From: Pseudomonadota bacterium | GTDB lineage: Bacteria > Desulfobacterota > Desulfobacteria > Desulfobacterales > RPRI01 | Reading direction: 5' to 3' | DNA: 64,000 nt | Assembly (NCBI GenBank): GCA_018817425.1 | Contig: JAHITX010000034.1 | Coordinates: 62,001-126,000, forward strand | Part shown: one piece after another, positions 1-64,000 of the stretch | How positions within the stretch are numbered: position 1 is the first letter of the stretch | Layout: each line of letters starts with the position of its first letter | The notes under the pieces: model-generated | What the model saw: the letters and a program-made list of their open reading frames with translations, nothing else | Told to the model about the DNA's origin: nothing | Databases searched by the model: none | Position numbers and translations under genes: made by a program

Positions 1-1539
1 GCTTCCTATTTTGATCTTACCGCACATAATGACCTTGAAGATGCCAACCAGGAAAGTATCCCGTCTTTTCGCGACAGCTATCAGACATCTGCTTTTACAG
101 CAATAAGACAGGCATTTCCCGACAAACAGCAAAACGACCGGCAGTGTATACCCAAGCTCTTTGAAATTGGCAACAAAAGAGCTGTCAATTTACTTGAAGC
201 GAAAAACACAACAAATTATGGGTGCACTCTTCGTGCTATAGCTGTTATGGCCTTTCTTGTTTTACTTATATTGTTTTATGCTAATAGTAATGTGAACCAG
301 GCGGTAATGTGGATATTTAAATGTCGAAAAAATTTTATCATTATAATATTTACTACCGCATTCGTTATATTGCTGATCTATTTATTTAATATATATATTA
401 AGCCGTATTTTTCAAACAATCCATGGGAGGAACACTTCTCCCTTTTCGACGGCATCAGTGTCTGGCCGTCGAATATGTTACGGATATTGGCTTTTATTCT
501 ATCCGTTTGTTTCCTGTATTTTTCGGACAGGTCGCTGGAAAACAACAGGAAAGAAATTGAAAACAAATTTTGTTTTAATACGCAGGAAAAAGAGAAACAT
601 GATAAAAGAGAAAAGACTAAAGGAAAAATTATCAGATATTTGAAAAGGGCAGTCAGTTATAATTTTTTGAAGGAATACAAAGATACAAATATCGCAGAAC
701 TATGGTATGAATATAAAACAAGAAACAAATGGAAATATCGCATTGTATGGGTTGCTATATCTTTTATTATATATTTTATTTCGTGCCGTTTTATCTTGGA
801 AGCTTTCGGTTTTCCTTCATCGCCTGTCCGCGGGGATTATAGCTATCGGATAACATATATAATATTAATGGCTGCTATCATATCTTTTTCATGGTTGTTT
901 CTGTACGTTTTTGATTTAACACGGCTATGTCATCAATTCATTGTTAACGCAACTGAGAATAAACCGATTTGGCCTCCTGCATCGATAAAAGAGTGTTCGT
1001 ATGGAATCTATGAAAATATATGCCACCTTCCTGATAATAAACAGGTACAGGAGAAAAGAGAGAAGATTTTAGAAGAACAAAAAATATTTCTTTCTGAATG
1101 GATGCTTGTCAATATAGTTGCAAAAAGAACCAAAGCTGTCGGAAAATTGATTTTTTATCCATTGATAAGCTGGGTTGTTATTTATATTGCCAGGCATAGC
1201 TATTTCGACGACTGGAATACAACCATTGGGCTTACAGTAATTATGACAGGCAGTGTTGCTATAACGTGGATGTGCGCATTGATGCAGCGCTACGATGCGG
1301 AAAATCTTCGAAAGGCATCCGTTTCCCGTCTTAAGGAACAGCAGATGCGCATTATTTTCTCCAAAGAACTTGAGGATTTAAAATCTCAAATTGAACTTGT
1401 GATCAAGGAAATACAGGCCATACGGGAAGGCGCATTTTCACCGTTTTTTCAACACCCCGTTTTCCGCTCCGTACTGCTGGCCTTAAGCAGTGTAGGCGGA
1501 ACATATATTATGGAATACACAAATATATTTAATTTTTAG
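1..1539 (+). CDS. Polytopic membrane protein, 5'-truncated by the window edge
   Basis: The frame is open from the first base, so the gene begins upstream of the window; 512 residues are visible. The first internal Met, at base 247, lies inside the first hydrophobic segment and has no convincing ribosome binding site, so it is unlikely to be the start. About seven hydrophobic segments are visible, near visible residues 78-97, 109-132, 159-175, 247-265, 283-304, 381-397 and 407-428. A lysine/glutamate-rich loop lies at 180-230, and a probable coiled coil follows the last strong segment at 432-477. I recognise no family motif or catalytic residue. It is convergent with the amidohydrolase gene. 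An integral membrane protein is certain from hydropathy; its function is unknown. Confidence 0.8.
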   Translation, partial: ASYFDLTAHNDLEDANQESIPSFRDSYQTSAFTAIRQAFPDKQQNDRQCIPKLFEIGNKRAVNLLEAKNTTNYGCTLRAIAVMAFLVLLILFYANSNVNQAVMWIFKCRKNFIIIIFTTAFVILLIYLFNIYIKPYFSNNPWEEHFSLFDGISVWPSNMLRILAFILSVCFLYFSDRSLENNRKEIENKFCFNTQEKEKHDKREKTKGKIIRYLKRAVSYNFLKEYKDTNIAELWYEYKTRNKWKYRIVWVAISFIIYFISCRFILEAFGFPSSPVRGDYSYRITYIILMAAIISFSWLFLYVFDLTRLCHQFIVNATENKPIWPPASIKECSYGIYENICHLPDNKQVQEKREKILEEQKIFLSEWMLVNIVAKRTKAVGKLIFYPLISWVVIYIARHSYFDDWNTTIGLTVIMTGSVAITWMCALMQRYDAENLRKASVSRLKEQQMRIIFSKELEDLKSQIELVIKEIQAIREGAFSPFFQHPVFRSVLLALSSVGGTYIMEYTNIFNF

Positions 1540-1613
1540 GGAAACCTGATGAATAAGATCCATATAATTGGTCATCCTTCTCTATGCGATTCCGGAGATA
1601 GATATTTCGGAAC

Positions 1614-2819
1614 TTAAACACCGCAACTTCTTGATTTAGGAGGTGGGGATGACAGGTATCCGTCGATACAAACCGCTTTGACACTGCTTATAGAAGCCGG
1701 AAGATCCGAAGGCTCTCCCTGTACAGCAATAAAGCTGGCCGGCTTATCTTTTCCTATAATTCCGAAATCGTTTATACCAAGTAATTTTGCTCCGTTATAA
1801 GTAGCACATTTAATGGCTTCCGGCAGCAAATATCCTGCGGCTATAAGCAAACCAAGTTCATGTATTACTGCCGATCCATGATGAACGCCGATACTTCCCG
1901 CATCCGTGCCGAGCGCAATTGTAACTCCAAGTTCTCTTGCCTTTGAAATCTGTTTTAGCTGGTGCTCAAGATTCATGCATGTTACATCATATTCAATACT
2001 TCCTTTTCCCATATGTTCACAATATGCTTTCATGGTGCAGGCAGTCGGAACCCATGTTATATCTTTTTCCGCCATTAATTTCAGGTTGTCTTCTCCCATG
2101 AAAAAGCCATGCTCTATTGAGTGACAACCGGCTAAAACGGCTGCTGCAACCGGTCTTTTTCCGTTTGCATGAACCATAACCTTTAGCCCGAGTTTACCGG
2201 CAATTTCCACAGCATCCGAGAGTTCTTCTTTACCAAATTGCGGGTCGGTTTCTTTGCCGAATTCTTTAAGACTGTTTAAACCCGAATTTACTATCTTGAT
2301 ATGATCAATTTCATCCGGACAACTATTAATTGCTTGTGCAAGGCTAAAGCTTTTATCCGGTGATCTTCCTATCAATCCGCCATATCTGCCTGCCCTGTGC
2401 CATGCTTTTCCTGCAATTTTAATACTAACAGGAAAATTTTTTTCATCCGGACACTCGTTAAAATATTGCAAGGCATGAGCATGCTTATCGCCGCCGTCTC
2501 TGACTGCTAAAACGCCGTGAGACAAGTGCTGGGAAATATGCTTCAAAATAATATCGCTTGCTTTGTCAAAGTCCATATCAAGCTGCATTTCTCTATATTC
2601 CGGATCATCCGTTCCCGACATTAAGAGGTGAACATGACTGTCAACTAAAGGAGGAAGTATAGTGCAAGATGATAAATCGATTACTTTACTTGTAGAAGAA
2701 TCTTTAAACCCGGAATCATCTATAGAAAAAATATTTCCGTCTTTAATGCCAAGCCGCATGTCTTTTAAAACAGGGCCGCCGCTTCCGTCTATAATCCATC
2801 CCGCATCTATAAATTTCAT
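1614..2819 (-). CDS. Metal-dependent amidohydrolase (imidazolonepropionase/prolidase-like)
   Basis: A 401-residue member of the amidohydrolase superfamily, cytoplasmic, with no signal peptide. An N-terminal beta-sandwich segment leads to the first metal motif DSHVHL (His62, His64). Further metal and active-site signatures follow: HIKIVNSG (possible carbamylated Lys), VMVHANGKRP, HSIEHGFF and the closing GTDAGS aspartate. This set is typical of the imidazolonepropionase-like/Xaa-Pro dipeptidase-like branch, which hydrolyses cyclic amides or dipeptide-type substrates. The actual substrate cannot be read from sequence. The start lies one base beyond the cinA stop codon, so the two genes are probably co-transcribed and translationally coupled, with cinA first. 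The full set of metal ligands suggests an active enzyme. Confidence 0.85.
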   Translation of the reverse strand: MKFIDAGWIIDGSGGPVLKDMRLGIKDGNIFSIDDSGFKDSSTSKVIDLSSCTILPPLVDSHVHLLMSGTDDPEYREMQLDMDFDKASDIILKHISQHLSHGVLAVRDGGDKHAHALQYFNECPDEKNFPVSIKIAGKAWHRAGRYGGLIGRSPDKSFSLAQAINSCPDEIDHIKIVNSGLNSLKEFGKETDPQFGKEELSDAVEIAGKLGLKVMVHANGKRPVAAAVLAGCHSIEHGFFMGEDNLKLMAEKDITWVPTACTMKAYCEHMGKGSIEYDVTCMNLEHQLKQISKARELGVTIALGTDAGSIGVHHGSAVIHELGLLIAAGYLLPEAIKCATYNGAKLLGINDFGIIGKDKPASFIAVQGEPSDLPASISSVKAVCIDGYLSSPPPKSRSCGV

Positions 2820-2820
2820 T

Positions 2821-4101
2821 TCAAATAAATACTCCTGTTAATTCTTCCCTGTTATGTGAAACAATGAGTTCTTTTCTTACAAGATCAAGTGCAGCTGCGG
2901 CAAATATTTTTTTATTTAAAATTCGGTCTCTGAAATTAAAATTAAAAGTAAAGCCTTTAACTACATCCGGTGTAGCAAGTCCCATGCACACGGTTCCAAC
3001 CGGCTTATTTTCGGTACCTCCGGCAGGACCGGCAATTCCACTGGTTGAAATACCGTAAGTTGCTCCTGATATTTTCCTAGCACCTGCTGCCATTTCCTTT
3101 GCCGTTTCTTCATCCACGGCTCCAAACTTTTCTATAGTTGCCGGTTTGACTCCCAGTACTTTTATTTTTGAGTCATTTGAATATGTAATACCGGAAAAAA
3201 GAAAATAATCCGAACTGCCGGAAACATTGGTAAGCATATCGGAAATCAGCCCGCCCGTACAACTTTCAGCAACAGCAATAGTGGCATTATTTTTCTTTAA
3301 CAGTTTACCTACCACAACTTCCATAGATTTGCCTTCTGCTGAAACTATTTTATCGCCAAATATTTGCAAAACCTTTGCGGCAGCGGCATCAAGAAGCTGA
3401 ACAACTTCTTTTTCTTCTTTTCCCCTTGCATACATTTTTATATGTATCTCAGGAAAAGTTGCTCTTAATCCAAAGTTGATATCGCCGAATTCATCGATAA
3501 CGGGTAATATGTTCTCATTTACAGCCGCCTCTGTAACACCGAAAGTCGATATGTTTTTAATTATACTATATTCTCTGCCGCCTTCATAAAGTTCATAGAT
3601 TTTGGGGAGCACCTTTGCTGAAAGCATCTTTTTCATTTCATAAGGAACACCCGGCAAAAAGAAAAAGCGGCATTTGCCTGTTTTCATTGTAAACCCCGGA
3701 GCAGACCCAACCGGGTTGTCAAGGCATTCGGAACCTTTTGGGAGCATGGCCTGTTTATCATTTAATGAATTCATGAGGTGCTTTCTTTTTTCAAAAAAGT
3801 TTTTCAAAGTTTTCAAGGCTTCCTCATCAAGGCACATTTCAACACCGGCTGCATGTGCAGCAGCTTCGGCAGTAATATCATCTGTTGTTGGCCCCAGTCC
3901 GCCTGTAACAACGGCAATATCAGCACGCGTTCCTATCTCCTTTAATATTGAAGAAATGGCATTAAGATCGTCTCCTACCGTACTATGTCTTACCACCTTA
4001 AGGCCCGCTTCTTCCAAAGCTTGTGCTATATATGCCGAATTACTGTCAATCAATGCCCCGGAACGAACCTCATCTCCTGTTGAAAGAATTTCCGCTATCA
4101 T
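2821..4101 (-). CDS. cinA: CinA-family protein, nicotinamide-nucleotide amidohydrolase
   Basis: Full-length two-domain CinA of 426 residues. The N-terminal molybdopterin-binding-like (COG1058) domain starts IAEILSTGDEV and includes VTGGLGPTTDD. The C-terminal amidohydrolase domain, from about residue 265, carries VAESCTGGLIS, GVTYSNDSK-type and GIAGPAGGT signatures. CinA enzymes deamidate nicotinamide mononucleotide in pyridine nucleotide salvage, and the N-terminal domain is linked to ADP-ribose pyrophosphatase activity. The ribosome binding site is weak (AAGGA about 9 bases upstream). It lies 18 bases downstream of the XRE/InsA-like gene and immediately before the amidohydrolase, so all three may form one transcript. 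No competence genes are nearby, so a link to competence is not suggested here. Confidence 0.93.
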   Translation of the reverse strand: MIAEILSTGDEVRSGALIDSNSAYIAQALEEAGLKVVRHSTVGDDLNAISSILKEIGTRADIAVVTGGLGPTTDDITAEAAAHAAGVEMCLDEEALKTLKNFFEKRKHLMNSLNDKQAMLPKGSECLDNPVGSAPGFTMKTGKCRFFFLPGVPYEMKKMLSAKVLPKIYELYEGGREYSIIKNISTFGVTEAAVNENILPVIDEFGDINFGLRATFPEIHIKMYARGKEEKEVVQLLDAAAAKVLQIFGDKIVSAEGKSMEVVVGKLLKKNNATIAVAESCTGGLISDMLTNVSGSSDYFLFSGITYSNDSKIKVLGVKPATIEKFGAVDEETAKEMAAGARKISGATYGISTSGIAGPAGGTENKPVGTVCMGLATPDVVKGFTFNFNFRDRILNKKIFAAAALDLVRKELIVSHNREELTGVFI

Positions 4102-4119
4102 ATATAAAATTTTCCTTTA

Positions 4120-5613
4120 TTATTTATTTTCAGACCAGTTCCAAAGAGCCGCCCGTTGGCGAAGAGAATTATTTCTTACAAAAGTCCATAGTGCATCAAG
4201 GTCGGCCTGTGATACTTCAGGATCTTTTTCAAGAATAGCATTGATTTTATCGCAATGCCTTGCCGAAACGCTAAGCCAGTGCCGGATTGTATTGAAAGTT
4301 ATTCCCAATGAGTCCGCCGCTTTTTGCAAAGGCATTCCTTTAAGCAATAATTTAAGTGCCCTCATGATTTTTTCTTCCGAAGATCTTAATCCATGAAAAA
4401 CAGTTCCTGTTCTGTTACAAAATGATTTACCGCATGTTTTGCAGAGAAACCTTCGACCGGAAAGACCGTCTTTTGTACGGTATGTCCCGTTTGAAACAAC
4501 ATTGCCTTGTTTGGTTTTACCATAAAGTTTGCATGCAGAATTTGTGCAGGTTTGTGTTATTTGTTTAACAGTATTGATGTTTTTATTATAAGATAAGTTT
4601 CTATCAACGCCTAATGATGATTCATCAACGCCAATTAAAGATTTCTGTTCCGGCATTTTTCCCGATTGTCCGGAAATGTGTTCAATCATCCATACATAAG
4701 GCTTTCTAAGTTTTATATGAACATCCAGATTCTGCTCATATATGACAGGGTTTGTTTCATTGAGTCTGTGAGCATAATCTCTAACAAATCTCATCCCTAT
4801 ATTACTCTGGATTGTTTTCGCTTCTTTGGTAGCGGTATGAGTAGCGAGAAGAAAATTTTCTTTTTGCTTAATTTCAGAAAGGGACTGAGCACTGTCTATA
4901 ACAAGCCGCCGCCCAACGCTGACACAGGCTGAATGTACGGAATAATAGAACAAAACCCCCTCATCCATGCTTATTATATCATTAATGCTTCGTAAACTCA
5001 GATAATTTTCTATGCACTTTGATTTTATAATATCCTTATATATATCCGTTTTTATCGGAAGACATATTTGATGTCCAACATAATGCCCCCAACAGTCAAT
5101 AATTGTATTGTTAAGATTTGGAAGGAACCTGGCAGCTTTTTTGATTACATCTTTCGGCAATGGTCTCTCCGTACCGTAAATATCCCGATGGCATGAGAGA
5201 ATCATATTAATTTGCCTATCTGTTGTAATTGGTATGTATTTTACAAGAAAGTCATCCGCGGATTTATTTTGGTATCTTAATAATTCTCGTGACAAAAACT
5301 GATCTTCCTCAATCAATGAATACTTAAAAAACCTTTTGCCTAAAGAATACCAGACAGGCTGGTCCGCGTTGAGAGCTATTAATGCCTGCATAGGAAGACC
5401 GGTCATTTCCGAAAGATCATGCAGATTCTCAATTCTGGGACTGCGGCGATCGGATTCCCAATTTTGCAGTTCCCGAACGCTTATTTGAATTGATTCGGAA
5501 AATTTATCCTGGCTCATCTTCCGCCATTTTCGATATTCTTTTATAAGAGAGCCAAGAGATCTGTATAACTTAGTATTATCTGACGAAATATTTGTTCCTT
5601 GTATAGAAGCCAT
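4120..5613 (-). CDS. XRE-type HTH fused to IS1 InsA-like zinc ribbon and HTH
   Basis: A 497-residue protein of unusual architecture. Residues 20-75 form a Cro/C1-type helix-turn-helix (MSQDKFSESIQ, then NWESDRRSPR). Residues 125-310 are a globular region that might be GNAT-like (GHYVGHQICLPI, later a THTATKEAKTIQ segment); this is only a guess. Residues 356-399 form a zinc ribbon with Cys356, Cys361, Cys391, Cys394 and Cys399. Residues 412-448 form a second HTH (LQKAADSLGITFNTIRHWL). The ribbon-plus-HTH half closely resembles the InsA part of IS1-type transposases, but no DDE nuclease follows and no insertion-element ends are visible. It is therefore more likely a domesticated DNA-binding regulator than an active transposase. 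It sits upstream of cinA on the same strand. Confidence 0.7.
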   Translation of the reverse strand: MASIQGTNISSDNTKLYRSLGSLIKEYRKWRKMSQDKFSESIQISVRELQNWESDRRSPRIENLHDLSEMTGLPMQALIALNADQPVWYSLGKRFFKYSLIEEDQFLSRELLRYQNKSADDFLVKYIPITTDRQINMILSCHRDIYGTERPLPKDVIKKAARFLPNLNNTIIDCWGHYVGHQICLPIKTDIYKDIIKSKCIENYLSLRSINDIISMDEGVLFYYSVHSACVSVGRRLVIDSAQSLSEIKQKENFLLATHTATKEAKTIQSNIGMRFVRDYAHRLNETNPVIYEQNLDVHIKLRKPYVWMIEHISGQSGKMPEQKSLIGVDESSLGVDRNLSYNKNINTVKQITQTCTNSACKLYGKTKQGNVVSNGTYRTKDGLSGRRFLCKTCGKSFCNRTGTVFHGLRSSEEKIMRALKLLLKGMPLQKAADSLGITFNTIRHWLSVSARHCDKINAILEKDPEVSQADLDALWTFVRNNSLRQRAALWNWSENK

Positions 5614-5925
5614 GAATTTAATATTCCATTTACGATATAAGATTTAATGTTAGTTTGAATAAATGAATTATTAAATACAATAAGTCAACTATGAAAAAAG
5701 TCATGTTTTTTTAAGGCAGGTTTCACACCGGCATTAAACAGCCCTTTTTTGGTGCCGTGTCTTGCCTGACAAAGCTTTTAAATTAGCACGAACCTTAAAA
5801 GGACTGCTTAATGCCGGAAAGAGCATTAGTTTACTATAAATATCAGGAAGGAGGTGAAAAGTTAAGGACTGTGGGGGAATACTGTTATATCTTTTTATAT
5901 TAATATCAATTTAAGGAGTAAAGAT
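5614..5925. other. Divergent intergenic region with long hairpin and orphan Shine-Dalgarno
   Basis: A 312-base gap between the divergent XRE/InsA-like and DUF1302 genes, so it should hold both promoters. It contains the long hairpin described separately, a strong but unused AAGGAGG-type site near 5849-5855 followed only by a three-codon frame, and the real AAGGAG at 5913-5918 that serves the DUF1302 gene. I could not place a convincing sigma-70 promoter. Confidence 0.6.
5728..5817. repeat. Long imperfect inverted repeat (21-bp arms)
   Basis: Arms at 5728-5748 and 5797-5817 are complementary at 19 of 21 positions. In a minus-strand transcript both mismatches become G-U wobbles, so the stem would be continuous. 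The inner loop adds a further imperfect pairing (GGTGCCGTG against AGCACGAACC). There is no T-run, so it is not a simple terminator. It could be a structured 5' leader of the XRE/InsA-like gene or a small MITE-like element. Confidence 0.65.
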
Positions 5926-7593
5926 ATGAGTAAGAGAAGATGGGGTGAAGCAGGCTTGTGTGTGTTTTTGGTACTGGTGATGTTGGTAATTTTCTCTCCA
6001 ACTGCCACAGCACAAATGACTACCAGTTTCCATGGTTATCTGGAATCTAATATTGTTTTGCGGGATGTAAATGGTGCGCAGTATGGTTTTTTTGACCAAA
6101 CAGAAGCAGTACAGCAGAGAAATACATTAAAGTTTGATGTTGATATTGATCCCGATATAGATATGGGTCCCTTTAGAGTCGAAAAAGTCCATTTGACCTT
6201 CAGGGGAGCCTATGATTCTATTTTTGACCTTCGCGCAAATGAGTATGATATCACTAGGGATCTGGGTGCTTCAAGATTCGATTATGGTGAAGAAGACATC
6301 AGGTTTGAGCAAGACTTAAGAGAAGCATTTATTGATTTTGCCTATAAAGGCTCTATGGGCAACAGGGCTTTTTTTAGAGCAGGAAGACAGCTTGTATCCT
6401 GGGGTGAAAGTGGTCTTGAAACCATGAATGATATAATTAATCCGGCCGACCAGTCCTACCAGATGTTTTTCCAGAACCCTGATGATGTAAAGATTCCGTT
6501 ATGGATGGGCCGTTTAAATTTCGACATGCCGCGTTTTGCCAGAACCAGCATCAATTTTGATCTGTTGTGGATTCCGGATATCAGGCCCTCTCAGTTTGGA
6601 CCAATGGACAGCGTTACCGATCAGCCGGGTGTTGGTATGCAAGCCCCATATGTGCGTTGTTTGCCTTATGCTGCAATGGGGCAGACTGTATATCAAAACG
6701 GTCTTCCGTTTATTAATGGCGCAACTGTCAGGCAGGATGTGCCTACCAACAATAATGAATATGGTGGAAAAGTATCGGCACAGATCGGAGACAGATTTAA
6801 TCTTTCTTTGCTTTATTTCAGGGATGTGGTCAATGACGCCGGTCTGGTGCTGAATTGGGATAATGCAGAGCTTGCAAAACTACCGGCTATGATGGCAGGG
6901 ATGGGACCGCCGCCAGACCATCTAATCGATTCGGTTACACTTACTCACAATAAACAGCATGTTTACGGTGGTTATTTCAGTTATCAGTTACTTCTTGGCC
7001 GCTTTGAAGCGGTTATAAGAGGTGAGGTTTCACATTACACTAAATATCCTGTTGCTGCTTTTAATGCTGTTAATGCAACAGCCCCTTTTGATGCTGCATT
7101 TAGTCCGAATCCTCTTTATACAGGCTCATCTAATGCGTTTATATATAAACCAGTTACAAAGTGTATGCTGGCCTTTGACAAAGATCTGCGTTTAAGATGG
7201 TTTTCTCCTCATGATCTTACCAAAGTCACTGTAGAGTGGCTGCATACTACTATAAATGAATGGCATGGCGACAACCTGGATCAGCCTGAACAGATGTTGT
7301 TAGGCGTGGATCGGGAAAATATCAGAGAACAGGATAGTTTCTATTTTCAGGTAATGACAAACTGGTGGGCAAGCAAACTTTCTCCTATGATCGTTTGTGC
7401 CTTCACTCCCGGAAAGCATGGAGAAGGTACTACATACATGCTGCGTCCTTCAATTAAATGGACTATAACACCAAATTTATACACCGAAGCGGTGCTTCAG
7501 GCCTTTTTTGGTGATGAAGCAGCAAGCTATGGATTCGGCAAATTTGTAAATGGACCAAGTGAGGCAACCATTAAACTGGGATATGAATGGTAA
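5926..7593 (+). CDS. DUF1302 family outer-membrane protein
   Basis: 555 residues with a clear Sec signal peptide (basic start, hydrophobic 11-26, cleavage after ATAQ near residue 30). The mature part is rich in alternating aromatic and hydrophobic strands and ends in the typical outer-membrane YEW terminus, as expected of a beta-barrel. The block with GRQLVSWGESG and NPADQSYQ is the family hallmark. DUF1302 proteins occur with DUF1329 proteins in clusters for degrading steroids and other hydrophobic substrates, probably assisting passage through the outer membrane; transport of a specific substrate is inference. The start is fixed by AAGGAG eight bases upstream. A DUF1329 gene follows about 100 bases later. 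Confidence 0.85.
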   Translation: MSKRRWGEAGLCVFLVLVMLVIFSPTATAQMTTSFHGYLESNIVLRDVNGAQYGFFDQTEAVQQRNTLKFDVDIDPDIDMGPFRVEKVHLTFRGAYDSIFDLRANEYDITRDLGASRFDYGEEDIRFEQDLREAFIDFAYKGSMGNRAFFRAGRQLVSWGESGLETMNDIINPADQSYQMFFQNPDDVKIPLWMGRLNFDMPRFARTSINFDLLWIPDIRPSQFGPMDSVTDQPGVGMQAPYVRCLPYAAMGQTVYQNGLPFINGATVRQDVPTNNNEYGGKVSAQIGDRFNLSLLYFRDVVNDAGLVLNWDNAELAKLPAMMAGMGPPPDHLIDSVTLTHNKQHVYGGYFSYQLLLGRFEAVIRGEVSHYTKYPVAAFNAVNATAPFDAAFSPNPLYTGSSNAFIYKPVTKCMLAFDKDLRLRWFSPHDLTKVTVEWLHTTINEWHGDNLDQPEQMLLGVDRENIREQDSFYFQVMTNWWASKLSPMIVCAFTPGKHGEGTTYMLRPSIKWTITPNLYTEAVLQAFFGDEAASYGFGKFVNGPSEATIKLGYEW

Positions 7594-7701
7594 CGGTTAT
7601 TTTCCGGAGGATCGTATCAACAGTTATTAAAAGTACTATTAGGCAAGATAATAAATGACAAAGGCTTTTTTTGGATTTTGGAAAAACCAAAGGAGGAAAA
7701 A

Positions 7702-9021
7702 GTGAAGATAAGAAAAATAAGGCTTTTTAAAATTTTAGGGTTGTCGCTGCTTGTTCTGCTCTTGGGCGGTTCATTGCCGGCTATGGATTTACCCAAGGTA
7801 ATTGACAAGACCAACTGTGCTCAATATAAAGACATTCTATTTCCAGCTATGTATCGCGCGGTAGAAAAAGGCGACATGGTTGTCACGCCGGGAACTGTTA
7901 ACTTTAAATGGAAGTTACCGGAAAGCTTTCTTGCTGCAAGCCAGAAGAATGCCGGAAAGTTTGACATAAGTTCTGAAGGAGAGGTAATCGAAAAAAGTAC
8001 AGGAAAAATTCCATACCATAATGTTTACGGTATGCCTTTCCCCCAAATTGATCCTAAAGATCCCAAGGTAGGAAACAAGATTGTAGCAAATTATAAATGG
8101 TCGGTATATCGTTTCATGGCTTCAAGACTGCGTAGACCTCTATTATGGATAGACAAATCAGGAAAGGAACGCTATGCAGACGGTTTGTTTTCATGTCTTT
8201 ATTTGACAGGCAGGCCGCCAGGTCAGGAAATAGCAAAAAATCCTGATCATGTTCTTAGCTACGAATTACCAAGAATTTTGGAGCCGATGAGTGTTAAAGG
8301 AACTAATCAAATGATGCTCGTTTATATGGACCCATCAAAGGAAGACACCAGTTATGCTTATGTTCCTGCCATTCGCAGGATTCGGCAAACCGGAACAGCG
8401 TCACGATCTGATCCATTCATGGGATCTGATTCATGGTCTGATATGAATTATGGATTCAGCGGTAAAATCAGTTCAATGAAATGGAAGTTAATTGGAGAAA
8501 AAACGATTCTTGTTTCTTTTACCAGCCCGAACTTGATACCTGTTGAGGAATTACCGGATGGAAGGGTTCCTTCGAAATTTCCATACACGGGTGAGTGCTT
8601 CAAATTAAATTATGAAGTGCCGGGATTTACGGGCGCTGCCTGGGCACCTGCTCCGGGTGTTATAACATATGCTCCCAGAAAAGTATGGGTTGTGGAACAA
8701 ATGCCTAAAGATCCTTATTACAACTGGGGTTTGCACGTAAATTATATTGACCAGGAAACTTATAACATATGGTACAAGGAAGTATATGAAAGATCCGGCG
8801 ATTTCCGGACCTGGTTTACTAATTTCTTCCATTATAGTGAGAGTCCAAGTGGTAAAAATAATATAGGAGATAGTGATGCTCAGGTCTATATAGATGAAAA
8901 AGCGCGTCATTGTACTGTTAGCTCTACGGCTCCTCATCCCGAAGACTTTTTATATATACCTGCTTCAAAACTGGACGCCAGCTTTTTTAGCGTTAGTAAT
9001 TTCTTGCTGTTGTCGAAATAA
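7702..9021 (+). CDS. DUF1329 family periplasmic/outer-membrane protein
   Basis: I place the start at a GTG with an ideal AGGAGG at 7691-7696; the ATG 24 bases upstream lacks a site and would put acidic residues before the signal peptide. The 439-residue product has a Sec signal (KIRKIRLFKILGLSLLVLLL) and no lipobox cysteine. It shows the family features of DUF1329: the GMPFPQIDPKDP segment, the YVPAIRRIRQTGT segment, a DLF/DSWSDM-type region and a C-terminal WGLHVNYIDQET stretch. The fold resembles lipoprotein-sorting (LolA/LolB-like) proteins, so movement of hydrophobic molecules through the periplasm is plausible. It pairs with the preceding DUF1302 gene and is followed by a strong terminator. 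Confidence 0.85.
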   Translation: MKIRKIRLFKILGLSLLVLLLGGSLPAMDLPKVIDKTNCAQYKDILFPAMYRAVEKGDMVVTPGTVNFKWKLPESFLAASQKNAGKFDISSEGEVIEKSTGKIPYHNVYGMPFPQIDPKDPKVGNKIVANYKWSVYRFMASRLRRPLLWIDKSGKERYADGLFSCLYLTGRPPGQEIAKNPDHVLSYELPRILEPMSVKGTNQMMLVYMDPSKEDTSYAYVPAIRRIRQTGTASRSDPFMGSDSWSDMNYGFSGKISSMKWKLIGEKTILVSFTSPNLIPVEELPDGRVPSKFPYTGECFKLNYEVPGFTGAAWAPAPGVITYAPRKVWVVEQMPKDPYYNWGLHVNYIDQETYNIWYKEVYERSGDFRTWFTNFFHYSESPSGKNNIGDSDAQVYIDEKARHCTVSSTAPHPEDFLYIPASKLDASFFSVSNFLLLSK

Positions 9022-9416
9022 AAGTTGCTGGTATTTTATGGCTTTATATCACAACTCATAACTTTATTTCTATAAACGTATTTTGCTTTCACCTTATTTG
9101 TCTATCAAGCAATATGCATGGTTCTGTAGTTTTGCACGTTTATACAAGTTTATACAATTTGATATAAACAACCGGTCGGTCTTAGGCAAAGGAACCGGCC
9201 GGTTGTTTTTGCAATCGAGACTATTCATTTTAATATCAATTAGATGTCAATTATTACCTGGTAACATATTTGCTTAATAAACCGTTGTTTAAAGATAAGC
9301 ATAAGGAAGAGATTAAGGAAATTGTATGTTGCGGATATACACCCCGATGTCCTGCATTCGTAAGAGTAATAGAGACTTCTTTTAATAAACACCTATCAAT
9401 AAAGGGAGAATAACGG
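9022..9416. other. Intergenic region between DUF1329 and aldehyde dehydrogenase
   Basis: 395 bases holding the terminator of the DUF1302/DUF1329 unit at 9169-9210, then roughly 200 bases that should contain the promoter of the dehydrogenase pair. An AAAGGGAG ribosome binding site lies just before 9417. I see no other gene; the 64-codon frame at 9083 spans the terminator stem and is not credible. Confidence 0.6.
9169..9210 (+). terminator. Rho-independent terminator after the DUF1329 gene
   Basis: A 12-bp GC-rich stem (CAACCGGTCGGT pairing with ACCGGCCGGTTG, one G-U wobble), a 13-base loop, then five T residues. It separates the envelope-protein pair from the dehydrogenase pair. Confidence 0.85.
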
Positions 9417-10919
9417 ATGACAAGTTCCAAGTCAGAAAATCAGGAGCACGAAGAACGATTACTGATTGATGGTCGCCTTACGACTGCTCAATCCGGCGCA
9501 ACATTTAAGAACATCAATCCTGCCACGGAAGAAGTCATGGGTGTTGTTGCTGATGCTTCCGCAAAGGATATGGACCGTGCAATTGCTGCAGCCAGAAATG
9601 CATTTGATAAAACCGATTGGGCAACCAATCATGCTTTTCGCAAGAAGTGTCTGGAGCAGTTGCACACAGCTATTGAAGAAGAAAAAGAGCTGTTCAGAAC
9701 GGAAATCGTGGCTGAAGTTGGGGCTCCGATTACCCTGACATATGCAGGACAACTTGATTGGCCACTATCGGATGGATTGTTATGGCCTGCGCAACAGATA
9801 GAAACCTATCCCTGGTGCCGCAAGATATCCGATCAGACATTGGGTGGCGGAAAACCGGCCAGCCGCTGGGTCTGGAAAGAACCTGTTGGAGTTATAGCAG
9901 GGATAATTCCCTGGAATTTCCCTTTCGAAATTACAATCAACAAAATCGGGCCCGCGCTCGCCACCGGTAATACTATGGTTATCAAAGCAGCAACCCAGAC
10001 GCCGTGGAATGCAACCCGGATAGGTCGCCTGATAGCAGAGAAGACGGAAATCCCGGCAGGTGTTGTTAACGTGGTATGTGCCCAGAACCATGATGTATCG
10101 CAAATGCTCATCTCAGATCCGAGAGTCGATATGGTTTCCTTTACAGGTTCAACTGCTACGGGTCAAATGATACTGGAAGCAACAGCACCTACCTTCAAGC
10201 GGACTTTAATGGAACTCGGGGGCAAGAGCGCAACTATCGTGCTCGACGACTGCCTCCTCGAAAAGGTGCTGCCGATGGCTGCTATCGTATCATGTATGCA
10301 TGCCGGACAGGGCTGCGCTGTGCCGACCCGACTCCTTTTACCAAGATCACGCTATGAAATGGGAGTTGCTATCCTCAGCGATGTCTGGAAATACGTAACT
10401 TATGGCGATCCCAACGACATCAATACTGTTGCCGGGCCACTTGTCACTGCAAAACAACGCGACCACGTCCTTGACTATATTGAGAAAGGAAAGGCTGAAG
10501 GCGCACGTTTGCTAAAAGGTGGCGGCAGGCCCAAGCATCTTTCGCGCGGCTGGTATGTTGAACCAACCCTGTTTGTTGACGTCGATAATATGTCCACAAT
10601 TGCTCAGGAGGAGATATTCGGACCGGTTCTTTCTGTGATCCCATATGACGATGATGAAGACGCTATTCGCTTAGCAAATCAGAGCAAATACGGCCTTTGC
10701 GGTATGATCTGTTCCGGATCTCAGGAACGTGCCTTAAACGTTGCTAAAAAAATTCGCTCAGGCTCACTTATCATAAACGGTGGCAACTTCTATGGCGCTG
10801 AAGCGCCCTACGGTGGTTACAAATGGAGCGGTAACGGCCGACAGTGTGGGATCGAAGGACTTGAGCAGCATCTTGAAACCAAAGTAGTAGGATGCGAATT
10901 TCCTCTAACTGAAGAATAA
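9417..10919 (+). CDS. NAD(P)-dependent aldehyde dehydrogenase family protein
   Basis: 500 residues, the normal length for the family. Conserved elements are in order: PWNFPF (Asn167), the cofactor-binding Lys190, SFTGSTATG around 241-249, the general base Glu266 in MELGGKSA, the nucleophile Cys300 in GQGCAVPTR, and EIFGPVLSV. It oxidises an aldehyde to an acid with NAD(P)+ in the cytoplasm; the substrate is unknown. AAAGGGAG precedes the ATG. The SDR gene starts 27 bases after it, so alcohol-to-aldehyde-to-acid steps may be linked. Closeness to DUF1302/DUF1329 genes suggests a role in degrading a hydrophobic alcohol, steroid or terpenoid side chain (inference). Base composition here is somewhat more GC-rich than in flanking genes. 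Confidence 0.9.
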   Translation: MTSSKSENQEHEERLLIDGRLTTAQSGATFKNINPATEEVMGVVADASAKDMDRAIAAARNAFDKTDWATNHAFRKKCLEQLHTAIEEEKELFRTEIVAEVGAPITLTYAGQLDWPLSDGLLWPAQQIETYPWCRKISDQTLGGGKPASRWVWKEPVGVIAGIIPWNFPFEITINKIGPALATGNTMVIKAATQTPWNATRIGRLIAEKTEIPAGVVNVVCAQNHDVSQMLISDPRVDMVSFTGSTATGQMILEATAPTFKRTLMELGGKSATIVLDDCLLEKVLPMAAIVSCMHAGQGCAVPTRLLLPRSRYEMGVAILSDVWKYVTYGDPNDINTVAGPLVTAKQRDHVLDYIEKGKAEGARLLKGGGRPKHLSRGWYVEPTLFVDVDNMSTIAQEEIFGPVLSVIPYDDDEDAIRLANQSKYGLCGMICSGSQERALNVAKKIRSGSLIINGGNFYGAEAPYGGYKWSGNGRQCGIEGLEQHLETKVVGCEFPLTEE

Positions 10920-10946
10920 ATTAATATGCAATTAAGGAGAATAATA

Positions 10947-11762
10947 ATGGATGATCTTTGGGGTTATCGTGGTAAAACGGTCGTGATTGATGGGGCGTCT
11001 TCCGGAATGGGATTGGCAGCAACAAAGCTTCTGCTGGAGTTAGGTGCAGATATCTATGCCCTTGATGTAAATGAGCCACCTGTGACAGTCAAGAAATATA
11101 TACATACCGATTTAGGTGACAAGTCATCGATAGATGCCGCTGTTGAGCAATTACCTAACGAAGTGCGGGCGCTTTTTTGTTGCGCCGGTCTGCCCGGCGC
11201 TCCTTTCCCGGATATCGATGTTGTAATGGTCAACTTTGTTGGTCACCGTCACCTCATCGAAAAAGTTATTCCACGGATGAACCCGCAGGAAGGAGCAATT
11301 GCCATCATTTCGTCGCTGGCTGGGGCGATGTGGCGATTCCATGGACTTTTCTTCCAGGGGCTTCTGGATACAGCCGATTTCGATGAAGCAAAGGCATGGG
11401 TGCAGGCAAACACTGCAAAAATCAAAACAGCACAGAATGGTGTAGAAGGTGGCTATGCTTTTTCAAAAGAGTGCATATGCGCTTATGCGCGGCATAAAGC
11501 CATAGAATTAGCTCAGAAAGGGCTCCGTCTTAACGTGCTGAGCCCGGCAGCGACCGAAACCCCCATGTTTAAACACTTCCGCAATCAGTTTGGTGATGCA
11601 CTTGACCAATGGAAGGTTGGCCGGTTTGCCACACCTGAAGATATGGCCAGGCCACTGGTATTTTTAAACAGCTCCATGGCGGGTTATATAAGTGGCCAGG
11701 ATCTTATGGTTGATAACGGGCTTTCAGCTATTATGGAGTTTGCGCCAATAGCACAGGGATAG
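10947..11762 (+). CDS. Short-chain dehydrogenase/reductase (3-alpha-HSD-like)
   Basis: The start at 10947 is set by AAGGAG at 10934-10939; the in-frame ATG 21 bases earlier lies ahead of that site. The 271-residue product has the Rossmann motif DGASSGMG (residues 15-22), the NAD-site CCAG, catalytic Ser around 122-123 (SSLAG), and Tyr170/Lys174 in YAFSK, plus the LSPAATETPM loop. It resembles 3-alpha-hydroxysteroid dehydrogenase/carbonyl reductase members of the classical SDRs, which interconvert alcohols and ketones using NAD(P). The substrate is not determined. It forms a two-gene unit with the preceding aldehyde dehydrogenase and is convergent with the lipoprotein gene. Confidence 0.88.
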   Translation: MDDLWGYRGKTVVIDGASSGMGLAATKLLLELGADIYALDVNEPPVTVKKYIHTDLGDKSSIDAAVEQLPNEVRALFCCAGLPGAPFPDIDVVMVNFVGHRHLIEKVIPRMNPQEGAIAIISSLAGAMWRFHGLFFQGLLDTADFDEAKAWVQANTAKIKTAQNGVEGGYAFSKECICAYARHKAIELAQKGLRLNVLSPAATETPMFKHFRNQFGDALDQWKVGRFATPEDMARPLVFLNSSMAGYISGQDLMVDNGLSAIMEFAPIAQG

Positions 11763-11796
11763 GTATATAGTACAACCTGGTATTCCCGGAAATAAC

Positions 11797-12249
11797 TTAT
11801 TTTTTACCGAGTTGATCAATTATATTTTTTTGAAAGGCAATACGTTCTATCCATTCGGTGTTTTCCGTAAAGTGGATAGTTGCCAAGGTGTTGTATTCCG
11901 CTGCCTGGGATGGATTGCCTTTCAGAAGCCAGGCTTCGGCAAGATAGTAATAGTTTTCTCCTCTGCCTGGATAAAGGTTTATGGCCCGTTCCAGATAGCG
12001 GATGGCTTCATCCGGCCTGTTTGCTTTAATTAACAACTGTCCCCGTTTTGAAAGTTCTATACTGGCAATAGCTCTGGGACTCGGAGTATCACTGGGGGTT
12101 TTTATTGGTTGATCAGCTTGAGGTAATTTTGGAAGTGTTACTTGCCGGGGAGTTCTTCGGGATGGTGTCAATGGCGGCTTTTCAAACACACAGCCGGCAA
12201 AAAGGAGGAGAAAACATCCTATCAGGATTGATTTAAAAAATAGGCGCAA
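11797..12249 (-). CDS. Small TPR-containing lipoprotein
   Basis: 150 residues starting at a TTG that overlaps the end of the PBP1b gene by 17 bases; GGAG lies about nine bases before it, so translation is probably coupled. The signal peptide ends in the lipobox LFAGC (Cys20), predicting a lipidated protein. A proline-rich linker (25-60) leads to TPR-like helices (AIASIELSKRGQLLIKANRP, then IRYLERAINLYP and YYYLAEAWLLKGN). TPR lipoproteins of this size beside a bifunctional peptidoglycan synthase may act as a partner or activator, as outer-membrane lipoproteins do for E. coli PBP1a/1b; that role is inferred from position only. Confidence 0.75.
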   Translation of the reverse strand: MRLFFKSILIGCFLLLFAGCVFEKPPLTPSRRTPRQVTLPKLPQADQPIKTPSDTPSPRAIASIELSKRGQLLIKANRPDEAIRYLERAINLYPGRGENYYYLAEAWLLKGNPSQAAEYNTLATIHFTENTEWIERIAFQKNIIDQLGKK

Positions 12250-14572
12250 TTTTTTTTACTCCTTCCATAATTTTTTTAAACGGAGAAAAGCAGCTATGCT
12301 GCTTGCAGGTTTCAGGGAGTGTTGTTTTGCTTAAAAATATTTCATCGATAGTGTGGGGACAGCAATTGTTATTAGCAAGTAAACCGCTGTCCGTGCATAC
12401 GCTGCGGGTTAAAACACCCGAAGGAACATCAAACCATTCCCCGGATACATATTGGGGGAGCATCTTCATCAGATCGGCCCATATGGGCAAGGCCGCTTTG
12501 GCCCCGGTAGATTGTATGCTGTCACCATTGTCGAATCCAACCCACACCAGTGCAAGTATATCCGGGGTGTAGGCTACAAACCAGGCGTCTCTGGAATTAT
12601 TGGTGGTTCCGGTTTTTCCGGCTACAGGCCAATTAATTCCATAGTATTTTAATGAACGTGCGGTTCCTGTATTTACAACACTTTTCATCAGATCACTCAT
12701 CATATAGGCTTTTGCGGGACTTATCAATCGTTTGATGCTTGCGTGCCTGTTTTCAATAGCTTTTCCGGTATTATCTACAACATCCCTTATGGTAAGAGGA
12801 AACGGCAGAAGACCATCTGCGGCAAAAACACAATAAGCCCGGGCCAGCATGAGAGGGCTTATTTCCATGGCGCCAAGCGCCATGGCAGGGTAGGGCGGTT
12901 TATTTATGGGAAGATTGAATGCTTCGGCAGTATTGGCGATACGCTCTAAACCCACTTCATAGGCAAGATTGATGGTGGCAATGTTTTGTGACTCGGCAAA
13001 AGCCTCTCTGAGAGTTAATTCGGAGGCGGCATCATCTTCGAAATTTTTCGGTTCCCACGGTTTGCCATCAACCATATATGTTTGCGGGATATTGGAAAGC
13101 TTTGATACGGGTGTATGGTTGTCTAAGGAAGTCAGATAGACAAAGGGCTTAAAAGCGCTTCCTGGCTGACGCATGGCCATGGTTGCCCGGTTAAACTGGC
13201 TGACACTATAATTACGGCCGCCTGCCATAGCAATAATATAGCCGGTTTTGGGTTGCATAACAATAATAGCGCCTTGAAGTTGTTTTTGCGGGTTGCTTTG
13301 TTTAAGGCCTGGATTGGCGTTTTCCAGACGCCGCAGGCCCGTTTCAAGCGCTTTTTCAGCAGCTGTTTGTGCCTGAGTATCTATGGTGGTATAGATGGAA
13401 AGCCCTTCGCTTGAAAGGGCATATGGTGAATAAATTTCTGTAAGCTGGTTTGTTACATAATCCATAAAATATGGTGCCCGGCGGCTATATGTAGTATAGC
13501 CGGCCGGTTTCATGGGCGTTAGTTTGGCTGTATTATAATCCTTTTTTGTCAGCCAGCCCTCCTGATGCATGGCCGAAAGAACTGCGTTGCGTCTTTTGAT
13601 GCAGTTCTCCGGGTTTTTATAGGGTGAATAAAGGTTTGGTCCCCGTATAATACCAGCCAGAGCGGCTGCTTGTGCAACAGTTAGCTCCGAGGCATCTTTT
13701 TCGAAATAAAACCGGGCTGCTTCACCCATGCCGCTGATGGCAATGGATCCCTGCTGGCCAAAGTAAATATCGTTCATATAAATTTCAAGGATTTCATTTT
13801 TGCTGAATTTTTTTTCCAGAATAATTGAAATCAAAAGTTCCTTAATCTTTCGGCTATATGTTCGCTCCGGTGTCAGAAAATAATTTTTTGCAAGTTGCTG
13901 GGTGATGGTGGAACCTCCCTGACGAATGCTACCGGCCTGAAGGTTAATTATAAACGCTCGCAATACACCACTTAGTGAGAACCCGGGGTGTTTATAAAAA
14001 TGGCGGTCTTCCGCAGCCAGAACAGCATATGCTATATAAGGCGGAAGCTTACTTAGGGAAAGAAGACGGCGTCGCTCCCGGTCCGGCCCATAGTATAGCA
14101 TCAGTTCTTCCGGTTCCAGTTCGAGAAGGGGCATCGGGGTGCCTGTATCAAGGTTTGTAATGGCGGCCACTTGATTTTCCTGCATCCGTATTTGTACAGG
14201 CAGGCCTATCTGATTATACATGGGTGAGTGAAATTCATGCAGATAGATAGTTATCCTGCCGGCCGAGAGCTGCATTTCCCCCGGATTTTTGGGTGAGCGG
14301 GATGTTTTACGGTATCCGAGCCTAGTAAGTTTTTCAATGAACAGGGCGGGATTAATCTTTTGGCCCATATACATAAGAGTAGTGTCGGAATAGACCTTAG
14401 AGGGAATATCCCAGAGGCGGCCTGCAAATCGCCTGTCGATGCGATGTGAAAGAAACAACATATAAACAGCCACAACCGCAACAGCCAGGATTGTTAAGCC
14501 TGCGATAGCTTTTATAAAAAACCGTTTTGTTGCCCGTTTCGGCTTGCTTCGTTTTTTTCGCTTCTTTGTCAT
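12233..14572 (-). CDS. mrcB: Bifunctional penicillin-binding protein 1B
   Basis: 779 residues, close to the usual PBP1b length. It has a basic cytoplasmic tail, one membrane anchor (about 19-41) and a UB2H-like region (50-150). The GT51 glycosyltransferase domain (about 165-345) has catalytic Glu188 in AAEDRHFYKH and the GGSTITQQLAKN motif. The transpeptidase domain (about 385-740) has SAFK (Ser472, Lys475), SQN (528-530) and KTGT (653-656). It polymerises lipid II and cross-links peptidoglycan at the outer face of the inner membrane. The catalytic set is complete. It is co-transcribed with the downstream TPR lipoprotein gene. The ribosome binding site is weak. Confidence 0.93.
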   Translation of the reverse strand: MTKKRKKRSKPKRATKRFFIKAIAGLTILAVAVVAVYMLFLSHRIDRRFAGRLWDIPSKVYSDTTLMYMGQKINPALFIEKLTRLGYRKTSRSPKNPGEMQLSAGRITIYLHEFHSPMYNQIGLPVQIRMQENQVAAITNLDTGTPMPLLELEPEELMLYYGPDRERRRLLSLSKLPPYIAYAVLAAEDRHFYKHPGFSLSGVLRAFIINLQAGSIRQGGSTITQQLAKNYFLTPERTYSRKIKELLISIILEKKFSKNEILEIYMNDIYFGQQGSIAISGMGEAARFYFEKDASELTVAQAAALAGIIRGPNLYSPYKNPENCIKRRNAVLSAMHQEGWLTKKDYNTAKLTPMKPAGYTTYSRRAPYFMDYVTNQLTEIYSPYALSSEGLSIYTTIDTQAQTAAEKALETGLRRLENANPGLKQSNPQKQLQGAIIVMQPKTGYIIAMAGGRNYSVSQFNRATMAMRQPGSAFKPFVYLTSLDNHTPVSKLSNIPQTYMVDGKPWEPKNFEDDAASELTLREAFAESQNIATINLAYEVGLERIANTAEAFNLPINKPPYPAMALGAMEISPLMLARAYCVFAADGLLPFPLTIRDVVDNTGKAIENRHASIKRLISPAKAYMMSDLMKSVVNTGTARSLKYYGINWPVAGKTGTTNNSRDAWFVAYTPDILALVWVGFDNGDSIQSTGAKAALPIWADLMKMLPQYVSGEWFDVPSGVLTRSVCTDSGLLANNNCCPHTIDEIFLSKTTLPETCKQHSCFSPFKKIMEGVKKIAPIF

Positions 14573-15014
14573 AACTTTCCAGAATTATTGTTTGATTTAT
14601 TCAAAACTGACTTTCTTTCCTTACACAAGATTTTATCTTTGGCTTCATATGCTTATTTGCTTTTTATAATGGATTGCAAAGCGGTGCAATAGTGGAATAG
14701 AAAGTTTTGGTTATTCTATGAGCATGCCAAATACAAGATCACTATAGTTTTCATATATTAAATCAATAAGATATCTCTGTTTTTGCAATCCATAATATAA
14801 AAAATATTACAAGATATGAAATGATTAAATATTTTTTAAGTTATTGCCGATATTCTTATACAAGAAAACGACTATAGTAAGCTGCAATTTGAAATTGACT
14901 CATTATTGAACACTATAAGCGTTTGCAACAGTAATAGCCGGATTATATTGTTATTTTATTAATAACTTAATCATTTCATGCTTATCAGGCTATTAAATAT
15001 GAAGAGGCTTTAAA
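14573..15014. other. AT-rich divergent intergenic region with two inverted-repeat pairs
   Basis: 442 bases between the divergent PBP1b and cytochrome peroxidase genes, so both promoters should lie here. Two perfect 12-bp inverted pairs are visible: 14669-14680 with 14782-14793 (ATGGATTGCAAA type), and 14816-14827 with 14968-14979 (ATGAAATGATTA type). They may be operator half-sites or chance in AT-rich DNA. No gene or RNA is evident. Confidence 0.45.
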
Positions 15015-16139
15015 ATGGATAACCCTGTAAAAAAAGTTACGGTTTTTCAATATGCAGTCATTGTTTTTTTAGTTGTGGGCGGATTTTTTTTCGCTTTAAA
15101 GGATTTTGAAACCCATAACAGCAGAGATAACAATAATTTATCTGAGAACAAGCCGGTTATAAATTTCAGCGGCTCTATTGTGCCAATTCCCCTCAATATA
15201 GAACTTGATGCCAGAAAAGTCGCCCTTGGCGACAAGCTTTACCATGATAAACGCCTTTCCAAAGATGATTCAATATCTTGTGCATCATGTCATGATCTTG
15301 CAAAAGGCGGAACCGACCAGGTAAAATATTCAACAGGTATCAAAAATGCTGTTGGTGGGATCAATTCCCCAACGACTTTTAACAGCGGCTTTAATTTCGT
15401 TCAATTCTGGGATGGCAGAGCGCAAGACTTAGCAGAACAGGCTCCCGGACCTGTTCATAATCCAATTGAAATGGGGAGCAATTGGGCAGAAGTAATCACA
15501 AAATTGAAAAAAGACTCGCAGTATATAAAGGCTTTTGCCGAAATCTACCCTGATAATATTAAACCCGAAAATATAGCCGATGCTATAGCTGTTTTTGAAA
15601 TGTCTCTTATTACCCCAAATTCACGCTTTGACAATTTCTTGCGTGGTGATTCCGGTGCTTTGAACGAGCAGGAAAAAGAAGGTTACAGAATATTTAAGGA
15701 GTATGGTTGTATAAGCTGTCATCAGGGTATAAATATTGGCGGAAATATGTATCAGACAATAGGAATCATGGAAGACTATTTTCAGCATCGTCCTCTTACA
15801 GATGCAGATCTCGGCCGTTTCAATATCACCAAACTTGAATATAACAAATACCAGTTTAAAGTACCAAGCCTGCGCAATATCGCTGTAACCTTTCCCTATC
15901 TTCATGACGGCTCTGCCGAAACCATGGAAGAGGTGCTTAGCATAATGTGGAACAGCCAACTGGGACGTTCGCTGACCCAGGAGGAAAACGAGCATATTCT
16001 TCTATTTCTAAATACGTTAACAGGAGAATATAAGGGAAATTTTCTTGATGCTAGCATGCTTGCCCCTGTTTCGATTGCATGGGAGGATAAGAATAAAGTG
16101 TTGAAAGCAATTCAAACAAATAAACAGAGGTCATCATGA
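15015..16139 (+). CDS. Di-heme cytochrome c peroxidase (CcpA/MauG family)
   Basis: 374 residues. An uncleaved N-terminal anchor (about 11-28) tethers a periplasmic enzyme. Two c-type heme motifs are present: CASCH (89-93) and CISCH (232-236). The family elements GDKLYHDKRLS, TTFNSGFN and FWDGRAQDLAEQA around the first heme, and KVPSLRNIA with PYLHDGSAE near the C-terminus, are all visible. The enzyme reduces hydrogen peroxide to water using electrons from periplasmic cytochromes, protecting an anaerobe from oxidative stress. The stop codon overlaps the start of the next gene, a diguanylate cyclase, in an ATGA. This coupling suggests that c-di-GMP signalling is co-expressed with the peroxidase. 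Confidence 0.92.
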   Translation: MDNPVKKVTVFQYAVIVFLVVGGFFFALKDFETHNSRDNNNLSENKPVINFSGSIVPIPLNIELDARKVALGDKLYHDKRLSKDDSISCASCHDLAKGGTDQVKYSTGIKNAVGGINSPTTFNSGFNFVQFWDGRAQDLAEQAPGPVHNPIEMGSNWAEVITKLKKDSQYIKAFAEIYPDNIKPENIADAIAVFEMSLITPNSRFDNFLRGDSGALNEQEKEGYRIFKEYGCISCHQGINIGGNMYQTIGIMEDYFQHRPLTDADLGRFNITKLEYNKYQFKVPSLRNIAVTFPYLHDGSAETMEEVLSIMWNSQLGRSLTQEENEHILLFLNTLTGEYKGNFLDASMLAPVSIAWEDKNKVLKAIQTNKQRSS

Positions 16140-17680
16140 GTGTTTCAATAATCCGCAATTTTATTATAGGAATCATCATTGTTATCTGTCTGGGGTATCT
16201 TTTCCAGCAGTCTAAAATGGTGGATATCAATGAGCACGACAGATACATAAATATTCTTCGAAAACTTCAACAGCTTGATGTTGCATTAAACGAAAATATT
16301 CTCAAGGCACGTTATGTTTATATGATTAATTATGACCCTCTTGTGGAAAATATTAATCGCTTGAAAAAAACAAGCCAACTGCTTTCAGATATCCCTTCTT
16401 TTGTCAGTAAAGACAAACAGGACAAAATCAGAATCCTTAATGGCGGTTACATAAAGCTGTTAGCCGAAAAAGAAACGGCAAATGAACGATTCAAATCGGA
16501 AAATTCAATTTTACGCAATTCGCTTAGCTTTTTTCCAATTGCTGCAACTGAATTAGCCGCAAAAGTCAGCACCTATGATACTGATCTTGCCATGCATCTA
16601 CAGGACCTTGTTCGTGATATTCTTATCTATAATATCTATTCACACGAAGAGATGCTCTCGCATGTTACTCTGAATATAAAAAAACTAAGAAATAATATTG
16701 ATTCTTATAAAAACTTTGTTGAGCCCAAAGATCTGGAGAGAATTATACGTCATGGCGATACAATACTGAAATATAAATCAGGCATGGACCAGGAGGGTAA
16801 GAATATCCTGGAATTGCCGACAAAACAGCAGCTTGAAATGATCTACATCACCTATTACGATGAGTATATCAGGTCATTAAGTGCAGCAAACAATTACAGA
16901 TTAGTTCTGTATCTGGCAACAATCCTTCTGGTTGCTGCTATTGCACATACATTCATAAGGCTGTCAAATACCAAAACCGCCCTTTTGGTTGCCAATGCTA
17001 CCCTGGAAAAACGTGTAGAAGAACGTACAGCTAAACTCAATGCAGCAAATGCCTCTCTTACGGAACAAAAAAAGCAGCTATCTGACTATATTGACGAAAT
17101 ACGCGCTGCTCATAAAGAAATGCAGAGGATTGCCATTACTGATGAATTGACCAATCTTTTCACACGGAGATTCCTTTTTGAGTGGATGCAAAAGGAAGTG
17201 GAAAGCATGTCTCGCAATCCGGGCAAATGTTGCTGTCTTTTAATCGATATTGACCTTTTTAAAAGCATCAACGATACATACGGTCATCAGGAAGGTGATA
17301 AGGCTCTTGTGGCAGTTGCCGAAGCCATCAAAAGAGTTGTCAGGCAGGCCGATATTGTTGGACGCTATGGTGGAGAGGAATTTCTTGTTCTGCTTCCCAA
17401 TACAGGATTGAAAGATGCTCATGCTATTGCGGAAAAAATAAGAAAGCAGATTGAACATGAGGTGAAAGCACCCCGGCAGATAACCGCCAGCATAGGTGTT
17501 GGGGGTTGCTACAGCACAGATGAGACCAGAGGATACCATAACACATCCGAGGCAATCACACTCGTTTTGGGAATAGCAGACCATAGCCTGTACAAAGCAA
17601 AAGGAGAAGGTAGAAATTGTGTTGTTGTGGAGAAGAAACCTATCTATTTATCCCCTAAGAAACTCTTAAAGTGTGCTTAG
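16136..17680 (+). CDS. Membrane diguanylate cyclase with DAHL-type sensor domain
   Basis: 514 residues. A membrane segment at about 7-23 and another near 262-280 frame an all-helical periplasmic region. Within it, ALNENILKARYVYMINYDPL matches the DAHL ligand-binding domain pattern (an Arg/Tyr helix followed by NYDPL). After the second segment come a coiled coil (about 285-330) and a GGDEF domain starting ITDELTNLFTRRF. The active-site motif is GGEEF, preceded by an intact inhibitory site RQAD at the expected five-residue spacing, so an active, product-inhibited c-di-GMP synthase is predicted. It starts within the peroxidase stop codon (ATGA). Confidence 0.9.
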   Translation: MSVSIIRNFIIGIIIVICLGYLFQQSKMVDINEHDRYINILRKLQQLDVALNENILKARYVYMINYDPLVENINRLKKTSQLLSDIPSFVSKDKQDKIRILNGGYIKLLAEKETANERFKSENSILRNSLSFFPIAATELAAKVSTYDTDLAMHLQDLVRDILIYNIYSHEEMLSHVTLNIKKLRNNIDSYKNFVEPKDLERIIRHGDTILKYKSGMDQEGKNILELPTKQQLEMIYITYYDEYIRSLSAANNYRLVLYLATILLVAAIAHTFIRLSNTKTALLVANATLEKRVEERTAKLNAANASLTEQKKQLSDYIDEIRAAHKEMQRIAITDELTNLFTRRFLFEWMQKEVESMSRNPGKCCCLLIDIDLFKSINDTYGHQEGDKALVAVAEAIKRVVRQADIVGRYGGEEFLVLLPNTGLKDAHAIAEKIRKQIEHEVKAPRQITASIGVGGCYSTDETRGYHNTSEAITLVLGIADHSLYKAKGEGRNCVVVEKKPIYLSPKKLLKCA

Positions 17681-18133
17681 GTGTTTTGGCTTCAAGAACC
17701 CGGATAATAGCTTGCTTGCACATATAGCTAAAGTTGCAAACAGCGTTAAAAAGTTTGCAATTAAGGCTTAAAATAAAATATTTCTGCCAGCTTATAGATA
17801 TAGCTATCTATTTTTATTGTAATATATTTCTTATCTAATCTTTGGAATCCCATGAAATCAATAATTTTTATCCGACCAACTTAAAAATGTATTGAATTTT
17901 TGAAAATAGCGTATAAAATTCAACTTATTTAAAAGGCCAAAATACCATATATTGTATTCATATATATCATAATACACTTTCTGTTGCGTTTTTTCTTTAC
18001 ATTGGGGTTAATTTTTGTTAGAGTCCATTTCGATGAAATATCAATCTGTGAGTTGTTTCTACATAAGCATTCGTATTAAGAAAAGGTTTTATTACAGCAT
18101 TATTAACCATTCAGTACGGAGGCATGCCTTTAT
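17681..18133. other. AT-rich intergenic region upstream of smc
   Basis: 453 bases without a credible gene. A possible sigma-70 promoter for smc is TTTACA at 17996-18001, then 17 bases, then TAGAGT at 18019-18024. GGAGG at 18118-18122 is the smc ribosome binding site, spaced 11 bases from the ATG. A weak hairpin near 17787-17806 followed by T-rich DNA could end the cyclase transcript. Confidence 0.4.
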
Positions 18134-21100
18134 ATGAAACTTAAATCGCTTGAGATAAGCGGATTTAAATCCTTTATAGACAAAGCCAATATTGAGTTTC
18201 CTGCCGGTGTATGTGCAATTGTCGGCCCCAATGGATGCGGCAAAAGTAATATTGTTGATGCACTCAAATGGGTTATGGGCGAGCAGAGCGTTAAACAGCT
18301 GCGTGGAAAATCCATGGAAGACGTAATATTTGCGGGTGCAAACGGAAAGCCGCAGTTAAACATGGCTGAAGTAAGTCTGACGCTTGCAAATGATAATGGC
18401 TCAGCCCCTGAAGAACTCAAAGATTTTGCTGAAATTATGCTGACAAGACGTCTTTACCGTTCGGGTGAGAGCGAATATTATCTAAATAAGAGACCCTGCC
18501 GCCTTAAAGACATCCATAATATTTTCTTAGGCAGCGGGCTTGGCCCAAGATCATATGCTGTAATACAGCAGGGAAATATTGGCGCAATTATTGACGCGGG
18601 CCCTCAGGAAAGAAGAGTTTTTATAGAAGAAGCCGCTGGAGTTACCCGCTATAACAGCAGAAAAAATGAAGCTTTGCGAAAAGTGGAAGCTACAAACCAG
18701 AACCTTTTGCGCGTAACGGATATTATTTCCGAAATTAACCGGCAGATGTCGGTATTAAAACGTCAGGCAAGAAAGGCCGAAATCTACAAGAATCTGCAGG
18801 ATCGGATTAAAAAACTCGATACTCATATTACGATTTATTATTTTGATGAATATACGAGATTGATTGATGAAACAGATAAAATTCTGGAAAACTTGAGGGA
18901 TGCCGATTCAGGCCATATATCCAAACTGCAACAACTGGATGCGATTGTAGAAGACATAAAATTTAAATTAAGCCAAAAAAATCAGGAAATCTCAGAGCAA
19001 AAATCAAGTGTATTTGAAATTCAGCGCAATACGGACAGGCTTGAAAACGATCTGCTGCACCTTCGCGATAATGAGAAAAGACTTATTACGGAAGTTTCAG
19101 AACTCGAATCCGCCCGCACGGTACTTGTTGAAAGAAACGAAAAAATACTTTCCGAAATATCTAATGTTGAATCTCAAACAGTTTCTGTTAAAGATGAAAT
19201 AACCAATACCTATGACAAGCTGGAAGCAGAACGTGATGCTTCTTTAAACAGCAGAAACCGTTTGGCAGAGCTTACCCGTGAACTTGATGCCTGCAAAACG
19301 AATTTGATGAATCTTATCGCTCACGAAGCAAGATATAAGAACATTTATCAAAATGCTTCAACCAATAAAGAAAATTTAAAAAGGCGGCTTAAAAGAGCAG
19401 ATGAAGAATATGCCCTTGCAACAAAAAATGTATCCGAGATATCGGCCACTGAATCAAAAGCTAAAGAAGATCTTGAATTATACAGGCAAAAAATTGATGA
19501 AATTGTAGAAGAAGAATCCGGAATTAAACAACAGCTGGAAGAAAAAAGCAAATTGCTTGGCGCAAAGATAAAAACCGTTCAGAATCTTGACATGGAAAGA
19601 AACAAGTTAAGATCCGCTTATACAACTTTAAAGAAGATGGAAGATAATTTCGAGTGGTATAAAGACGGTGTTAAGGCAATAATGACACATTGTCGTGGTG
19701 GTGAAGGACTTGAAAGCACTGTGCCGGGTGTTGTAACTGAACTTATGGCCGACATCATAGAGCCGGAGCCATCTTATGAAACCGCAGTGGAAGCAGCACT
19801 GGGAGAATATCTTCAATATGTAGTAGTAGAAGACCAGAACACGTGCCGGTCTCATATCGAATACCTTCAGGAAAACAGAGCCGGACGGAGCGGGTTTGTT
19901 CCTGTTTCATCCATAAAACAACTGCAATGTGAGCATTACAAAAAACCTGATTCTTCAAAACTTTTGTTAAACCATGTTTTTGTTAAACCGGGTTTTGAAA
20001 AAACGGTTGAAACTCTTCTCGGTCATGTTGTTGTTGCGCAAGATATCAATGAAGCTCTCCATATTTTTAACAGTAACGGTGCTTTTCAGGCAGTAGTTAC
20101 AAAAAATGGTGAGATGATTTCACACAATGGAACGGTAGCAGGCGGAAGCAGCGACAGTTTTTCAGGAATACTTGCCAAGAAAAATGAGATCAAAGAACTG
20201 GAAAAACAGATATCCGGTATTGAGCACAATATTGAAGAAGCCCGCGTTGTACAAAAAGCCCTTGAATCAGAATTGAAATCTGCGGAAATTGCCATGCAGA
20301 AATTAAAAGAGCGCGAGCACAGGGCCAGGCAGGACGAGAACGAAGCCGAAAAATTTCTTTATAAGACCTCCGAAGAATTAAAACACGCAAAACGCCATTA
20401 TGAAATTGTTCAGCTTGAACAAGAACAGTTAATGGGTGAAGAAAGCGATATTGATGAAGAAATTAAAAAGTACAATGAGGCGCTGTTAAAAGTTGAAAAT
20501 GAAGTGTCCCATGCCCGTGAAGAAGTAAACATGATTTCAGGAAAGATAGAAACTGCATCAGCCGAACTTGCTGACTATGATAAAAAAATTGTAGATCTGA
20601 AGCTAAATCTTACCTCTTTAAATGCCAAATTTGAAAATGGTAATAACTCATTAAACCGCCTTAAAGAGTTTCATCATGACGGAATCAGGCAGATGGAGAC
20701 AGCAGAGCGCGATATAGTAGAAAAAGCCAATAAGATAGAAACATCAAAACAAAAGATAGCAGAAAACGAAAACACTCTTTCCGGAATGTACGAAAAGGCT
20801 CAGATTTTAGGCAAGGCACTTAAAAACAACGAAGATGATTATAATACCATTGATGTCCGGCAGAAAGAACACGATGAACTTATTACAAGTGTTAAAAATG
20901 AGCGGGAACAGACTTTGGAAAAACTGCGGCTGCTTGAAAACGAACAGTCTCAAAGGCGGATACAGACTGAGAATATCGCAAAAAGATTTGAAGATCGCTA
21001 TCAGATTATTCTTTATGAAGCAAGAACGGATTGTGAATCTTTAGAAGATATTTCTTCTTCCACAGTCAAAGAAATGGAAGAAGAACTTGAGCAAAACAAG

Positions 21101-21736
21101 AGAAAATCCGGGGATTTTACCGATGTTAATCTCGGTGCAATAAAAGAGTACGAAGAACTTGAAGAGCGGTTTAATTTTCTAAACAAACAGCGTGAAGACC
21201 TTGTAAAAGCTATTGAGGACCTTCATAAGGTTATTAAAAAAATAAACAAAATATCGCAGGAGCGGTTTTTGGAAACGTTTAATGAAGTTAATAAAAAAAT
21301 AGGAGAGGTTTTCCCCAGTCTTTTTGAAGGAGGCAGTGCAAGCCTTATTCTCACAGAACCTGATAAACCATTGGAAACCGGAGTTGAATACATGATACAT
21401 CCGCCCGGCAAAAAGCTTACCAGAATGAGCCTGATGTCAGGCGGGGAAAAAGCTCTTTCCGCCATAGCTTTTATATTTGCTATATTTCTTCTTAAACCGG
21501 CTTCATTTTGTATTATGGACGAAATTGACGCTCCTCTTGATGAATCAAATGTTTATCGATTTAATAACCTTCTTAAGATTATCGGCGAAAAATCACAGAT
21601 AGTAATGATAACTCACAATAAAAGAAGTATGGAGTTTGCTGACATGCTCTTTGGCATAACTATGGAGCATATGGGCGTTTCCAAGATTGTTTCGGTTAAT
21701 CTTGAAAGACGGGATGCAATTATAAATCAGAATTAA
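18134..21736 (+). CDS. smc: Chromosome segregation protein SMC
   Basis: 1200 residues, full length. The N-terminal ATPase half has Walker A GPNGCGKSN (31-39). Two long coiled coils (about 170-500 and 670-1020) flank a hinge domain (about 510-660, with PGVVTELM and GGSSDSFSG glycines). The C-terminal half has the ABC signature LMSGGEKALSA and Walker B CIMDEIDAPLDESN. SMC homodimers with ScpA and ScpB load on DNA and organise the chromosome; no scpAB is visible here. It heads a plus-strand run with ftsY 26 bases downstream. Confidence 0.97.
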   Translation: MKLKSLEISGFKSFIDKANIEFPAGVCAIVGPNGCGKSNIVDALKWVMGEQSVKQLRGKSMEDVIFAGANGKPQLNMAEVSLTLANDNGSAPEELKDFAEIMLTRRLYRSGESEYYLNKRPCRLKDIHNIFLGSGLGPRSYAVIQQGNIGAIIDAGPQERRVFIEEAAGVTRYNSRKNEALRKVEATNQNLLRVTDIISEINRQMSVLKRQARKAEIYKNLQDRIKKLDTHITIYYFDEYTRLIDETDKILENLRDADSGHISKLQQLDAIVEDIKFKLSQKNQEISEQKSSVFEIQRNTDRLENDLLHLRDNEKRLITEVSELESARTVLVERNEKILSEISNVESQTVSVKDEITNTYDKLEAERDASLNSRNRLAELTRELDACKTNLMNLIAHEARYKNIYQNASTNKENLKRRLKRADEEYALATKNVSEISATESKAKEDLELYRQKIDEIVEEESGIKQQLEEKSKLLGAKIKTVQNLDMERNKLRSAYTTLKKMEDNFEWYKDGVKAIMTHCRGGEGLESTVPGVVTELMADIIEPEPSYETAVEAALGEYLQYVVVEDQNTCRSHIEYLQENRAGRSGFVPVSSIKQLQCEHYKKPDSSKLLLNHVFVKPGFEKTVETLLGHVVVAQDINEALHIFNSNGAFQAVVTKNGEMISHNGTVAGGSSDSFSGILAKKNEIKELEKQISGIEHNIEEARVVQKALESELKSAEIAMQKLKEREHRARQDENEAEKFLYKTSEELKHAKRHYEIVQLEQEQLMGEESDIDEEIKKYNEALLKVENEVSHAREEVNMISGKIETASAELADYDKKIVDLKLNLTSLNAKFENGNNSLNRLKEFHHDGIRQMETAERDIVEKANKIETSKQKIAENENTLSGMYEKAQILGKALKNNEDDYNTIDVRQKEHDELITSVKNEREQTLEKLRLLENEQSQRRIQTENIAKRFEDRYQIILYEARTDCESLEDISSSTVKEMEEELEQNKRKSGDFTDVNLGAIKEYEELEERFNFLNKQREDLVKAIEDLHKVIKKINKISQERFLETFNEVNKKIGEVFPSLFEGGSASLILTEPDKPLETGVEYMIHPPGKKLTRMSLMSGGEKALSAIAFIFAIFLLKPASFCIMDEIDAPLDESNVYRFNNLLKIIGEKSQIVMITHNKRSMEFADMLFGITMEHMGVSKIVSVNLERRDAIINQN

Positions 21737-21762
21737 TGGTTTTTTAAAGGGCGGTTGGCAAT

Positions 21763-22782
21763 ATGAAATTGGGCTGGTTTGGCAGGAAAAAAGAAAAAAA
21801 TATACCTGAAAAAGAAATTATAAAAGAAACAGCAGATGAACCAAAGAAGGAGAGTGCAGGTTCACAAGAGCCTCAAAAGGGCGGTATTTTTAAACGTCTT
21901 AAGGAGCGGCTTTCAAAAACCCGTCATAAAATAACCGACGGGATTACAAATATATTTTCAGGCAAAAAAAGTATAGACGATGATATGTTAGAAGAGCTTG
22001 AAGAACTTCTGATAACATCCGATATAGGTGTCCAGACGGCAACCGACCTTATTAACAGCATATCAAAAAAGGCCTCTTCAATATCTTCACCTGAGCAATT
22101 AAATGAGATCCTCAAGCAGGAAATACTTGCTTTAATAAATAACGGGATTAAAGATCCGCAAACAATAACAGCCAAACCGCTTGTGATTATGGTGGTAGGA
22201 GTAAATGGAGTAGGAAAAACCACAACCATTGGAAAACTCGCTTCAAAATATGCGGCTATTGGCAAAAAGGTGCTTATTGTAGCGGCAGACACCTTTCGTG
22301 CGGCAGCTGTTGAGCAGCTCACAATCTGGGCCGAAAGGGCGGGATCTGAAATAGTAAAGCAAATGCATAATGCCGATCCTGCTGCAGTAGCATATGACGG
22401 TGTTGAAGCGGCTTTGGCAAGAAACATGGATGTTGTTATTATAGACACCGCCGGAAGGCTTCATACAAAGATAAATCTTATGGAAGAGCTGAAAAAAATC
22501 AAACGGTCGGTTTCAAAAAAAATGCCGGGTGCTCCGCATGAAATACTACTTGTGCTTGATGCTACAACCGGTCAGAATGCTTTATCCCAGGCAAAGCTTT
22601 TTAATGAAGCAATTGGAGTAACGGGTATTGCGCTTACAAAACTTGATGGAACGGCCAAAGGAGGAATTGTGATTAGCATATGTAATTCCTTTCAATTACC
22701 GATCCAATATATAGGAATAGGCGAAAGCATCGATGACTTGCAGGCTTTTGATCCCCAAAATTTTGTTAATGCTCTGTTTTGA
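21763..22782 (+). CDS. ftsY: Signal recognition particle receptor FtsY
   Basis: 339 residues. A short, charged A-domain (1-50, Lys/Glu-rich) precedes the N domain and the SRP-type GTPase G domain. Visible GTPase motifs are [15 protein letters not shown] (G1), [11 protein letters not shown] (SRP insertion), [13 protein letters not shown] (G3), [10 protein letters not shown] (G4) and [12 protein letters not shown] at the end. FtsY docks ribosome-SRP complexes at the inner membrane. The gap to smc is short, so the two are probably co-transcribed; smc-ftsY linkage is common in bacteria. Confidence 0.97.
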
Positions 22783-22909
22783 TTCTATAGGTTATCCCAG
22801 CGCCCCTTTCCGCAACTTGATGTCGGGGTTTAGCAAGTAATGTAAATGCCGGTCAAACACACTTTAATGGCGTTTTATATAAAAAAAGTGCGCAGCATGC
22901 TGTTTTTAC

Positions 22910-22938
22910 TTGACATCAAATTTATGCTGCTGTATTTG
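22910..22938 (+). promoter_or_regulatory. Probable sigma-70 promoter of the HU gene
   Basis: A consensus TTGACA is followed after 17 bases by TATTTG (three of six matches at -10). It lies 58 bases before the HU start codon. A perfect 10-bp palindrome CAGCATGCTG sits just upstream, near 22893. Confidence 0.45.
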
Positions 22939-22995
22939 CTAGATGGGTAAGGATTTTCCATATTAACCAATCACAAAAAGGGGGGGTAACGTACT

Positions 22996-23262
22996 ATGAC
23001 AAAAGCAGAATTAGTGGACAAGGCAGCAGAAGATGCCGGAATTACCAAAACAGCGGCAGCAGCTACGCTCAACTCAATCATGGACAGTATTGCAAAAACT
23101 CTTAAGAAAAAAGACGGCAAAGTTACTCTAGTTGGTTTTGGTACTTTTACAAAAGTCCGCAGGAAAGCCCGCAAAGGCCGTAATCCTCAAACAGGTGAAC
23201 CTATTAAAATCAAAGCTTGTACAGTTGTTAAGTTTCGGCCCGGCAAGAAGCTCAGAGAATAA
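22996..23262 (+). CDS. hup: HU family DNA-binding protein
   Basis: 88 residues, typical for HU. It begins MTKAELVDKAAEDAGITK with the dimerisation helices, then GFGTFTKVRRKARKGRNPQT, the beta-arm with the conserved RNPQT-type DNA-intercalating tip, and ends KFRPGKKLRE. HU proteins bend and compact DNA with little sequence preference. It has its own probable promoter and a strong terminator, so it is likely a single-gene, highly expressed transcript. Confidence 0.95.
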   Translation: MTKAELVDKAAEDAGITKTAAAATLNSIMDSIAKTLKKKDGKVTLVGFGTFTKVRRKARKGRNPQTGEPIKIKACTVVKFRPGKKLRE

Positions 23263-23273
23263 ACTCCGCTTTT

Positions 23274-23325
23274 AAGCGGCTTGTTTTTGTTAATTGCAAA
23301 TTATTGAAACAGGCCGCTTTTTTTT
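23274..23325 (+). terminator. Rho-independent terminator after the HU gene
   Basis: A 13-bp stem (23274-23286 with 23307-23319, one G-U wobble, AAGCGGCTTGTTT type), a 20-base loop and a run of six T residues. A smaller CCGCTT/AAGCGG hairpin at 23266-23279 overlaps its left arm. The T-run overlaps the stop codon of the convergent acylphosphatase gene. Confidence 0.88.
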
Positions 23326-23608
23326 ATCTGTAAATTATATCAAACCCTCTGAATTCACCATTATAATCTTCTTCTCTCATATCAACACGGCTAACCTTTG
23401 AAAGGGAGGGGCCTTTTTCGCACCATCTTACTACAGATTCTACAGCTTTCTTTTCTCCTTCAAAAACAGCCTCAACAGTACCATCTTTGTTGTTTTTTAC
23501 CCATCCTGAAACATTAAAACTGTCTGCAACCCTTTTGGTTTCCATCCTGAAACAAACACCCTGAACTCTTCCTGAGATCATGACCCTGATACAGATTTTA
23601 TCTGTCAT
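23324..23608 (-). CDS. acyP: Acylphosphatase
   Basis: I choose the second ATG (MTDKICIR), because GGAGG at 23619-23623 lies about ten bases before it and directly abuts the upstream ATG. The 94-residue product has the hallmark GRVQGVCFR (substrate phosphate-binding loop and catalytic Arg) and GWVKNNKDGTVE (catalytic Asn). It hydrolyses carboxyl-phosphate bonds such as acetyl phosphate, which is also a phosphodonor to response regulators. It lies 51 bases downstream of kaiC on the same strand and could be the last gene of that long operon, though it may simply be a housekeeping gene. Confidence 0.92.
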   Translation of the reverse strand: MTDKICIRVMISGRVQGVCFRMETKRVADSFNVSGWVKNNKDGTVEAVFEGEKKAVESVVRWCEKGPSLSKVSRVDMREEDYNGEFRGFDIIYR

Positions 23609-23659
23609 ATTTATCATCCTCCGTAAGACGCCGGTTATTAACCAGAGCCAGTTTAATGT

Positions 23660-25174
23660 TTATTTAAAAAGGTCTTTCATCCGGTCTGCTTCTTCCGGTG
23701 CGGCAAAAACAGGATGGCCTGAGAGTATTCCGGTAACATTGCTGAACGCCTTGCCGATGTGCATACCTTCGCCGTCAATGTTAAACTCCCTGATATCCTT
23801 GTTGTGCATGGAGCCCCGCATCTTGAGCACCGTGATCCCCCGGCGCATTTCTCCGAACATCTCCACGTACCGCAGGAGGATGATGGTGTCGGTAATGGTG
23901 GAAATGTGCGCCTCCGTAACCGATGTTCCTCCCATGAGTTCGCCGGTGGTGGATGTGAAGAGTCCCGCAACCTCCTGATGCTTGATGAAGGATGTGAGGG
24001 CGATAACAAATTCCCGGAACCCCTTTACGGTAGAAACGCGCTCCAGTGCAGAGAGCGAGTCCACGATTACCCGGTGGGGTTTGAAGTCACGGATGATGCT
24101 CTTGATGAGAATCAGATGATCCTCCAGTCCTTCCGCTTCCGGATACCGGCATACCACCTTGAGAGTTTCGTCTTTTTCCATTTGTTCAAAGTCTATTCCC
24201 CAGCCGGTGGCGTTGCGGAAAAGCTGCTGACGGCTTTCCTCAAAGGCCAATATAAGTGCCTTCTGGTTGTTATTCGCGGCTTCCGCCGCAAACCCGGCGG
24301 AGAGCATGGTCTTGCCGCAGCCAGTGGCGCCGGATACCAGGATGACGGAGTCGCGGAAAAACCCGCCGCCGCACATCTTGTCTATATCGATATTTCCGGA
24401 GCTGATGCGGACGGTGGAAGAGCGCTGTTTCAGTTCAATTCCCGACAGCGGTATGGCAACAATGCCGACGTTCTTGATCACTGTAAAGGGATACTCCCCC
24501 TTCTGGTGGCTGGTGCCGCGGAATTTGAGAATCTCCATGGTACGGCGGCGTTTTTCCGACTCAAGAACATTGCGCAGGATAATCACGTTGTCGGCGACAA
24601 ACTCTTCGATGCCGAACCGCGCGATATCTCCGTATTCCTGGGTGCGCTCGGCTGTGATGATGGCGGTTACACCCATCTGTTTCACTGCAGCGGCAATTTT
24701 GAAGAGTTCATTTCTCACAAGTCCAGGTTCCGTGAACCTTCCGAAGATCGACCCGAGGGAATCCATGCTGATCCGCCGGGCACCGATCTTTTGCACCGCA
24801 TATTCGATGCGGGCCAGCAGTGCCCCGAGGTCGTATTCTCCGGCAATGATATGGTCTTCTCCCACTACAGGAGAGGCATCCACAAAGGCCCATTTTCCTT
24901 CCTGCTCCCACCTGTCAACATCCCAGCCCAACGAGATCACGTTCTTGCGGATATCCACGGGCGGCTCCTCGAAGGTGACAAAAACGCCCGGCTCATCTTT
25001 TTTGATGATCCCTTCGGAAAGAAACTGGACTGCAAATACTGTCTTGGCGCTTCCTGAGGTGCCGGCAATCAGTGTGGTCCGACCTTTCGGAAGCCCGCCC
25101 TCACTGATCATGTCGAATCCTTCAATGCCCGTCTCGATTTTTTCTATGCCAATTCCGGCTTCGATCTCATTCAT
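23660..25174 (-). CDS. kaiC: Circadian-clock-type ATPase/kinase KaiC
   Basis: 504 residues, two tandem RecA-like domains as in cyanobacterial KaiC. CI has Walker A GTSGSAKT (38-45) and the paired catalytic Glu69-Glu70. CII has Walker A GATGCGKT and LAFEES. The phosphorylation strip [16 protein letters not shown] is conserved: Ser425 and Thr426 match cyanobacterial Ser431/Thr432, and the preceding VTE Thr matches Thr426. The C-terminus reaches the A-loop-like GILSGHPVF and ends a little shorter than cyanobacterial KaiC, so the KaiA-binding tail may be reduced. KaiC autophosphorylates and hydrolyses ATP slowly as a timing device. AAAGGAGA precedes the start, which overlaps kaiB by four bases. 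The gene is visibly more GC-rich than its surroundings. Confidence 0.95.
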
Positions 25175-25476
25175 CGTTTATCTCCTTTTTTTGTGTTGTC
25201 CCTGGCAGGCAAAAGGTCGAGTCCGAGGAGGACCTTCTCCGAATCGGATAGGTCGCCGATGATCCGCTTGAGGGGTGGCGGCAGGTCTTTGATCAAGGTC
25301 GGTGTGGCGAGAATCTTTTCATCCTCTGCAAGTTGGGGACTCTCCAGAACATCTATGATCGAGAGTTCATAGAGACCGTCCAGCTCCTTTTCGCAAATTT
25401 CTTTCAGGTTCGCGATGGCGCGCTCCGATTTTGGCGTTTTTCCGGTTATGTACAACCGTAACTTGAACTTATTCAT
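25171..25476 (-). CDS. kaiB: Clock protein KaiB
   Basis: 101 residues, matching the length of cyanobacterial KaiB. It begins with the thioredoxin-like strand [19 protein letters not shown], followed by [20 protein letters not shown], with the cis-proline region at LATPTL, and [12 protein letters not shown]. The intact LATPTL and [10 protein letters not shown] segments suggest that the fold-switching seen in clock KaiB is possible. KaiB binds the CI ring of KaiC and drives the dephosphorylation phase. AAGGAGG lies immediately upstream. A 295-base gap filled with short repeats separates it from the preceding PAS/KaiA-like gene, the only large gap in the operon. Confidence 0.94.
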
Positions 25477-25496
25477 TTTCTTCCTCCTTCGTTAGT

Positions 25497-25787
25497 AAAT
25501 AGTGAAGCGTATCTCGTGAAGCGTTGTTCGTGAAGCGTATCTCGTATCTCGTGAAGCGTATCTCGTATCTCGTGAAGCGTATCTCGTAGTTTGTCTTTCC
25601 CCGCTTCACGCTTCACGAATGACGCTTCACGTTTCTTCCCGCTTCCCGCTTCACGCTTCACGAATAACGCTTCACGTTTCTTCCCGCTTCCCGCTTCCCG
25701 CTTCACGAATAACGCTTCACGTTTTTCCCCGCTTCACGCTTCACGAATGACGCTTCACGTTTTCACCCGCTTCACGTTTTTTCCGTT
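25497..25787. repeat. Array of short direct and inverted repeats upstream of kaiB
   Basis: The octamer GTGAAGCG recurs five times in 25502-25580, at spacings of 14 or 21 bases and separated by TATCTC-type spacers. From about 25611 the complement CGCTTCACG and TTCCCGCTTCCCGC variants recur in units of roughly 60 bases. The two halves are mutually complementary, so the transcript could fold into many alternative hairpins. Spacers are not unique, which rules out CRISPR. A 77-codon open frame through it is repeat-derived. Confidence 0.85.
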
Positions 25788-26677
25788 TTTTGCCCTGCGC
25801 CCTGCGCACGGTTGCGATAGAACGACGCCAGATATCCCATCAGCTCCAGAACCATGATCCATCCTTCTCCGCTGTATGCCTTCTTTTTTTCTATGGTTGG
25901 GGCTGCCCGGCTTTTCTTCTTCAGCGCGGTCGTGTGGATATCAACAACATCACGTGGCCCGGCCCTGTGAAAACCGAGCGTTTCGGCCATAGTGCTAAGG
26001 CGCCCTGATATATCGTGCTTAACCCTGTAGGCCTGCTGCTCTAACGCAAGCTCCATCAGCTCTGCATAATTTTCCGTAAGCTTACGGAAAGTATCGGGGA
26101 ACCCGTCCTGCAAGCTCACCACGCCGTACATCCGGGCTGTTACGCCGGTTGGGGGAGGGGAGGAAAGGCCGGCCAGGGAACGCAATTCCGTCTCCAGCCG
26201 CTCTACGCGCGCCGCGTTCTCCCGTGCCTGTTGGGTCAGTTCTTCCGCCAATTTACGTTCCGTCAGATCTTCCACTATTTCGACAAAACCCACGTTTCGG
26301 CCGTTTTTGTCGGTTGTCAGGGTAAAGAGTACCCGGGCCGGAAACATAGATCCATCTTTGCGGATCTTTTCCGCCTCACAGGCAACCCGTCCCTTTTCGA
26401 GAAGTTCGGAAACAACCATTTGAAAGCGGCCTTTTGCGATAAATTCTGCCGGGAAAAAGCTTTCTATATTTTTTTTGCCGATGACCTCGTCGGGTGCATA
26501 ACCGTATATCTGATGCGCCCCTTCATTGTAGGCAATGATGTTGCCGTCGAAATCCGAGGCAATGATCGCATACCCGATGAGGCTGTCAAAGACGGCGGAT
26601 ACAAAATCGGTATTTTCCCGAAGATACTTTATCCTGTCATGAATAAGATCATTTTTGAAAGTATTTTTTTTATTCAT
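25772..26677 (-). CDS. PAS protein with KaiA/RsbU_N-like C-terminal domain
   Basis: Starts are possible upstream, but MNKKNTFKND aligns residue for residue with the beginning of the histidine kinase encoded at 29191-31092, so I use it (301 residues, 8-base overlap with the preceding gene). Residues 26-143 are a PAS domain (GYAIIASDFDGNIIAYNEGA). A short coiled coil follows at 143-170. Residues 193-289 contain LTENYAELMELALEQQAYRV and PRDVVDIHTTALKK, then YSGEGWIMVLELMGYLASFY. This pattern matches the RsbU N-terminal/KaiA C-terminal four-helix type of domain. Next to kaiB and kaiC, it may feed a PAS-sensed signal to KaiC, as KaiA does. The PAS call is firm; the KaiA-like call is pattern-based. 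Confidence 0.75.
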   Translation of the reverse strand: MNKKNTFKNDLIHDRIKYLRENTDFVSAVFDSLIGYAIIASDFDGNIIAYNEGAHQIYGYAPDEVIGKKNIESFFPAEFIAKGRFQMVVSELLEKGRVACEAEKIRKDGSMFPARVLFTLTTDKNGRNVGFVEIVEDLTERKLAEELTQQARENAARVERLETELRSLAGLSSPPPTGVTARMYGVVSLQDGFPDTFRKLTENYAELMELALEQQAYRVKHDISGRLSTMAETLGFHRAGPRDVVDIHTTALKKKSRAAPTIEKKKAYSGEGWIMVLELMGYLASFYRNRAQGAGQKTEKT

Positions 26678-28739
26678 TAATCCCTTTGTTGTCATTTTCC
26701 TGATATACCACAATTCTGTTCCTGCCTTGCTCCTTTGCCTGATAAAGAGCTGTGTCAGCCCTTTTTATCAGTTCAGCTTGAGATTGCTCCCAAAAGCTGT
26801 TGTCTAAAGCAGCAATACCAATACTGCCGGTTATCTTGAATTTATAGTCATCATATTCAAATTCATGCACGGATAGTTTCTTTATAAACCGTTTTGAAAG
26901 TTGTACTGCATTGTCCATATTGGTATTGGTTAAAATAATGGCAAACTCCTCTCCGCCATATCGGCAGGCTACATCACTTCCCCGGATGCAATCTTTCAAT
27001 ATTTTTCCTATCTCGGACAAAACCTTGTCTCCGGCAGAATGTCCATATGTATCGTTTATGTTTTTGAAATGATCGAGATCGACTATGCATAACGCAAGGG
27101 CCTCATGATACCTTTTTGATCTTTCTGTTTCACGCTCCAGTACCTCACCAAAATAGCGCCGGTTATAAAGGCCTGTAAGTTCATCGTGAGTTGACATTTC
27201 AGCTATCTTTTTCATAGCTTCCCTAACATCTCTTTGCAGACGGTGCTTCTCCATGGTATTTGTTATGCTTCTGAAGAAGGATTTTTCGCTGAGCAGGTGT
27301 TTCGGAATATAATCGTAAGCGCCTTCCTGGATCATTTGTGAGGCAATAACCTCACTTCCCTGTCCCGTCAGAACAATCACGGGAATTTTTATACCTTCCC
27401 GCTTAACCATCCTCAGAAAGTCAAGACCGGTGCCGTCTGCAAACATATAATCTAAAAAAATAACATCAAAGTGAGTTTTTTTAACTGCCTGTAATGCATC
27501 ACCGACATTGTCTATCCATGTCACGACAATGTCACCCCGATTCTTTACTATGGATGAGATTTTTTCAAAATCATTTTGCGTGTCCTCTACGGAGAGGATA
27601 TTGAGCTTCTGGTCAAGGTTTATAATGGGATCTCCGGAAACATTCGGGCGTTTTTCATTACTCCGAAAGGACTGTATGTTTTTTACGATATTCGCAATTT
27701 CGTGCCCGGCATTTTCAATTCTGTTGATATCGACATCAAGTTCTTTCGGATATGCTTTTTTCAGCTTCAAAATCTCTATGCCTGTCAGAATGGCCATCAG
27801 TGGCTGGTTCAACTCATGCGCCGTAGCACCCGATAATTGGAGTAATAATTTGAGCCGTTCCTCTTCAATAACCGATTTCTGTTGATTACGGATCATCTGG
27901 TTTGCTTTCTTTAGCTCCGCCACACTCGATTCAAGCTCGTTTTTTGTCTTATTAAGGTTTACCTCCATGCTTTTTCTTTCCGTTATATCTATCATAACAC
28001 CCACAAGGCCATCTACATTTCCACGATTTTTTGTAAAGGTTGCCATATTGAGCAAGACATCGTGTAAGGTTCCGTCCGCATATTGCACCTGTGTTTCATA
28101 AAACTGGACACCAGGATTCTCAAACAGCTTTTGATCCATCTTATTAATTCGCTCGGCCGACTCTCCCGGTGCCACGTCATAAATTGTTTTCCCGATGATA
28201 GCATCTTTGGATAAACCAAGACTGGATTCGAAGGCCTTGTTGCACCCGGTATATTCCCCTTTGGTATTCTTATAGAAAATAGGGTTGGGAATGGTATCTA
28301 TTAGTGTTTCAAGAAAAGCAAAATAGTCCAGCAGGATATTTTCCGTATTCTTCGAGTCAATAATCTTATGGATTGAGTTAAGAAAAAGATATTCCGTTAA
28401 TTCTCCCTTTACCATATAATCGGAAGCGCAGTTTTTCAATGCATCCACCGCAATTGCTTCGTTGCCCTGACCGGTAAGAAAGATACTTGGAATCCGTCGC
28501 AGCTGATCATGCTCTGATAGTGTTTTTAAAAACTCTATACCATCCATATCAGGCAACCTGTAATCAATAAGGATGCAATTAAACTGTTCTGAGTGTAATA
28601 GTTTCAGCGCCTCTTCGCCGTTATCGGACTCCTTTATAAGATATTCATAGGCGGTGTCTTTTATGAGAAATCTTTTATATAACTCCCGGTCCTCATGGCT
28701 GTCTTCTACGATTAACATACTAAGCTGTGTCTTTTGCAT
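26670..28739 (-). CDS. REC-PAS-DHp-REC-GGDEF signalling protein
   Basis: 689 residues. REC1 (1-125) has IVEDSHED, the phosphoacceptor in LIDYRLPDMDG and a PSIFLTGQG switch. A PAS domain follows (about 140-260), then a dimerisation/phosphotransfer helix pair with a canonical H-box (GATAHELNQPLMA, about 300-370) but no HATPase domain after it. REC2 (about 385-505) has FLDYMFADGTG. A GGDEF domain (about 515-685) carries STHDELTGLYNRRYF and YGGEEF, so c-di-GMP synthesis is expected; its inhibitory RxxD site reads RGSD. The protein appears to be an output hub receiving phosphate from another kinase, possibly the neighbouring PAS kinase or CheA. It starts five bases after the small response regulator gene. 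Confidence 0.88.
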   Translation of the reverse strand: MQKTQLSMLIVEDSHEDRELYKRFLIKDTAYEYLIKESDNGEEALKLLHSEQFNCILIDYRLPDMDGIEFLKTLSEHDQLRRIPSIFLTGQGNEAIAVDALKNCASDYMVKGELTEYLFLNSIHKIIDSKNTENILLDYFAFLETLIDTIPNPIFYKNTKGEYTGCNKAFESSLGLSKDAIIGKTIYDVAPGESAERINKMDQKLFENPGVQFYETQVQYADGTLHDVLLNMATFTKNRGNVDGLVGVMIDITERKSMEVNLNKTKNELESSVAELKKANQMIRNQQKSVIEEERLKLLLQLSGATAHELNQPLMAILTGIEILKLKKAYPKELDVDINRIENAGHEIANIVKNIQSFRSNEKRPNVSGDPIINLDQKLNILSVEDTQNDFEKISSIVKNRGDIVVTWIDNVGDALQAVKKTHFDVIFLDYMFADGTGLDFLRMVKREGIKIPVIVLTGQGSEVIASQMIQEGAYDYIPKHLLSEKSFFRSITNTMEKHRLQRDVREAMKKIAEMSTHDELTGLYNRRYFGEVLERETERSKRYHEALALCIVDLDHFKNINDTYGHSAGDKVLSEIGKILKDCIRGSDVACRYGGEEFAIILTNTNMDNAVQLSKRFIKKLSVHEFEYDDYKFKITGSIGIAALDNSFWEQSQAELIKRADTALYQAKEQGRNRIVVYQENDNKGINE

Positions 28740-28744
28740 CTTTT

Positions 28745-29194
28745 CTATTCTCCCTTAGGAAGTATAACTATCTCAAACCAGTAATCTGTAAGCTGCTGGA
28801 TTGATTTAATAAAGTTATCTAAATTTAGCGGCTTGCATATATAGCTATTCGCACCGTCTTCGTAGCAGCGATCAATATCTCTTTCATCATTTGAGGTGGT
28901 TAACACAACAACCGGTATTTTCTTGAGATAGTCGTGCGATTTGATATCTTTTAACACATCGCGCCCGTCGCTGCCGGGCAAGTTGAGATCAAGCAGGATT
29001 AGGCCAGGTATGGGAAATTTACTTTGATCTGTGTATGGACCGCGTCTGTGCAGGTAATCAAGGGCATCGTCTCCGCTTTCACATCGGATTATCGGGTTGG
29101 AAAGGCCTGCTTTTCTAAACGCCCTGATGGTGGCTTCGTAGTCCTCATGACTGTCTTCTACAATCAGAATGGGTTGGTTCACTTTTAAATTCAT
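28745..29194 (-). CDS. Single-domain response regulator, Rcp1-like
   Basis: 149 residues, a stand-alone receiver domain. It shows ILIVEDSHEDYEA (acidic pocket), the phosphoacceptor in LILLDLNLPGSDG, the switch Thr in VVLTTSND and the Lys in ICKPLNL. The insertion HRRGPYTDQSKFPIPG and the extended C-terminus are typical of the Rcp1 subgroup that serves phytochrome-type and PAS kinases. It overlaps the upstream histidine kinase by four bases (ATGA), so that kinase is its likely partner. Confidence 0.9.
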   Translation of the reverse strand: MNLKVNQPILIVEDSHEDYEATIRAFRKAGLSNPIIRCESGDDALDYLHRRGPYTDQSKFPIPGLILLDLNLPGSDGRDVLKDIKSHDYLKKIPVVVLTTSNDERDIDRCYEDGANSYICKPLNLDNFIKSIQQLTDYWFEIVILPKGE

Positions 29195-31092
29195 TCATCA
29201 TCTCCATGTAAGGTAAAATAGAACGTAGTCCCTTCACCGAAGGTCGATTCGGCCCATAACCTTCCATGGTGGAGTTCTATAATTTTCTTGACGATAGTCA
29301 ATCCGATACCCGTACCCCCGCCGTATTTATCTTTTGCGTGAAGCCTCTTGAATATGGTGAAAATCTTATCCAAATGATTTTCTTTGATACCGATTCCGTT
29401 ATCTTTCACATAGAAAATCCGATGGGAATTATCTTTCAATTTAACGGATTGTTTATGCCTTGCTTCTATTGGAGCCGACGATTGGGTTATATAACCTACT
29501 TCTATAATCTGTTTGGGTTTATCATTATATTTTAAGGCGTTTGTAATAAGATTTGAAAAAACTGCATAGATCCGGACGCGGTCACACAAAACTTCAGGCA
29601 GAGGCCGGGGGACAAGGATGTTGATGTCGCCATCCTGGAAGGCGGCCCTCACCGATTCGATTGTATGAGCAATAACAGTATTGAGATCAACATTTTCAAC
29701 GGCCAATTCAACCCTTCCGACACGTGAATATTCAAGAAGCGACTGAATGAGTTTTTCCTGATGGTTGGAAAGTCGTATCAGAGTTTCCAGCTTTGACCGG
29801 CCATCGGCATCAAGTTTGTCTCCATAATCTTCCATAAGAAACGAGCAGTAATTTATGATGCCACGGAGCGGCTCCCGTAAGTCATGGGATGCAATATAGG
29901 CAAAGTCATCAAGCTCTTTGTTGCTTTTTGCCAGTTCTATATTTTTTAGCTCAAGCTCATCTTCCGCATTTTTTAAAGCAGTAATATCGATAGAACAACC
30001 AATAATACCTGTAATACCATCCTTAGCATTCCTGTAAGGTATCTTGTCGGTTTTGACCCAGATGGTTCCGTAAGGTGTTTGCATGGGCTCTATTATGTCT
30101 CTTTTCGCAACTCCGGCAGCCATAACTTCCTTGTCGTCGCTCCAGTACTTTTCTGCCAGGTCAGGAAAAAGCTCGAAGCAAGTTTTACCTTCCATCTGTT
30201 CTACCGTCATTGCTGAAGCTTTTGCTAATGCCCGGTTTATCCGGACAAACCTGTTTTCGGTGTTTTTGTAAAAGATCATTGCAGGAATAGCATCAAGAAG
30301 AATTTGCTGTTCTTCCTGCTTTTGCCTCAACAACATTTCTGCGTTTTTGAGGGCGGTTATATCATGAAACATGGCAAGATATGCTTTTTCCCCATCCCAC
30401 TCTATATCCGCAATACGCATTTCAGCTAAAACATTCTCATATGAGGCCGGCCTGACGATGTCGGTTTCTTTCCACTCTCCTAAAATGGTGGGGAATCCAA
30501 AACAAGATCCCAACAGTTCTTCTTTTGGGCGTGCAAACAAGGTCTCTGCGGCCGGATTAACAAAATGGATTACCCCATCCCCGTCCACGATCATTATACT
30601 GTCGGTATTGGTTTCGATAATCCGGCGCAATTTATCTTCTCCGGCTTTTATACTGTTTTCTGCATGTTTTTGGGCAGTCAGATCCTGTACAATTTCAACA
30701 AAACCTGCAATTTGATCACTCTTGTCTTTTGCCAGGGTAAAGAGGCTATGAGAAGGAAACCTGCTGCCGTCCTTCTTAACTTTCTCGCCTTCATAAGAAA
30801 AACTACCATTTCCGATAAGCTCGGAAATAATATGTTCCAGTTCTCCTTCTTTGATAAATTCTTCCGGTAAGAATATCTCAATGTTTTCCTTACCTACTAC
30901 TTCTTCAGGGGCGTAACCGTAAATTTGGTGAGCTCCTTCGTTATATGTAATAATATTGCCGTCAAAATCCGCAACAATAATCGCATAACCTATGAGGTTG
31001 TCAAAGATGGAGGATACAAAATCGGTGTTTTCCCGGAGATACTGGATTCTCTCCTGCATAAGACCATTTTTATGAGTAGTTTTTTCATCCAT
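29191..31092 (-). CDS. Multi-PAS cytoplasmic histidine kinase
   Basis: 633 residues without membrane segments. PAS1 (about 25-143) is a close paralogue of the PAS domain in the KaiA-like protein. PAS2 (about 150-255) and PAS3 (about 265-385) follow. HisKA (about 395-465) has the phosphoacceptor in YIASHDLREPLRG. HATPase_c (about 500-630) has the N-box region ITNALKYNDK, DNGIGIK and GGTGIGLTIVKK. The kinase core is of the phytochrome-like family, which matches the Rcp1-like regulator that overlaps it. Its start overlaps the end of cheD by 8 bases, tying it to the chemosensory genes. Signal unknown; cofactor ligands for heme or flavin are not obvious. Confidence 0.92.
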   Translation of the reverse strand: MDEKTTHKNGLMQERIQYLRENTDFVSSIFDNLIGYAIIVADFDGNIITYNEGAHQIYGYAPEEVVGKENIEIFLPEEFIKEGELEHIISELIGNGSFSYEGEKVKKDGSRFPSHSLFTLAKDKSDQIAGFVEIVQDLTAQKHAENSIKAGEDKLRRIIETNTDSIMIVDGDGVIHFVNPAAETLFARPKEELLGSCFGFPTILGEWKETDIVRPASYENVLAEMRIADIEWDGEKAYLAMFHDITALKNAEMLLRQKQEEQQILLDAIPAMIFYKNTENRFVRINRALAKASAMTVEQMEGKTCFELFPDLAEKYWSDDKEVMAAGVAKRDIIEPMQTPYGTIWVKTDKIPYRNAKDGITGIIGCSIDITALKNAEDELELKNIELAKSNKELDDFAYIASHDLREPLRGIINYCSFLMEDYGDKLDADGRSKLETLIRLSNHQEKLIQSLLEYSRVGRVELAVENVDLNTVIAHTIESVRAAFQDGDINILVPRPLPEVLCDRVRIYAVFSNLITNALKYNDKPKQIIEVGYITQSSAPIEARHKQSVKLKDNSHRIFYVKDNGIGIKENHLDKIFTIFKRLHAKDKYGGGTGIGLTIVKKIIELHHGRLWAESTFGEGTTFYFTLHGDDE

Positions 31093-31645
31093 TATCGATG
31101 ATCTCCCTAACCACCCCTTCGATTGTCCTGACCACTACCCGGCCTGAATCTATATGAAAATCAACACTTCTTCCCTGGCTGCCGCCCGTATCCTCACCAA
31201 TGACGGATATCTTTTCTCTTTTCAAAAGATTCTTGATACTCATAATGTTTCTCGCACCCATGCCGTTTACGGTTGGTTCTCCGTCTGAAAACATTCTGGC
31301 CCCGCCGGTAATCATTGCGTAAATATTAGACGATAAAGCCCCCATACACGTCATTTCCTTAAAAAGAGCCTTAAGGGCGGTATCGGCGTAGAGGTAAGGA
31401 GGCTTATCCGGGTGGGCAATCATTTTCCCCCACTGTTTTTCTTCATTATCGCGGTAGCACTGCCCGTATTCACATGACGATTGAACAGGCGAGCTGGGCA
31501 GCAGGATGTGCGCCAGTCCTCCGATACGTGACCCCGGGTCATAGAGCATCAATACTACGCAGGAACCCAGCCCTACAGAAGTAATAACCGCCGGTGCCCT
31601 TCTGACCGTCCCTTCCCCCATATTGACAATAATACGTTTATCCAC
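31085..31645 (-). CDS. cheD: Chemoreceptor glutamine deamidase CheD
   Basis: 186 residues. The catalytic pair is visible: Cys in GLGSCVVLMLYDP and His in GGLAHILLP; the third conserved element is MITGGARMF, followed by NIMSIKNLL and EDTGGSQGRSVDF. CheD deamidates receptor glutamines and also binds CheC to enhance its phosphatase activity. It overlaps cheC upstream by 8 bases, as expected for such a pair. The substrate here is probably the poly-HAMP receptor encoded earlier in the operon. Confidence 0.93.
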   Translation of the reverse strand: MDKRIIVNMGEGTVRRAPAVITSVGLGSCVVLMLYDPGSRIGGLAHILLPSSPVQSSCEYGQCYRDNEEKQWGKMIAHPDKPPYLYADTALKALFKEMTCMGALSSNIYAMITGGARMFSDGEPTVNGMGARNIMSIKNLLKREKISVIGEDTGGSQGRSVDFHIDSGRVVVRTIEGVVREIIDNG

Positions 31646-32273
31646 GGGCGATTATCTGTGCCTCCCTGATAGAATCAGTAAGGATTTTCAGCGAATTGGC
31701 ATCGGGAATCATGATTAAATAAGTATCAATCGCCTCATCCTGTTCAGCCGCTAAAAATTTGTTGACTATAATAATCAGCAACTCGTTTTTAGCGCTCATT
31801 ATTGCAATGGTTTCATCCAGAACGGCTTGTGCCATATCGGTTGCGGCAACCGGAATGGTATGGTAGATGTTCAGTCGGCAGAAATCATGGATTGATGTAA
31901 GATATACACCGGCAAGGATATTGCCGATCTCTTCAAAGACCGGTATACCTGACCTGTCGCCGCTCTTTACAGTCAACCCCACTGATAATCCGGCTAAAGT
32001 TTCGAGTCTCTTCTGCTGTTTCAAAGGAACAACGAAAAACATCTTTCCCGTGCAGTCGCCAATCATATTCATTTTAACACAGGTTACAGTCTGGGCCGGA
32101 TCACCAATGACCGAAAAGGCTTTATGGGGTGCAATGGCGTGAATAGCAGGCATGCACATCTCAAACCTGCTTTTGAGGAGCTGCTCCAGGGCAGTGGCGG
32201 CGTTGCCGGCTCCGATATTCATCATCTCCTCTATATAATCTATCTGCTCCGGAGAAAGTATATTCTTTGTCAT
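31638..32273 (-). CDS. cheC: CheY-P phosphatase CheC
   Basis: 211 residues with the duplicated phosphatase motif: EEMMNIGAGNAATALEQLL near the N-terminus and FEEIGNILAGVYLTSIHDF in the middle. Both retain the Glu and Asn used to dephosphorylate CheY-P. CheC usually acts with CheD, which overlaps it here. It lies 11 bases after cheA. Presence of CheC instead of CheZ is normal for non-enteric chemosensory systems. Confidence 0.92.
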   Translation of the reverse strand: MTKNILSPEQIDYIEEMMNIGAGNAATALEQLLKSRFEMCMPAIHAIAPHKAFSVIGDPAQTVTCVKMNMIGDCTGKMFFVVPLKQQKRLETLAGLSVGLTVKSGDRSGIPVFEEIGNILAGVYLTSIHDFCRLNIYHTIPVAATDMAQAVLDETIAIMSAKNELLIIIVNKFLAAEQDEAIDTYLIMIPDANSLKILTDSIREAQIIARG

Positions 32274-32284
32274 GTTTCAACTCC

Positions 32285-34234
32285 TCATTTATGTATTAAT
32301 GTCTCTAAGTCAAATAACCTTGCCATATCGAGGAGGAGGGCAACACTACCGTCCGGCAAAATCGTGCCTCCCGAAAAGCCCCTGAAGGTCTGGGCTATCG
32401 TATCAAAGGGTTTAATGATATTCTCCATCTGGTCAATTACGGCATCGACGCCTACAGCAACAAAATCATCTCCCCGGTAGATAATAACAACCACACTGGT
32501 ATTATCCTGTTCACCGGTGTCTATGTTCAAAAGTTTTTTCAGCCTGATGAATGGAAGGGCTTCATTTCGCAGGATGAATACCTCCCGGTTCCCGACCCTT
32601 TTGATATTTTCCTTATTGACTTCCATTGTTTCCAGCACTGCATTGGAGGGCAAGAGAAAAACGTGTTTGCCTACGCCGATCATCAATGTCTGCATGATTG
32701 CCTGAGCAATCGGCAGTTTCATGGAAAAGCGCGTACCGGCACCCTTCCTGGTAAATATCTCAACCGTTCCGCCAAGTTTTTCTGCGGCTGTCTTTACGAT
32801 GTCCAGCCCTACCCCTCTTCCGGAAAGACCCGTTATCTCCGATGCACTGCTGAAGCCAGGCTTAAAAAGCATGGAAAGAATATCTTTTTCCTGCATGTTT
32901 CCGGCTTCTTCCAAAGTAATATGGTTTTTTCTTATCGCTATTTCTTTTATTGCTTCCGCATCAATTCCGGACCCATCATCTTCTACTTCGATTACGATGT
33001 GATTTTCCGTCTGTTTTGCCGAAAGTTTGATTAGCCCCCGCCTTACTTTATTATGCTGCTCACGCACTTCAGGTGATTCTATTCCATGACCTACGGCATT
33101 TCGAAGTAAATGCATCAATGGCTGGCCGATTTCATTGAGAACGCTCTTATCCAGTTCCGTATCGCTGCCCTCGACAAGCATTTCCACCTCTTTTAGTTTC
33201 TCCAGGGCAATATCCCTGACCATTTTCGGAAACTTTAAAAAGATTTCCTCAACTGGTACCATGCGTGCGGAAGAGACCTTCTCCTGAAGTTCTGTGATGA
33301 TGTGGTTTAAGGAGATCATGACGCTCTTCATATCTTTCGTGAGAATATTCGCAACAAGGTTGTTAAGACGGTTGCGGGAAATAATCAGCTCACCGACTAA
33401 ATTAAAAAGGGCGTCAATAAGGTCTACATGTATTTTAACGGTTTGTATCTTTTCAATTTCAGAGATGGTTTTTTTCTTTATTTCATAAACGGATGCATCC
33501 TTTATGACCCCTATCAAGACATTCTTCTCACCTAAATTCACGTCGCTTACAGCCAATTCCATTGGAAAGGTGGTGCCGTCTCTGCGAAGACCTTGTACAT
33601 GACGTCCTGCGCTTAACCCCAAAGCCTTATCGGTCTTGAGATAATGCTCAATGTAGGCATCGTAATTCTGTTGATAAGTGTCAGGCACCAGCATTCTGAC
33701 ATTCTGCCCAACGACCTCAGAGGAGGGATAAAGAAATATTAGTTCTGCGGCAGTATTAAAAGCTTCAATGATGCCATTTTGATCAATAACAATAATCCCC
33801 AGACGTGAAAGCATTTCTTTGGATTCAAGATAGGCCATTTTTTCCCGGATCGTTTCAACCATCTTCTGATTTGTGTCGGATAATTGTATCTTTGCCCCTT
33901 TTGCTGCCCGCTCTTTGACAATGACTTCCATCGCATCATTGGCTTCGAAGAGAAAATCCACCGTATCCTTATCAACAGGGATTTCCTGCTTTATGAGACG
34001 GGACATGAAATCTTCGCATCGGTGTGCGAAATCGCTGATATCAATGAAATTCAGCATACTGGAAGAACTTTTTAATGTATGGAAATTCCTTAATATATTA
34101 TCCAGATGATCCTTTCCGGTATAATCTTTTTCAAGGGCAAGAATGGACCTGTTCACCTCCTGAAAAACCTCCTTGGCGTCAAAGAGGTAATCTTCCATAA
34201 ACATTGCTAAATCAATTTTATCTATGTCTGTCAT
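32285..34234 (-). CDS. cheA: Chemotaxis-type histidine kinase CheA with inserted PAS domain
   Basis: 649 residues. Hpt domain (1-110) with the phosphoacceptor His52 in NFHTLKSSSSML. A PAS domain (about 140-255, LGIIVIDQNGIIEAFNTAAE) replaces the usual P2 CheY-docking domain. P3 dimerisation helices follow (about 265-325). The HATPase (about 330-510) has LLRNAVGHGIESPE, the G1 box VEDDGSGID and GRGVGLDIVKTAAEKLGG. A CheW-like domain (about 515-640) closes the protein. It autophosphorylates and passes phosphate to CheY and CheB. The PAS insertion lets the kinase sense a cytoplasmic signal directly. All catalytic elements look intact. Confidence 0.94.
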   Translation of the reverse strand: MTDIDKIDLAMFMEDYLFDAKEVFQEVNRSILALEKDYTGKDHLDNILRNFHTLKSSSSMLNFIDISDFAHRCEDFMSRLIKQEIPVDKDTVDFLFEANDAMEVIVKERAAKGAKIQLSDTNQKMVETIREKMAYLESKEMLSRLGIIVIDQNGIIEAFNTAAELIFLYPSSEVVGQNVRMLVPDTYQQNYDAYIEHYLKTDKALGLSAGRHVQGLRRDGTTFPMELAVSDVNLGEKNVLIGVIKDASVYEIKKKTISEIEKIQTVKIHVDLIDALFNLVGELIISRNRLNNLVANILTKDMKSVMISLNHIITELQEKVSSARMVPVEEIFLKFPKMVRDIALEKLKEVEMLVEGSDTELDKSVLNEIGQPLMHLLRNAVGHGIESPEVREQHNKVRRGLIKLSAKQTENHIVIEVEDDGSGIDAEAIKEIAIRKNHITLEEAGNMQEKDILSMLFKPGFSSASEITGLSGRGVGLDIVKTAAEKLGGTVEIFTRKGAGTRFSMKLPIAQAIMQTLMIGVGKHVFLLPSNAVLETMEVNKENIKRVGNREVFILRNEALPFIRLKKLLNIDTGEQDNTSVVVIIYRGDDFVAVGVDAVIDQMENIIKPFDTIAQTFRGFSGGTILPDGSVALLLDMARLFDLETLIHK

Positions 34235-34247
34235 AACAGGTTCTTTC

Positions 34248-35267
34248 CTAAACGACTTTCATAATTGTTTTTGCTATATCCTGCAGGGGTGCCACCGTAT
34301 CGACACATCCAAGTGCAATGGCTGCTTTGGGCATACCAAACACAACACATGTGGACTCGTCCTGAACAATCGTGCTTCCTCCGGCCTTCCTGATGGCCTG
34401 TAAACCCTTGGCGCCGTCACTGCCCATACCGGTAAGGAGGACACCGACAACATCTTCGCCATAGGCCTTGACTACAGATTCCATGGTGTAATCTATAGAT
34501 TGCAGTTTGCCCGGCTTGCCGCTAAGTTTAATCCTTTTATGTATACCATCTTCTATAATGCCGGTTTGTACTTCCCCGGGAGCGACAAAGACCCTGCCCG
34601 GACTTATGATGTCATTATCTTCGGCCAATGAAACATTTAAGGAACATTCTCCATTTAAATGTGCCGCAAAAAACGGTGTGAAATTTTTATCCATATGCTG
34701 AACGACCAGAATGCCGGCGGCAATGGAGGAGTGGATACCGGAAAGTACAATGGCGTTTGCATTTGGCCCTCCTGTGGAGGCGCCGATGACAACCATCTTT
34801 TTTCCCGTTGCTTTTTTGCCCTCTCTTATCTCATAAGATTCTTCGGGCAGACTGTATTTAATTCTGCTGACATGGGCTTTTGCCGCCATATGGACTTTGT
34901 TGATAATTTCGTCCTTTATAATATCTATATCATATGAGACTTCCCCTTTTGTCTTCTGTATGTAATCCACAGCCCCCAACCGCAGGGATTTAAGCACAAC
35001 GGTCATATCCCTTTTGTCAACCCCGCTTAAGATCAGCACCGGTGTCGGGCACTTATCCATAATGTGCGTCAGGGCGACCAGCCCATCCATCATGGGCATA
35101 GCAATGTCGAGAAGTACTACATCAGGTCGGTGCTCCTTCACCTTAAGCACAGCCGCCTCACCGTTATCAGCTGTGTCCACAACATCTATCAAAGGATCAG
35201 TCTTCAGGAGATAGGATATGGACTTTCTCATGAAGCTCGAATCATCGACTATGAGGACCCTAATCAT
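34248..35267 (-). CDS. cheB: Chemotaxis response regulator methylesterase CheB
   Basis: 339 residues. The receiver domain (1-120) has VLIVDDSSFMRKS and the phosphoacceptor in VVLLDIAMPMMDG. The methylesterase domain (about 155-335) has the catalytic Ser in GASTGGPNANA, His in VVQHMDKNFTP and Asp in LTGMGSDGAKG. CheB demethylates receptor glutamates. No CheR methyltransferase gene is present in the window, so the methyl groups must be added by an enzyme encoded elsewhere or by none. It sits between cheY and cheA with short gaps. Confidence 0.94.
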   Translation of the reverse strand: MIRVLIVDDSSFMRKSISYLLKTDPLIDVVDTADNGEAAVLKVKEHRPDVVLLDIAMPMMDGLVALTHIMDKCPTPVLILSGVDKRDMTVVLKSLRLGAVDYIQKTKGEVSYDIDIIKDEIINKVHMAAKAHVSRIKYSLPEESYEIREGKKATGKKMVVIGASTGGPNANAIVLSGIHSSIAAGILVVQHMDKNFTPFFAAHLNGECSLNVSLAEDNDIISPGRVFVAPGEVQTGIIEDGIHKRIKLSGKPGKLQSIDYTMESVVKAYGEDVVGVLLTGMGSDGAKGLQAIRKAGGSTIVQDESTCVVFGMPKAAIALGCVDTVAPLQDIAKTIMKVV

Positions 35268-35289
35268 ATATACTGATCCTTGCCGTCAT

Positions 35290-35652
35290 TCATTCTCCCA
35301 ATATCCTTGCAATCTCTGCCACGATATCTTCCGGTTTGAACGGTTTTCTTATATAGCCTAATGCACCGATTTTTCTTGCCTCTTCCTGTTTTGTCTCCTG
35401 CCCCATAGCGGTTACCATGATGACCTTTGCCTGAGGGTCATACTTGAGCAGCAGCTTCAATGTGGAGATGCCATCCAGATCCTTCATCAGGATATCAAGA
35501 GTTACAATATCAGGTTGAAGCTTTTTATAGAGATCTACTGCCTCTTTACCATCAGACGCCATACCGACAATAGTATGTCCATACTTTTCAGCGATAAATT
35601 TCAAGGAACTCCTCATAAATGATGCATCATCCACAATCATAATCTTTGCCAT
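35290..35652 (-). CDS. cheY: Chemotaxis response regulator CheY
   Basis: 120 residues, receiver domain only: MIVDDASFMRSSL, the phosphoacceptor in IVTLDILMKDLDG, the switch Thr in VIMVTAMGQE and Lys in IRKPFKPED. It is the diffusible output of CheA and the substrate of CheC. Target may be a flagellar motor or, if this cluster is not for motility, another receiver such as the GGDEF protein. Start lies three bases after the cheW stop. Confidence 0.93.
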   Translation of the reverse strand: MAKIMIVDDASFMRSSLKFIAEKYGHTIVGMASDGKEAVDLYKKLQPDIVTLDILMKDLDGISTLKLLLKYDPQAKVIMVTAMGQETKQEEARKIGALGYIRKPFKPEDIVAEIARILGE

Positions 35653-35655
35653 ACC

Positions 35656-36258
35656 TCAACTCCTCCTTTTTCTATCATATATCTCGTTATCGACATCTAC
35701 GGATGCTGCTTCAATCTTCGCTGTAATATTTCCATCCTCAAACTCCGGGCTGCCAAGAGCCTGTTTAATTTTTTCAAGATTAGGCATTTCTGTTCCGTCA
35801 AGAATCTTTTTAATATCAAGCATGATAACCATTCTTTTGTTTACCATGCCTATACCGGTTATCGGCTCGTCTTCCATCACATTGTTTGTTGATGCGGGCA
35901 GTTTGTGCACCAGATCATCGGGAATTTTTATGACCTCTTCTACGGAATCAACCGTCATACCTATGGGAAAGCCCTTGTGCTCGATAACGATAATGCGGGT
36001 TTCCTCATCATACGGTTTTTGTTCGAACCCGATTTTTTTACGAAAATTAATAACAGTGGATAATCTGCCCCGCAGATTGGCAACGCCGTCAATATAAGAT
36101 AAAGAATTGGGAACCTGAGTCAATTCCAGCGGTCTTGAGATTTCCTGAACCCACATGGCCTGAATACAGAACTCCTGGACGTTGATCTTAAAAACAAGAT
36201 ACTGGTCCTGTTCAATTTCTTCTATCTCAGTATCGTCATTTATAATCTGCTCCTTCAT
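35656..36258 (-). CDS. cheW: Chemotaxis adaptor CheW
   Basis: 200 residues. A CheW/SH3-like fold (about 15-155) shows [51 protein letters not shown] and [16 protein letters not shown]-terminal extension of about 40 residues is charged and probably flexible. CheW links the receptor tip to CheA. Its start overlaps the receptor gene by four bases (ATGA), indicating coupled translation. Confidence 0.93.
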
Positions 36259-39200
36259 GTTTTGCTCCTCTCCATTTTCCTTGTCACTTTTGACACTACT
36301 ACCTCCTCAACTGTAAATCGTTCCACGGTCTTTTGGAAGTTTTCAGACATATCGGCCAGGTTTGTTGCGATGGCCGTCAGCTCCTGCATCTTGCCAAGTA
36401 GCCTTTTGGAGCCTTCCGCCGACTGGGTGGCAGCGGTAGATGTGTCGGCAGCGATACCGCTGATCTTGTCAAGACTCTGGGAAACAGCATCGATGCTGTT
36501 CTTCTGATCGGCGGCGGCCTTCGAAATTTCCATTGATGTAGTGGATGTTACGTCAATAGAACGGTCAATATCCTTAAATGAGCTGGAGGTTAATTCGATG
36601 GAATCTTTCACCAGCCTGACATTACCGGCCATGGTCTTGATCGTTAGTGCCGTATCTTGCGTTTCGCCCATAACCGACTGGACAAGAGTCGATATCTTTT
36701 TTGCCTGCAATTTGCTGTCGGCAGACAAGGTCTTGACCTCTTCGGCAACAACAGCAAAACCCTTACCCTGCTTGCCGGCACGAACGGCCTCAATTGCGGC
36801 ATTGATGGCAAGTATATTTGTCTGGGTTGCAATATCCCGGATCACATCTACAATTTCCTGGATCTGTTCACTGCTTTTGCTAAGTGATTCAATCCTTCCT
36901 ACGGATTCATTTGAACCTTCAAGCATCAGGTCCGTGTTCTTGATCGTTTCTTCCATAGCTTTGCGGCCTTCGCCCGTTGCCTTAGTGGCTACTTCCGTAT
37001 GCTGGTTCATGCTTTCCGCCTGGGTCAGCGTATTGGATGCCGTTTTTCCAACTCCCTCGCTTTCGCTTGACGCCTCGACAATCTGTTGAGCCTGAGCCTT
37101 GGCACCCTCTGCTATCTGTTCAATAGTGCCGGAAAGCTGGGACAGGAGAGCATTCATTTCCTGGCCTGCACCGAGCGTCTTCTGAGATACTGTACCGATA
37201 TTTATACCTGCATTCCGGAGTTCCGAAACAATGCCTTTGAGACTTTCTATGGTGCTGTTTATACCGTCAACCATAGAAGCAAAATCTCCTACTGCATTAA
37301 CGTCTACCATCTGCGAGAGGTTGCCTTCGCCTACCATGGACATCACGGCATTAATGTTACCGATAATGCTGTTAAGGGTGTCCACCATGCCATTGATCGT
37401 ATTTTTTAATTCGAGCATTTCGCCACGGGCTTCAACCGTAATCTTTCGGGAAAGATCTCCTTCGAAAATTGCCATTGTGACCTTTGAAATACCCCGCACC
37501 TGCGAAGTAAGGCTTCCTGCCATGGCATTCACGTTATCGGTCAATTCCTTCCACGTGCCGGCTACACCTGGAACTATCGCCTGGCCGCCTAATTTTCCGT
37601 CGGTACCAACCTCCCGGGCCACACGGGTTACCTCGCCGGCAAAGATGTTGAGGTTGTCAACCATTTTGTTGATCGTGTTTTTTAACTCCTGAATCTCCCC
37701 CTGGGCCTCAACAGTGATCTTTTGGGAAAGTTCACCGTTTGCAACAGCGGTCGTGACAACGGCAATATTTCTGACCTGGCTGGTCAGATTGTCCGCCAGC
37801 ATGTTTACATTGTCAGTCAGTTCCTTCCATGTGCCGGCCACTCCCGGCACCTCAGCCTGTGCGCCCAGCTTGCCTTCCACTCCTACTTCTCTTGCCACCC
37901 TCGTAACCTCGCTTCCAAACAGATTGAGATTGTCAACCATGGAATTGAGAGTTCCTTTTAAGCCTGCAATCTCTCCCGATGCCTCAACAGTTATTTTCTG
38001 AGTTAAATCTCCTGCGCTTATGGCTGTGGCTACCATGGCTATGTTTCTTACCTGGTTGCTCAGATTGGCCGCCAGCATATTTACATTTTCTGTCAGTTCC
38101 TTCCATGTGCCGGCCACTCCCGGCACCGCAGCCTGTGCGCCCAGCTTGCCTTCAACTCCTACTTCTCTTGCCACACGCGTAACTTCGCTTCCAAACAGAT
38201 TGAGGTTGTCAACCATGGAATTGAGAGTTCCCTTTAAGCCTGCAATCTCTCCCGATGCCTCAACGGTTATCTTCTGGGTTAAATCTCCTGCGCTTATAGC
38301 TGTAGCTACCATGGCTATGTTTCTTACCTGGTTGCTCAGATTGGCCGCCAGCATATTTACATTTTCAGTCAGTTCCTTCCATGTGCCGGTTGCACCCGGA
38401 ACCTCAGCCTGACCGCCCAGCTTGCCTTCGCCGCCGACCTCTTTGGAAACCCTGGTTACTTCGCCCGCGAAAGTGCTTAATTGACCAACCATTGTGTTGA
38501 TCGTGTCTTTTAACTGCTGAATCTCACCGCTGGCCTCAACTGTTATCTTCTGAGTTAAATCTCCTGCGCTTATGGCTGTGGCTACCATGGCTATGTTTCT
38601 TACCTGGTTGCTCAGATTGGCCGCCAGCATATTGACATTTTCCGTCAGTTCTTTCCATGTACCGGTTGCACCCGGAACCTCAGCCTGACCACCCAGCTTA
38701 CCTTCGCCGCCGACCTCTTTGGAAACCCTGGTTACTTCGCCCGCGAAAGTGCTTAATTGATCAACCATTGTGTTGATCGTGTCTTTTAACTGCTGAATCT
38801 CACCGCTGGCCTCAACGGTTATCTTCCTGGTTAAATCACCCTGGGCTACACCTGTGGTCACTTCAGCTATGTTTCTAACCTGGCTGGTCAGATTGTCCGC
38901 CAGCATGTTTACATTATCTGTCAGATCCTTCCATGTGCCGGCCACCCCGAGCACTTCAGCCTGTGCGCCCAGCTTGCCTTCCACGCCTACTTCTCTTGCC
39001 ACCCTCGTAACCTCTGAAGCGAAACCGCTTAACTGATCAACCATTCGGTTGATAGTATCTTTCAACTGCAGGATCTCCCCCTGAGCCTCAACAGTGATCT
39101 TTTGGGAAAGCTCCCCGTTTGCAACAGCAGTCGTGACAACGGCAATATTGCGGACCTGATTGGTGAGATTGGCTGCCATCATGTTTACATTGTCCGTTAA

Positions 39201-40703
39201 TTCCTTCCATGTTCCGCCGACCCCCTTTACCTCTGCCTGGCCACCCAGCTTACCTTCGATACCAACCTCTTTCGAAACACGGGTTACTTCTGAGGCGAAG
39301 CTGCTCAACTGATCAACCATTCGGTTGATGGTATCTTTCAACTGCAGGATTTCCCCCTGAGCCTCAACTGTAATCTTCTGGGAGAGTTCGCCATTGGCAA
39401 CAGCAGTAGTGACAACGGCAATATTTCTAACCTGGCTGGTGAGGTTGGCCGCCATCATGTTTACATTGTCCGTTAATTCCTTCCATGTTCCGGCTACACT
39501 GGGAACCTCAGCCTGGCCACCCAGCTGCCCTTCGATGCCGACCTCTCTGGCCACACGGGTTACCTCGCCGGTGAAGGTGCTGAGGTTGTCAACCATCTTG
39601 TTTACCGTATTCTTCAATTCAAGGATCTCACCTTTTACATCAACGGTAACCTTCTGGGAGAGATCCCCGTTGGCAACAGCTGTTGTTACGACGGCAACAT
39701 TTCTGACCTGGCTGGTGAGGTTGGCCGCCATCATGTTTACATTGTCCGTTAATTCCTTCCATGTGCCGGCTACAGCGGGAACCTCTGCCTGGCCGCCCAG
39801 CTGCCCCTCGATACCAACCTCTCTGGCCACTCGAGCAACCTCGCTGGCGAAAGTATTGAGGTTGTCAACCATCTTATTTACCGTATTCTTCAATTCAAGG
39901 ATTTCGCCTTTTGCCTCAACAGTGATCTTCTGGGAAAGCTCCCCGTTGGCAACAGCAGTAGTTACAACGGCAATATTGCGGACCTGATTGGTGAGGTTAG
40001 CCGCCATCATATTGACGTTTTCCGTTAATTCCTTCCATGTACCGCCAACCCCCTGCACTTCTGCCTGACCGCCAAGCTTTCCATCGGTGCCGACTTCTCT
40101 GGCCACACGGGTTACCTCTGAGGCAAAGCTGCTTAACTGGTCGACCATCATGTTGACTCTGTTGCCGATTTTTAAGAATTCACCTTTCAATTGCCTTCCA
40201 TCGATTTCCAAAGCCATTTTATTTGAAAGGTTTCCCTCGGCAACACTGCTGATAACACGGCCGAATTCTTCTGTAGGTTGGACGAGATAATTTATGAAAG
40301 AATTTACTGATTCAACACTGGTCCTCCATGAACCGGTTACCGGTCCGATCGCGATACGCTCTGATACCTTCCCTTCATGACCGATAATCTCACTTATACG
40401 TACAAAATCATCGGATAACCTCCTGTTTAATTCAATAACATCGTTAAACACATCGGCAATATCGGCCATGATGCCACCGTGTCGGTCAAAATCCAGCCTT
40501 ACGTTAAAATCACCTGCTCTTACAGCCTTGAGAGCGTTTAATAACATCTTCAAACTATTATCAGCAGTATTGAGCTGGTTTGGTGTGTCTTTGCCTGAGT
40601 TATTGATAAAGTCAACCTCGCCCGCAGCAACATCGTTATTTTCTTCTTTATCCGGAAAGAAAACAGATCTTCCGGGCTTGCGTTCCTTTTTTATAGCTTT
40701 CAT
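36255..40703 (-). CDS. Giant soluble poly-HAMP methyl-accepting chemotaxis protein
   Basis: 1482 residues with no membrane segment or periplasmic domain. Residues 50-220 are HAMP-like. From Gly221 to about 1140 there are ten tandem 92-residue units, each starting GTWKELT, with repeated [25 protein letters not shown] and INKMVDQL segments (paired HAMP domains). Residues about 1190-1470 form the kinase-control hairpin, with tip [20 protein letters not shown], which deviates from the common LLALNAAIEAARAGE. The unit sequence resembles the HAMP arrays of fungal group III histidine kinases (Nik1/OS-1). The receptor likely sits in a cytoplasmic array with CheA and CheW and may sense osmotic or intracellular cues. 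Units 7 and 8 are almost identical, pointing to recent unequal recombination. Confidence 0.92.
37284..40043 (-). repeat. Ten-copy 276-bp intragenic tandem repeat (HAMP array)
   Basis: The DNA encoding the receptor's GTWKELT units repeats with a strict 276-base period over about 2.76 kb. Adjacent units near 37980-38120 and 38256-38396 are nearly identical at the nucleotide level, while outer units have diverged more. The copy number may vary between strains. Confidence 0.9.
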
Positions 40704-40724
40704 AATATTTCCCTTCTTTTCTAA

Positions 40725-41540
40725 TTAGAGCGTTAAGTTTGACTTTTTTATTGAATCCGCAATTTTCTTATAGGCCTTACCGGCCTTACTTTTTGGTGCA
40801 TAATGAGAGATCGGAGTCCCTTTTTGTTGTGATTTAAAAATCTCCGGCGATTCCGGAACAACAAATACAGACTTGAACATTCTTACCAGCATTTTCTTGA
40901 TCTGGCGGGATGGGTTATCGCCGTGTAATATTCTTTCTAGTGGGTCTTGCCCAACATATCGGGTCAGAATAATCGTAATCTTATTAAAATGATGACCGGT
41001 ATTGCGCTTGACATCAAGAAATACGGTTTTGAGATTGTCAATGGCTTCGACGGAAAAAATACCGGGATCAAAAGGTATGATCATGTGATCTGCAGCAACA
41101 AAACAGTTCATCAGCAGTAGTCCTGAGCTGGGAGGCGTATCAATCAGAATGTAATCATACAAAGATTGGACATCCCGGATTAACGTACGGAGTAAAGTAA
41201 TTTTTTCCTTAGTGCTTTGAATACTTACTTCGGCAGCAGAGAGATCCCATTCGGATGGCGCGAGGTGGAGATTTTTTACATCCGTTTCCAGTATTATATT
41301 TTTTAACGGGACATCTTCGTGTCCATCGCACAGACCAAGAATTGAATCATATATCGTGTGCTTTAACGTCAGTTTATCTATACCAATTCCAGAAGTTGCG
41401 CTTGCCTGCGGGTCAAAATCGATTAAGAGGACCTTGCTACCGCCTTTGGCCAAAAACCCGGCAATACTCAAACAGGAAGTTGTTTTACCCGTACCGCCCT
41501 TGTAGTTGGCAAAAGCAATGCATTCTCCGATTTCAGACAT
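40725..41540 (-). CDS. ParA/MinD-family ATPase of the chemosensory cluster
   Basis: 271 residues with the deviant Walker A ANYKGGTGKTTS (signature Lys14, Lys19), LLIDFDPQAS, the YILIDTPPSSG Walker B region and DQDPL-type C-terminal part. No parB or parS-like site is near, so it is not the chromosomal partition ATPase. ParA homologues in chemotaxis operons (PpfA in Rhodobacter, ParC in Vibrio) position and segregate cytoplasmic or polar receptor arrays. Here it is the first gene of the operon, 21 bases before the soluble receptor, which fits that role well. The promoter of the whole operon should lie directly upstream. Confidence 0.88.
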   Translation of the reverse strand: MSEIGECIAFANYKGGTGKTTSCLSIAGFLAKGGSKVLLIDFDPQASATSGIGIDKLTLKHTIYDSILGLCDGHEDVPLKNIILETDVKNLHLAPSEWDLSAAEVSIQSTKEKITLLRTLIRDVQSLYDYILIDTPPSSGLLLMNCFVAADHMIIPFDPGIFSVEAIDNLKTVFLDVKRNTGHHFNKITIILTRYVGQDPLERILHGDNPSRQIKKMLVRMFKSVFVVPESPEIFKSQQKGTPISHYAPKSKAGKAYKKIADSIKKSNLTL

Positions 41541-41755
41541 ATGTATACCTTTCGTGTTTTCTTTTTTCGGTAGCGTAAATATTAATAAAAACTATTGATT
41601 GATCGGGCTTATATATATTTAGTCTATGCCAGCGGAACCAGGATATGCAAAGGATATGCCTTGATATATTATAGCTTATAGCTTATTGGTATATGTATAG
41701 ATTCGATTAATTATGGAAAACACGCGGTTTGTGCGGAGTTATAAAAAAAGGGGGA

Positions 41756-41829
41756 AACGCCAATTGGTTGACACTATCTGAAATTAGGTGGGAACGCCAA
41801 TTGCTTGACACTATCTGAAATTTGGCTAA
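41756..41829. repeat. Two 37-bp direct repeats between parA-like gene and ligA
   Basis: The string AACGCCAATTG starts at 41756 and again at 41793; each is followed by G/CTTGACACTATCTGAAATT. The units are nearly identical and tandem. They lie just after the ligA stop codon (minus strand) and upstream of the operon's first gene. They could be remnants of a mobile-element end or tandem binding sites. Confidence 0.75.
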
Positions 41830-41832
41830 ATA

Positions 41833-43875
<2,043 letters not shown>

Positions 43876-44127
43876 TTATTTAGGGACGGCAAGTGCTGAG
43901 AGCTCATCTTTAACTTCATCAATGATTTCATAAAACCACATAAGATCTTCAATTGTAAGACGGCCTGCCTTACGCTGGCTTTCATTTCCGTCTTTTTTAA
44001 TAAATATTCTCGGGCCTATCTGAAGTTTTGCTTCACCTTCTCCATAACGATTTATGGAAACAACAAGGCCTGTTTCCTCACATCTCCACTGTTTTAATAT
44101 TTTGTCCATATCAGGATCAAAAGGCAT
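43876..44127 (-). CDS. Small conserved-type hypothetical protein
   Basis: I start at MPFDPDMDKILK, because GGAGG lies about seven bases before it and actually overlaps the upstream ATG. The 83-residue product is soluble and charged, with LKQWRCEETGLVVSINRYGE, a beta-rich core and the C-terminal helix EDLMWFYEIIDEVKDELSA. I do not recognise a named family. It lies directly upstream of ligA on the same strand (18-base gap), so the two are likely co-transcribed. Confidence 0.7.
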   Translation of the reverse strand: MPFDPDMDKILKQWRCEETGLVVSINRYGEGEAKLQIGPRIFIKKDGNESQRKAGRLTIEDLMWFYEIIDEVKDELSALAVPK

Positions 44128-44196
44128 TTTATCCTCCATTTGTTTATTGTTTGAAAATAGCTCGTTTGATAATACTTAATAAAACATAAATTATCA

Positions 44197-44383
44197 GTAA
44201 CTACTCAGGTTGTTAGGTTCACGGTTCACAGTTGATTGTTTTGAGCTCTTCATATTTCTTGAGATAGTTGATGAACCCACGAACGGAAATACGGGTTCGT
44301 CTGATTTGCTCGTAAACATCTTTAAATTCGCAGCTCTCTAACCTTGAACCGTGAACCCTTGAACTGTGAACCTTAGTAGTTAC
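44197..44383. repeat. 187-bp imperfect inverted repeat (MITE/REP-like)
   Basis: Perfect 9-bp ends (GTAACTACT at 44197-44205, complement at 44375-44383) continue inward into GGTTCACGGTTCA-type complementary tracts. The right arm has two tandem GAACxGTGAACC motifs. It fills the space between glyS and the 83-residue gene. No gene is inside. It could fold as a large stem in either transcript. Confidence 0.7.
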
Positions 44384-44388
44384 AATTT

Positions 44389-46470
44389 TCACACTTTTGA
44401 AAAATCTGCAAATAATGCAAAAAGATCGGAAATAGATCTTAGCAATGCTATTCGGTTGTTACGGATATTTTCATCTTCGGCCATTACTAAAACGCCATCA
44501 AAAAAATCATCAACAGGGTTTTTAAGAGACGCAATATCAAGCAGGGCCTGGTCATAAAATCCTTTCTCAAGATTATCCGATACTTTCATTTTTATATCTT
44601 TATATGCAGCAAATAAAGCCGATTCACAATCTTTTTCAAACAGTCTTTCGTTAACATCACTTTTGCAGTCGGCACTTTTGGGGGCTGATTTTCTGATGAT
44701 ATTGACAACTCTTTTAAATGCTATTGCAAGCTGCTCAAAGCCTGGGTCAGCTTTAAGTTTTTCAAGCGCTTTTGTGCGTTGCCATACATCAGGCACATGG
44801 TTTGCGGAAATATCAACTATTGCCGATATCACATTTTTTGAATAGCCTTCTTCTGCAAGCAGGTGTGATATACGGCCTTGCAAAAAACTATAGACATTAT
44901 CAGCTGTACTACTATTATCTGTGGTATCTTTAATTTCAAACAGTGAGAGGCTTTTTTCAATCAGGCTTCTTAATGAGAATAAAAACCCTTTATCAAGCAT
45001 TATCTGAATTATTCCGATTCCCTGTCTTCTTAATGCATAAGGATCTGAAGCTCCGGTAGGTATAAGTCCTGCTGAAAAACAGCCGCAAATCGAATCCATC
45101 TTATCTGCTATTGCTACTATTGCACCAATTGTAGTTTCCGGAAGCTTTCCGCCTGAATATGCTGGCCTGTAATGTTCTTCAATAGCAATAGCCACATTAT
45201 TTTCTTCCCCTGCCTTTGCAGCATATATTCTTCCCATGATACCCTGAAGTTTTGGAAATTCGCCTACTATATGGCTGACCAGATCGGCCTTGCATAGCCT
45301 GGCAGCTCTTACTGTTTGCTTTATTAATAGCGGGTCATCAGATATCTCATCAGCAAGATATTTGCCCAATTTTTCAATTCTTTGGGTTTTTTCGTACATG
45401 GTGCCGAGTTTTGCCTGAAAAAGAACGCCTTTTAGTTTTTCAACCCAGTCATCGGGAGAAATTTTAATATCGCTTTTGTAAAAAAACCGGGCGTCTTCCA
45501 GGCGGGCTCTTAAAACTCTTTCATGGCCTTTAGCGACTACCTGCATATTTTTGGCCTGTGTATTATTGACGGCAATAAAATTCGGCAAAAGCCTGTTATT
45601 GGTATCAATAATTGCGAAATACTTCTGATGTTCGCGCATTGAATTTATCAGCACCTCATCCGGCACTTCAAGATAAGATCTGTCAAAGCTTCCGGCAACC
45701 GCTACGGGATACTCAACAAGATTGGTGACAATATTCACAAGTTCATCATCGCATAAAACATTACCATCAAGATTTTTTGCAATTTCTGCGATCTGGTTTT
45801 TAATATCAGCTTTTCTTTCATTGATGTCTGCAAGTACGAAGGCGTCTTTTAATTTATTGATATATTCATCCGGATCAGATAATCTTATTTTGTCGGGAGA
45901 TAAAAAACGATGGCCGAAAGTATTTCTTGAACTTTTGATATTGCCAATATCAAAAGAGATAACCTGCCCGCCTAAAAGAGCGACTATAGACTGAATGGGT
46001 CTTGCAAATTTGATATCAAGATCCGCCCATTTCATAACTTTTGGAAAAGGAATATGTAAAATAACCTGTGGAAGTATTTTATTTAAAACTGCTTTGGTTT
46101 TGATTCCGGATTCTGTTTTGACTGCACAAAGATAAGACCCTTTATCAGTTTGCTTTACGCTGATTGCTTTTGGGCTGATATCCATTTTTTCTGCAAATTT
46201 TTTGCCGGCCATTGTAAGCTGTCCGTTTTCATCGAATCCTATTTTTTCCGGAGGCCCGTTAATTTCTGTAGTAAGAGAATCCTGTTTTGCAGAAACATCA
46301 TAAACAAATATTGAAAGTCTTCTCGGAGTTCCAAATGTTTTTAATTTACCATGTTTGATTCTTTCTTCGGTCAGTCTTTGTGCAAGAATAGCAGAAAGTG
46401 CGCTAAGCGCCGGTTCGATATAGCCTGCAGGAATTTCTTCCATTCCAATTTCAAGTAACAGTGTTTCCAT
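44389..46470 (-). CDS. glyS: Glycyl-tRNA synthetase beta subunit
   Basis: 693 residues, typical length. It begins METLLLEIGMEEIPAGYI, then has FGTPRRLSIFV, PKVMKWADLDIKFARP, EYPVAVAGSFDRSYLEVPDE, MREHQKYFA and the HD-like motif region (LVSHIVGEFPKLQGIMGRIY, GASDPYALRRQG), ending in the DALR-like anticodon-binding domain. It binds tRNA-Gly in the alpha2-beta2 enzyme used by many bacteria. glyQ is directly upstream on the same strand. Confidence 0.97.
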   Translation of the reverse strand: METLLLEIGMEEIPAGYIEPALSALSAILAQRLTEERIKHGKLKTFGTPRRLSIFVYDVSAKQDSLTTEINGPPEKIGFDENGQLTMAGKKFAEKMDISPKAISVKQTDKGSYLCAVKTESGIKTKAVLNKILPQVILHIPFPKVMKWADLDIKFARPIQSIVALLGGQVISFDIGNIKSSRNTFGHRFLSPDKIRLSDPDEYINKLKDAFVLADINERKADIKNQIAEIAKNLDGNVLCDDELVNIVTNLVEYPVAVAGSFDRSYLEVPDEVLINSMREHQKYFAIIDTNNRLLPNFIAVNNTQAKNMQVVAKGHERVLRARLEDARFFYKSDIKISPDDWVEKLKGVLFQAKLGTMYEKTQRIEKLGKYLADEISDDPLLIKQTVRAARLCKADLVSHIVGEFPKLQGIMGRIYAAKAGEENNVAIAIEEHYRPAYSGGKLPETTIGAIVAIADKMDSICGCFSAGLIPTGASDPYALRRQGIGIIQIMLDKGFLFSLRSLIEKSLSLFEIKDTTDNSSTADNVYSFLQGRISHLLAEEGYSKNVISAIVDISANHVPDVWQRTKALEKLKADPGFEQLAIAFKRVVNIIRKSAPKSADCKSDVNERLFEKDCESALFAAYKDIKMKVSDNLEKGFYDQALLDIASLKNPVDDFFDGVLVMAEDENIRNNRIALLRSISDLFALFADFSKV

Positions 46471-46540
46471 TTTTACCTCGGTTTACCAAAAACTATAAAT
46501 ATTAAAGACTCATTATAAGCCTGTAAAAAATTTGCAATTA

Positions 46541-47410
46541 TTATTTTTTAAGCAAAGGAAAACCCATAGCTTCTCTTTGCTTTAAGTATTCTTCCGCACA
46601 TGCACGAGCAAGGTTTCTGATCCTTGCTATGTAACCGGTTCTTTCCGTAACACTGATTGCTCCGCGGGCGTCAAGAAGGTTAAAGGTATGCGAACACTTA
46701 AGGCAGTACTCATAAGCAGGAATAACAAGTGATTCTTTAATTATTTTTAAAGATTCCGCTTCATACTGGGCAAAAAGATTGTGCAGAAAATTAATATCGG
46801 CTTTTTCGAAATTATAAGTCGATTGTTCCACTTCCTGATGATGATAAATATCTCCATAACTGATAGAATCATTCCATTTAAGGTTATAGACATTATCAAC
46901 TTCCTGCAAATACATTGCTATTCTTTCCAGCCCATATGTAATTTCAACAGAGATCGGATGAAGATCTATGCTTCCTGCTATCTGGAAATATGTAAATTGT
47001 GTTATTTCCATTCCATCCAGCCATACTTCCCATCCAAGGCCTGAAGCGCCGAGGGTAGGGGATTCCCAGTCATCTTCAACAAATCTTATGTCATGATCAA
47101 GTGGGTTTATGCCAAGGGCTTTTAAACTCATAAGATACTGCTGTTGAACATCAGAAGGAGAAGGCTTGAGTATTACCTGATACTGATAGTAATGTTGAAG
47201 TCTGTTTGGGTTTTCCCCGTACCGGCCGTCAGTTGGGCGCCTGGAAGGTTGAACATAGGCAGCATTCCATGGCTCCGGTCCCAAAGATTTTAATAAAGTG
47301 GCAGGATGAAAAGTACCCGCACCCACTTCCAAATCATATGATTGTATAAGTGCACAGCCTTTGCGTGACCAGAACTTTTGCAAAGACAGAATTATATCTT
47401 GAAAATTCAT
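46541..47410 (-). CDS. glyQ: Glycyl-tRNA synthetase alpha subunit
   Basis: 289 residues, full length. It has the family start [58 protein letters not shown] and [14 protein letters not shown]. It carries the class II catalytic site for glycyl-adenylate formation and works with GlyS. It lies 16 bases after the GHMP kinase gene and 70 before glyS. Confidence 0.97.
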
Positions 47411-47426
47411 ATTTTTTTACCTCTTA

Positions 47427-48479
47427 TTAGTTTATCAGCAAACCTTCTGGGTCCGGTTCAATATCGAGTAAGCATGCTTCTTTTCTTTGCGAAAGTACGG
47501 ACTCCCATTTAGGCTTTAATTTTTCAATATCGGAAATTTCCCCTATAGCCCATATACAGCCTCCGCCTCCGGCACCTGTAAATCTTGCTCCACAGTTATT
47601 GCTTACAGCTGCTTTAACAAGCTTTCGGCCGATATCATCTAAAACATCCGGCGTCATTTTTTTTCTTATAGCAGTCTCTTGATTCATAAGTAAAGCAGCA
47701 TCATGAAATTTATAATTTGATAATGCATCAACAAAACTATTTGTGCATGCCACTATGTCATCCCATAGATTTCGGTATTTGCCGGAAACAAACTGATTAA
47801 CCCATATGCCGTTTATGTTTTTTGATTCATGCGGAATACCGCAATAGGCTAAAAGCAGATTCTTTTTGAAATCTTTGAAAAATTTATTGTTAAATATGCT
47901 CCTTTTTTTATAAGGAGCCCCATCTGACCCATCTTTCCAGTACCATGCATTAATACCTCCGAAAGCTGCTGCAAGTTGATCCTGCAAACCACACGGCACA
48001 CCGGCAACACTTTGTTCGATTGAATGCGCAAGCAAAACAATTTGCTGCTTTGACAATGCTTTTTTGCCTGTTTTTTCATGTAATTTTGAAAGCACTGCTA
48101 TAAGTGCCACGGCAGCAGATGATGATCCGCCTAAAGCACTTCTTGGGGGAGATGAAGAGTTAATTGAAATATGGACTCCGTCAGCTCTGAAAAATGATGC
48201 AATCGCAAACATAAGCCCAAGCGGGTGGTTGAAAGGTGCTTTTTCTATAGGAAATACTGCGCTTTTAAAACCGCGTGAAGAAACTTTTATCTTTCCTTTG
48301 TCAAATGGATGAAGATGCACTCTGGTTCTTAAATTAACAGCAATATTAAATGTGCATGGGTTAAGATGCATCAGAGGATAATGAAATGTACTTATATCTA
48401 AAGTTCCGCCCATATCAATACGGCAGGGCACCGAAGCTTCGGCATGTTCCGAATTTAATAGTTTGCTAAAATTATTCAT
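47427..48479 (-). CDS. GHMP-family sugar kinase
   Basis: 350 residues. GHMP superfamily motifs are clear: an N-terminal substrate segment PCRIDMGGTLDIS, the ATP-binding PPRSALGGSSSAAVAL and the C-terminal GARFTGAGGGGCIWA. It also has HSIEQSVAGVPCGLQDQLAAAFGG. Closest in pattern to galactokinase-like and D-glycero-D-manno-heptose 7-phosphate kinase (HddA)-like enzymes that phosphorylate a sugar with ATP; the exact sugar is unknown, and no heptose operon is adjacent. It overlaps recO by 8 bases, so it is embedded in a housekeeping transcript. Confidence 0.85.
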   Translation of the reverse strand: MNNFSKLLNSEHAEASVPCRIDMGGTLDISTFHYPLMHLNPCTFNIAVNLRTRVHLHPFDKGKIKVSSRGFKSAVFPIEKAPFNHPLGLMFAIASFFRADGVHISINSSSPPRSALGGSSSAAVALIAVLSKLHEKTGKKALSKQQIVLLAHSIEQSVAGVPCGLQDQLAAAFGGINAWYWKDGSDGAPYKKRSIFNNKFFKDFKKNLLLAYCGIPHESKNINGIWVNQFVSGKYRNLWDDIVACTNSFVDALSNYKFHDAALLMNQETAIRKKMTPDVLDDIGRKLVKAAVSNNCGARFTGAGGGGCIWAIGEISDIEKLKPKWESVLSQRKEACLLDIEPDPEGLLIN

Positions 48480-49245
48480 CTTTTTTCCTGATCTGTTTCA
48501 AAAACTTAAAGCTTTGCAGCTCTTTTCCAAGATGATAGGCTGTATATGACTCCAGAAGATCCAATCCCTCTTTTATAGCAGGAGAAGTAAAACGTATTTT
48601 TGAGGCCTTGGATAAATCGCCGCTTTCAATCCATAGGAGCCGTTTGATTGTCCCTTTGGAAAGAAAGAGCCGGTTAACAGATGCTCCGGCACATTTTTGA
48701 CATACAATTCCACCCTTTGAAATGTCAAAGGCAACACGATCTTCTTTTATGTTGTCTATTTCAAGGCGGCACTTCATACACAAGGACAAATCAGGGCAAA
48801 TACCAGCTATAACAATAAATCTCATCTGAAAAATGATGCTTAGTATTTCTTCCGGTATCAGGCAGTTATCAAGTTGCTCAAGAACAAAATGTAACAGGAG
48901 GTAAAGATTGTCCTGTTTTGCTCCTGCTTCTGTCCACACATTTATCATTTCAGCAAAATAACTCGCATATGCGGTTTTTTTTAAGTTTCCCCTTATACCG
49001 GAAAAGGAATCAATAAGATTTGCCTCCTGCAAAACCATAAGATCCCTGTCTTTTGAAGAACTGCATACAATTTCTAAAAGCGAAAACAATTCAAGAATTC
49101 CACCGAAACGTTTTGCACTCTTTTTTGCAGATTTTGCAATTGCAGATATTTTGCCTTTTTTTAATGAGAAGAAGGTCAATATTAAATCATAGTCTCCAAA
49201 ATCTACACGCCGAAGAACTATTGCAGGCAATGTGAAATTTGGCAT
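48472..49245 (-). CDS. recO: DNA repair protein RecO
   Basis: 257 residues. N-terminal OB fold (TLPAIVLRRVDFGDYDLILT, KGKISAIAKSAKKS) and a helical C-terminal domain with a zinc site formed by CPDLSLCMKC and GIVCQKC. RecO with RecR loads RecA onto SSB-coated DNA in gap repair. It is followed, with overlap, by the GHMP kinase. No RecF or RecR gene is in the window. Confidence 0.92.
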   Translation of the reverse strand: MPNFTLPAIVLRRVDFGDYDLILTFFSLKKGKISAIAKSAKKSAKRFGGILELFSLLEIVCSSSKDRDLMVLQEANLIDSFSGIRGNLKKTAYASYFAEMINVWTEAGAKQDNLYLLLHFVLEQLDNCLIPEEILSIIFQMRFIVIAGICPDLSLCMKCRLEIDNIKEDRVAFDISKGGIVCQKCAGASVNRLFLSKGTIKRLLWIESGDLSKASKIRFTSPAIKEGLDLLESYTAYHLGKELQSFKFLKQIRKKDE

Positions 49246-49359
49246 CTATTTATAATCCCGGCATGGCTTTAAAAAATGAAGTGTACTCACTCGGCTAAAT
49301 ATTTATATACCAGCAAAATATTATGATTTGGACGGCGAAGAAACAAAGCTTCACGATAC

Positions 49360-50358
49360 CTATTTAATAATCTTGATATAAGAATTTTGCCTTAGTTCTT
49401 CTACCCATAGTTTGAATTTTTCATTGGTGGCATCATTATAAAGTATCCCCTGAATTTCGGAGGTAGCTTCATCAAGTGACTTGCCGGGCTTTGTTTTAAT
49501 CTCCTCTATGTAGATAATTTGGTACCCCAGATCAGTTTCAAGTACTTTGCTGAATTCTTTTTGTTTAAGGTCTTTTATCGCATCCTGTATTTGTTGTGAT
49601 AATTCATTAAATTCAAATGTTCCCAAATCCGAAGTTTCAATACCGTATGATTCTGCATAATCTTTGTCAATTTCTTCAACTAACTGTCCTTCAGTTAGTT
49701 TTGTATAAATAGTTTCCATTATTGACAAGGCTTTGATTTTATTATCATTATCTGCATTGGAATCCAATCTGTTTATTATATTAAAAAGATGATATACTGC
49801 TTGCGGCATATATTCGCTCTTATGACTTTCATAATATGCTTTAACATCGTCTCTTGTAATTACTATCCTTGATTTAACTTCAATATCAAGAATTTTTGCT
49901 CTGAGAATATTCTGCTTTATTTTATCGCTGAATTCATTAAACGTAAGTCCATCTTTAGCTACCATGTTCCTTAACTCTTCGTCAGTTAAGCGCTTGGACT
50001 CTTTAATACGCTCTAAGGTATTGTCAAGCTCTTTATCAGTTACCGAAAGATCGTATTTTTTAGCTTGCTGATCGGTAAGCTTCTGGTCAATAAGCTGATT
50101 TAAAACATCTTCCCGCATTTTAAAAAGCATTTCGCGCTCTTGGTCTTCAGGATAACCAAATGACAGTATTTTTTCAGTATAGGCTTTGGTGGTTTCTGTA
50201 AAATCACTAAGTGTAATCAACTCATTATTAACCACGGCAACAATCCTGTCCAACACTTCGGCGCTGCATTGGCCTTTGTAAATTAAAATACCCGGCATTA
50301 CTATCATAATAAAAAGTATAACTATAGTGTTTGTGCATGTCTTAAATTTGCTTTTCAT
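49360..50358 (-). CDS. surA: SurA-like periplasmic peptidyl-prolyl isomerase/chaperone
   Basis: 332 residues. A signal peptide or anchor covers about 11-28. The SurA N-terminal region has LDRIVAVVNNELITLSDF and LNQLIDQKLTDQQAKKYDLS. A parvulin-like domain follows (about 185-290, with ESYGIETSDLGTFEFNELSQ and LETDLGYQIIYIEE), then the LDEATSEIQGILYNDATNEK helix. SurA escorts outer-membrane proteins through the periplasm. It has one parvulin domain rather than the two of E. coli SurA, common in this group. mfd lies upstream with an 83-base gap. Confidence 0.85.
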   Translation of the reverse strand: MKSKFKTCTNTIVILFIMIVMPGILIYKGQCSAEVLDRIVAVVNNELITLSDFTETTKAYTEKILSFGYPEDQEREMLFKMREDVLNQLIDQKLTDQQAKKYDLSVTDKELDNTLERIKESKRLTDEELRNMVAKDGLTFNEFSDKIKQNILRAKILDIEVKSRIVITRDDVKAYYESHKSEYMPQAVYHLFNIINRLDSNADNDNKIKALSIMETIYTKLTEGQLVEEIDKDYAESYGIETSDLGTFEFNELSQQIQDAIKDLKQKEFSKVLETDLGYQIIYIEEIKTKPGKSLDEATSEIQGILYNDATNEKFKLWVEELRQNSYIKIIK

Positions 50359-50441
50359 AAGTATCCGATCGCAATATAGTTTGATGTTATATAATTAAGA
50401 TGGACTTTGTATTAGTCCGTCATTATTTATTGATAGAGAAT

Positions 50442-53400
50442 TCAGCCGTTAACACGTTGGGCAATTTCTTTCAAGATGTTTTTAATCTCACCTATTTGCC
50501 TTATAAAACTTTGTTTTGACAATTTTACTTTAAGCACATGGTCCGGTGTAAATTCGAAACGGTCTTTATTTGCAATAACCATATCGATAAGTTCCGAAGG
50601 GTTTTTTATATATGGTTGCATTGCAAAATACAGTAAAAGCTGACGGTCTTTTAAGTTAAGTCGTTTAACACCTGATTTTTGTGCTAATATTCTGAGCATG
50701 ATTTTAATTAAAAGATTGGAAGCTTCCTTAGGCAAAGGCCCGAATCTGTCTGTCAGTTCCGCTTTAAAGCCTGATATCTCATTAACTTCCGTCATTTTTG
50801 AAAGACGGCGGTAGGCTGTAAGCCTTTGGTCAATATCGGGTACATAAGTTTCAGAAAGATATGCTGACATTAAAATATTTATTTCCGGCTCCAAAATTTC
50901 TTTTACAGGCTCACCTTTAAGTTCACAAACCGCTTCTTCCATAAGCTTGAGAAACATCTCATATCCAACAGCTGCAATATGTCCTGACTGAGAAGCACCC
51001 AGGATTGTACCACCCCCTCTTATTCTTAAATCGCTCATAGCGATCTGGAAACCTGAACCAAGATCGCTGTGTTCCATTAATACTTTCAAGCGTTTTTGGG
51101 CATCTTTTCCGAGAATGCTGTCTTTCGGGATAAAAAGGTAAGCATAAGCCTGCTCATCAGACCGCCCAACCCTTCCCCGCAACTGATATATCTGTGCCAG
51201 CCCCAGTTTATCTGCTCTGTTAATAATTATAGTATTAGCCGAAGGGATATCAAGTCCTGATTCAATTATTGTGGTGCAAACCAGCATATCAATATCTTTA
51301 TTTACAAATTTGAGCATAACCCTTTCGAGTTCGTCTTCATTAAGCCTGCCGTGTCCGATTCCGATTTTTACTTCAGGAACAAGTCCCTGCAATTTTGTCG
51401 CAATTTTTTCAATACTAAAAATATTATTATGTACAAAATATATCTGACCTTTTCTTTCAAGCTCTTTTCTCACAGCTTGGGCAATCAGAGCTTCATCAAA
51501 TTCGGAGACATAGGTTATTATAGACTGGCGGTGTTCGGGCGGAGTGGAAATAACACTGATATCACGTATTCCGGTAAGCGACATATGCAATGTTCTTGGA
51601 ATCGGTGTGGCTGTCAATGCAAGAACATCAACGTTAGCCCTTAATTTTTTCAGCATTTCCTTGTGTTTGACGCCGAACCGATGCTCTTCGTCAAGCACAA
51701 TAAGCCCTAAATCCTTAAAGGCAACATCTTTTTGCAAAAGCCTGTGGGTTCCGATAACAATATCAGCTTTTCCGGATGAAATATCGGATATTATCCTCTT
51801 TTGTTCCTTAAGAGCTCTGAACCTGCTAAGGCATTCAATATTTATCGGATATTTCTCAAACCGTGCAGTAAAAGTTGAATAATGCTGTTCCGCAAGAACT
51901 GTGGTAGGAACAAGTACTGCAACCTGTTTGGCGCAATTGATTGCAAGAAATGAGGCTCTTAATGCCACTTCGGTTTTACCGTATCCCACATCACCGCATA
52001 CCAGCCTGTCCATGGGAGTACTGTTTCCCATATCGTTTAAGGCATCTTCAATTGCCTGCAATTGGTCGGGGGTTTCTTCATATGTGAATCCGGCTTCAAA
52101 ATCCTTAAAATAGCTATCCGGATTTTTATATTCAAAACCTTTACTTACTTTTCTTACTGCGTACAATTTAAGAAGTTCTCCGGCAATTTTTTCAGCAGAC
52201 TTTTTTGCGCGCTCTTTTACCCTATCCCATGATTTGCCACCCATTTTATCAAGAACAGGTGAGATTTCGTCAACACCCATGTATTTATAAACCAGGTTCA
52301 TCTTATCAACCGGAAGATAGAGCCTGTCATCATCTTTATATAAAATAAGCAGAAAATCATTTGTAGAACCGTTTAGATTCAGTTTAGCAATGCCTTCGAA
52401 TTTTCCTATTCCATGCTCGTTATGAACTACAAGATCTCCTTTTTTCAAATCTTCAAAAGCAAGAATCACAGAAGCCGGTCTTTTTGCTACACGCTTTTTT
52501 AAATGGTGTTTTGCACCGAAAATTTCATCTTCGGTTATAATTGCCAATGATTCATCAAGATACATAAATCCGGAAGAAACGTGTCCAAGACAAATATATG
52601 CTTCCCCTTTTGTGATTAACCTATGGGGAAATTCCTCTTTTATTTGCATTGTAATCCCATATGGCGATAAAAGGGATTTCATTCTTTCGGCCTGAGATGT
52701 GGTGCTGCAAACAATTAAAGTAACACATTTTAAGTTTTTTTTATCATCAATCCATTGTGCAAGGGGCGAAAGGTAGTTTTCTTTTTTGATACGGTTTTTC
52801 AGATCCAAAATTACAGAATCATTACTTTTTATAAAATTATCGCATTTTATTGATAAACGATCGTGCCCATTATTACTTAATAACCCTATAGATCTGAAAG
52901 TATAATACTTTCTTTCATTGATTAATCCGTATATTTTATCCCATGACAGATAGATGTTGTCAGGATCGATACACAGGCTTTGTTCGTCGCAGGCAGCAGT
53001 ATAATTATTAAATTCCTTTTCAAACAGTTTGCCTGCTTCCTGTTGAAGTTGTTCAGGTTCATCCATAATGATTATGGAATTTTTGGGAATATAATCAAAA
53101 AGAGAATCAGGCTTTGGATAAATCAGACTGCTTATGCCTTCAATATTTGGAAGAATCCCTTCGGTTTTTATTTTATCGACTATTGCTCTGACTTTTGTAA
53201 CAGGAATATTAAGCCCGGAGGCGATTTCTCTGATCCGGCTGATAAAATTGTTTAAATCTTTGTTTTTTACTATTGCTTCTTTAGCGGGAAGAATAACTGC
53301 TTCACTGACAGCCTTTAAGCTTCTCTGGCTTGATGCTGAAAAAAACCTTATTGATTCTACAAGGTCACCGGCAAGCTCAATTCTTAAGGGATCGGAATAA

Positions 53401-53981
53401 AGAGGTGTGAAAATATCAATAATGCCACCTCTGATACAATAATCTCCGGGTTCTTCAACAATTACGGTTTTACAATAGCCACCCTCAACCAGTTTTTCGA
53501 TCAGGTTTTCCCTTTCTAATTCTTCATTTTCTGCAATGAGCTCAGAAAAACTTAACAATTCATTTTTTGGAATAAGCTTTCCGGCCAGGGCAGCAGGTGT
53601 TGTGACAATAATTGGAGGGGTTTGGCTTTCAATAGCTTGATATAGAGTTCTGATGCGATCCGATGCTATTTCATTATGGTAAGAGAAGGATTTAGACGAA
53701 GACCCATCATATTGAGGAAAAATCATTACTGGGACTTTTGGGCTGCTTAGAAAAAAAATAAGATCATTAACAAAATTGGCTCCTTCTTTTACTGAAGGCA
53801 CTATAACAAGCATTGGTAACCTGTGGCTTATATATAATTTGTATGCAATATAAGCTTTTTTCGAGCCGGACAATCCTTCGAAATCAACACCCTGTTCTTT
53901 TTGTAAAAAGGGTTTAAAAAGATAATCGATAGAATTATTTTTCTCTTGATTTTGACACATAAACAAAGTACCTACTTTCAT
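50442..53981 (-). CDS. mfd: Transcription-repair coupling factor Mfd
   Basis: 1179 residues. UvrB-like homology modules (FPQYDGSSSKSF, RGGIIDIFTP) are followed by the RNA-polymerase-interacting (CarD-like) domain (LKKGDLVVHNEHGIGKFEGI). The RecG-like SF2 translocase has Walker A MDRLVCGDVGYGKTEVALRA, the DEEH box VLDEEHRFGVKHKE, TATPIPRT and QLRGRVGRSDEQAYAYL. A C-terminal TRCF domain (about 1030-1130) closes it. Mfd removes stalled RNA polymerase and recruits UvrA. Starts are ambiguous: the first ATG has no ribosome binding site, and Met8 has only a weak AGG upstream. Confidence 0.96.
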   Translation of the reverse strand: MKVGTLFMCQNQEKNNSIDYLFKPFLQKEQGVDFEGLSGSKKAYIAYKLYISHRLPMLVIVPSVKEGANFVNDLIFFLSSPKVPVMIFPQYDGSSSKSFSYHNEIASDRIRTLYQAIESQTPPIIVTTPAALAGKLIPKNELLSFSELIAENEELERENLIEKLVEGGYCKTVIVEEPGDYCIRGGIIDIFTPLYSDPLRIELAGDLVESIRFFSASSQRSLKAVSEAVILPAKEAIVKNKDLNNFISRIREIASGLNIPVTKVRAIVDKIKTEGILPNIEGISSLIYPKPDSLFDYIPKNSIIIMDEPEQLQQEAGKLFEKEFNNYTAACDEQSLCIDPDNIYLSWDKIYGLINERKYYTFRSIGLLSNNGHDRLSIKCDNFIKSNDSVILDLKNRIKKENYLSPLAQWIDDKKNLKCVTLIVCSTTSQAERMKSLLSPYGITMQIKEEFPHRLITKGEAYICLGHVSSGFMYLDESLAIITEDEIFGAKHHLKKRVAKRPASVILAFEDLKKGDLVVHNEHGIGKFEGIAKLNLNGSTNDFLLILYKDDDRLYLPVDKMNLVYKYMGVDEISPVLDKMGGKSWDRVKERAKKSAEKIAGELLKLYAVRKVSKGFEYKNPDSYFKDFEAGFTYEETPDQLQAIEDALNDMGNSTPMDRLVCGDVGYGKTEVALRASFLAINCAKQVAVLVPTTVLAEQHYSTFTARFEKYPINIECLSRFRALKEQKRIISDISSGKADIVIGTHRLLQKDVAFKDLGLIVLDEEHRFGVKHKEMLKKLRANVDVLALTATPIPRTLHMSLTGIRDISVISTPPEHRQSIITYVSEFDEALIAQAVRKELERKGQIYFVHNNIFSIEKIATKLQGLVPEVKIGIGHGRLNEDELERVMLKFVNKDIDMLVCTTIIESGLDIPSANTIIINRADKLGLAQIYQLRGRVGRSDEQAYAYLFIPKDSILGKDAQKRLKVLMEHSDLGSGFQIAMSDLRIRGGGTILGASQSGHIAAVGYEMFLKLMEEAVCELKGEPVKEILEPEINILMSAYLSETYVPDIDQRLTAYRRLSKMTEVNEISGFKAELTDRFGPLPKEASNLLIKIMLRILAQKSGVKRLNLKDRQLLLYFAMQPYIKNPSELIDMVIANKDRFEFTPDHVLKVKLSKQSFIRQIGEIKNILKEIAQRVNG

Positions 53982-53992
53982 TGAAAATATAA

Positions 53993-54068
53993 GCCGACGT
54001 AGCTCACACGGTAGAGCAGCTGATTCGTAATCAGCAGGTAGGCGGTTCGATTCCGCCCGTCGGCTCCA
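53993..54068 (+). tRNA. tRNA-Thr(CGT) with encoded CCA
   Basis: A complete cloverleaf: acceptor GCCGACG (53993-53999) pairs with CGTCGGC (54058-54064), discriminator T, then encoded CCA. The anticodon arm CTGATTCGTAATCAG puts CGT at 54026-54028, decoding ACG (Thr). The T-arm is GGCGGTTCGATTCCGCC. It is divergent from mfd. An AT-only hairpin and T-rich DNA follow. Confidence 0.96.
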
Positions 54069-54117
54069 AATAAAATTAGATGGTTACACAGTTTAAATTT
54101 TATTTATTTCTTTTTTC
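54068..54117 (+). terminator. Weak AT-rich terminator candidate after tRNA-Thr
   Basis: A perfect 10-bp AT-only stem (AAATAAAATT at 54068-54077 with AATTTTATTT at 54096-54105) is followed by T-rich DNA with a run of six T residues. The stem lacks G-C pairs, so efficiency is doubtful. Confidence 0.35.
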
Positions 54118-54297
54118 TTTGCATTTCATTCCGTTTTTGTCCCGCTTTTTCAAAATGAATATCTTATAAATCTTATACACACATATTTTGTCACAAAAAA
54201 GATTTTTCTATGATGTTTTTAGATTATCCTGAAAACATCCGGAACAAGAGAATATAATGGCTAAGTTATTAATTAATTTTTTTTAAATAGTTGTTGT

Positions 54298-54336
54298 TAT
54301 TTACATCATATTTTGATATAAAATATTTACATCATT
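54298..54336 (+). promoter_or_regulatory. Direct-repeat operator candidate of the toxin-antitoxin operon
   Basis: TATTTACATCAT occurs at 54298-54309 and again at 54324-54335 (26-base period), with TTGATATAAA between them. The second copy ends about 25 bases before the antitoxin start. Ribbon-helix-helix antitoxins commonly autoregulate by binding such repeats. Confidence 0.5.
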
Positions 54337-54360
54337 AATATACAAAAAAGAGGTGTATAA

Positions 54361-54633
54361 ATGTTATCTACTACGCAACAAGAAAAAGTACGGATAAATA
54401 TCCAACTACCGGTCGAGACCAAGGAGAAGCTTTTTAAGGCATCTTCCCGGCAGGGGAAAAAGGTTTCTGCTTTCGTACGGGAGTCTATTGAGGAAAAATT
54501 AATTCAACTCGAAAGGCAGGATTTTGAGAAGCATATGAAGGCTGCTTATCAGGACTTAGCTGAAGAAAACAATAATATTTGTGATGACTTTAAATATTCT
54601 GATGCCGAGAATCTTCCAGAGGCCACACCTTGA
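54361..54633 (+). CDS. Ribbon-helix-helix antitoxin (CopG-like)
   Basis: 90 residues. A ribbon-helix-helix domain (about 8-48: KVRINIQLPVETKEKLFKAS, then VSAFVRESIEEKL) binds DNA, and an acidic C-terminal tail (50-90) probably wraps the toxin. AAAAGAGGTG precedes the ATG. The stop codon overlaps the TTG start of the MazF-type gene by four bases, a classic type II toxin-antitoxin arrangement with antitoxin first. Autoregulation through the upstream direct repeats is likely. Confidence 0.88.
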   Translation: MLSTTQQEKVRINIQLPVETKEKLFKASSRQGKKVSAFVRESIEEKLIQLERQDFEKHMKAAYQDLAEENNNICDDFKYSDAENLPEATP

Positions 54634-54986
54634 CAACTTCCAACATTAAAAGGGGGGAAATCTATTATGCAGCCCTTGATCCTGTGGTAGGGAGTGAAAC
54701 AGGAAAAACCCGACCAGTGGTGATCATTCAAAACGATATCGGCAATCAGTACTCCCCTACGACTATTATTGCTGTTATAACTGAATATTCCGAGAAAAAA
54801 GCAAATTACCCGATATGTGTTTCTATTGGCACGGATGTCGGCATGAAAAAGCCGTCCATTGTCAATCTATCGCAGATCCGCACCATTGACAATAGACGGC
54901 TGTTATTGCCAAAAATCGCTGTTCTTTCCCAAGAGATTATGGCAAATGTGGATATGGCATTGAAGAATAGCCTGGCTTTAAAATAG
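54630..54986 (+). CDS. MazF/PemK-family endoribonuclease toxin
   Basis: 118 residues, starting at TTG inside the antitoxin stop (TTGA). It has the family motifs IKRGEIYYAALDPVVGSE, KTRPVVIIQNDIGN, TTIIAVITEY, KPSIVNLSQIRTID and the C-terminal LSQEIMANVDMALKNSLAL. The Arg and Thr of the KTRPVVI and Q-IRT segments form the catalytic region of MazF enzymes, which cleave mRNA at short sequences. All conserved residues appear present, so it is likely active when freed from the antitoxin. Confidence 0.92.
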   Translation: MTTSNIKRGEIYYAALDPVVGSETGKTRPVVIIQNDIGNQYSPTTIIAVITEYSEKKANYPICVSIGTDVGMKKPSIVNLSQIRTIDNRRLLLPKIAVLSQEIMANVDMALKNSLALK

Positions 54987-55397
54987 ATAGTCAGCAAAAC
55001 CGGTCTTGTTATATTGGCCATAAATTTGTGATAATTGCTTCAAAAATACAATTTATAAAAAAATACCATCAGGATATAAAACAGGACAAATATAACATAT
55101 CTTATTGTAACTATTTGTTATTTTGTTCTTATATCGTATTGTGATGATGAATGTTTCTGTATTATTAATCTTTTTTTCTTTTTTTAATCTCTTGACATAC
55201 TATCAATGTCCGTATATTTTAAACACTTACATAGACTTATGATCTATTGTAATTATATAAGTTCTGTTATATTGAAAACACGTATGAAAGCATAAAGCAT
55301 AATAGCTATTAAAAGGCCGTCGACTTGATTTTTGCCGGTTGACCTGATTATTAATTGTTGCGCATGGCATGAAAATTTTTAGTGGTTTGGAACATAA
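54987..55397. other. AT-rich intergenic region after the toxin gene
   Basis: 411 bases with no convincing gene. It contains the promoter candidate at 55192-55220 and a leader of about 170 bases before the next start. No terminator with a clear stem was found for the toxin operon. Confidence 0.45.
55192..55220 (+). promoter_or_regulatory. Sigma-70 promoter candidate with internal palindrome
   Basis: Perfect TTGACA at 55192-55197, 17 bases, then TATTTT at 55215-55220 (four of six). The spacer includes the interrupted palindrome GACAT-7 bases-ATGTC (55194-55210), a plausible operator. It would drive the 112-residue gene through a long leader. Confidence 0.5.
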
Positions 55398-55736
55398 ATG
55401 AATTGCATTGATGCTGTTGAAGGTACCGTAAAATCCATAATTAACGGCCTCTTTCAACTTTTTATTGAATCCGGCTTTGATGATACCGAATACATTAGAA
55501 GTATAAAAAAAGTTTTGGATTCAACCGATACTTTTCTCCGAAACAATAAAGAAATTGCAGGCAATCCTAATACATTTAAAGATGTTCTTTATAGATATGC
55601 CAAGGATTTATGGCTGAAACAGCTTGTTAATAAAACAAAAAGCAGTGATGATGTTAAAGAACAAATCGTTGAAAAAATGGAATATTATGAGTATTATTTT
55701 GACTATATATATGGCCATGGAACATATCCGCGCTGA
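55398..55736 (+). CDS. Hypothetical protein, 112 residues
   Basis: A soluble, mostly helical, charged protein: INGLFQLFIESGFDDTEYI, LDSTDTFLRNNKEIAG, DVLYRYAKDLWLKQL, then a Tyr-rich end (EKMEYYEYYFDYIYGHG). I recognise no domain. The ribosome binding site is weak. It is preceded by a promoter-like site 180 bases upstream. Coding potential is supported by a long frame in AT-rich DNA with many stops in other frames. Confidence 0.6.
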   Translation: MNCIDAVEGTVKSIINGLFQLFIESGFDDTEYIRSIKKVLDSTDTFLRNNKEIAGNPNTFKDVLYRYAKDLWLKQLVNKTKSSDDVKEQIVEKMEYYEYYFDYIYGHGTYPR

Positions 55737-55994
55737 TTATTAATAAAGTTGAGTGTGTTTTTGTTAAATAGTATGAAAGAAGATGCAGGATTAATAACTT
55801 ATATTGATAAAATATTAAAAAAACAGATAATGTGATTGGAAAACAAAAATTCTCTTTCCGGCAAAATATTGAAAACAAATGATTTGATAAAGAGTTAATA
55901 AGCAAAATGCCTTACGGGCGTTTATTTATAACAGTATATTTATTCTAAATTTATATCTTAATCTGTAAGTGAAAAAAGATTATTAGGAGGTGCC

Positions 55995-56279
55995 ATGGCT
56001 TTAACTAAAAATGACATTGTTGCCAGAGTACATGAACTCGGCTTTACCAAGAAAAAATCGGTCGATATCATAGAATCTCTTCTTATGATAATTAAGGATA
56101 CTCTTGAAAACGGTGATGATGTATTAATATCCGGATTCGGTAAATTTTGTGTAAAGAAAAAGAGCCAGAGAAGAGGCAGAAATCCGGCTACAGGTTCCGA
56201 TTTGATCCTGAGAGGAAGAAGGGTAGTTACTTTCAAATGCTCCGGGAAATTAAGGGATAAAATTAATAAAGACGAATAG
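55995..56279 (+). CDS. ihfA: Integration host factor alpha subunit-like protein
   Basis: 94 residues of the HU/IHF family. It begins MALTKNDIVARVHELGFTKK as IHF-alpha does, then VLISGFGKFCVKKKSQRRGR and RNPATGSDLILRGRRVVTF, with the beta-arm RNPATG tip, and ends KLRDKINKDE. AGGAGG lies just upstream. IHF bends DNA at specific sites and assists sigma-54 promoters; a sigma-54 activator gene lies next to it, in convergent orientation. It could instead be a second HU-type paralogue. Confidence 0.88.
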   Translation: MALTKNDIVARVHELGFTKKKSVDIIESLLMIIKDTLENGDDVLISGFGKFCVKKKSQRRGRNPATGSDLILRGRRVVTFKCSGKLRDKINKDE

Positions 56280-56336
56280 AGTTTTTAGAGCCTTAAAAAC
56301 TGCAATCGTGAATTTTGCCCAACACGTTTTCAAATA

Positions 56337-56377
56337 TGCCCAAGGTGGGTGCATAAGACAGGTGTCCACTTTGGGCA
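56337..56377. terminator. Hairpin between convergent ihfA and NtrC-type genes
   Basis: A 12-bp stem (TGCCCAAGGTGG with CCACTTTGGGCA, one G-U wobble) and a 17-base loop. There is no T-run on either side, so it may terminate weakly or protect transcript ends. TTGCCCAA also occurs at 56314-56321, just upstream. Confidence 0.4.
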
Positions 56378-56411
56378 GTATATTTAGTTACATTAAAAGC
56401 AGTCCTGCGAT

Positions 56412-57794
56412 TTATAATTTGATGTCATAGGTTTTCATTTTACTTAAAAGCGAAGGGTGGCTTATTTCAAGAAGTTGAGCTGCTTTTGTTCTGTTACCGT
56501 TTGTTGCCCCAAGAGCTTTTTCAATCAGCTTTTTTTCAATAGTTGAGTGAGCCACTTTTATTGAATACCCGTCTATATTATCATCTGCTTTGCCTGCTTT
56601 TTTAATTGCCAGTTCCGGGGGAAAGTTATCAGGTATAAGAACGGGTTGCTCAGCAAGTACGACCGCCCTTTCAATAATATTCTCAAGTTCTCTTACATTT
56701 CCGGGCCAGTCATGCGAAAGCAGCAAGGACATTGCAGCTGGTGAAATGCTTTTAATATCTTTACCTATTTTTATATTTAAAGCATTTATGAAATGCTCAC
56801 ATAACAGTGGGATATCTTCAGCCCTTTCTTTAAGAGGCGGAATTTTGATCGTAAGAACATTAAGCCTGTAGTAAAGGTCCTGCCTGAAGGCGGATGTTTT
56901 GATCTCTTCTTCAAGATTTTTTGAAGTAGCAGCTATAACCCTCACGTCAATTGTTTTTGTTTTGGAATCGCCTACCGGTCTTATTTCGCTTTCCTGTAAA
57001 ACCCTAAGTAATTTCACCTGCAAAGAAAGAGGCAGTTCTCCTATCTCATCTAACAAAATTGTCCCGCTGTCAGCCTCTTCGAAAAGACCTTTTTTATCCC
57101 GATCAGCACCTGTAAATGACCCTTTCTTATGTCCGAAAAGCTCGCTTTCAAGAAGGTTTTCCGGTATGCCGCCGCAATTAACAGGGACAAGAGGTTTTTT
57201 AGATCTGCTTCCTCCGAAATGAATCCCTCTGGCTATAAGCTCTTTGCCTGTTCCGCTGTCACCTATAATTAAAATCGTTGTATTATACTGGGCGGCTTTG
57301 GCAGAAAGTGTAAAAACCGATTTCATGCTTTTGCTTTTTGCTATCATATTTCCGAAAGAATATCTTCCTTCAATTTTTTCAATTTCCTGACGCAATAAAC
57401 GGTTTTCGTTTTTTAGCAGCTCTCTTTCCTCCGCTTTTTTCAAGGCAAGAAATACTTCATCTGCTTTAAACGGTTTTGAAATATAATCATATGCGCCCTC
57501 CTTCATGGCTTCGATTGCCGTATCCATAGAGCCGTATGCAGACATCATTATGATGGTGGCGTTTATCTTGTTTCTGACCTTTTTTAAAAAATCGATTCCA
57601 TTCATTTTAGGCATTTTAATGTCACAAAGAATAAAATCATATTGTGTGCTTTCAAGCATTATAAGGCCTTCATATCCGTCAGCGGCTGTATCAACTGTAT
57701 AACCGAATTTCTTCAGCATAGCATTTAACATATGACGCATATTATCTTCGTCATCAATTACAAGAAGCCGTTTTTGTGGTTTTTTATTTTCCAT
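56412..57794 (-). CDS. Sigma-54-dependent response regulator, NtrC family
   Basis: 460 residues. The receiver domain (1-120) has LLVIDDEDNMRHML and the phosphoacceptor in FILCDIKMPKMNG. The AAA+ domain (about 145-385) has Walker A GDSGTGKELIARG, the sigma-54 contact loop as GSFTGA (variant of GAFTGA), Walker B TILLDEIGELPLS and the R-finger region. A Fis-type HTH is at the C-terminus (GNRTKAAQLLEISHPSLLSK). It activates sigma-54 promoters when phosphorylated. The partner kinase gene lies six bases upstream on the same strand. Targets unknown. Confidence 0.94.
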   Translation of the reverse strand: MENKKPQKRLLVIDDEDNMRHMLNAMLKKFGYTVDTAADGYEGLIMLESTQYDFILCDIKMPKMNGIDFLKKVRNKINATIIMMSAYGSMDTAIEAMKEGAYDYISKPFKADEVFLALKKAEERELLKNENRLLRQEIEKIEGRYSFGNMIAKSKSMKSVFTLSAKAAQYNTTILIIGDSGTGKELIARGIHFGGSRSKKPLVPVNCGGIPENLLESELFGHKKGSFTGADRDKKGLFEEADSGTILLDEIGELPLSLQVKLLRVLQESEIRPVGDSKTKTIDVRVIAATSKNLEEEIKTSAFRQDLYYRLNVLTIKIPPLKERAEDIPLLCEHFINALNIKIGKDIKSISPAAMSLLLSHDWPGNVRELENIIERAVVLAEQPVLIPDNFPPELAIKKAGKADDNIDGYSIKVAHSTIEKKLIEKALGATNGNRTKAAQLLEISHPSLLSKMKTYDIKL

Positions 57795-57800
57795 AATTTT

Positions 57801-59354
57801 TTATGCAGTTATTTCTTCACAAAGAGGAAGATATATGGATATTGCGGTTCCTTCTTCTTTATTGCTTATAGCCTCAATCTTTCCTCCCATGCTTTCAATA
57901 AGAGAAAAGCAAACAAACAATCCAAGCCCGGTACCCTTGCCCGATTCTTTTGTAGTATAGAAAGGATCGAAAATATTGCCTATGGCATCCTTGTCAATTC
58001 CTGAGCCATTATCAATTACAGAAATTTTCAATGTCTGCATGTTATTAATTGCTTTAGCATCAGCTCTGCTGATAACTTCACTCTTTATCCGGCATTGTCC
58101 TTTCGGTTTATCCTTTGATGAAGAAATCGCATCCGCAGCATTTATAACAAGATTTAAAAAAATCTGTTTTAACTGGTTTGGATCAGATAATATAATATCA
58201 TTTTTTGCTTCAAGCAAAAGCTTTAATTCGATACCGGACATAAAAGGCTGATATTTTACAATCTCCGCAATATCCTGTATTGTTTCATGAGCCCCGGTTT
58301 TTGTTTGGTTTATCTCCGAAGGCCGGGAAAAATCAAGAAGCTGGCGGATTATAACGTTTATTCTGTTAATTTCGCTTTCAGATCTTTGTATATATTCATA
58401 TTTTTCATGGTCGGGGATATTCTCCTGCTTTAGCAGATCCAGATAACCTAGTACTATTCCAATCGGATTTCCTATTTCATGTGCTATCCCGGATGATAAT
58501 CTGCCCACGGAAGCAAGCTTTTCCGCCCGGATAACGTCTCTTTCAGCTTTTTGTAAATCAGCATTCATCTTCTCAAGAGATTGCACATTAGCCAGAAGTT
58601 TTTCCTTATCTCCCGAAATTCTATTCAAAAGCCGGTTTAAAGCTTTTGATAGTTTGTTGAACTCATTTTCTTTGTTGCCATGCATGAAAAAGAATTCATC
58701 TTCTTCCCGGAATTCATCAGCTCTTTTAAGCATTAGCTGAACAGGTTTTACAGCAATTTTTGAAACAAAATAAAGCCCAACAATAGTCAATACAAAAGCA
58801 TTTACCATTAAATAAGCAATAAGTACTTTCTGGGAGTTTCTTATAGAACTGTAGATGTTTTCAAGCTCCATAACAATGCCTGCCCCTGCCAGGATTTTCC
58901 CATCCACGGTCAGAGGGGAAGATATCATAAGATAACGATCCTGCATCCACAAAACACCCCAGGTTGTTCCTGCATAACTTAATGTTTTATCCAGAGAATT
59001 AACAGCTCTTTCTGTTACAATTATTATATCATCGGAAAGCTTGCAATTTGTACCACCGGAATAAAGGAGGTTTAAATTTTTATCCTGTACCAGGATGCAG
59101 GAAAAGTCCGCTGTTTTTAAATTTTTTTCCAATCTTTTGATATATTCCGGCTCAATAAATATGTTTTTATTGTCATCAGCTATTAAAATATGATTTTCCA
59201 AATCGGATAAAATAAGATGCGCTTTAGATATTTCTGATTTAACGAGGCTTTTTTGGGCTGTTATAATCATAACAAAATCTACAAGAAACATTGCAACAAT
59301 TAATAGTATTGCAATACAAAGCGCGATATTCGTTTTTATTCCCTGAAGAGTCAC
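57801..59354 (-). CDS. Membrane sensor histidine kinase paired with NtrC-type regulator
   Basis: 517 residues. Membrane segments at about 9-30 and 178-202 frame a periplasmic sensor of about 145 residues. HAMP-like and coiled-coil segments follow, then HisKA with LASVGRLSSGIAHEIGNPIG (phosphoacceptor His in AHEIGNP) and HATPase_c with NLVINAADAI, DNGSGIDKDA and GKGTGLGLFVCFSL. It should phosphorylate the adjacent sigma-54 activator. The ligand is unknown. It is transcribed first in the two-gene unit. Confidence 0.93.
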   Translation of the reverse strand: MTLQGIKTNIALCIAILLIVAMFLVDFVMIITAQKSLVKSEISKAHLILSDLENHILIADDNKNIFIEPEYIKRLEKNLKTADFSCILVQDKNLNLLYSGGTNCKLSDDIIIVTERAVNSLDKTLSYAGTTWGVLWMQDRYLMISSPLTVDGKILAGAGIVMELENIYSSIRNSQKVLIAYLMVNAFVLTIVGLYFVSKIAVKPVQLMLKRADEFREEDEFFFMHGNKENEFNKLSKALNRLLNRISGDKEKLLANVQSLEKMNADLQKAERDVIRAEKLASVGRLSSGIAHEIGNPIGIVLGYLDLLKQENIPDHEKYEYIQRSESEINRINVIIRQLLDFSRPSEINQTKTGAHETIQDIAEIVKYQPFMSGIELKLLLEAKNDIILSDPNQLKQIFLNLVINAADAISSSKDKPKGQCRIKSEVISRADAKAINNMQTLKISVIDNGSGIDKDAIGNIFDPFYTTKESGKGTGLGLFVCFSLIESMGGKIEAISNKEEGTAISIYLPLCEEITA

Positions 59355-59426
59355 TATAAGCTCTGCTGATTATAACTGTTTGAAGAATCGGTTCTTCTCC
59401 CAATTAGTTGGGAGAAAGGTGGTATT

Positions 59427-59512
59427 CAAGGGTTCAGGCGTTTATATATTCTAATGATTTTATCATCCTTTTTACACTTGATTCCTGGAACCCTTGCCCC
59501 CTTGAACCCTGA
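59427..59512. repeat. Inverted-repeat cluster of CAAGGGTTC type
   Basis: CAAGGGTTCAGG at 59427-59438 is complementary to CCTGGAACCCTTG at 59484-59496, and again to CCCTTGAACCCTGA at 59499-59512. The composition recalls the GTTCA-rich repeat at 44197-44383, so both may belong to a dispersed genomic repeat family. Confidence 0.5.
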
Positions 59513-59746
59513 TATGAGCAACCTCTCTTTTGAAGATGATGCAATTATCTTAAATCATTATTACAATATAATCATGTGTTTTTGCAATAACTAAACGTGA
59601 GACTTTCAAAGAATATCAAATCGATATCATATTTACTAAAGATGAAAGCCCGTTATTGCAAAAAGCCTCTTGATGGATTATAGATAATTTCAAAGCAATT
59701 GAGATGATTGCTGATTGTTTAAAAGAATTAAAATATTTTTTACCAT

Positions 59747-59780
59747 TTTGGATAACATTACATTTGTAAGGTTATCCAAA
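59747..59780. promoter_or_regulatory. 34-bp near-perfect palindrome
   Basis: Arms TTTGGATAAC (59747-59756) and GTTATCCAAA (59771-59780) are perfectly complementary. A further five pairs (TTACA/TGTAA) lie inside after one mismatch. No T-run is attached, so an operator or recombination site is more likely than a terminator. Confidence 0.5.
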
Positions 59781-59918
59781 TCTGGTGAGCAACTTAGGTT
59801 TCAAAAATATAAAACGAAATTAAATCATATGTGAATTATTTATAATTCATTATTGACACAAATTTAATTCAATGATACGTTGTCTCTAAATTCAACTTTA
59901 AAACAAGGAGACATTATT

Positions 59919-60554
59919 ATGACAGATTTAAAAAGTTTGATAAAAAATTCCCAAATAACAAAAAAAGAGTTAGTTGCTTCAACTGTTCGAATTCCAAAAG
60001 AATTAAACTCTTTTATTGAAGAGCTGGCTGATTACTTATCACTTTCTAAACAAGAAGTTATGCTAAAACTCCTTGAAGAGGGAATTAAAATTGCAGAAAC
60101 TGAGCTTAAGCTAAATCAATCTGATGAGTATGAAAATAGCAACTTTCATATTCTTAATACAAATAGAGGAAACGATATAAATGATCATGATGACATGATA
60201 AATAATGGAATTGCAGCTGCATTCTATGATCCATGGAAATACAACATAGATCGAATAAAAAAAGGTGACATTGTCTTTCTTTATGAAAATGGGGTTGGTA
60301 TCGTTGCTTACGGTAAAGGCACAGGCGACACTCTAAAAAAAGATAGATATAATGATAAAGACGAATGTCACTATCAAAAATTGATAGATTTTCAAGTTTT
60401 AAAGAGCTCAATTTCAGCGGCAGAAATAAAAAAAATACTGGGAAGAAATGTGGTTTTTTTGAGAACTATGTCTGGTATGCCAGATGGCCAAAAAATTCTT
60501 GATAATTTATCGAAAAACAAATCACCTAACAAGGCAAATTACTCAGACAATTAA
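59919..60554 (+). CDS. RHH-like N-terminus fused to EVE/PUA-like domain
   Basis: AAGGAG at 59905-59910 fixes the ATG at 59919 (211 residues). Residues about 20-62 look like a ribbon-helix-helix or Arc-type domain (STVRIPKELNSFIEELADYL, then SKQEVMLKLLEEGIKIAE). Residues about 80-200 resemble an EVE/PUA-type small-molecule or modified-base-binding domain: NSNFHILNTNRG, then IKKGDIVFLYENGVGIVAYG, GTGD, and a C-terminal KILGRNVVFLRTMSGMPDG. EVE domains are often found in defence and RNA/DNA modification contexts. The 3' end runs into an attC-like palindrome. Fusion with a DNA-binding part suggests a regulator or modified-DNA sensor (inference). Confidence 0.6.
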   Translation: MTDLKSLIKNSQITKKELVASTVRIPKELNSFIEELADYLSLSKQEVMLKLLEEGIKIAETELKLNQSDEYENSNFHILNTNRGNDINDHDDMINNGIAAAFYDPWKYNIDRIKKGDIVFLYENGVGIVAYGKGTGDTLKKDRYNDKDECHYQKLIDFQVLKSSISAAEIKKILGRNVVFLRTMSGMPDGQKILDNLSKNKSPNKANYSDN

Positions 60555-60599
60555 AGGCACGCCGCTATCGCGGGGCGCCTTTAATTGCTGGTTATTTGC
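60534..60599 (+). repeat. attC-like imperfect palindrome A
   Basis: Left arm 60534-60558 and right arm 60577-60599 pair along GCAAAT, AC, CAG and CAATTAAAGGC, leaving extra bases unpaired only in the left arm, as extrahelical bases do in integron attC sites. The right end holds GTTATTT at 60591-60597, a degenerate R' box (consensus GTTRRRY). It spans the stop codon of the RHH/EVE-like gene. Confidence 0.5.
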
Positions 60600-60617
60600 A
60601 ACGAACCCAAAATTTGT

Positions 60618-61373
60618 ATGAATGACATGATATTTAAACTACCTCAATTCATAGATTTTAAAGAATCGTTTGTTGCATTCATAGATATACTTGGTTTTAA
60701 AAAAAAGGTTGAAAGTATTAAGACCCAAGATGATTTTGACAAAATAGCTACGTTAATGCTGGCAATAAAAGAATCATCAATTAGATTTAACCAAGAAAAT
60801 GATCTTTTTAGTGGAACTGAAATTATTGCTGTTTCTGACTCACTGATAATTACTATTCCATATACAGATATTGCAGCTTGCTTCAAAACTATCGAATTGA
60901 TGAGGTATTTCCAATACCATTTACTGGTCAAAAACTTTAAAACTATACTTAGAGGTTATCTACACAAGGGGCTTGTATACAACAAAGATGGAATGATTTT
61001 CGGTCCTGGATATATTACTGCATATGAACAAGAGCGTAAAATAGGTGGTGCTCCAAGAATAGTAGTCTCTCCTGAAATCATAAAATTAGCTGATAATGCT
61101 GTAAAAAGGGATAAATCAAATAAAATTTCAATATTTGACCGCCTTAGGAAAGATACTGACGAACAATATTACGTTGATTATTTATTACCTTATGGGGATG
61201 CCGTGGAATCTGGATACCCAAAATCTGATCAATTTAAAGATCTCTCTTCTGTACCTAGTTATATTGACTATAATATAAAGAAATTTCAAGAAGAGCCGAA
61301 TATTCAGAAAAAATATATTTGGCTAAAAGAATATTTCGAATGTACAAAAAACAGACTTGAACAATTGGTATAA
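60618..61373 (+). CDS. Class III nucleotidyl-cyclase-like protein
   Basis: The upstream TTG frame lies within the palindrome, so I start at ATG 60618 (MNDMIFKLPQ, 251 residues); no Shine-Dalgarno is visible, as is common for cassette genes. The sequence follows the class III cyclase pattern: FVAFIDILGFKKKVE (first metal Asp), IAVSDSLIITI (second Asp) and LRGYLHKGLVYNKDG with GPGYITAYEQERK (the RxGxHxG and GxxVNxAxRxE equivalents). Similar FIDILGFK proteins are widespread and mostly unannotated; cyclases of this fold occur in Pycsar defence. The Ser/Asp pattern is divergent, so cyclase activity is unproven. Confidence 0.55.
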   Translation: MNDMIFKLPQFIDFKESFVAFIDILGFKKKVESIKTQDDFDKIATLMLAIKESSIRFNQENDLFSGTEIIAVSDSLIITIPYTDIAACFKTIELMRYFQYHLLVKNFKTILRGYLHKGLVYNKDGMIFGPGYITAYEQERKIGGAPRIVVSPEIIKLADNAVKRDKSNKISIFDRLRKDTDEQYYVDYLLPYGDAVESGYPKSDQFKDLSSVPSYIDYNIKKFQEEPNIQKKYIWLKEYFECTKNRLEQLV

Positions 61374-61451
61374 CCTGTCGCTGCACAAGACCCCGGAGGG
61401 TCCCTTGCTTGATGCGAAAATCACGACGGGGCTTGTGAGCTGGAACTTATA
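61369..61451 (+). repeat. attC-like imperfect palindrome B
   Basis: Left arm 61369-61395 and right arm 61427-61451. TATAA pairs at the ends, then a five-base unpaired spacer, then GCT, CACAAG and CCCCG pair with single extra bases in the left arm. Outer boxes, unpaired central spacer and extrahelical bases reproduce the attC layout. The R'' box reads GTATAAC, but the R' box reads CTTATAG and lacks the conserved GTT. Confidence 0.5.
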
Positions 61452-61453
61452 GA

Positions 61454-61912
61454 ATGACTTTACCTATTCATCATGAATCGCAAGTTGCTTACTGTGGCCT
61501 TTATTGTGGGGATTGCATCATTCGTAATGGTAAATTATCAACTTTAGCCAATGAGCTACTCAGTCAAATGCGTAAGCCTGAATTCGAGAAACTTTCAGAA
61601 GGCTTGCCGAAGATCATGCCAGATTTATTTGATGCGTTGAATGCTACCGAAAGATGTATTCGAGTTCTTGAAAGCATGACTCATCTTGACTGTATTAAAA
61701 TCTGTAAGGATGGTGGTGGAGGCAGTAATTGCTCAATTCGTTTATGTTGCCAAGGCAAGCATATTGAAGGGTGCTGGAGCTGTGATGAATTCGAAACCTG
61801 CGTGACCCTTTCATGGATAAATCCAGTACACAAGGATGCTCATCGACAAAACATCAGGATTATCCGGGAAAATAGTATTGAAGGTTTTCTGAAAGGCATT
61901 AAACATTGGTAA
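61454..61912 (+). CDS. DUF3795 family cysteine-rich protein
   Basis: 152 residues. The family signature YCGLYCGDCIIRNG lies at the N-terminus, and a second Cys cluster (IKICKDGGGGSNCSIRLCCQ, then GCWSCDEFETC) follows. DUF3795 proteins are small, putative zinc- or Fe-S-binding proteins common in anaerobes; their function is unknown. No ribosome binding site is visible, and the start immediately follows palindrome B. Cassette-like setting. Confidence 0.8.
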   Translation: MTLPIHHESQVAYCGLYCGDCIIRNGKLSTLANELLSQMRKPEFEKLSEGLPKIMPDLFDALNATERCIRVLESMTHLDCIKICKDGGGGSNCSIRLCCQGKHIEGCWSCDEFETCVTLSWINPVHKDAHRQNIRIIRENSIEGFLKGIKHW

Positions 61913-61947
61913 AAAACATTATGTATTCAATAATTGGTCAAATATAG

Positions 61948-62001
61948 ACCCAACTTTTTGGGACGCGCAAAGACCGCGTGCCCCAAAGCAGCGCGTTCGG
62001 T
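61948..62001 (+). repeat. attC-like imperfect palindrome C
   Basis: R'' box ACCCAAC (61948-61954, matches RYYYAAC) opposes R' box GTTCGGT (61995-62001, one departure from GTTRRRY). Inside, TTTGGG and ACGCG of the left arm pair with the right arm, which has extra bases. The spacers are of unequal length. It separates the DUF3795 gene from the histidine phosphatase gene. Confidence 0.5.
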
Positions 62002-62008
62002 TTTTGAA

Positions 62009-62554
62009 ATGGAAATAATAATATACCGTCATGCCAAGCCGAAGGTTTCTGATAAAGAAATAATTTCTGGTCACGATTTTCCACAGTGGGTTCAAAGGTA
62101 TGATGAATCAGGGATTTGTAATAACAAGATTGTCTGTACAAACGAAGATATTGTTTATACGAGTAATCTTTTAAGAAGTATAGAAACAGGACATTTAATT
62201 GGAAAGAGGATTATTGAAAACCCGCTGATAAGGGAAGCAGGAATACCATTAATTCGCTTCCCAGCAGTTCGCCTCAAGGCAAAGAAATGGTTGTTTGTTT
62301 CGAGATTGTTGTGGATACTGGGGTTCAAAACTGAGTGCGAATCATTGGCGGATGTAAAAATACGAGTAATAAAAGCAGTTGATAGCTTCGAGTCCCAGCT
62401 TTCCGGAAATGAACGAGTTGTAATTGTTGGGCATGGTTTCACCAATTGGTTGATAAAAAGGGAACTATTGTATCGTGGCTGGTTTTTAAAGCAAAAAACT
62501 TCGAACAACAGTTTCTTAAGCAAAATGACATTTGAAACCAAACCTGTTGCTTAA
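62009..62554 (+). CDS. Histidine phosphatase superfamily protein
   Basis: Codons upstream of 62009 lie inside palindrome C, so I start at MEIIIYRHAKP (181 residues). The phosphohistidine motif reads RHA (His8), a common variant of RHG. Further family residues are Arg in YTSNLLRSIETG, the acidic REAG and His in IVGHGFTNWL. Such enzymes remove phosphate from small molecules or proteins (phosphoglycerate mutase/SixA branch). Substrate unknown. No Shine-Dalgarno is evident. Confidence 0.82.
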   Translation: MEIIIYRHAKPKVSDKEIISGHDFPQWVQRYDESGICNNKIVCTNEDIVYTSNLLRSIETGHLIGKRIIENPLIREAGIPLIRFPAVRLKAKKWLFVSRLLWILGFKTECESLADVKIRVIKAVDSFESQLSGNERVVIVGHGFTNWLIKRELLYRGWFLKQKTSNNSFLSKMTFETKPVA

Positions 62555-62674
62555 CTCAGACGGCTGTTTCCGGTGTGTTTTGAAAAACTGTGCTGTTAGG
62601 ATATTTCGTACTTACCAGCAGGCCATTGCTGCTTAACTCACTGTTGTATCGACTCAAAATAGGATAAATTAAAT

Positions 62675-63034
62675 ATGATTAAAATAGAGAAACCAACAAT
62701 CATTAAGGCTACAGGAAATAAACCAAAAATTATTGAAGAATTTATCGGACGTGTTAATTCCGGGACGAACGATCTAAGCATTGCAAAAATGAAGAGCCCT
62801 TCAGGTTGGATAGAACCGGGCCAGAAACCAGAGTTCGATGAATATACAATTGTTCTTAAAGGAATGTTACGGGTGACGAGCAAAGAAAGTACTGCTGACA
62901 TAAATGCAGGAGAAGCCATTATTGTACCTTCTGGAAAATGGGTTCAATACAGCACACCGGGTTCTGAAGGCGCTGAATATATAGCAGTATGTTTACCAGC
63001 GTTTTCTCCTGAAACTGTTCATCGTGACGAATAA
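62675..63034 (+). CDS. Small cupin-domain protein
   Basis: 119 residues, a single cupin barrel (about 45-108): EPGQKPEFDEYTIVLKGMLR, with INAGEAIIVPSGKWVQYS. The first motif lacks the usual two His residues, having Lys and Glu, so metal binding is uncertain. AGGATAAATTAA lies before the ATG. Role unknown; small cupins serve as sugar-binding, detoxification or regulatory proteins. Confidence 0.8.
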   Translation: MIKIEKPTIIKATGNKPKIIEEFIGRVNSGTNDLSIAKMKSPSGWIEPGQKPEFDEYTIVLKGMLRVTSKESTADINAGEAIIVPSGKWVQYSTPGSEGAEYIAVCLPAFSPETVHRDE

Positions 63035-63056
63035 ATTTTAAATTGAAATAGTGATA

Positions 63057-63081
63057 GGGCCACGAAACAAACCGTGCGCCC
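63057..63081 (+). repeat. Hairpin after the cupin gene
   Basis: GGGCCACG pairs with CGTGCGCCC (one bulged base) around an eight-base loop. No T-run follows. Outer AT-rich flanks show weak complementarity, as in the palindromes further upstream, so it may mark the end of the cassette-like block. Confidence 0.35.
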
Positions 63082-63121
63082 GCAGTAATTTATTATTATT
63101 GAAAAAGAAAAGGAGAAAATC

Positions 63122-63940
63122 GTGAAAAACTGTATTACCTATCTTGTTCTTGTTGCTATACTTGCCTTTGCGATACCTTTGTGCGTATCGGCCGAACCCT
63201 TAAAACTTTACGCTGCAGGAAGTTTAAAGGCAGCTCTTGGCGATGTGGTGGCTTCTTATGTAAAAACCTATAACACAGAAGTAACCACAAAATTTGGTCC
63301 CAGCGGCCTTTTGAGAAAAGCCATTGAAGAAGGTGAAAATCCTGATGTTTTCGCTTCTGCGAATATGAAGCATCCTGAAAAACTTGCTTCTGCGGGATGG
63401 GGAAGTCCGGTAGTGCTGTTTGCCCGTAATACGCTTTGTGCAATGGCACAGCCTGATGTAGCGATATCAACAGATAATCTGTATGATACCCTGATGGACA
63501 AGAACGTTCGGGTGGGTACCTCCACACCAAAGGCAGACCCAAGCGGAGACTATGCATGGGCACTTTTTCAAAAGGCGGATAAAATAAAGGAGGGGAGTTT
63601 CGCAGCTCTTTCCGGCAAAGCTCTCCAACTCACCGGAGGGCCGGACAGTGCCAAGGCTCCCGAAGGACGTAATAAATACGGATGGGTGATGAGCGAAAAG
63701 AAAGCCGATGTTTTCCTTACATACTGCACCAATGCGGTATTGGCTAAAAAAGAAGTGCCGGATCTTAAGATTATCACAATACCTAAAGAGCTTTCTGTAG
63801 GAGCCGATTACGGGCTTATTGTCAGAAATGGCGCATCTACTGAAGCATGGCGGCTTGCCATGTATATTTTGTCGCCTGAGGGTCAAAAGATATTAAAAGA
63901 ATATGGATTTGAAGCTTCGGCGATTCAGAGCAAAAAGTAA
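63122..63940 (+). CDS. modA: ModA-like molybdate/tungstate-binding periplasmic protein
   Basis: 272 residues, GTG start with AAAGGAGA five bases before it. The signal peptide (1-24, cleavage after VSA) precedes a type II periplasmic binding fold: LKLYAAGSLKAALGDVVASY, the oxyanion-contacting FGPSGLLRKAIEEGENPDVF, LCAMAQPDVAI, VGTSTPKADPSGDYAWALFQ and KKADVFLTYCTNA. ModA proteins capture molybdate or tungstate for an ABC importer. Molybdenum/tungsten enzymes are frequent in anaerobes. The next gene may be part of the same operon. Confidence 0.85.
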   Translation: MKNCITYLVLVAILAFAIPLCVSAEPLKLYAAGSLKAALGDVVASYVKTYNTEVTTKFGPSGLLRKAIEEGENPDVFASANMKHPEKLASAGWGSPVVLFARNTLCAMAQPDVAISTDNLYDTLMDKNVRVGTSTPKADPSGDYAWALFQKADKIKEGSFAALSGKALQLTGGPDSAKAPEGRNKYGWVMSEKKADVFLTYCTNAVLAKKEVPDLKIITIPKELSVGADYGLIVRNGASTEAWRLAMYILSPEGQKILKEYGFEASAIQSKK

Positions 63941-63951
63941 AGGTGGTTCAT

Positions 63952-64000
63952 ATGAGCAAGGAATTTCAAATCGAACGTCACAAGAAATTGCTGGAGGAAA
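63952..64000 (+). CDS. Start of an unidentified gene, cut by the window end
   Basis: Sixteen codons are visible: MSKEFQIERHKKLLEE. AAGGTGG lies seven bases before the ATG, and the gap after modA is 11 bases, so co-transcription with modA is likely. Too little sequence to assign a family. Confidence 0.6.
   Translation, partial: MSKEFQIERHKKLLEE

Follow-up and report, generated by a model that had tools for sequence, protein, structure and literature searches.

The stretch of 64,000 nucleotides analysed here (the window), from a relative of sulfate-reducing bacteria, contains a kai locus that bears on which inputs may set Kai-type timers in bacteria other than cyanobacteria, and on whether these could run rhythmically without light. 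On one strand, a gene cluster runs in the order ParA-like protein, chemoreceptor, CheW, CheB, CheA, CheC, CheD, histidine kinase, REC, REC-PAS-REC-GGDEF protein, PAS-KaiA protein, KaiB and KaiC, with overlaps or gaps of no more than 21 bases except in two places, ahead of cheB (388 bp) and of kaiB (295 bp). The features that the following account draws on are these:

23660..25174, minus strand: kaiC, 504 aa, KaiC3-like (PF06745, E 1.5e-113)
25171..25476, minus strand: kaiB, 101 aa (PF07689, E 7e-29)
25502..25781, minus strand: tandem repeats rich in GTGAAGCG, filling the 295 bp that separate kaiA from kaiB and touching the last bases of kaiA
25772..26677, minus strand: PAS-KaiA3-type gene, an open frame of 301 aa from the ATG at 26677
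25799..26113, minus strand: KaiA3-type C-terminal domain, residues 189–293 (by homology and predicted fold)
26171..26263, minus strand: predicted long linking helix, residues 139–169
26252..26596, minus strand: PAS domain of the KaiA3-type protein, residues ~28–142 (Pfam PAS_9)
26670..28739, minus strand: REC-PAS-(weak HisKA)-REC-GGDEF protein (Pfam)
28745..29194, minus strand: single-domain response regulator, REC (Pfam)
29191..31092, minus strand: PAS-PAS-PAS histidine kinase (Pfam), its first PAS being close kin of the KaiA-protein PAS
31085..31645, minus strand: cheD (Pfam)
31638..32273, minus strand: cheC (Pfam)
32285..34234, minus strand: cheA, with Hpt, PAS, kinase and CheW-like domains (Pfam)
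34248..35267, minus strand: cheB
35656..36258, minus strand: cheW
36255..40703, minus strand: chemoreceptor (roughly ten HAMP repeats, MCP signalling domain)

At its start, the gene that lies immediately before kaiB shares 8 bases with the end of the preceding REC-PAS-REC-GGDEF gene, and an alternative in-frame start at the ATG at 26695 is possible. Its product carries an N-terminal PAS domain (PAS_9, E 2.5e-15, 57.1 bits against a Pfam cut-off of 27), and the NCBIfam matches of this PAS to named sensors all lie far below cut-off and so point to no particular cofactor. The last 150 residues give nothing above a Pfam cut-off, and the C-terminal domain is covered by no Pfam or NCBIfam family. 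A full-length AlphaFold2 model, built from a 4-row alignment (mean pLDDT 75, pTM 0.48), places the long linking helix between the PAS and the C-terminal domain, and the latter is predicted to comprise four long helices (residues 194–217, 223–236, 241–258 and 262–293). The tail of the protein is shorter than the C-termini of its relatives; the missing residues fall outside the predicted domain.

The closest characterised relative of this protein is KaiA3 of Synechocystis (Sll0485), which is described as extending to residue 299, carrying D65 and forming a unit with kaiB3, with kaiC3 located elsewhere, and which promotes KaiC3 phosphorylation in vitro, opposed by KaiB3 (Koebler et al. 2024, PMC11372060). 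Our comparison used, in place of Sll0485, a protein of Synechocystis salina (L017), which we take as the KaiA3 counterpart because its size (299 aa from the ATG), its Asp at position 65 and its kaiB linkage agree with the published protein; its kaiB is followed by no kaiC. The window C-domain is 53% identical to that of L017 over 112 residues and 46–54% identical to nine cyanobacterial KaiA3-type C-domains (best 53–54% over 112–118 residues), and this comparison together with a joint alignment relates it to the C-domain of Sll0485. Judged by its sequence, the domain is thus a homologue of KaiA3 and not an unrelated analogue, and the label "functional analogue" of KaiA given by the first-pass annotation has to be replaced. 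The broader proposal made there, a PAS-sensing KaiA-like protein beside kaiB, is borne out by the C-domain homology, the PAS_9 match and the kaiB gene downstream. Like KaiA3, the window protein combines this C-domain with a position directly upstream of kaiB and a partner KaiC of the KaiC3 group; unlike KaiA3, it begins with a PAS sensor and lacks the NarL-type receiver, for which the Pfam search returned no Response_reg match, and its gene sits in a chemosensory operon. Strict KaiA3 status fails because the receiver is absent and a PAS stands in its stead, and by sequence the protein is best placed in the family defined by the KaiA3-type C-domain, as a member that carries a PAS. Herein lies its novelty, as KaiA3 in its published form carries a receiver domain.

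The C-domain is no chance reading of the frame, because it is conserved across genomes of the same phylum and among named genomes. When the C-terminal 139 residues of the window protein were searched against 395 genomes of the phylum (E <= 0.01), 11 genomes gave matches; seven of these, among them the genome of the window itself, are strong (E < 1e-20) and four are weak. In all seven strong cases the domain lies upstream of kaiB, and it is preceded by a receiver in five and by a PAS in two. The four weak matches (L009–L012, E 0.002–0.009) were rejected, as no KaiB was found in any of their loci; L009 was read as a LuxR/NarL-like regulator and L010–L012 as other proteins. A scan of named genomes, which rested on a single degenerate ten-residue pattern and therefore sets a lower bound, yielded at least 17 loci with titles spanning at least four phyla: nine from Cyanobacteria, five labelled Deltaproteobacteria, Desulfobacteraceae or Thermodesulfobacteriota, two labelled Dehalococcoidia or Chloroflexaceae and one Candidatus Tectomicrobia. 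Four of these (L014, L026, L028 and L029) are contigs already in the phylum set, so that the two sets overlap. A further search met L014, L026 and L028 once more and is not counted as independent. kaiB follows the C-domain gene in 16 of the 17, the exception being L027 (Chloroflexaceae). Viral contigs held no relative of the domain. The five non-cyanobacterial genera for which KaiA3 orthologues are named in the text of Koebler et al. (PMC11372060) include Roseiflexus and Chloroflexus, both Chloroflexota, and do not include the phylum of the window; some Chloroflexota PAS forms may already have been counted there, unremarked.

The window kaiB is the only kaiB match in its genome at E <= 0.001 (5.1 Mb, 147 contigs), and kaiC, which overlaps it by 4 bases, is the only frame with two full KaiC-domain matches: six such matches exist in the genome, two of which are the halves of this protein and the other four partial and weak (E 8e-11 or worse). 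The window KaiC bears a HISTITD phosphosite motif and a short tail that ends about 20 residues past its SGHP segment. It is 67–69% identical to the KaiC proteins encoded beside cyanobacterial KaiA3-type genes, 53–54% to KaiC1 and 36–38% to three KaiC2-like proteins found in the same phylum (L084–L086); these three, aligned as KaiA-less examples, possess long C-terminal extensions, a KaiC2 feature that the window KaiC lacks. The gene order directly upstream of kaiB and the KaiC3-group KaiC are both those of the KaiA3 family. kaiB scores above cut-off in 40 of the 395 phylum genomes, and the type of KaiC was tallied at the loci of the 30 best-scoring of these 40. The KaiA3-type C-domain is present at all six loci whose KaiC is more than 60% identical to that of the window and at none of the 21 whose KaiC is 38% identical or less; at the remaining three no KaiC is in view, and one of them has the domain. 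The KaiA-type domain therefore travels with the KaiC3-like kind of KaiC. The first-pass expectation that non-cyanobacterial kaiBC loci usually lack a KaiA thus holds in this phylum only for the KaiC2-like loci, which are the majority (21 of the 27 tallied kaiB loci that show a KaiC), and breaks down at the loci with the more similar KaiC. The former resemble the KaiA-independent KaiBC2 timers of the Rhodobacter type described in PMC11372060 in having KaiB and KaiC outside cyanobacteria; the window locus differs from them, as the KaiC2-like proteins of the phylum are at most 38% identical to its KaiC and have no KaiA-type C-domain in view.

How the domain relates to canonical KaiA was approached through structure prediction and profile comparison. 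AlphaFold2 applied to 18 C-domains gave a mean pLDDT of 85, with block means of 95–98 over model residues 41–140. Against the PDB, Foldseek placed KaiA C-domains at ranks 1–4 (5jwr twice, 1q6a and 1v2z; probability 0.87–0.99, E 0.09–0.2), with designed proteins next at 0.2–0.3 and no match below E 0.001. VIA-align returned eight KaiA entries at Z 9.9–11.2 over 90–107 residues, together with the stressosome-related 3zta, which ties with them at Z 10.9, 2bnl at 8.4 and a designed bundle at 7.9, on a scale where values below about 13 may be common among helical bundles. The predicted model thus shows the four-helix fold of the KaiA C-domain, a comparison that the first-pass annotation had suggested and that ranks KaiA first among solved structures, not decisively; the match does not count by itself, its weight coming from KaiA heading the two lists and from the adjoining kaiBC genes. 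At the level of sequence, the similarity to canonical KaiA is remote. hhalign aligned the KaiA3-type profile with that of KaiA over the last ~90 residues (probability 44%, E 2e-4), and with 55 C-domains the score rose to 31.9 (probability 50%), whereas 60 controls with shuffled columns reached 23.1 at most. Among 4049 frames, a set enriched in Kai loci in which most E-values are not significant alone and only rank is to be read, the KaiA3 profile found canonical KaiA next after its own kind (8 of 9, E 0.0015–0.84, with one unrelated frame, L011, interspersed), and the KaiA profile found three cyanobacterial KaiA3-type proteins as its next best (E 0.004–0.017). A PDB profile search with a 7-row C-domain alignment reached no KaiA up to E 10; its weak matches, such as glucokinase (best E 0.048), were rejected. 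PF07688, the KaiA family (Pfam cut-off 22.2 bits), gives no match in the window protein and sub-threshold matches in KaiA3-type relatives (E 0.0079 in one of 18 cyanobacterial proteins, 0.024 in L047 and 0.13 in L139). Residues that make the KaiA–KaiC contact are reported to be less conserved in KaiA3 and KaiC3 (Koebler et al., PMC11372060). With the canonical KaiA of Synechococcus, the window protein hence has in common a predicted C-terminal bundle, a place upstream of kaiBC and a sensor-type N-terminal half; it differs in that the similarity emerges by profile comparison only and does not reach PF07688, and in bearing a PAS where KaiA has a pseudo-receiver.

The C-terminal 100 residues had also been taken in the first-pass reading to match the RsbU N-terminal domain, a reading that the searches do not bear out. 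The KaiA bundle is one that RsbU_N reportedly has as well (PMC11372060). PF08673 is not reported in the window protein at a maximum E of 10, where filters drop most matches above about 0.1, and the whole genome of the window holds no match up to E 10. The resemblance in sequence is faint: one distant Chloroflexota relative (L112) gives a sub-threshold RsbU_N match, at E 0.019. The 50 rows of the Foldseek and VIA-align lists hold no RsbU entry, an absence that proves nothing. The bundle is thus reported as common to both; the window protein differs from RsbU in having neither a sequence match nor a phosphatase domain and in standing in another neighbourhood, and membership of its C-domain in RsbU_N was rejected for want of a Pfam match in the protein or the genome.

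The PAS half has its closest kin within the same operon. The window KaiA-PAS is about 60–64% identical to the first PAS of the operon histidine kinase; this kinase PAS heads the six other matches of the KaiA-PAS in the genome at E <= 1e-5, the next best being 33% identical. The KaiA-PAS and the kinase PAS of one locus are likewise 60% identical in L143, 68% in L014 and 70% in L013, and in all four loci the likeness includes the N-terminal helix. In L014 and L013 the kinase with the related PAS stands after kaiC, and no such kinase PAS occurs in the fetched stretches of L142 or L016, the latter of which stops inside kaiC. The KaiA-PAS of L014 is closer to the window kinase PAS (76%) than to that of its own kinase (68%). 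Because these identities split the sequences into no KaiA-PAS and kinase-PAS groups, they do not fix the number and direction of PAS exchanges. The PAS form was found in six loci, namely the window, L143, L014, L142, L013 and L016. In the C-domain tree, four PAS rows fall on one side (support 82/64 with a KaiA outgroup and 76/30 without), three of them firmly together (100/100), which gives weak support to a PAS clade and neither shows nor excludes a single origin of the PAS form. In the KaiC tree, the Chloroflexota PAS row L016, a partial sequence, stands apart from the other three, and no firm branch forbids their grouping; L016 is a 3.5-kb contig at coverage 1.0, which makes its assignment to Dehalococcoidia uncertain. 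We infer that a receiver was replaced by a PAS rather than the reverse, because both KaiA3 and KaiA carry a receiver or pseudo-receiver; the root is not fixed.

CheC and CheD precede the PAS-KaiA gene in all six PAS-form loci (27% and 35% identical in L013), and cheD is the nearest tested upstream gene in four of the six. Among 26 other KaiA3-type loci, several on short contigs and with room for diverged copies to be missed, neither gene was found at E 1e-6, and a CheA-like match occurs in two, L025 (24%) and L141 (33%). L025, L026 and L028, whose KaiA3 is of the receiver type, have instead a gene for a histidine kinase and one for a REC protein immediately upstream of it. In the window and L143, genes for a histidine kinase, a REC protein and a REC-PAS-GGDEF protein lie directly between cheD and kaiA. 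The kaiA–kaiB repeat gap of the window has no counterpart in the PAS-form relatives L143, L013 and L014. Scans for promoters and terminators came out near chance (37 versus 29.5 +/- 4.8 and 22 versus 18.9 +/- 4.8, respectively).

From homology and gene context, we consider it quite probable that the product of this gene belongs to the KaiA3 family and activates the KaiC encoded next to it, a PAS sensor having replaced the receiver. The C-terminal four-helix domain, probably as a dimer, would bind the short C-terminal tail of KaiC and keep the KaiC A-loop out, so that autophosphorylation at the S-T pair would rise; KaiB on phosphorylated KaiC would later capture the activator, and KaiC would dephosphorylate. 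The PAS may set the activity of the KaiA domain by way of the long helix, such that a small-molecule or redox signal would tune the timer directly, without receiver phosphorylation, and the operon histidine kinase, with its closely related PAS, would probably read that signal or one akin to it. The domain make-up, the homology to KaiA3, a fold prediction, the linkage to KaiB and a KaiC3-type KaiC and the PAS kinship are what the analysis shows; that the protein dimerises, binds KaiC, raises its phosphorylation, answers to a signal or takes part in an oscillation is inferred.

That the KaiA-type domain might merely dock the protein onto KaiC or KaiB, with the PAS pairing with that of the operon kinase, so that clock state would be carried out to the kinase in an output or scaffold role without stimulation of KaiC, is a reading we regard as unlikely. 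The 60–70% identity between the two PAS domains in the window, L143, L014 and L013, and the signalling genes interposed between cheD and kaiA in the window and L143, speak for such an adaptor; however, its closest characterised relative, KaiA3, stimulates KaiC3 in the published assays (PMC11372060), and the fetched stretch of L142 contains no kinase bearing such a PAS, so that the pairing cannot be called universal from these loci, L016 breaking off within kaiC. Decay is less probable again. The repeat-filled 295-bp gap and the shortened C-terminus could mark loss of function in the window genome, and the C-domain occurs in just two of the nine same-genus genomes listed; yet all frames are open, the lost residues lie outside the predicted domain, and the same-genus L143 is 88% identical in the PAS-KaiA protein, 97% in KaiB and 95% in KaiC. 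Least credible of all is an RsbU_N-like partner-binding domain serving a partner-switching (RsbT/STAS) or other phosphatase pathway, with kaiB nearby by accident. The bundle reportedly common to RsbU_N and KaiA (PMC11372060), the PF08673 score of L112 (E 0.019) and the stressosome-type structural neighbours 3zta (Z 10.9) and 2bnl (Z 8.4) speak for it; against it stand the lack of any reported PF08673 match in the window protein or genome and the company that the C-domain keeps, in phylum after phylum, with kaiBC loci of the KaiC3 type, a pattern not to be expected of an accidental neighbour, which makes this reading unlikely. An activator of KaiC with a PAS as its input domain, working as KaiA3 does, remains our preferred reading.

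Full-text literature searching, which took in few subscription papers, found in the text that it covered no PAS-, MASE3- or binding-protein-fused KaiA and no kai–chemotaxis operon. The words PAS and chemotaxis are absent from the main text of Koebler et al. (PMC11372060), and the kinase signalling to the KaiA3 receiver is there said not to have been identified. Dvornyk and Mei describe OmpR, REC, AtoC and PHA02030 as N-terminal parts of KaiA, with no PAS in the text, and place KaiA outside cyanobacteria in marine and freshwater bacteria, two of them named (PMC8113500). A 2011 survey of kaiC neighbourhoods mentions nearby signalling proteins and, in the text concerned, no KaiA relative (PMC3164672), and a 2023 paper on magnetotactic Nitrospirota treats kaiBC clusters as KaiA-less in its relevant passages (PMC10278575). 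Against this background, a sensor that is either fused to the KaiA domain, as in the PAS type, or encoded beside it, as the histidine kinase and REC genes of L025, L026 and L028, offers concrete input pairs. Natural sensor swaps on one KaiC-activating domain would make the timer-setting signal testable in vitro with purified proteins, and the chemotaxis genes linked to all six loci of the PAS form point to a process on which the timer may act or through which it may be read.

The PAS is one of several sensors found on this domain. Within the class of the window, a profile search detected the C-domain in eight of 389 genomes, the window included, and in all eight directly before kaiB and kaiC. 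Three have the PAS form; L135 has another single PAS, and L138 has a receiver cut by the contig end. L136 and L137 join a MASE3 membrane domain and a weak GAF to the KaiA3-type C-domain, and L134/L139 is a 950-residue frame with two SBP_bac_3 matches and two PAS domains. The phylum to which the Dehalococcoidia-labelled genome belongs has matches in 24 of 301 genomes, at 34 places; Pfam tallies for 30 of these 34 loci give 18 with PAS, 11 with a receiver and one, L103, with neither, and kaiB and kaiC lie within ~1.5 kb in 20 of the 30. Beyond the single PAS, KaiA3-type C-domains thus occur on double PAS, MASE3 and periplasmic-binding/PAS proteins, mostly beside kaiBC. The phylum of Synechocystis has the C-domain in 19 of 234 genomes, with a receiver in all 18 frames scanned (L168, broken by stops, lies outside these 18, and L169, one of the 18, is a weak relative without kaiB). 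Sensor variety was therefore seen only outside Cyanobacteria in the genomes sampled. Some of the cyanobacterial receivers are without the phospho-acceptor, having Asn in L021 and L023 and Glu in L022.

These combinations suggest that, outside cyanobacteria, a clock-like timer can take its input directly from any of a wide range of sensors. A more far-reaching proposal, on which we are evenly divided, is that the KaiA-type C-domain would be a general plug-in output module carried by PAS, double PAS, receiver, MASE3 and periplasmic-binding receptor proteins, through which non-photosynthetic KaiBC timers would be set directly by ligands or redox state; the timer in the lineage of the window would then form a branch of the chemosensory pathway with which it shares an operon, the PAS domains of its KaiA protein and kinase being matched. 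As a minor observation on the periplasmic-binding form, a transmembrane stretch was read by eye from the sequence of L139.

Along the minus strand of the window, a chemosensory cluster carries the kai genes at its end; its extent and its other members are listed here.

23660-41540, minus strand (kai genes included): ParA, a HAMP-rich receptor, CheW, CheB, CheA, CheC and CheD

CheC and CheD lie upstream of kaiA in all six loci that encode the PAS form, the matches in the related locus L013 being weak, and neither was found in any of the 26 other KaiA3-type loci searched. Within the receptor gene, positions 37543-40154 consist of tandem DNA repeats of 276 bp; these are present in about 8-9.5 copies, are ~80% alike and correspond to the receptor's run of ~ten HAMP domains.

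Other sensors are also fused to the KaiA3-type C-domain, as seen in three relatives from the window's class.

L139, 2714-5563, minus strand: 950-residue frame with two SBP_bac_3 (periplasmic-binding) matches, two PAS domains and the C-domain
L136, 232-1845, plus strand: MASE3 membrane sensor domain fused to the C-domain
L137, 1458-3071, minus strand: MASE3 membrane sensor domain fused to the C-domain

The L139 frame lies upstream of kaiB and kaiC, which likewise come after the MASE3 fusion gene in both L136 and L137. In the Chloroflexota sample, kaiB and kaiC are absent within ~1.5 kb of the receiver-KaiA genes of L106-L109, L113, L122, L129 and L130; several of these genomes also encode a kaiBC-linked PAS-KaiA, and the receiver proteins could possibly serve as second inputs to one clock. 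Among cyanobacterial KaiA3-type proteins, the receivers of L021, L022 and L023 have Asn or Glu in place of the phospho-aspartate, and the C-domain of L168, a locus with neither kaiB nor kaiC in view, is interrupted by four stop codons.

The gap between kaiA and kaiB in the window is filled by tandem repeats (25502-25781), with GTGAAGCG-like units of 7 to 45 bp. The two genes overlap in L013 and L014, and only a short distance separates them in L143.
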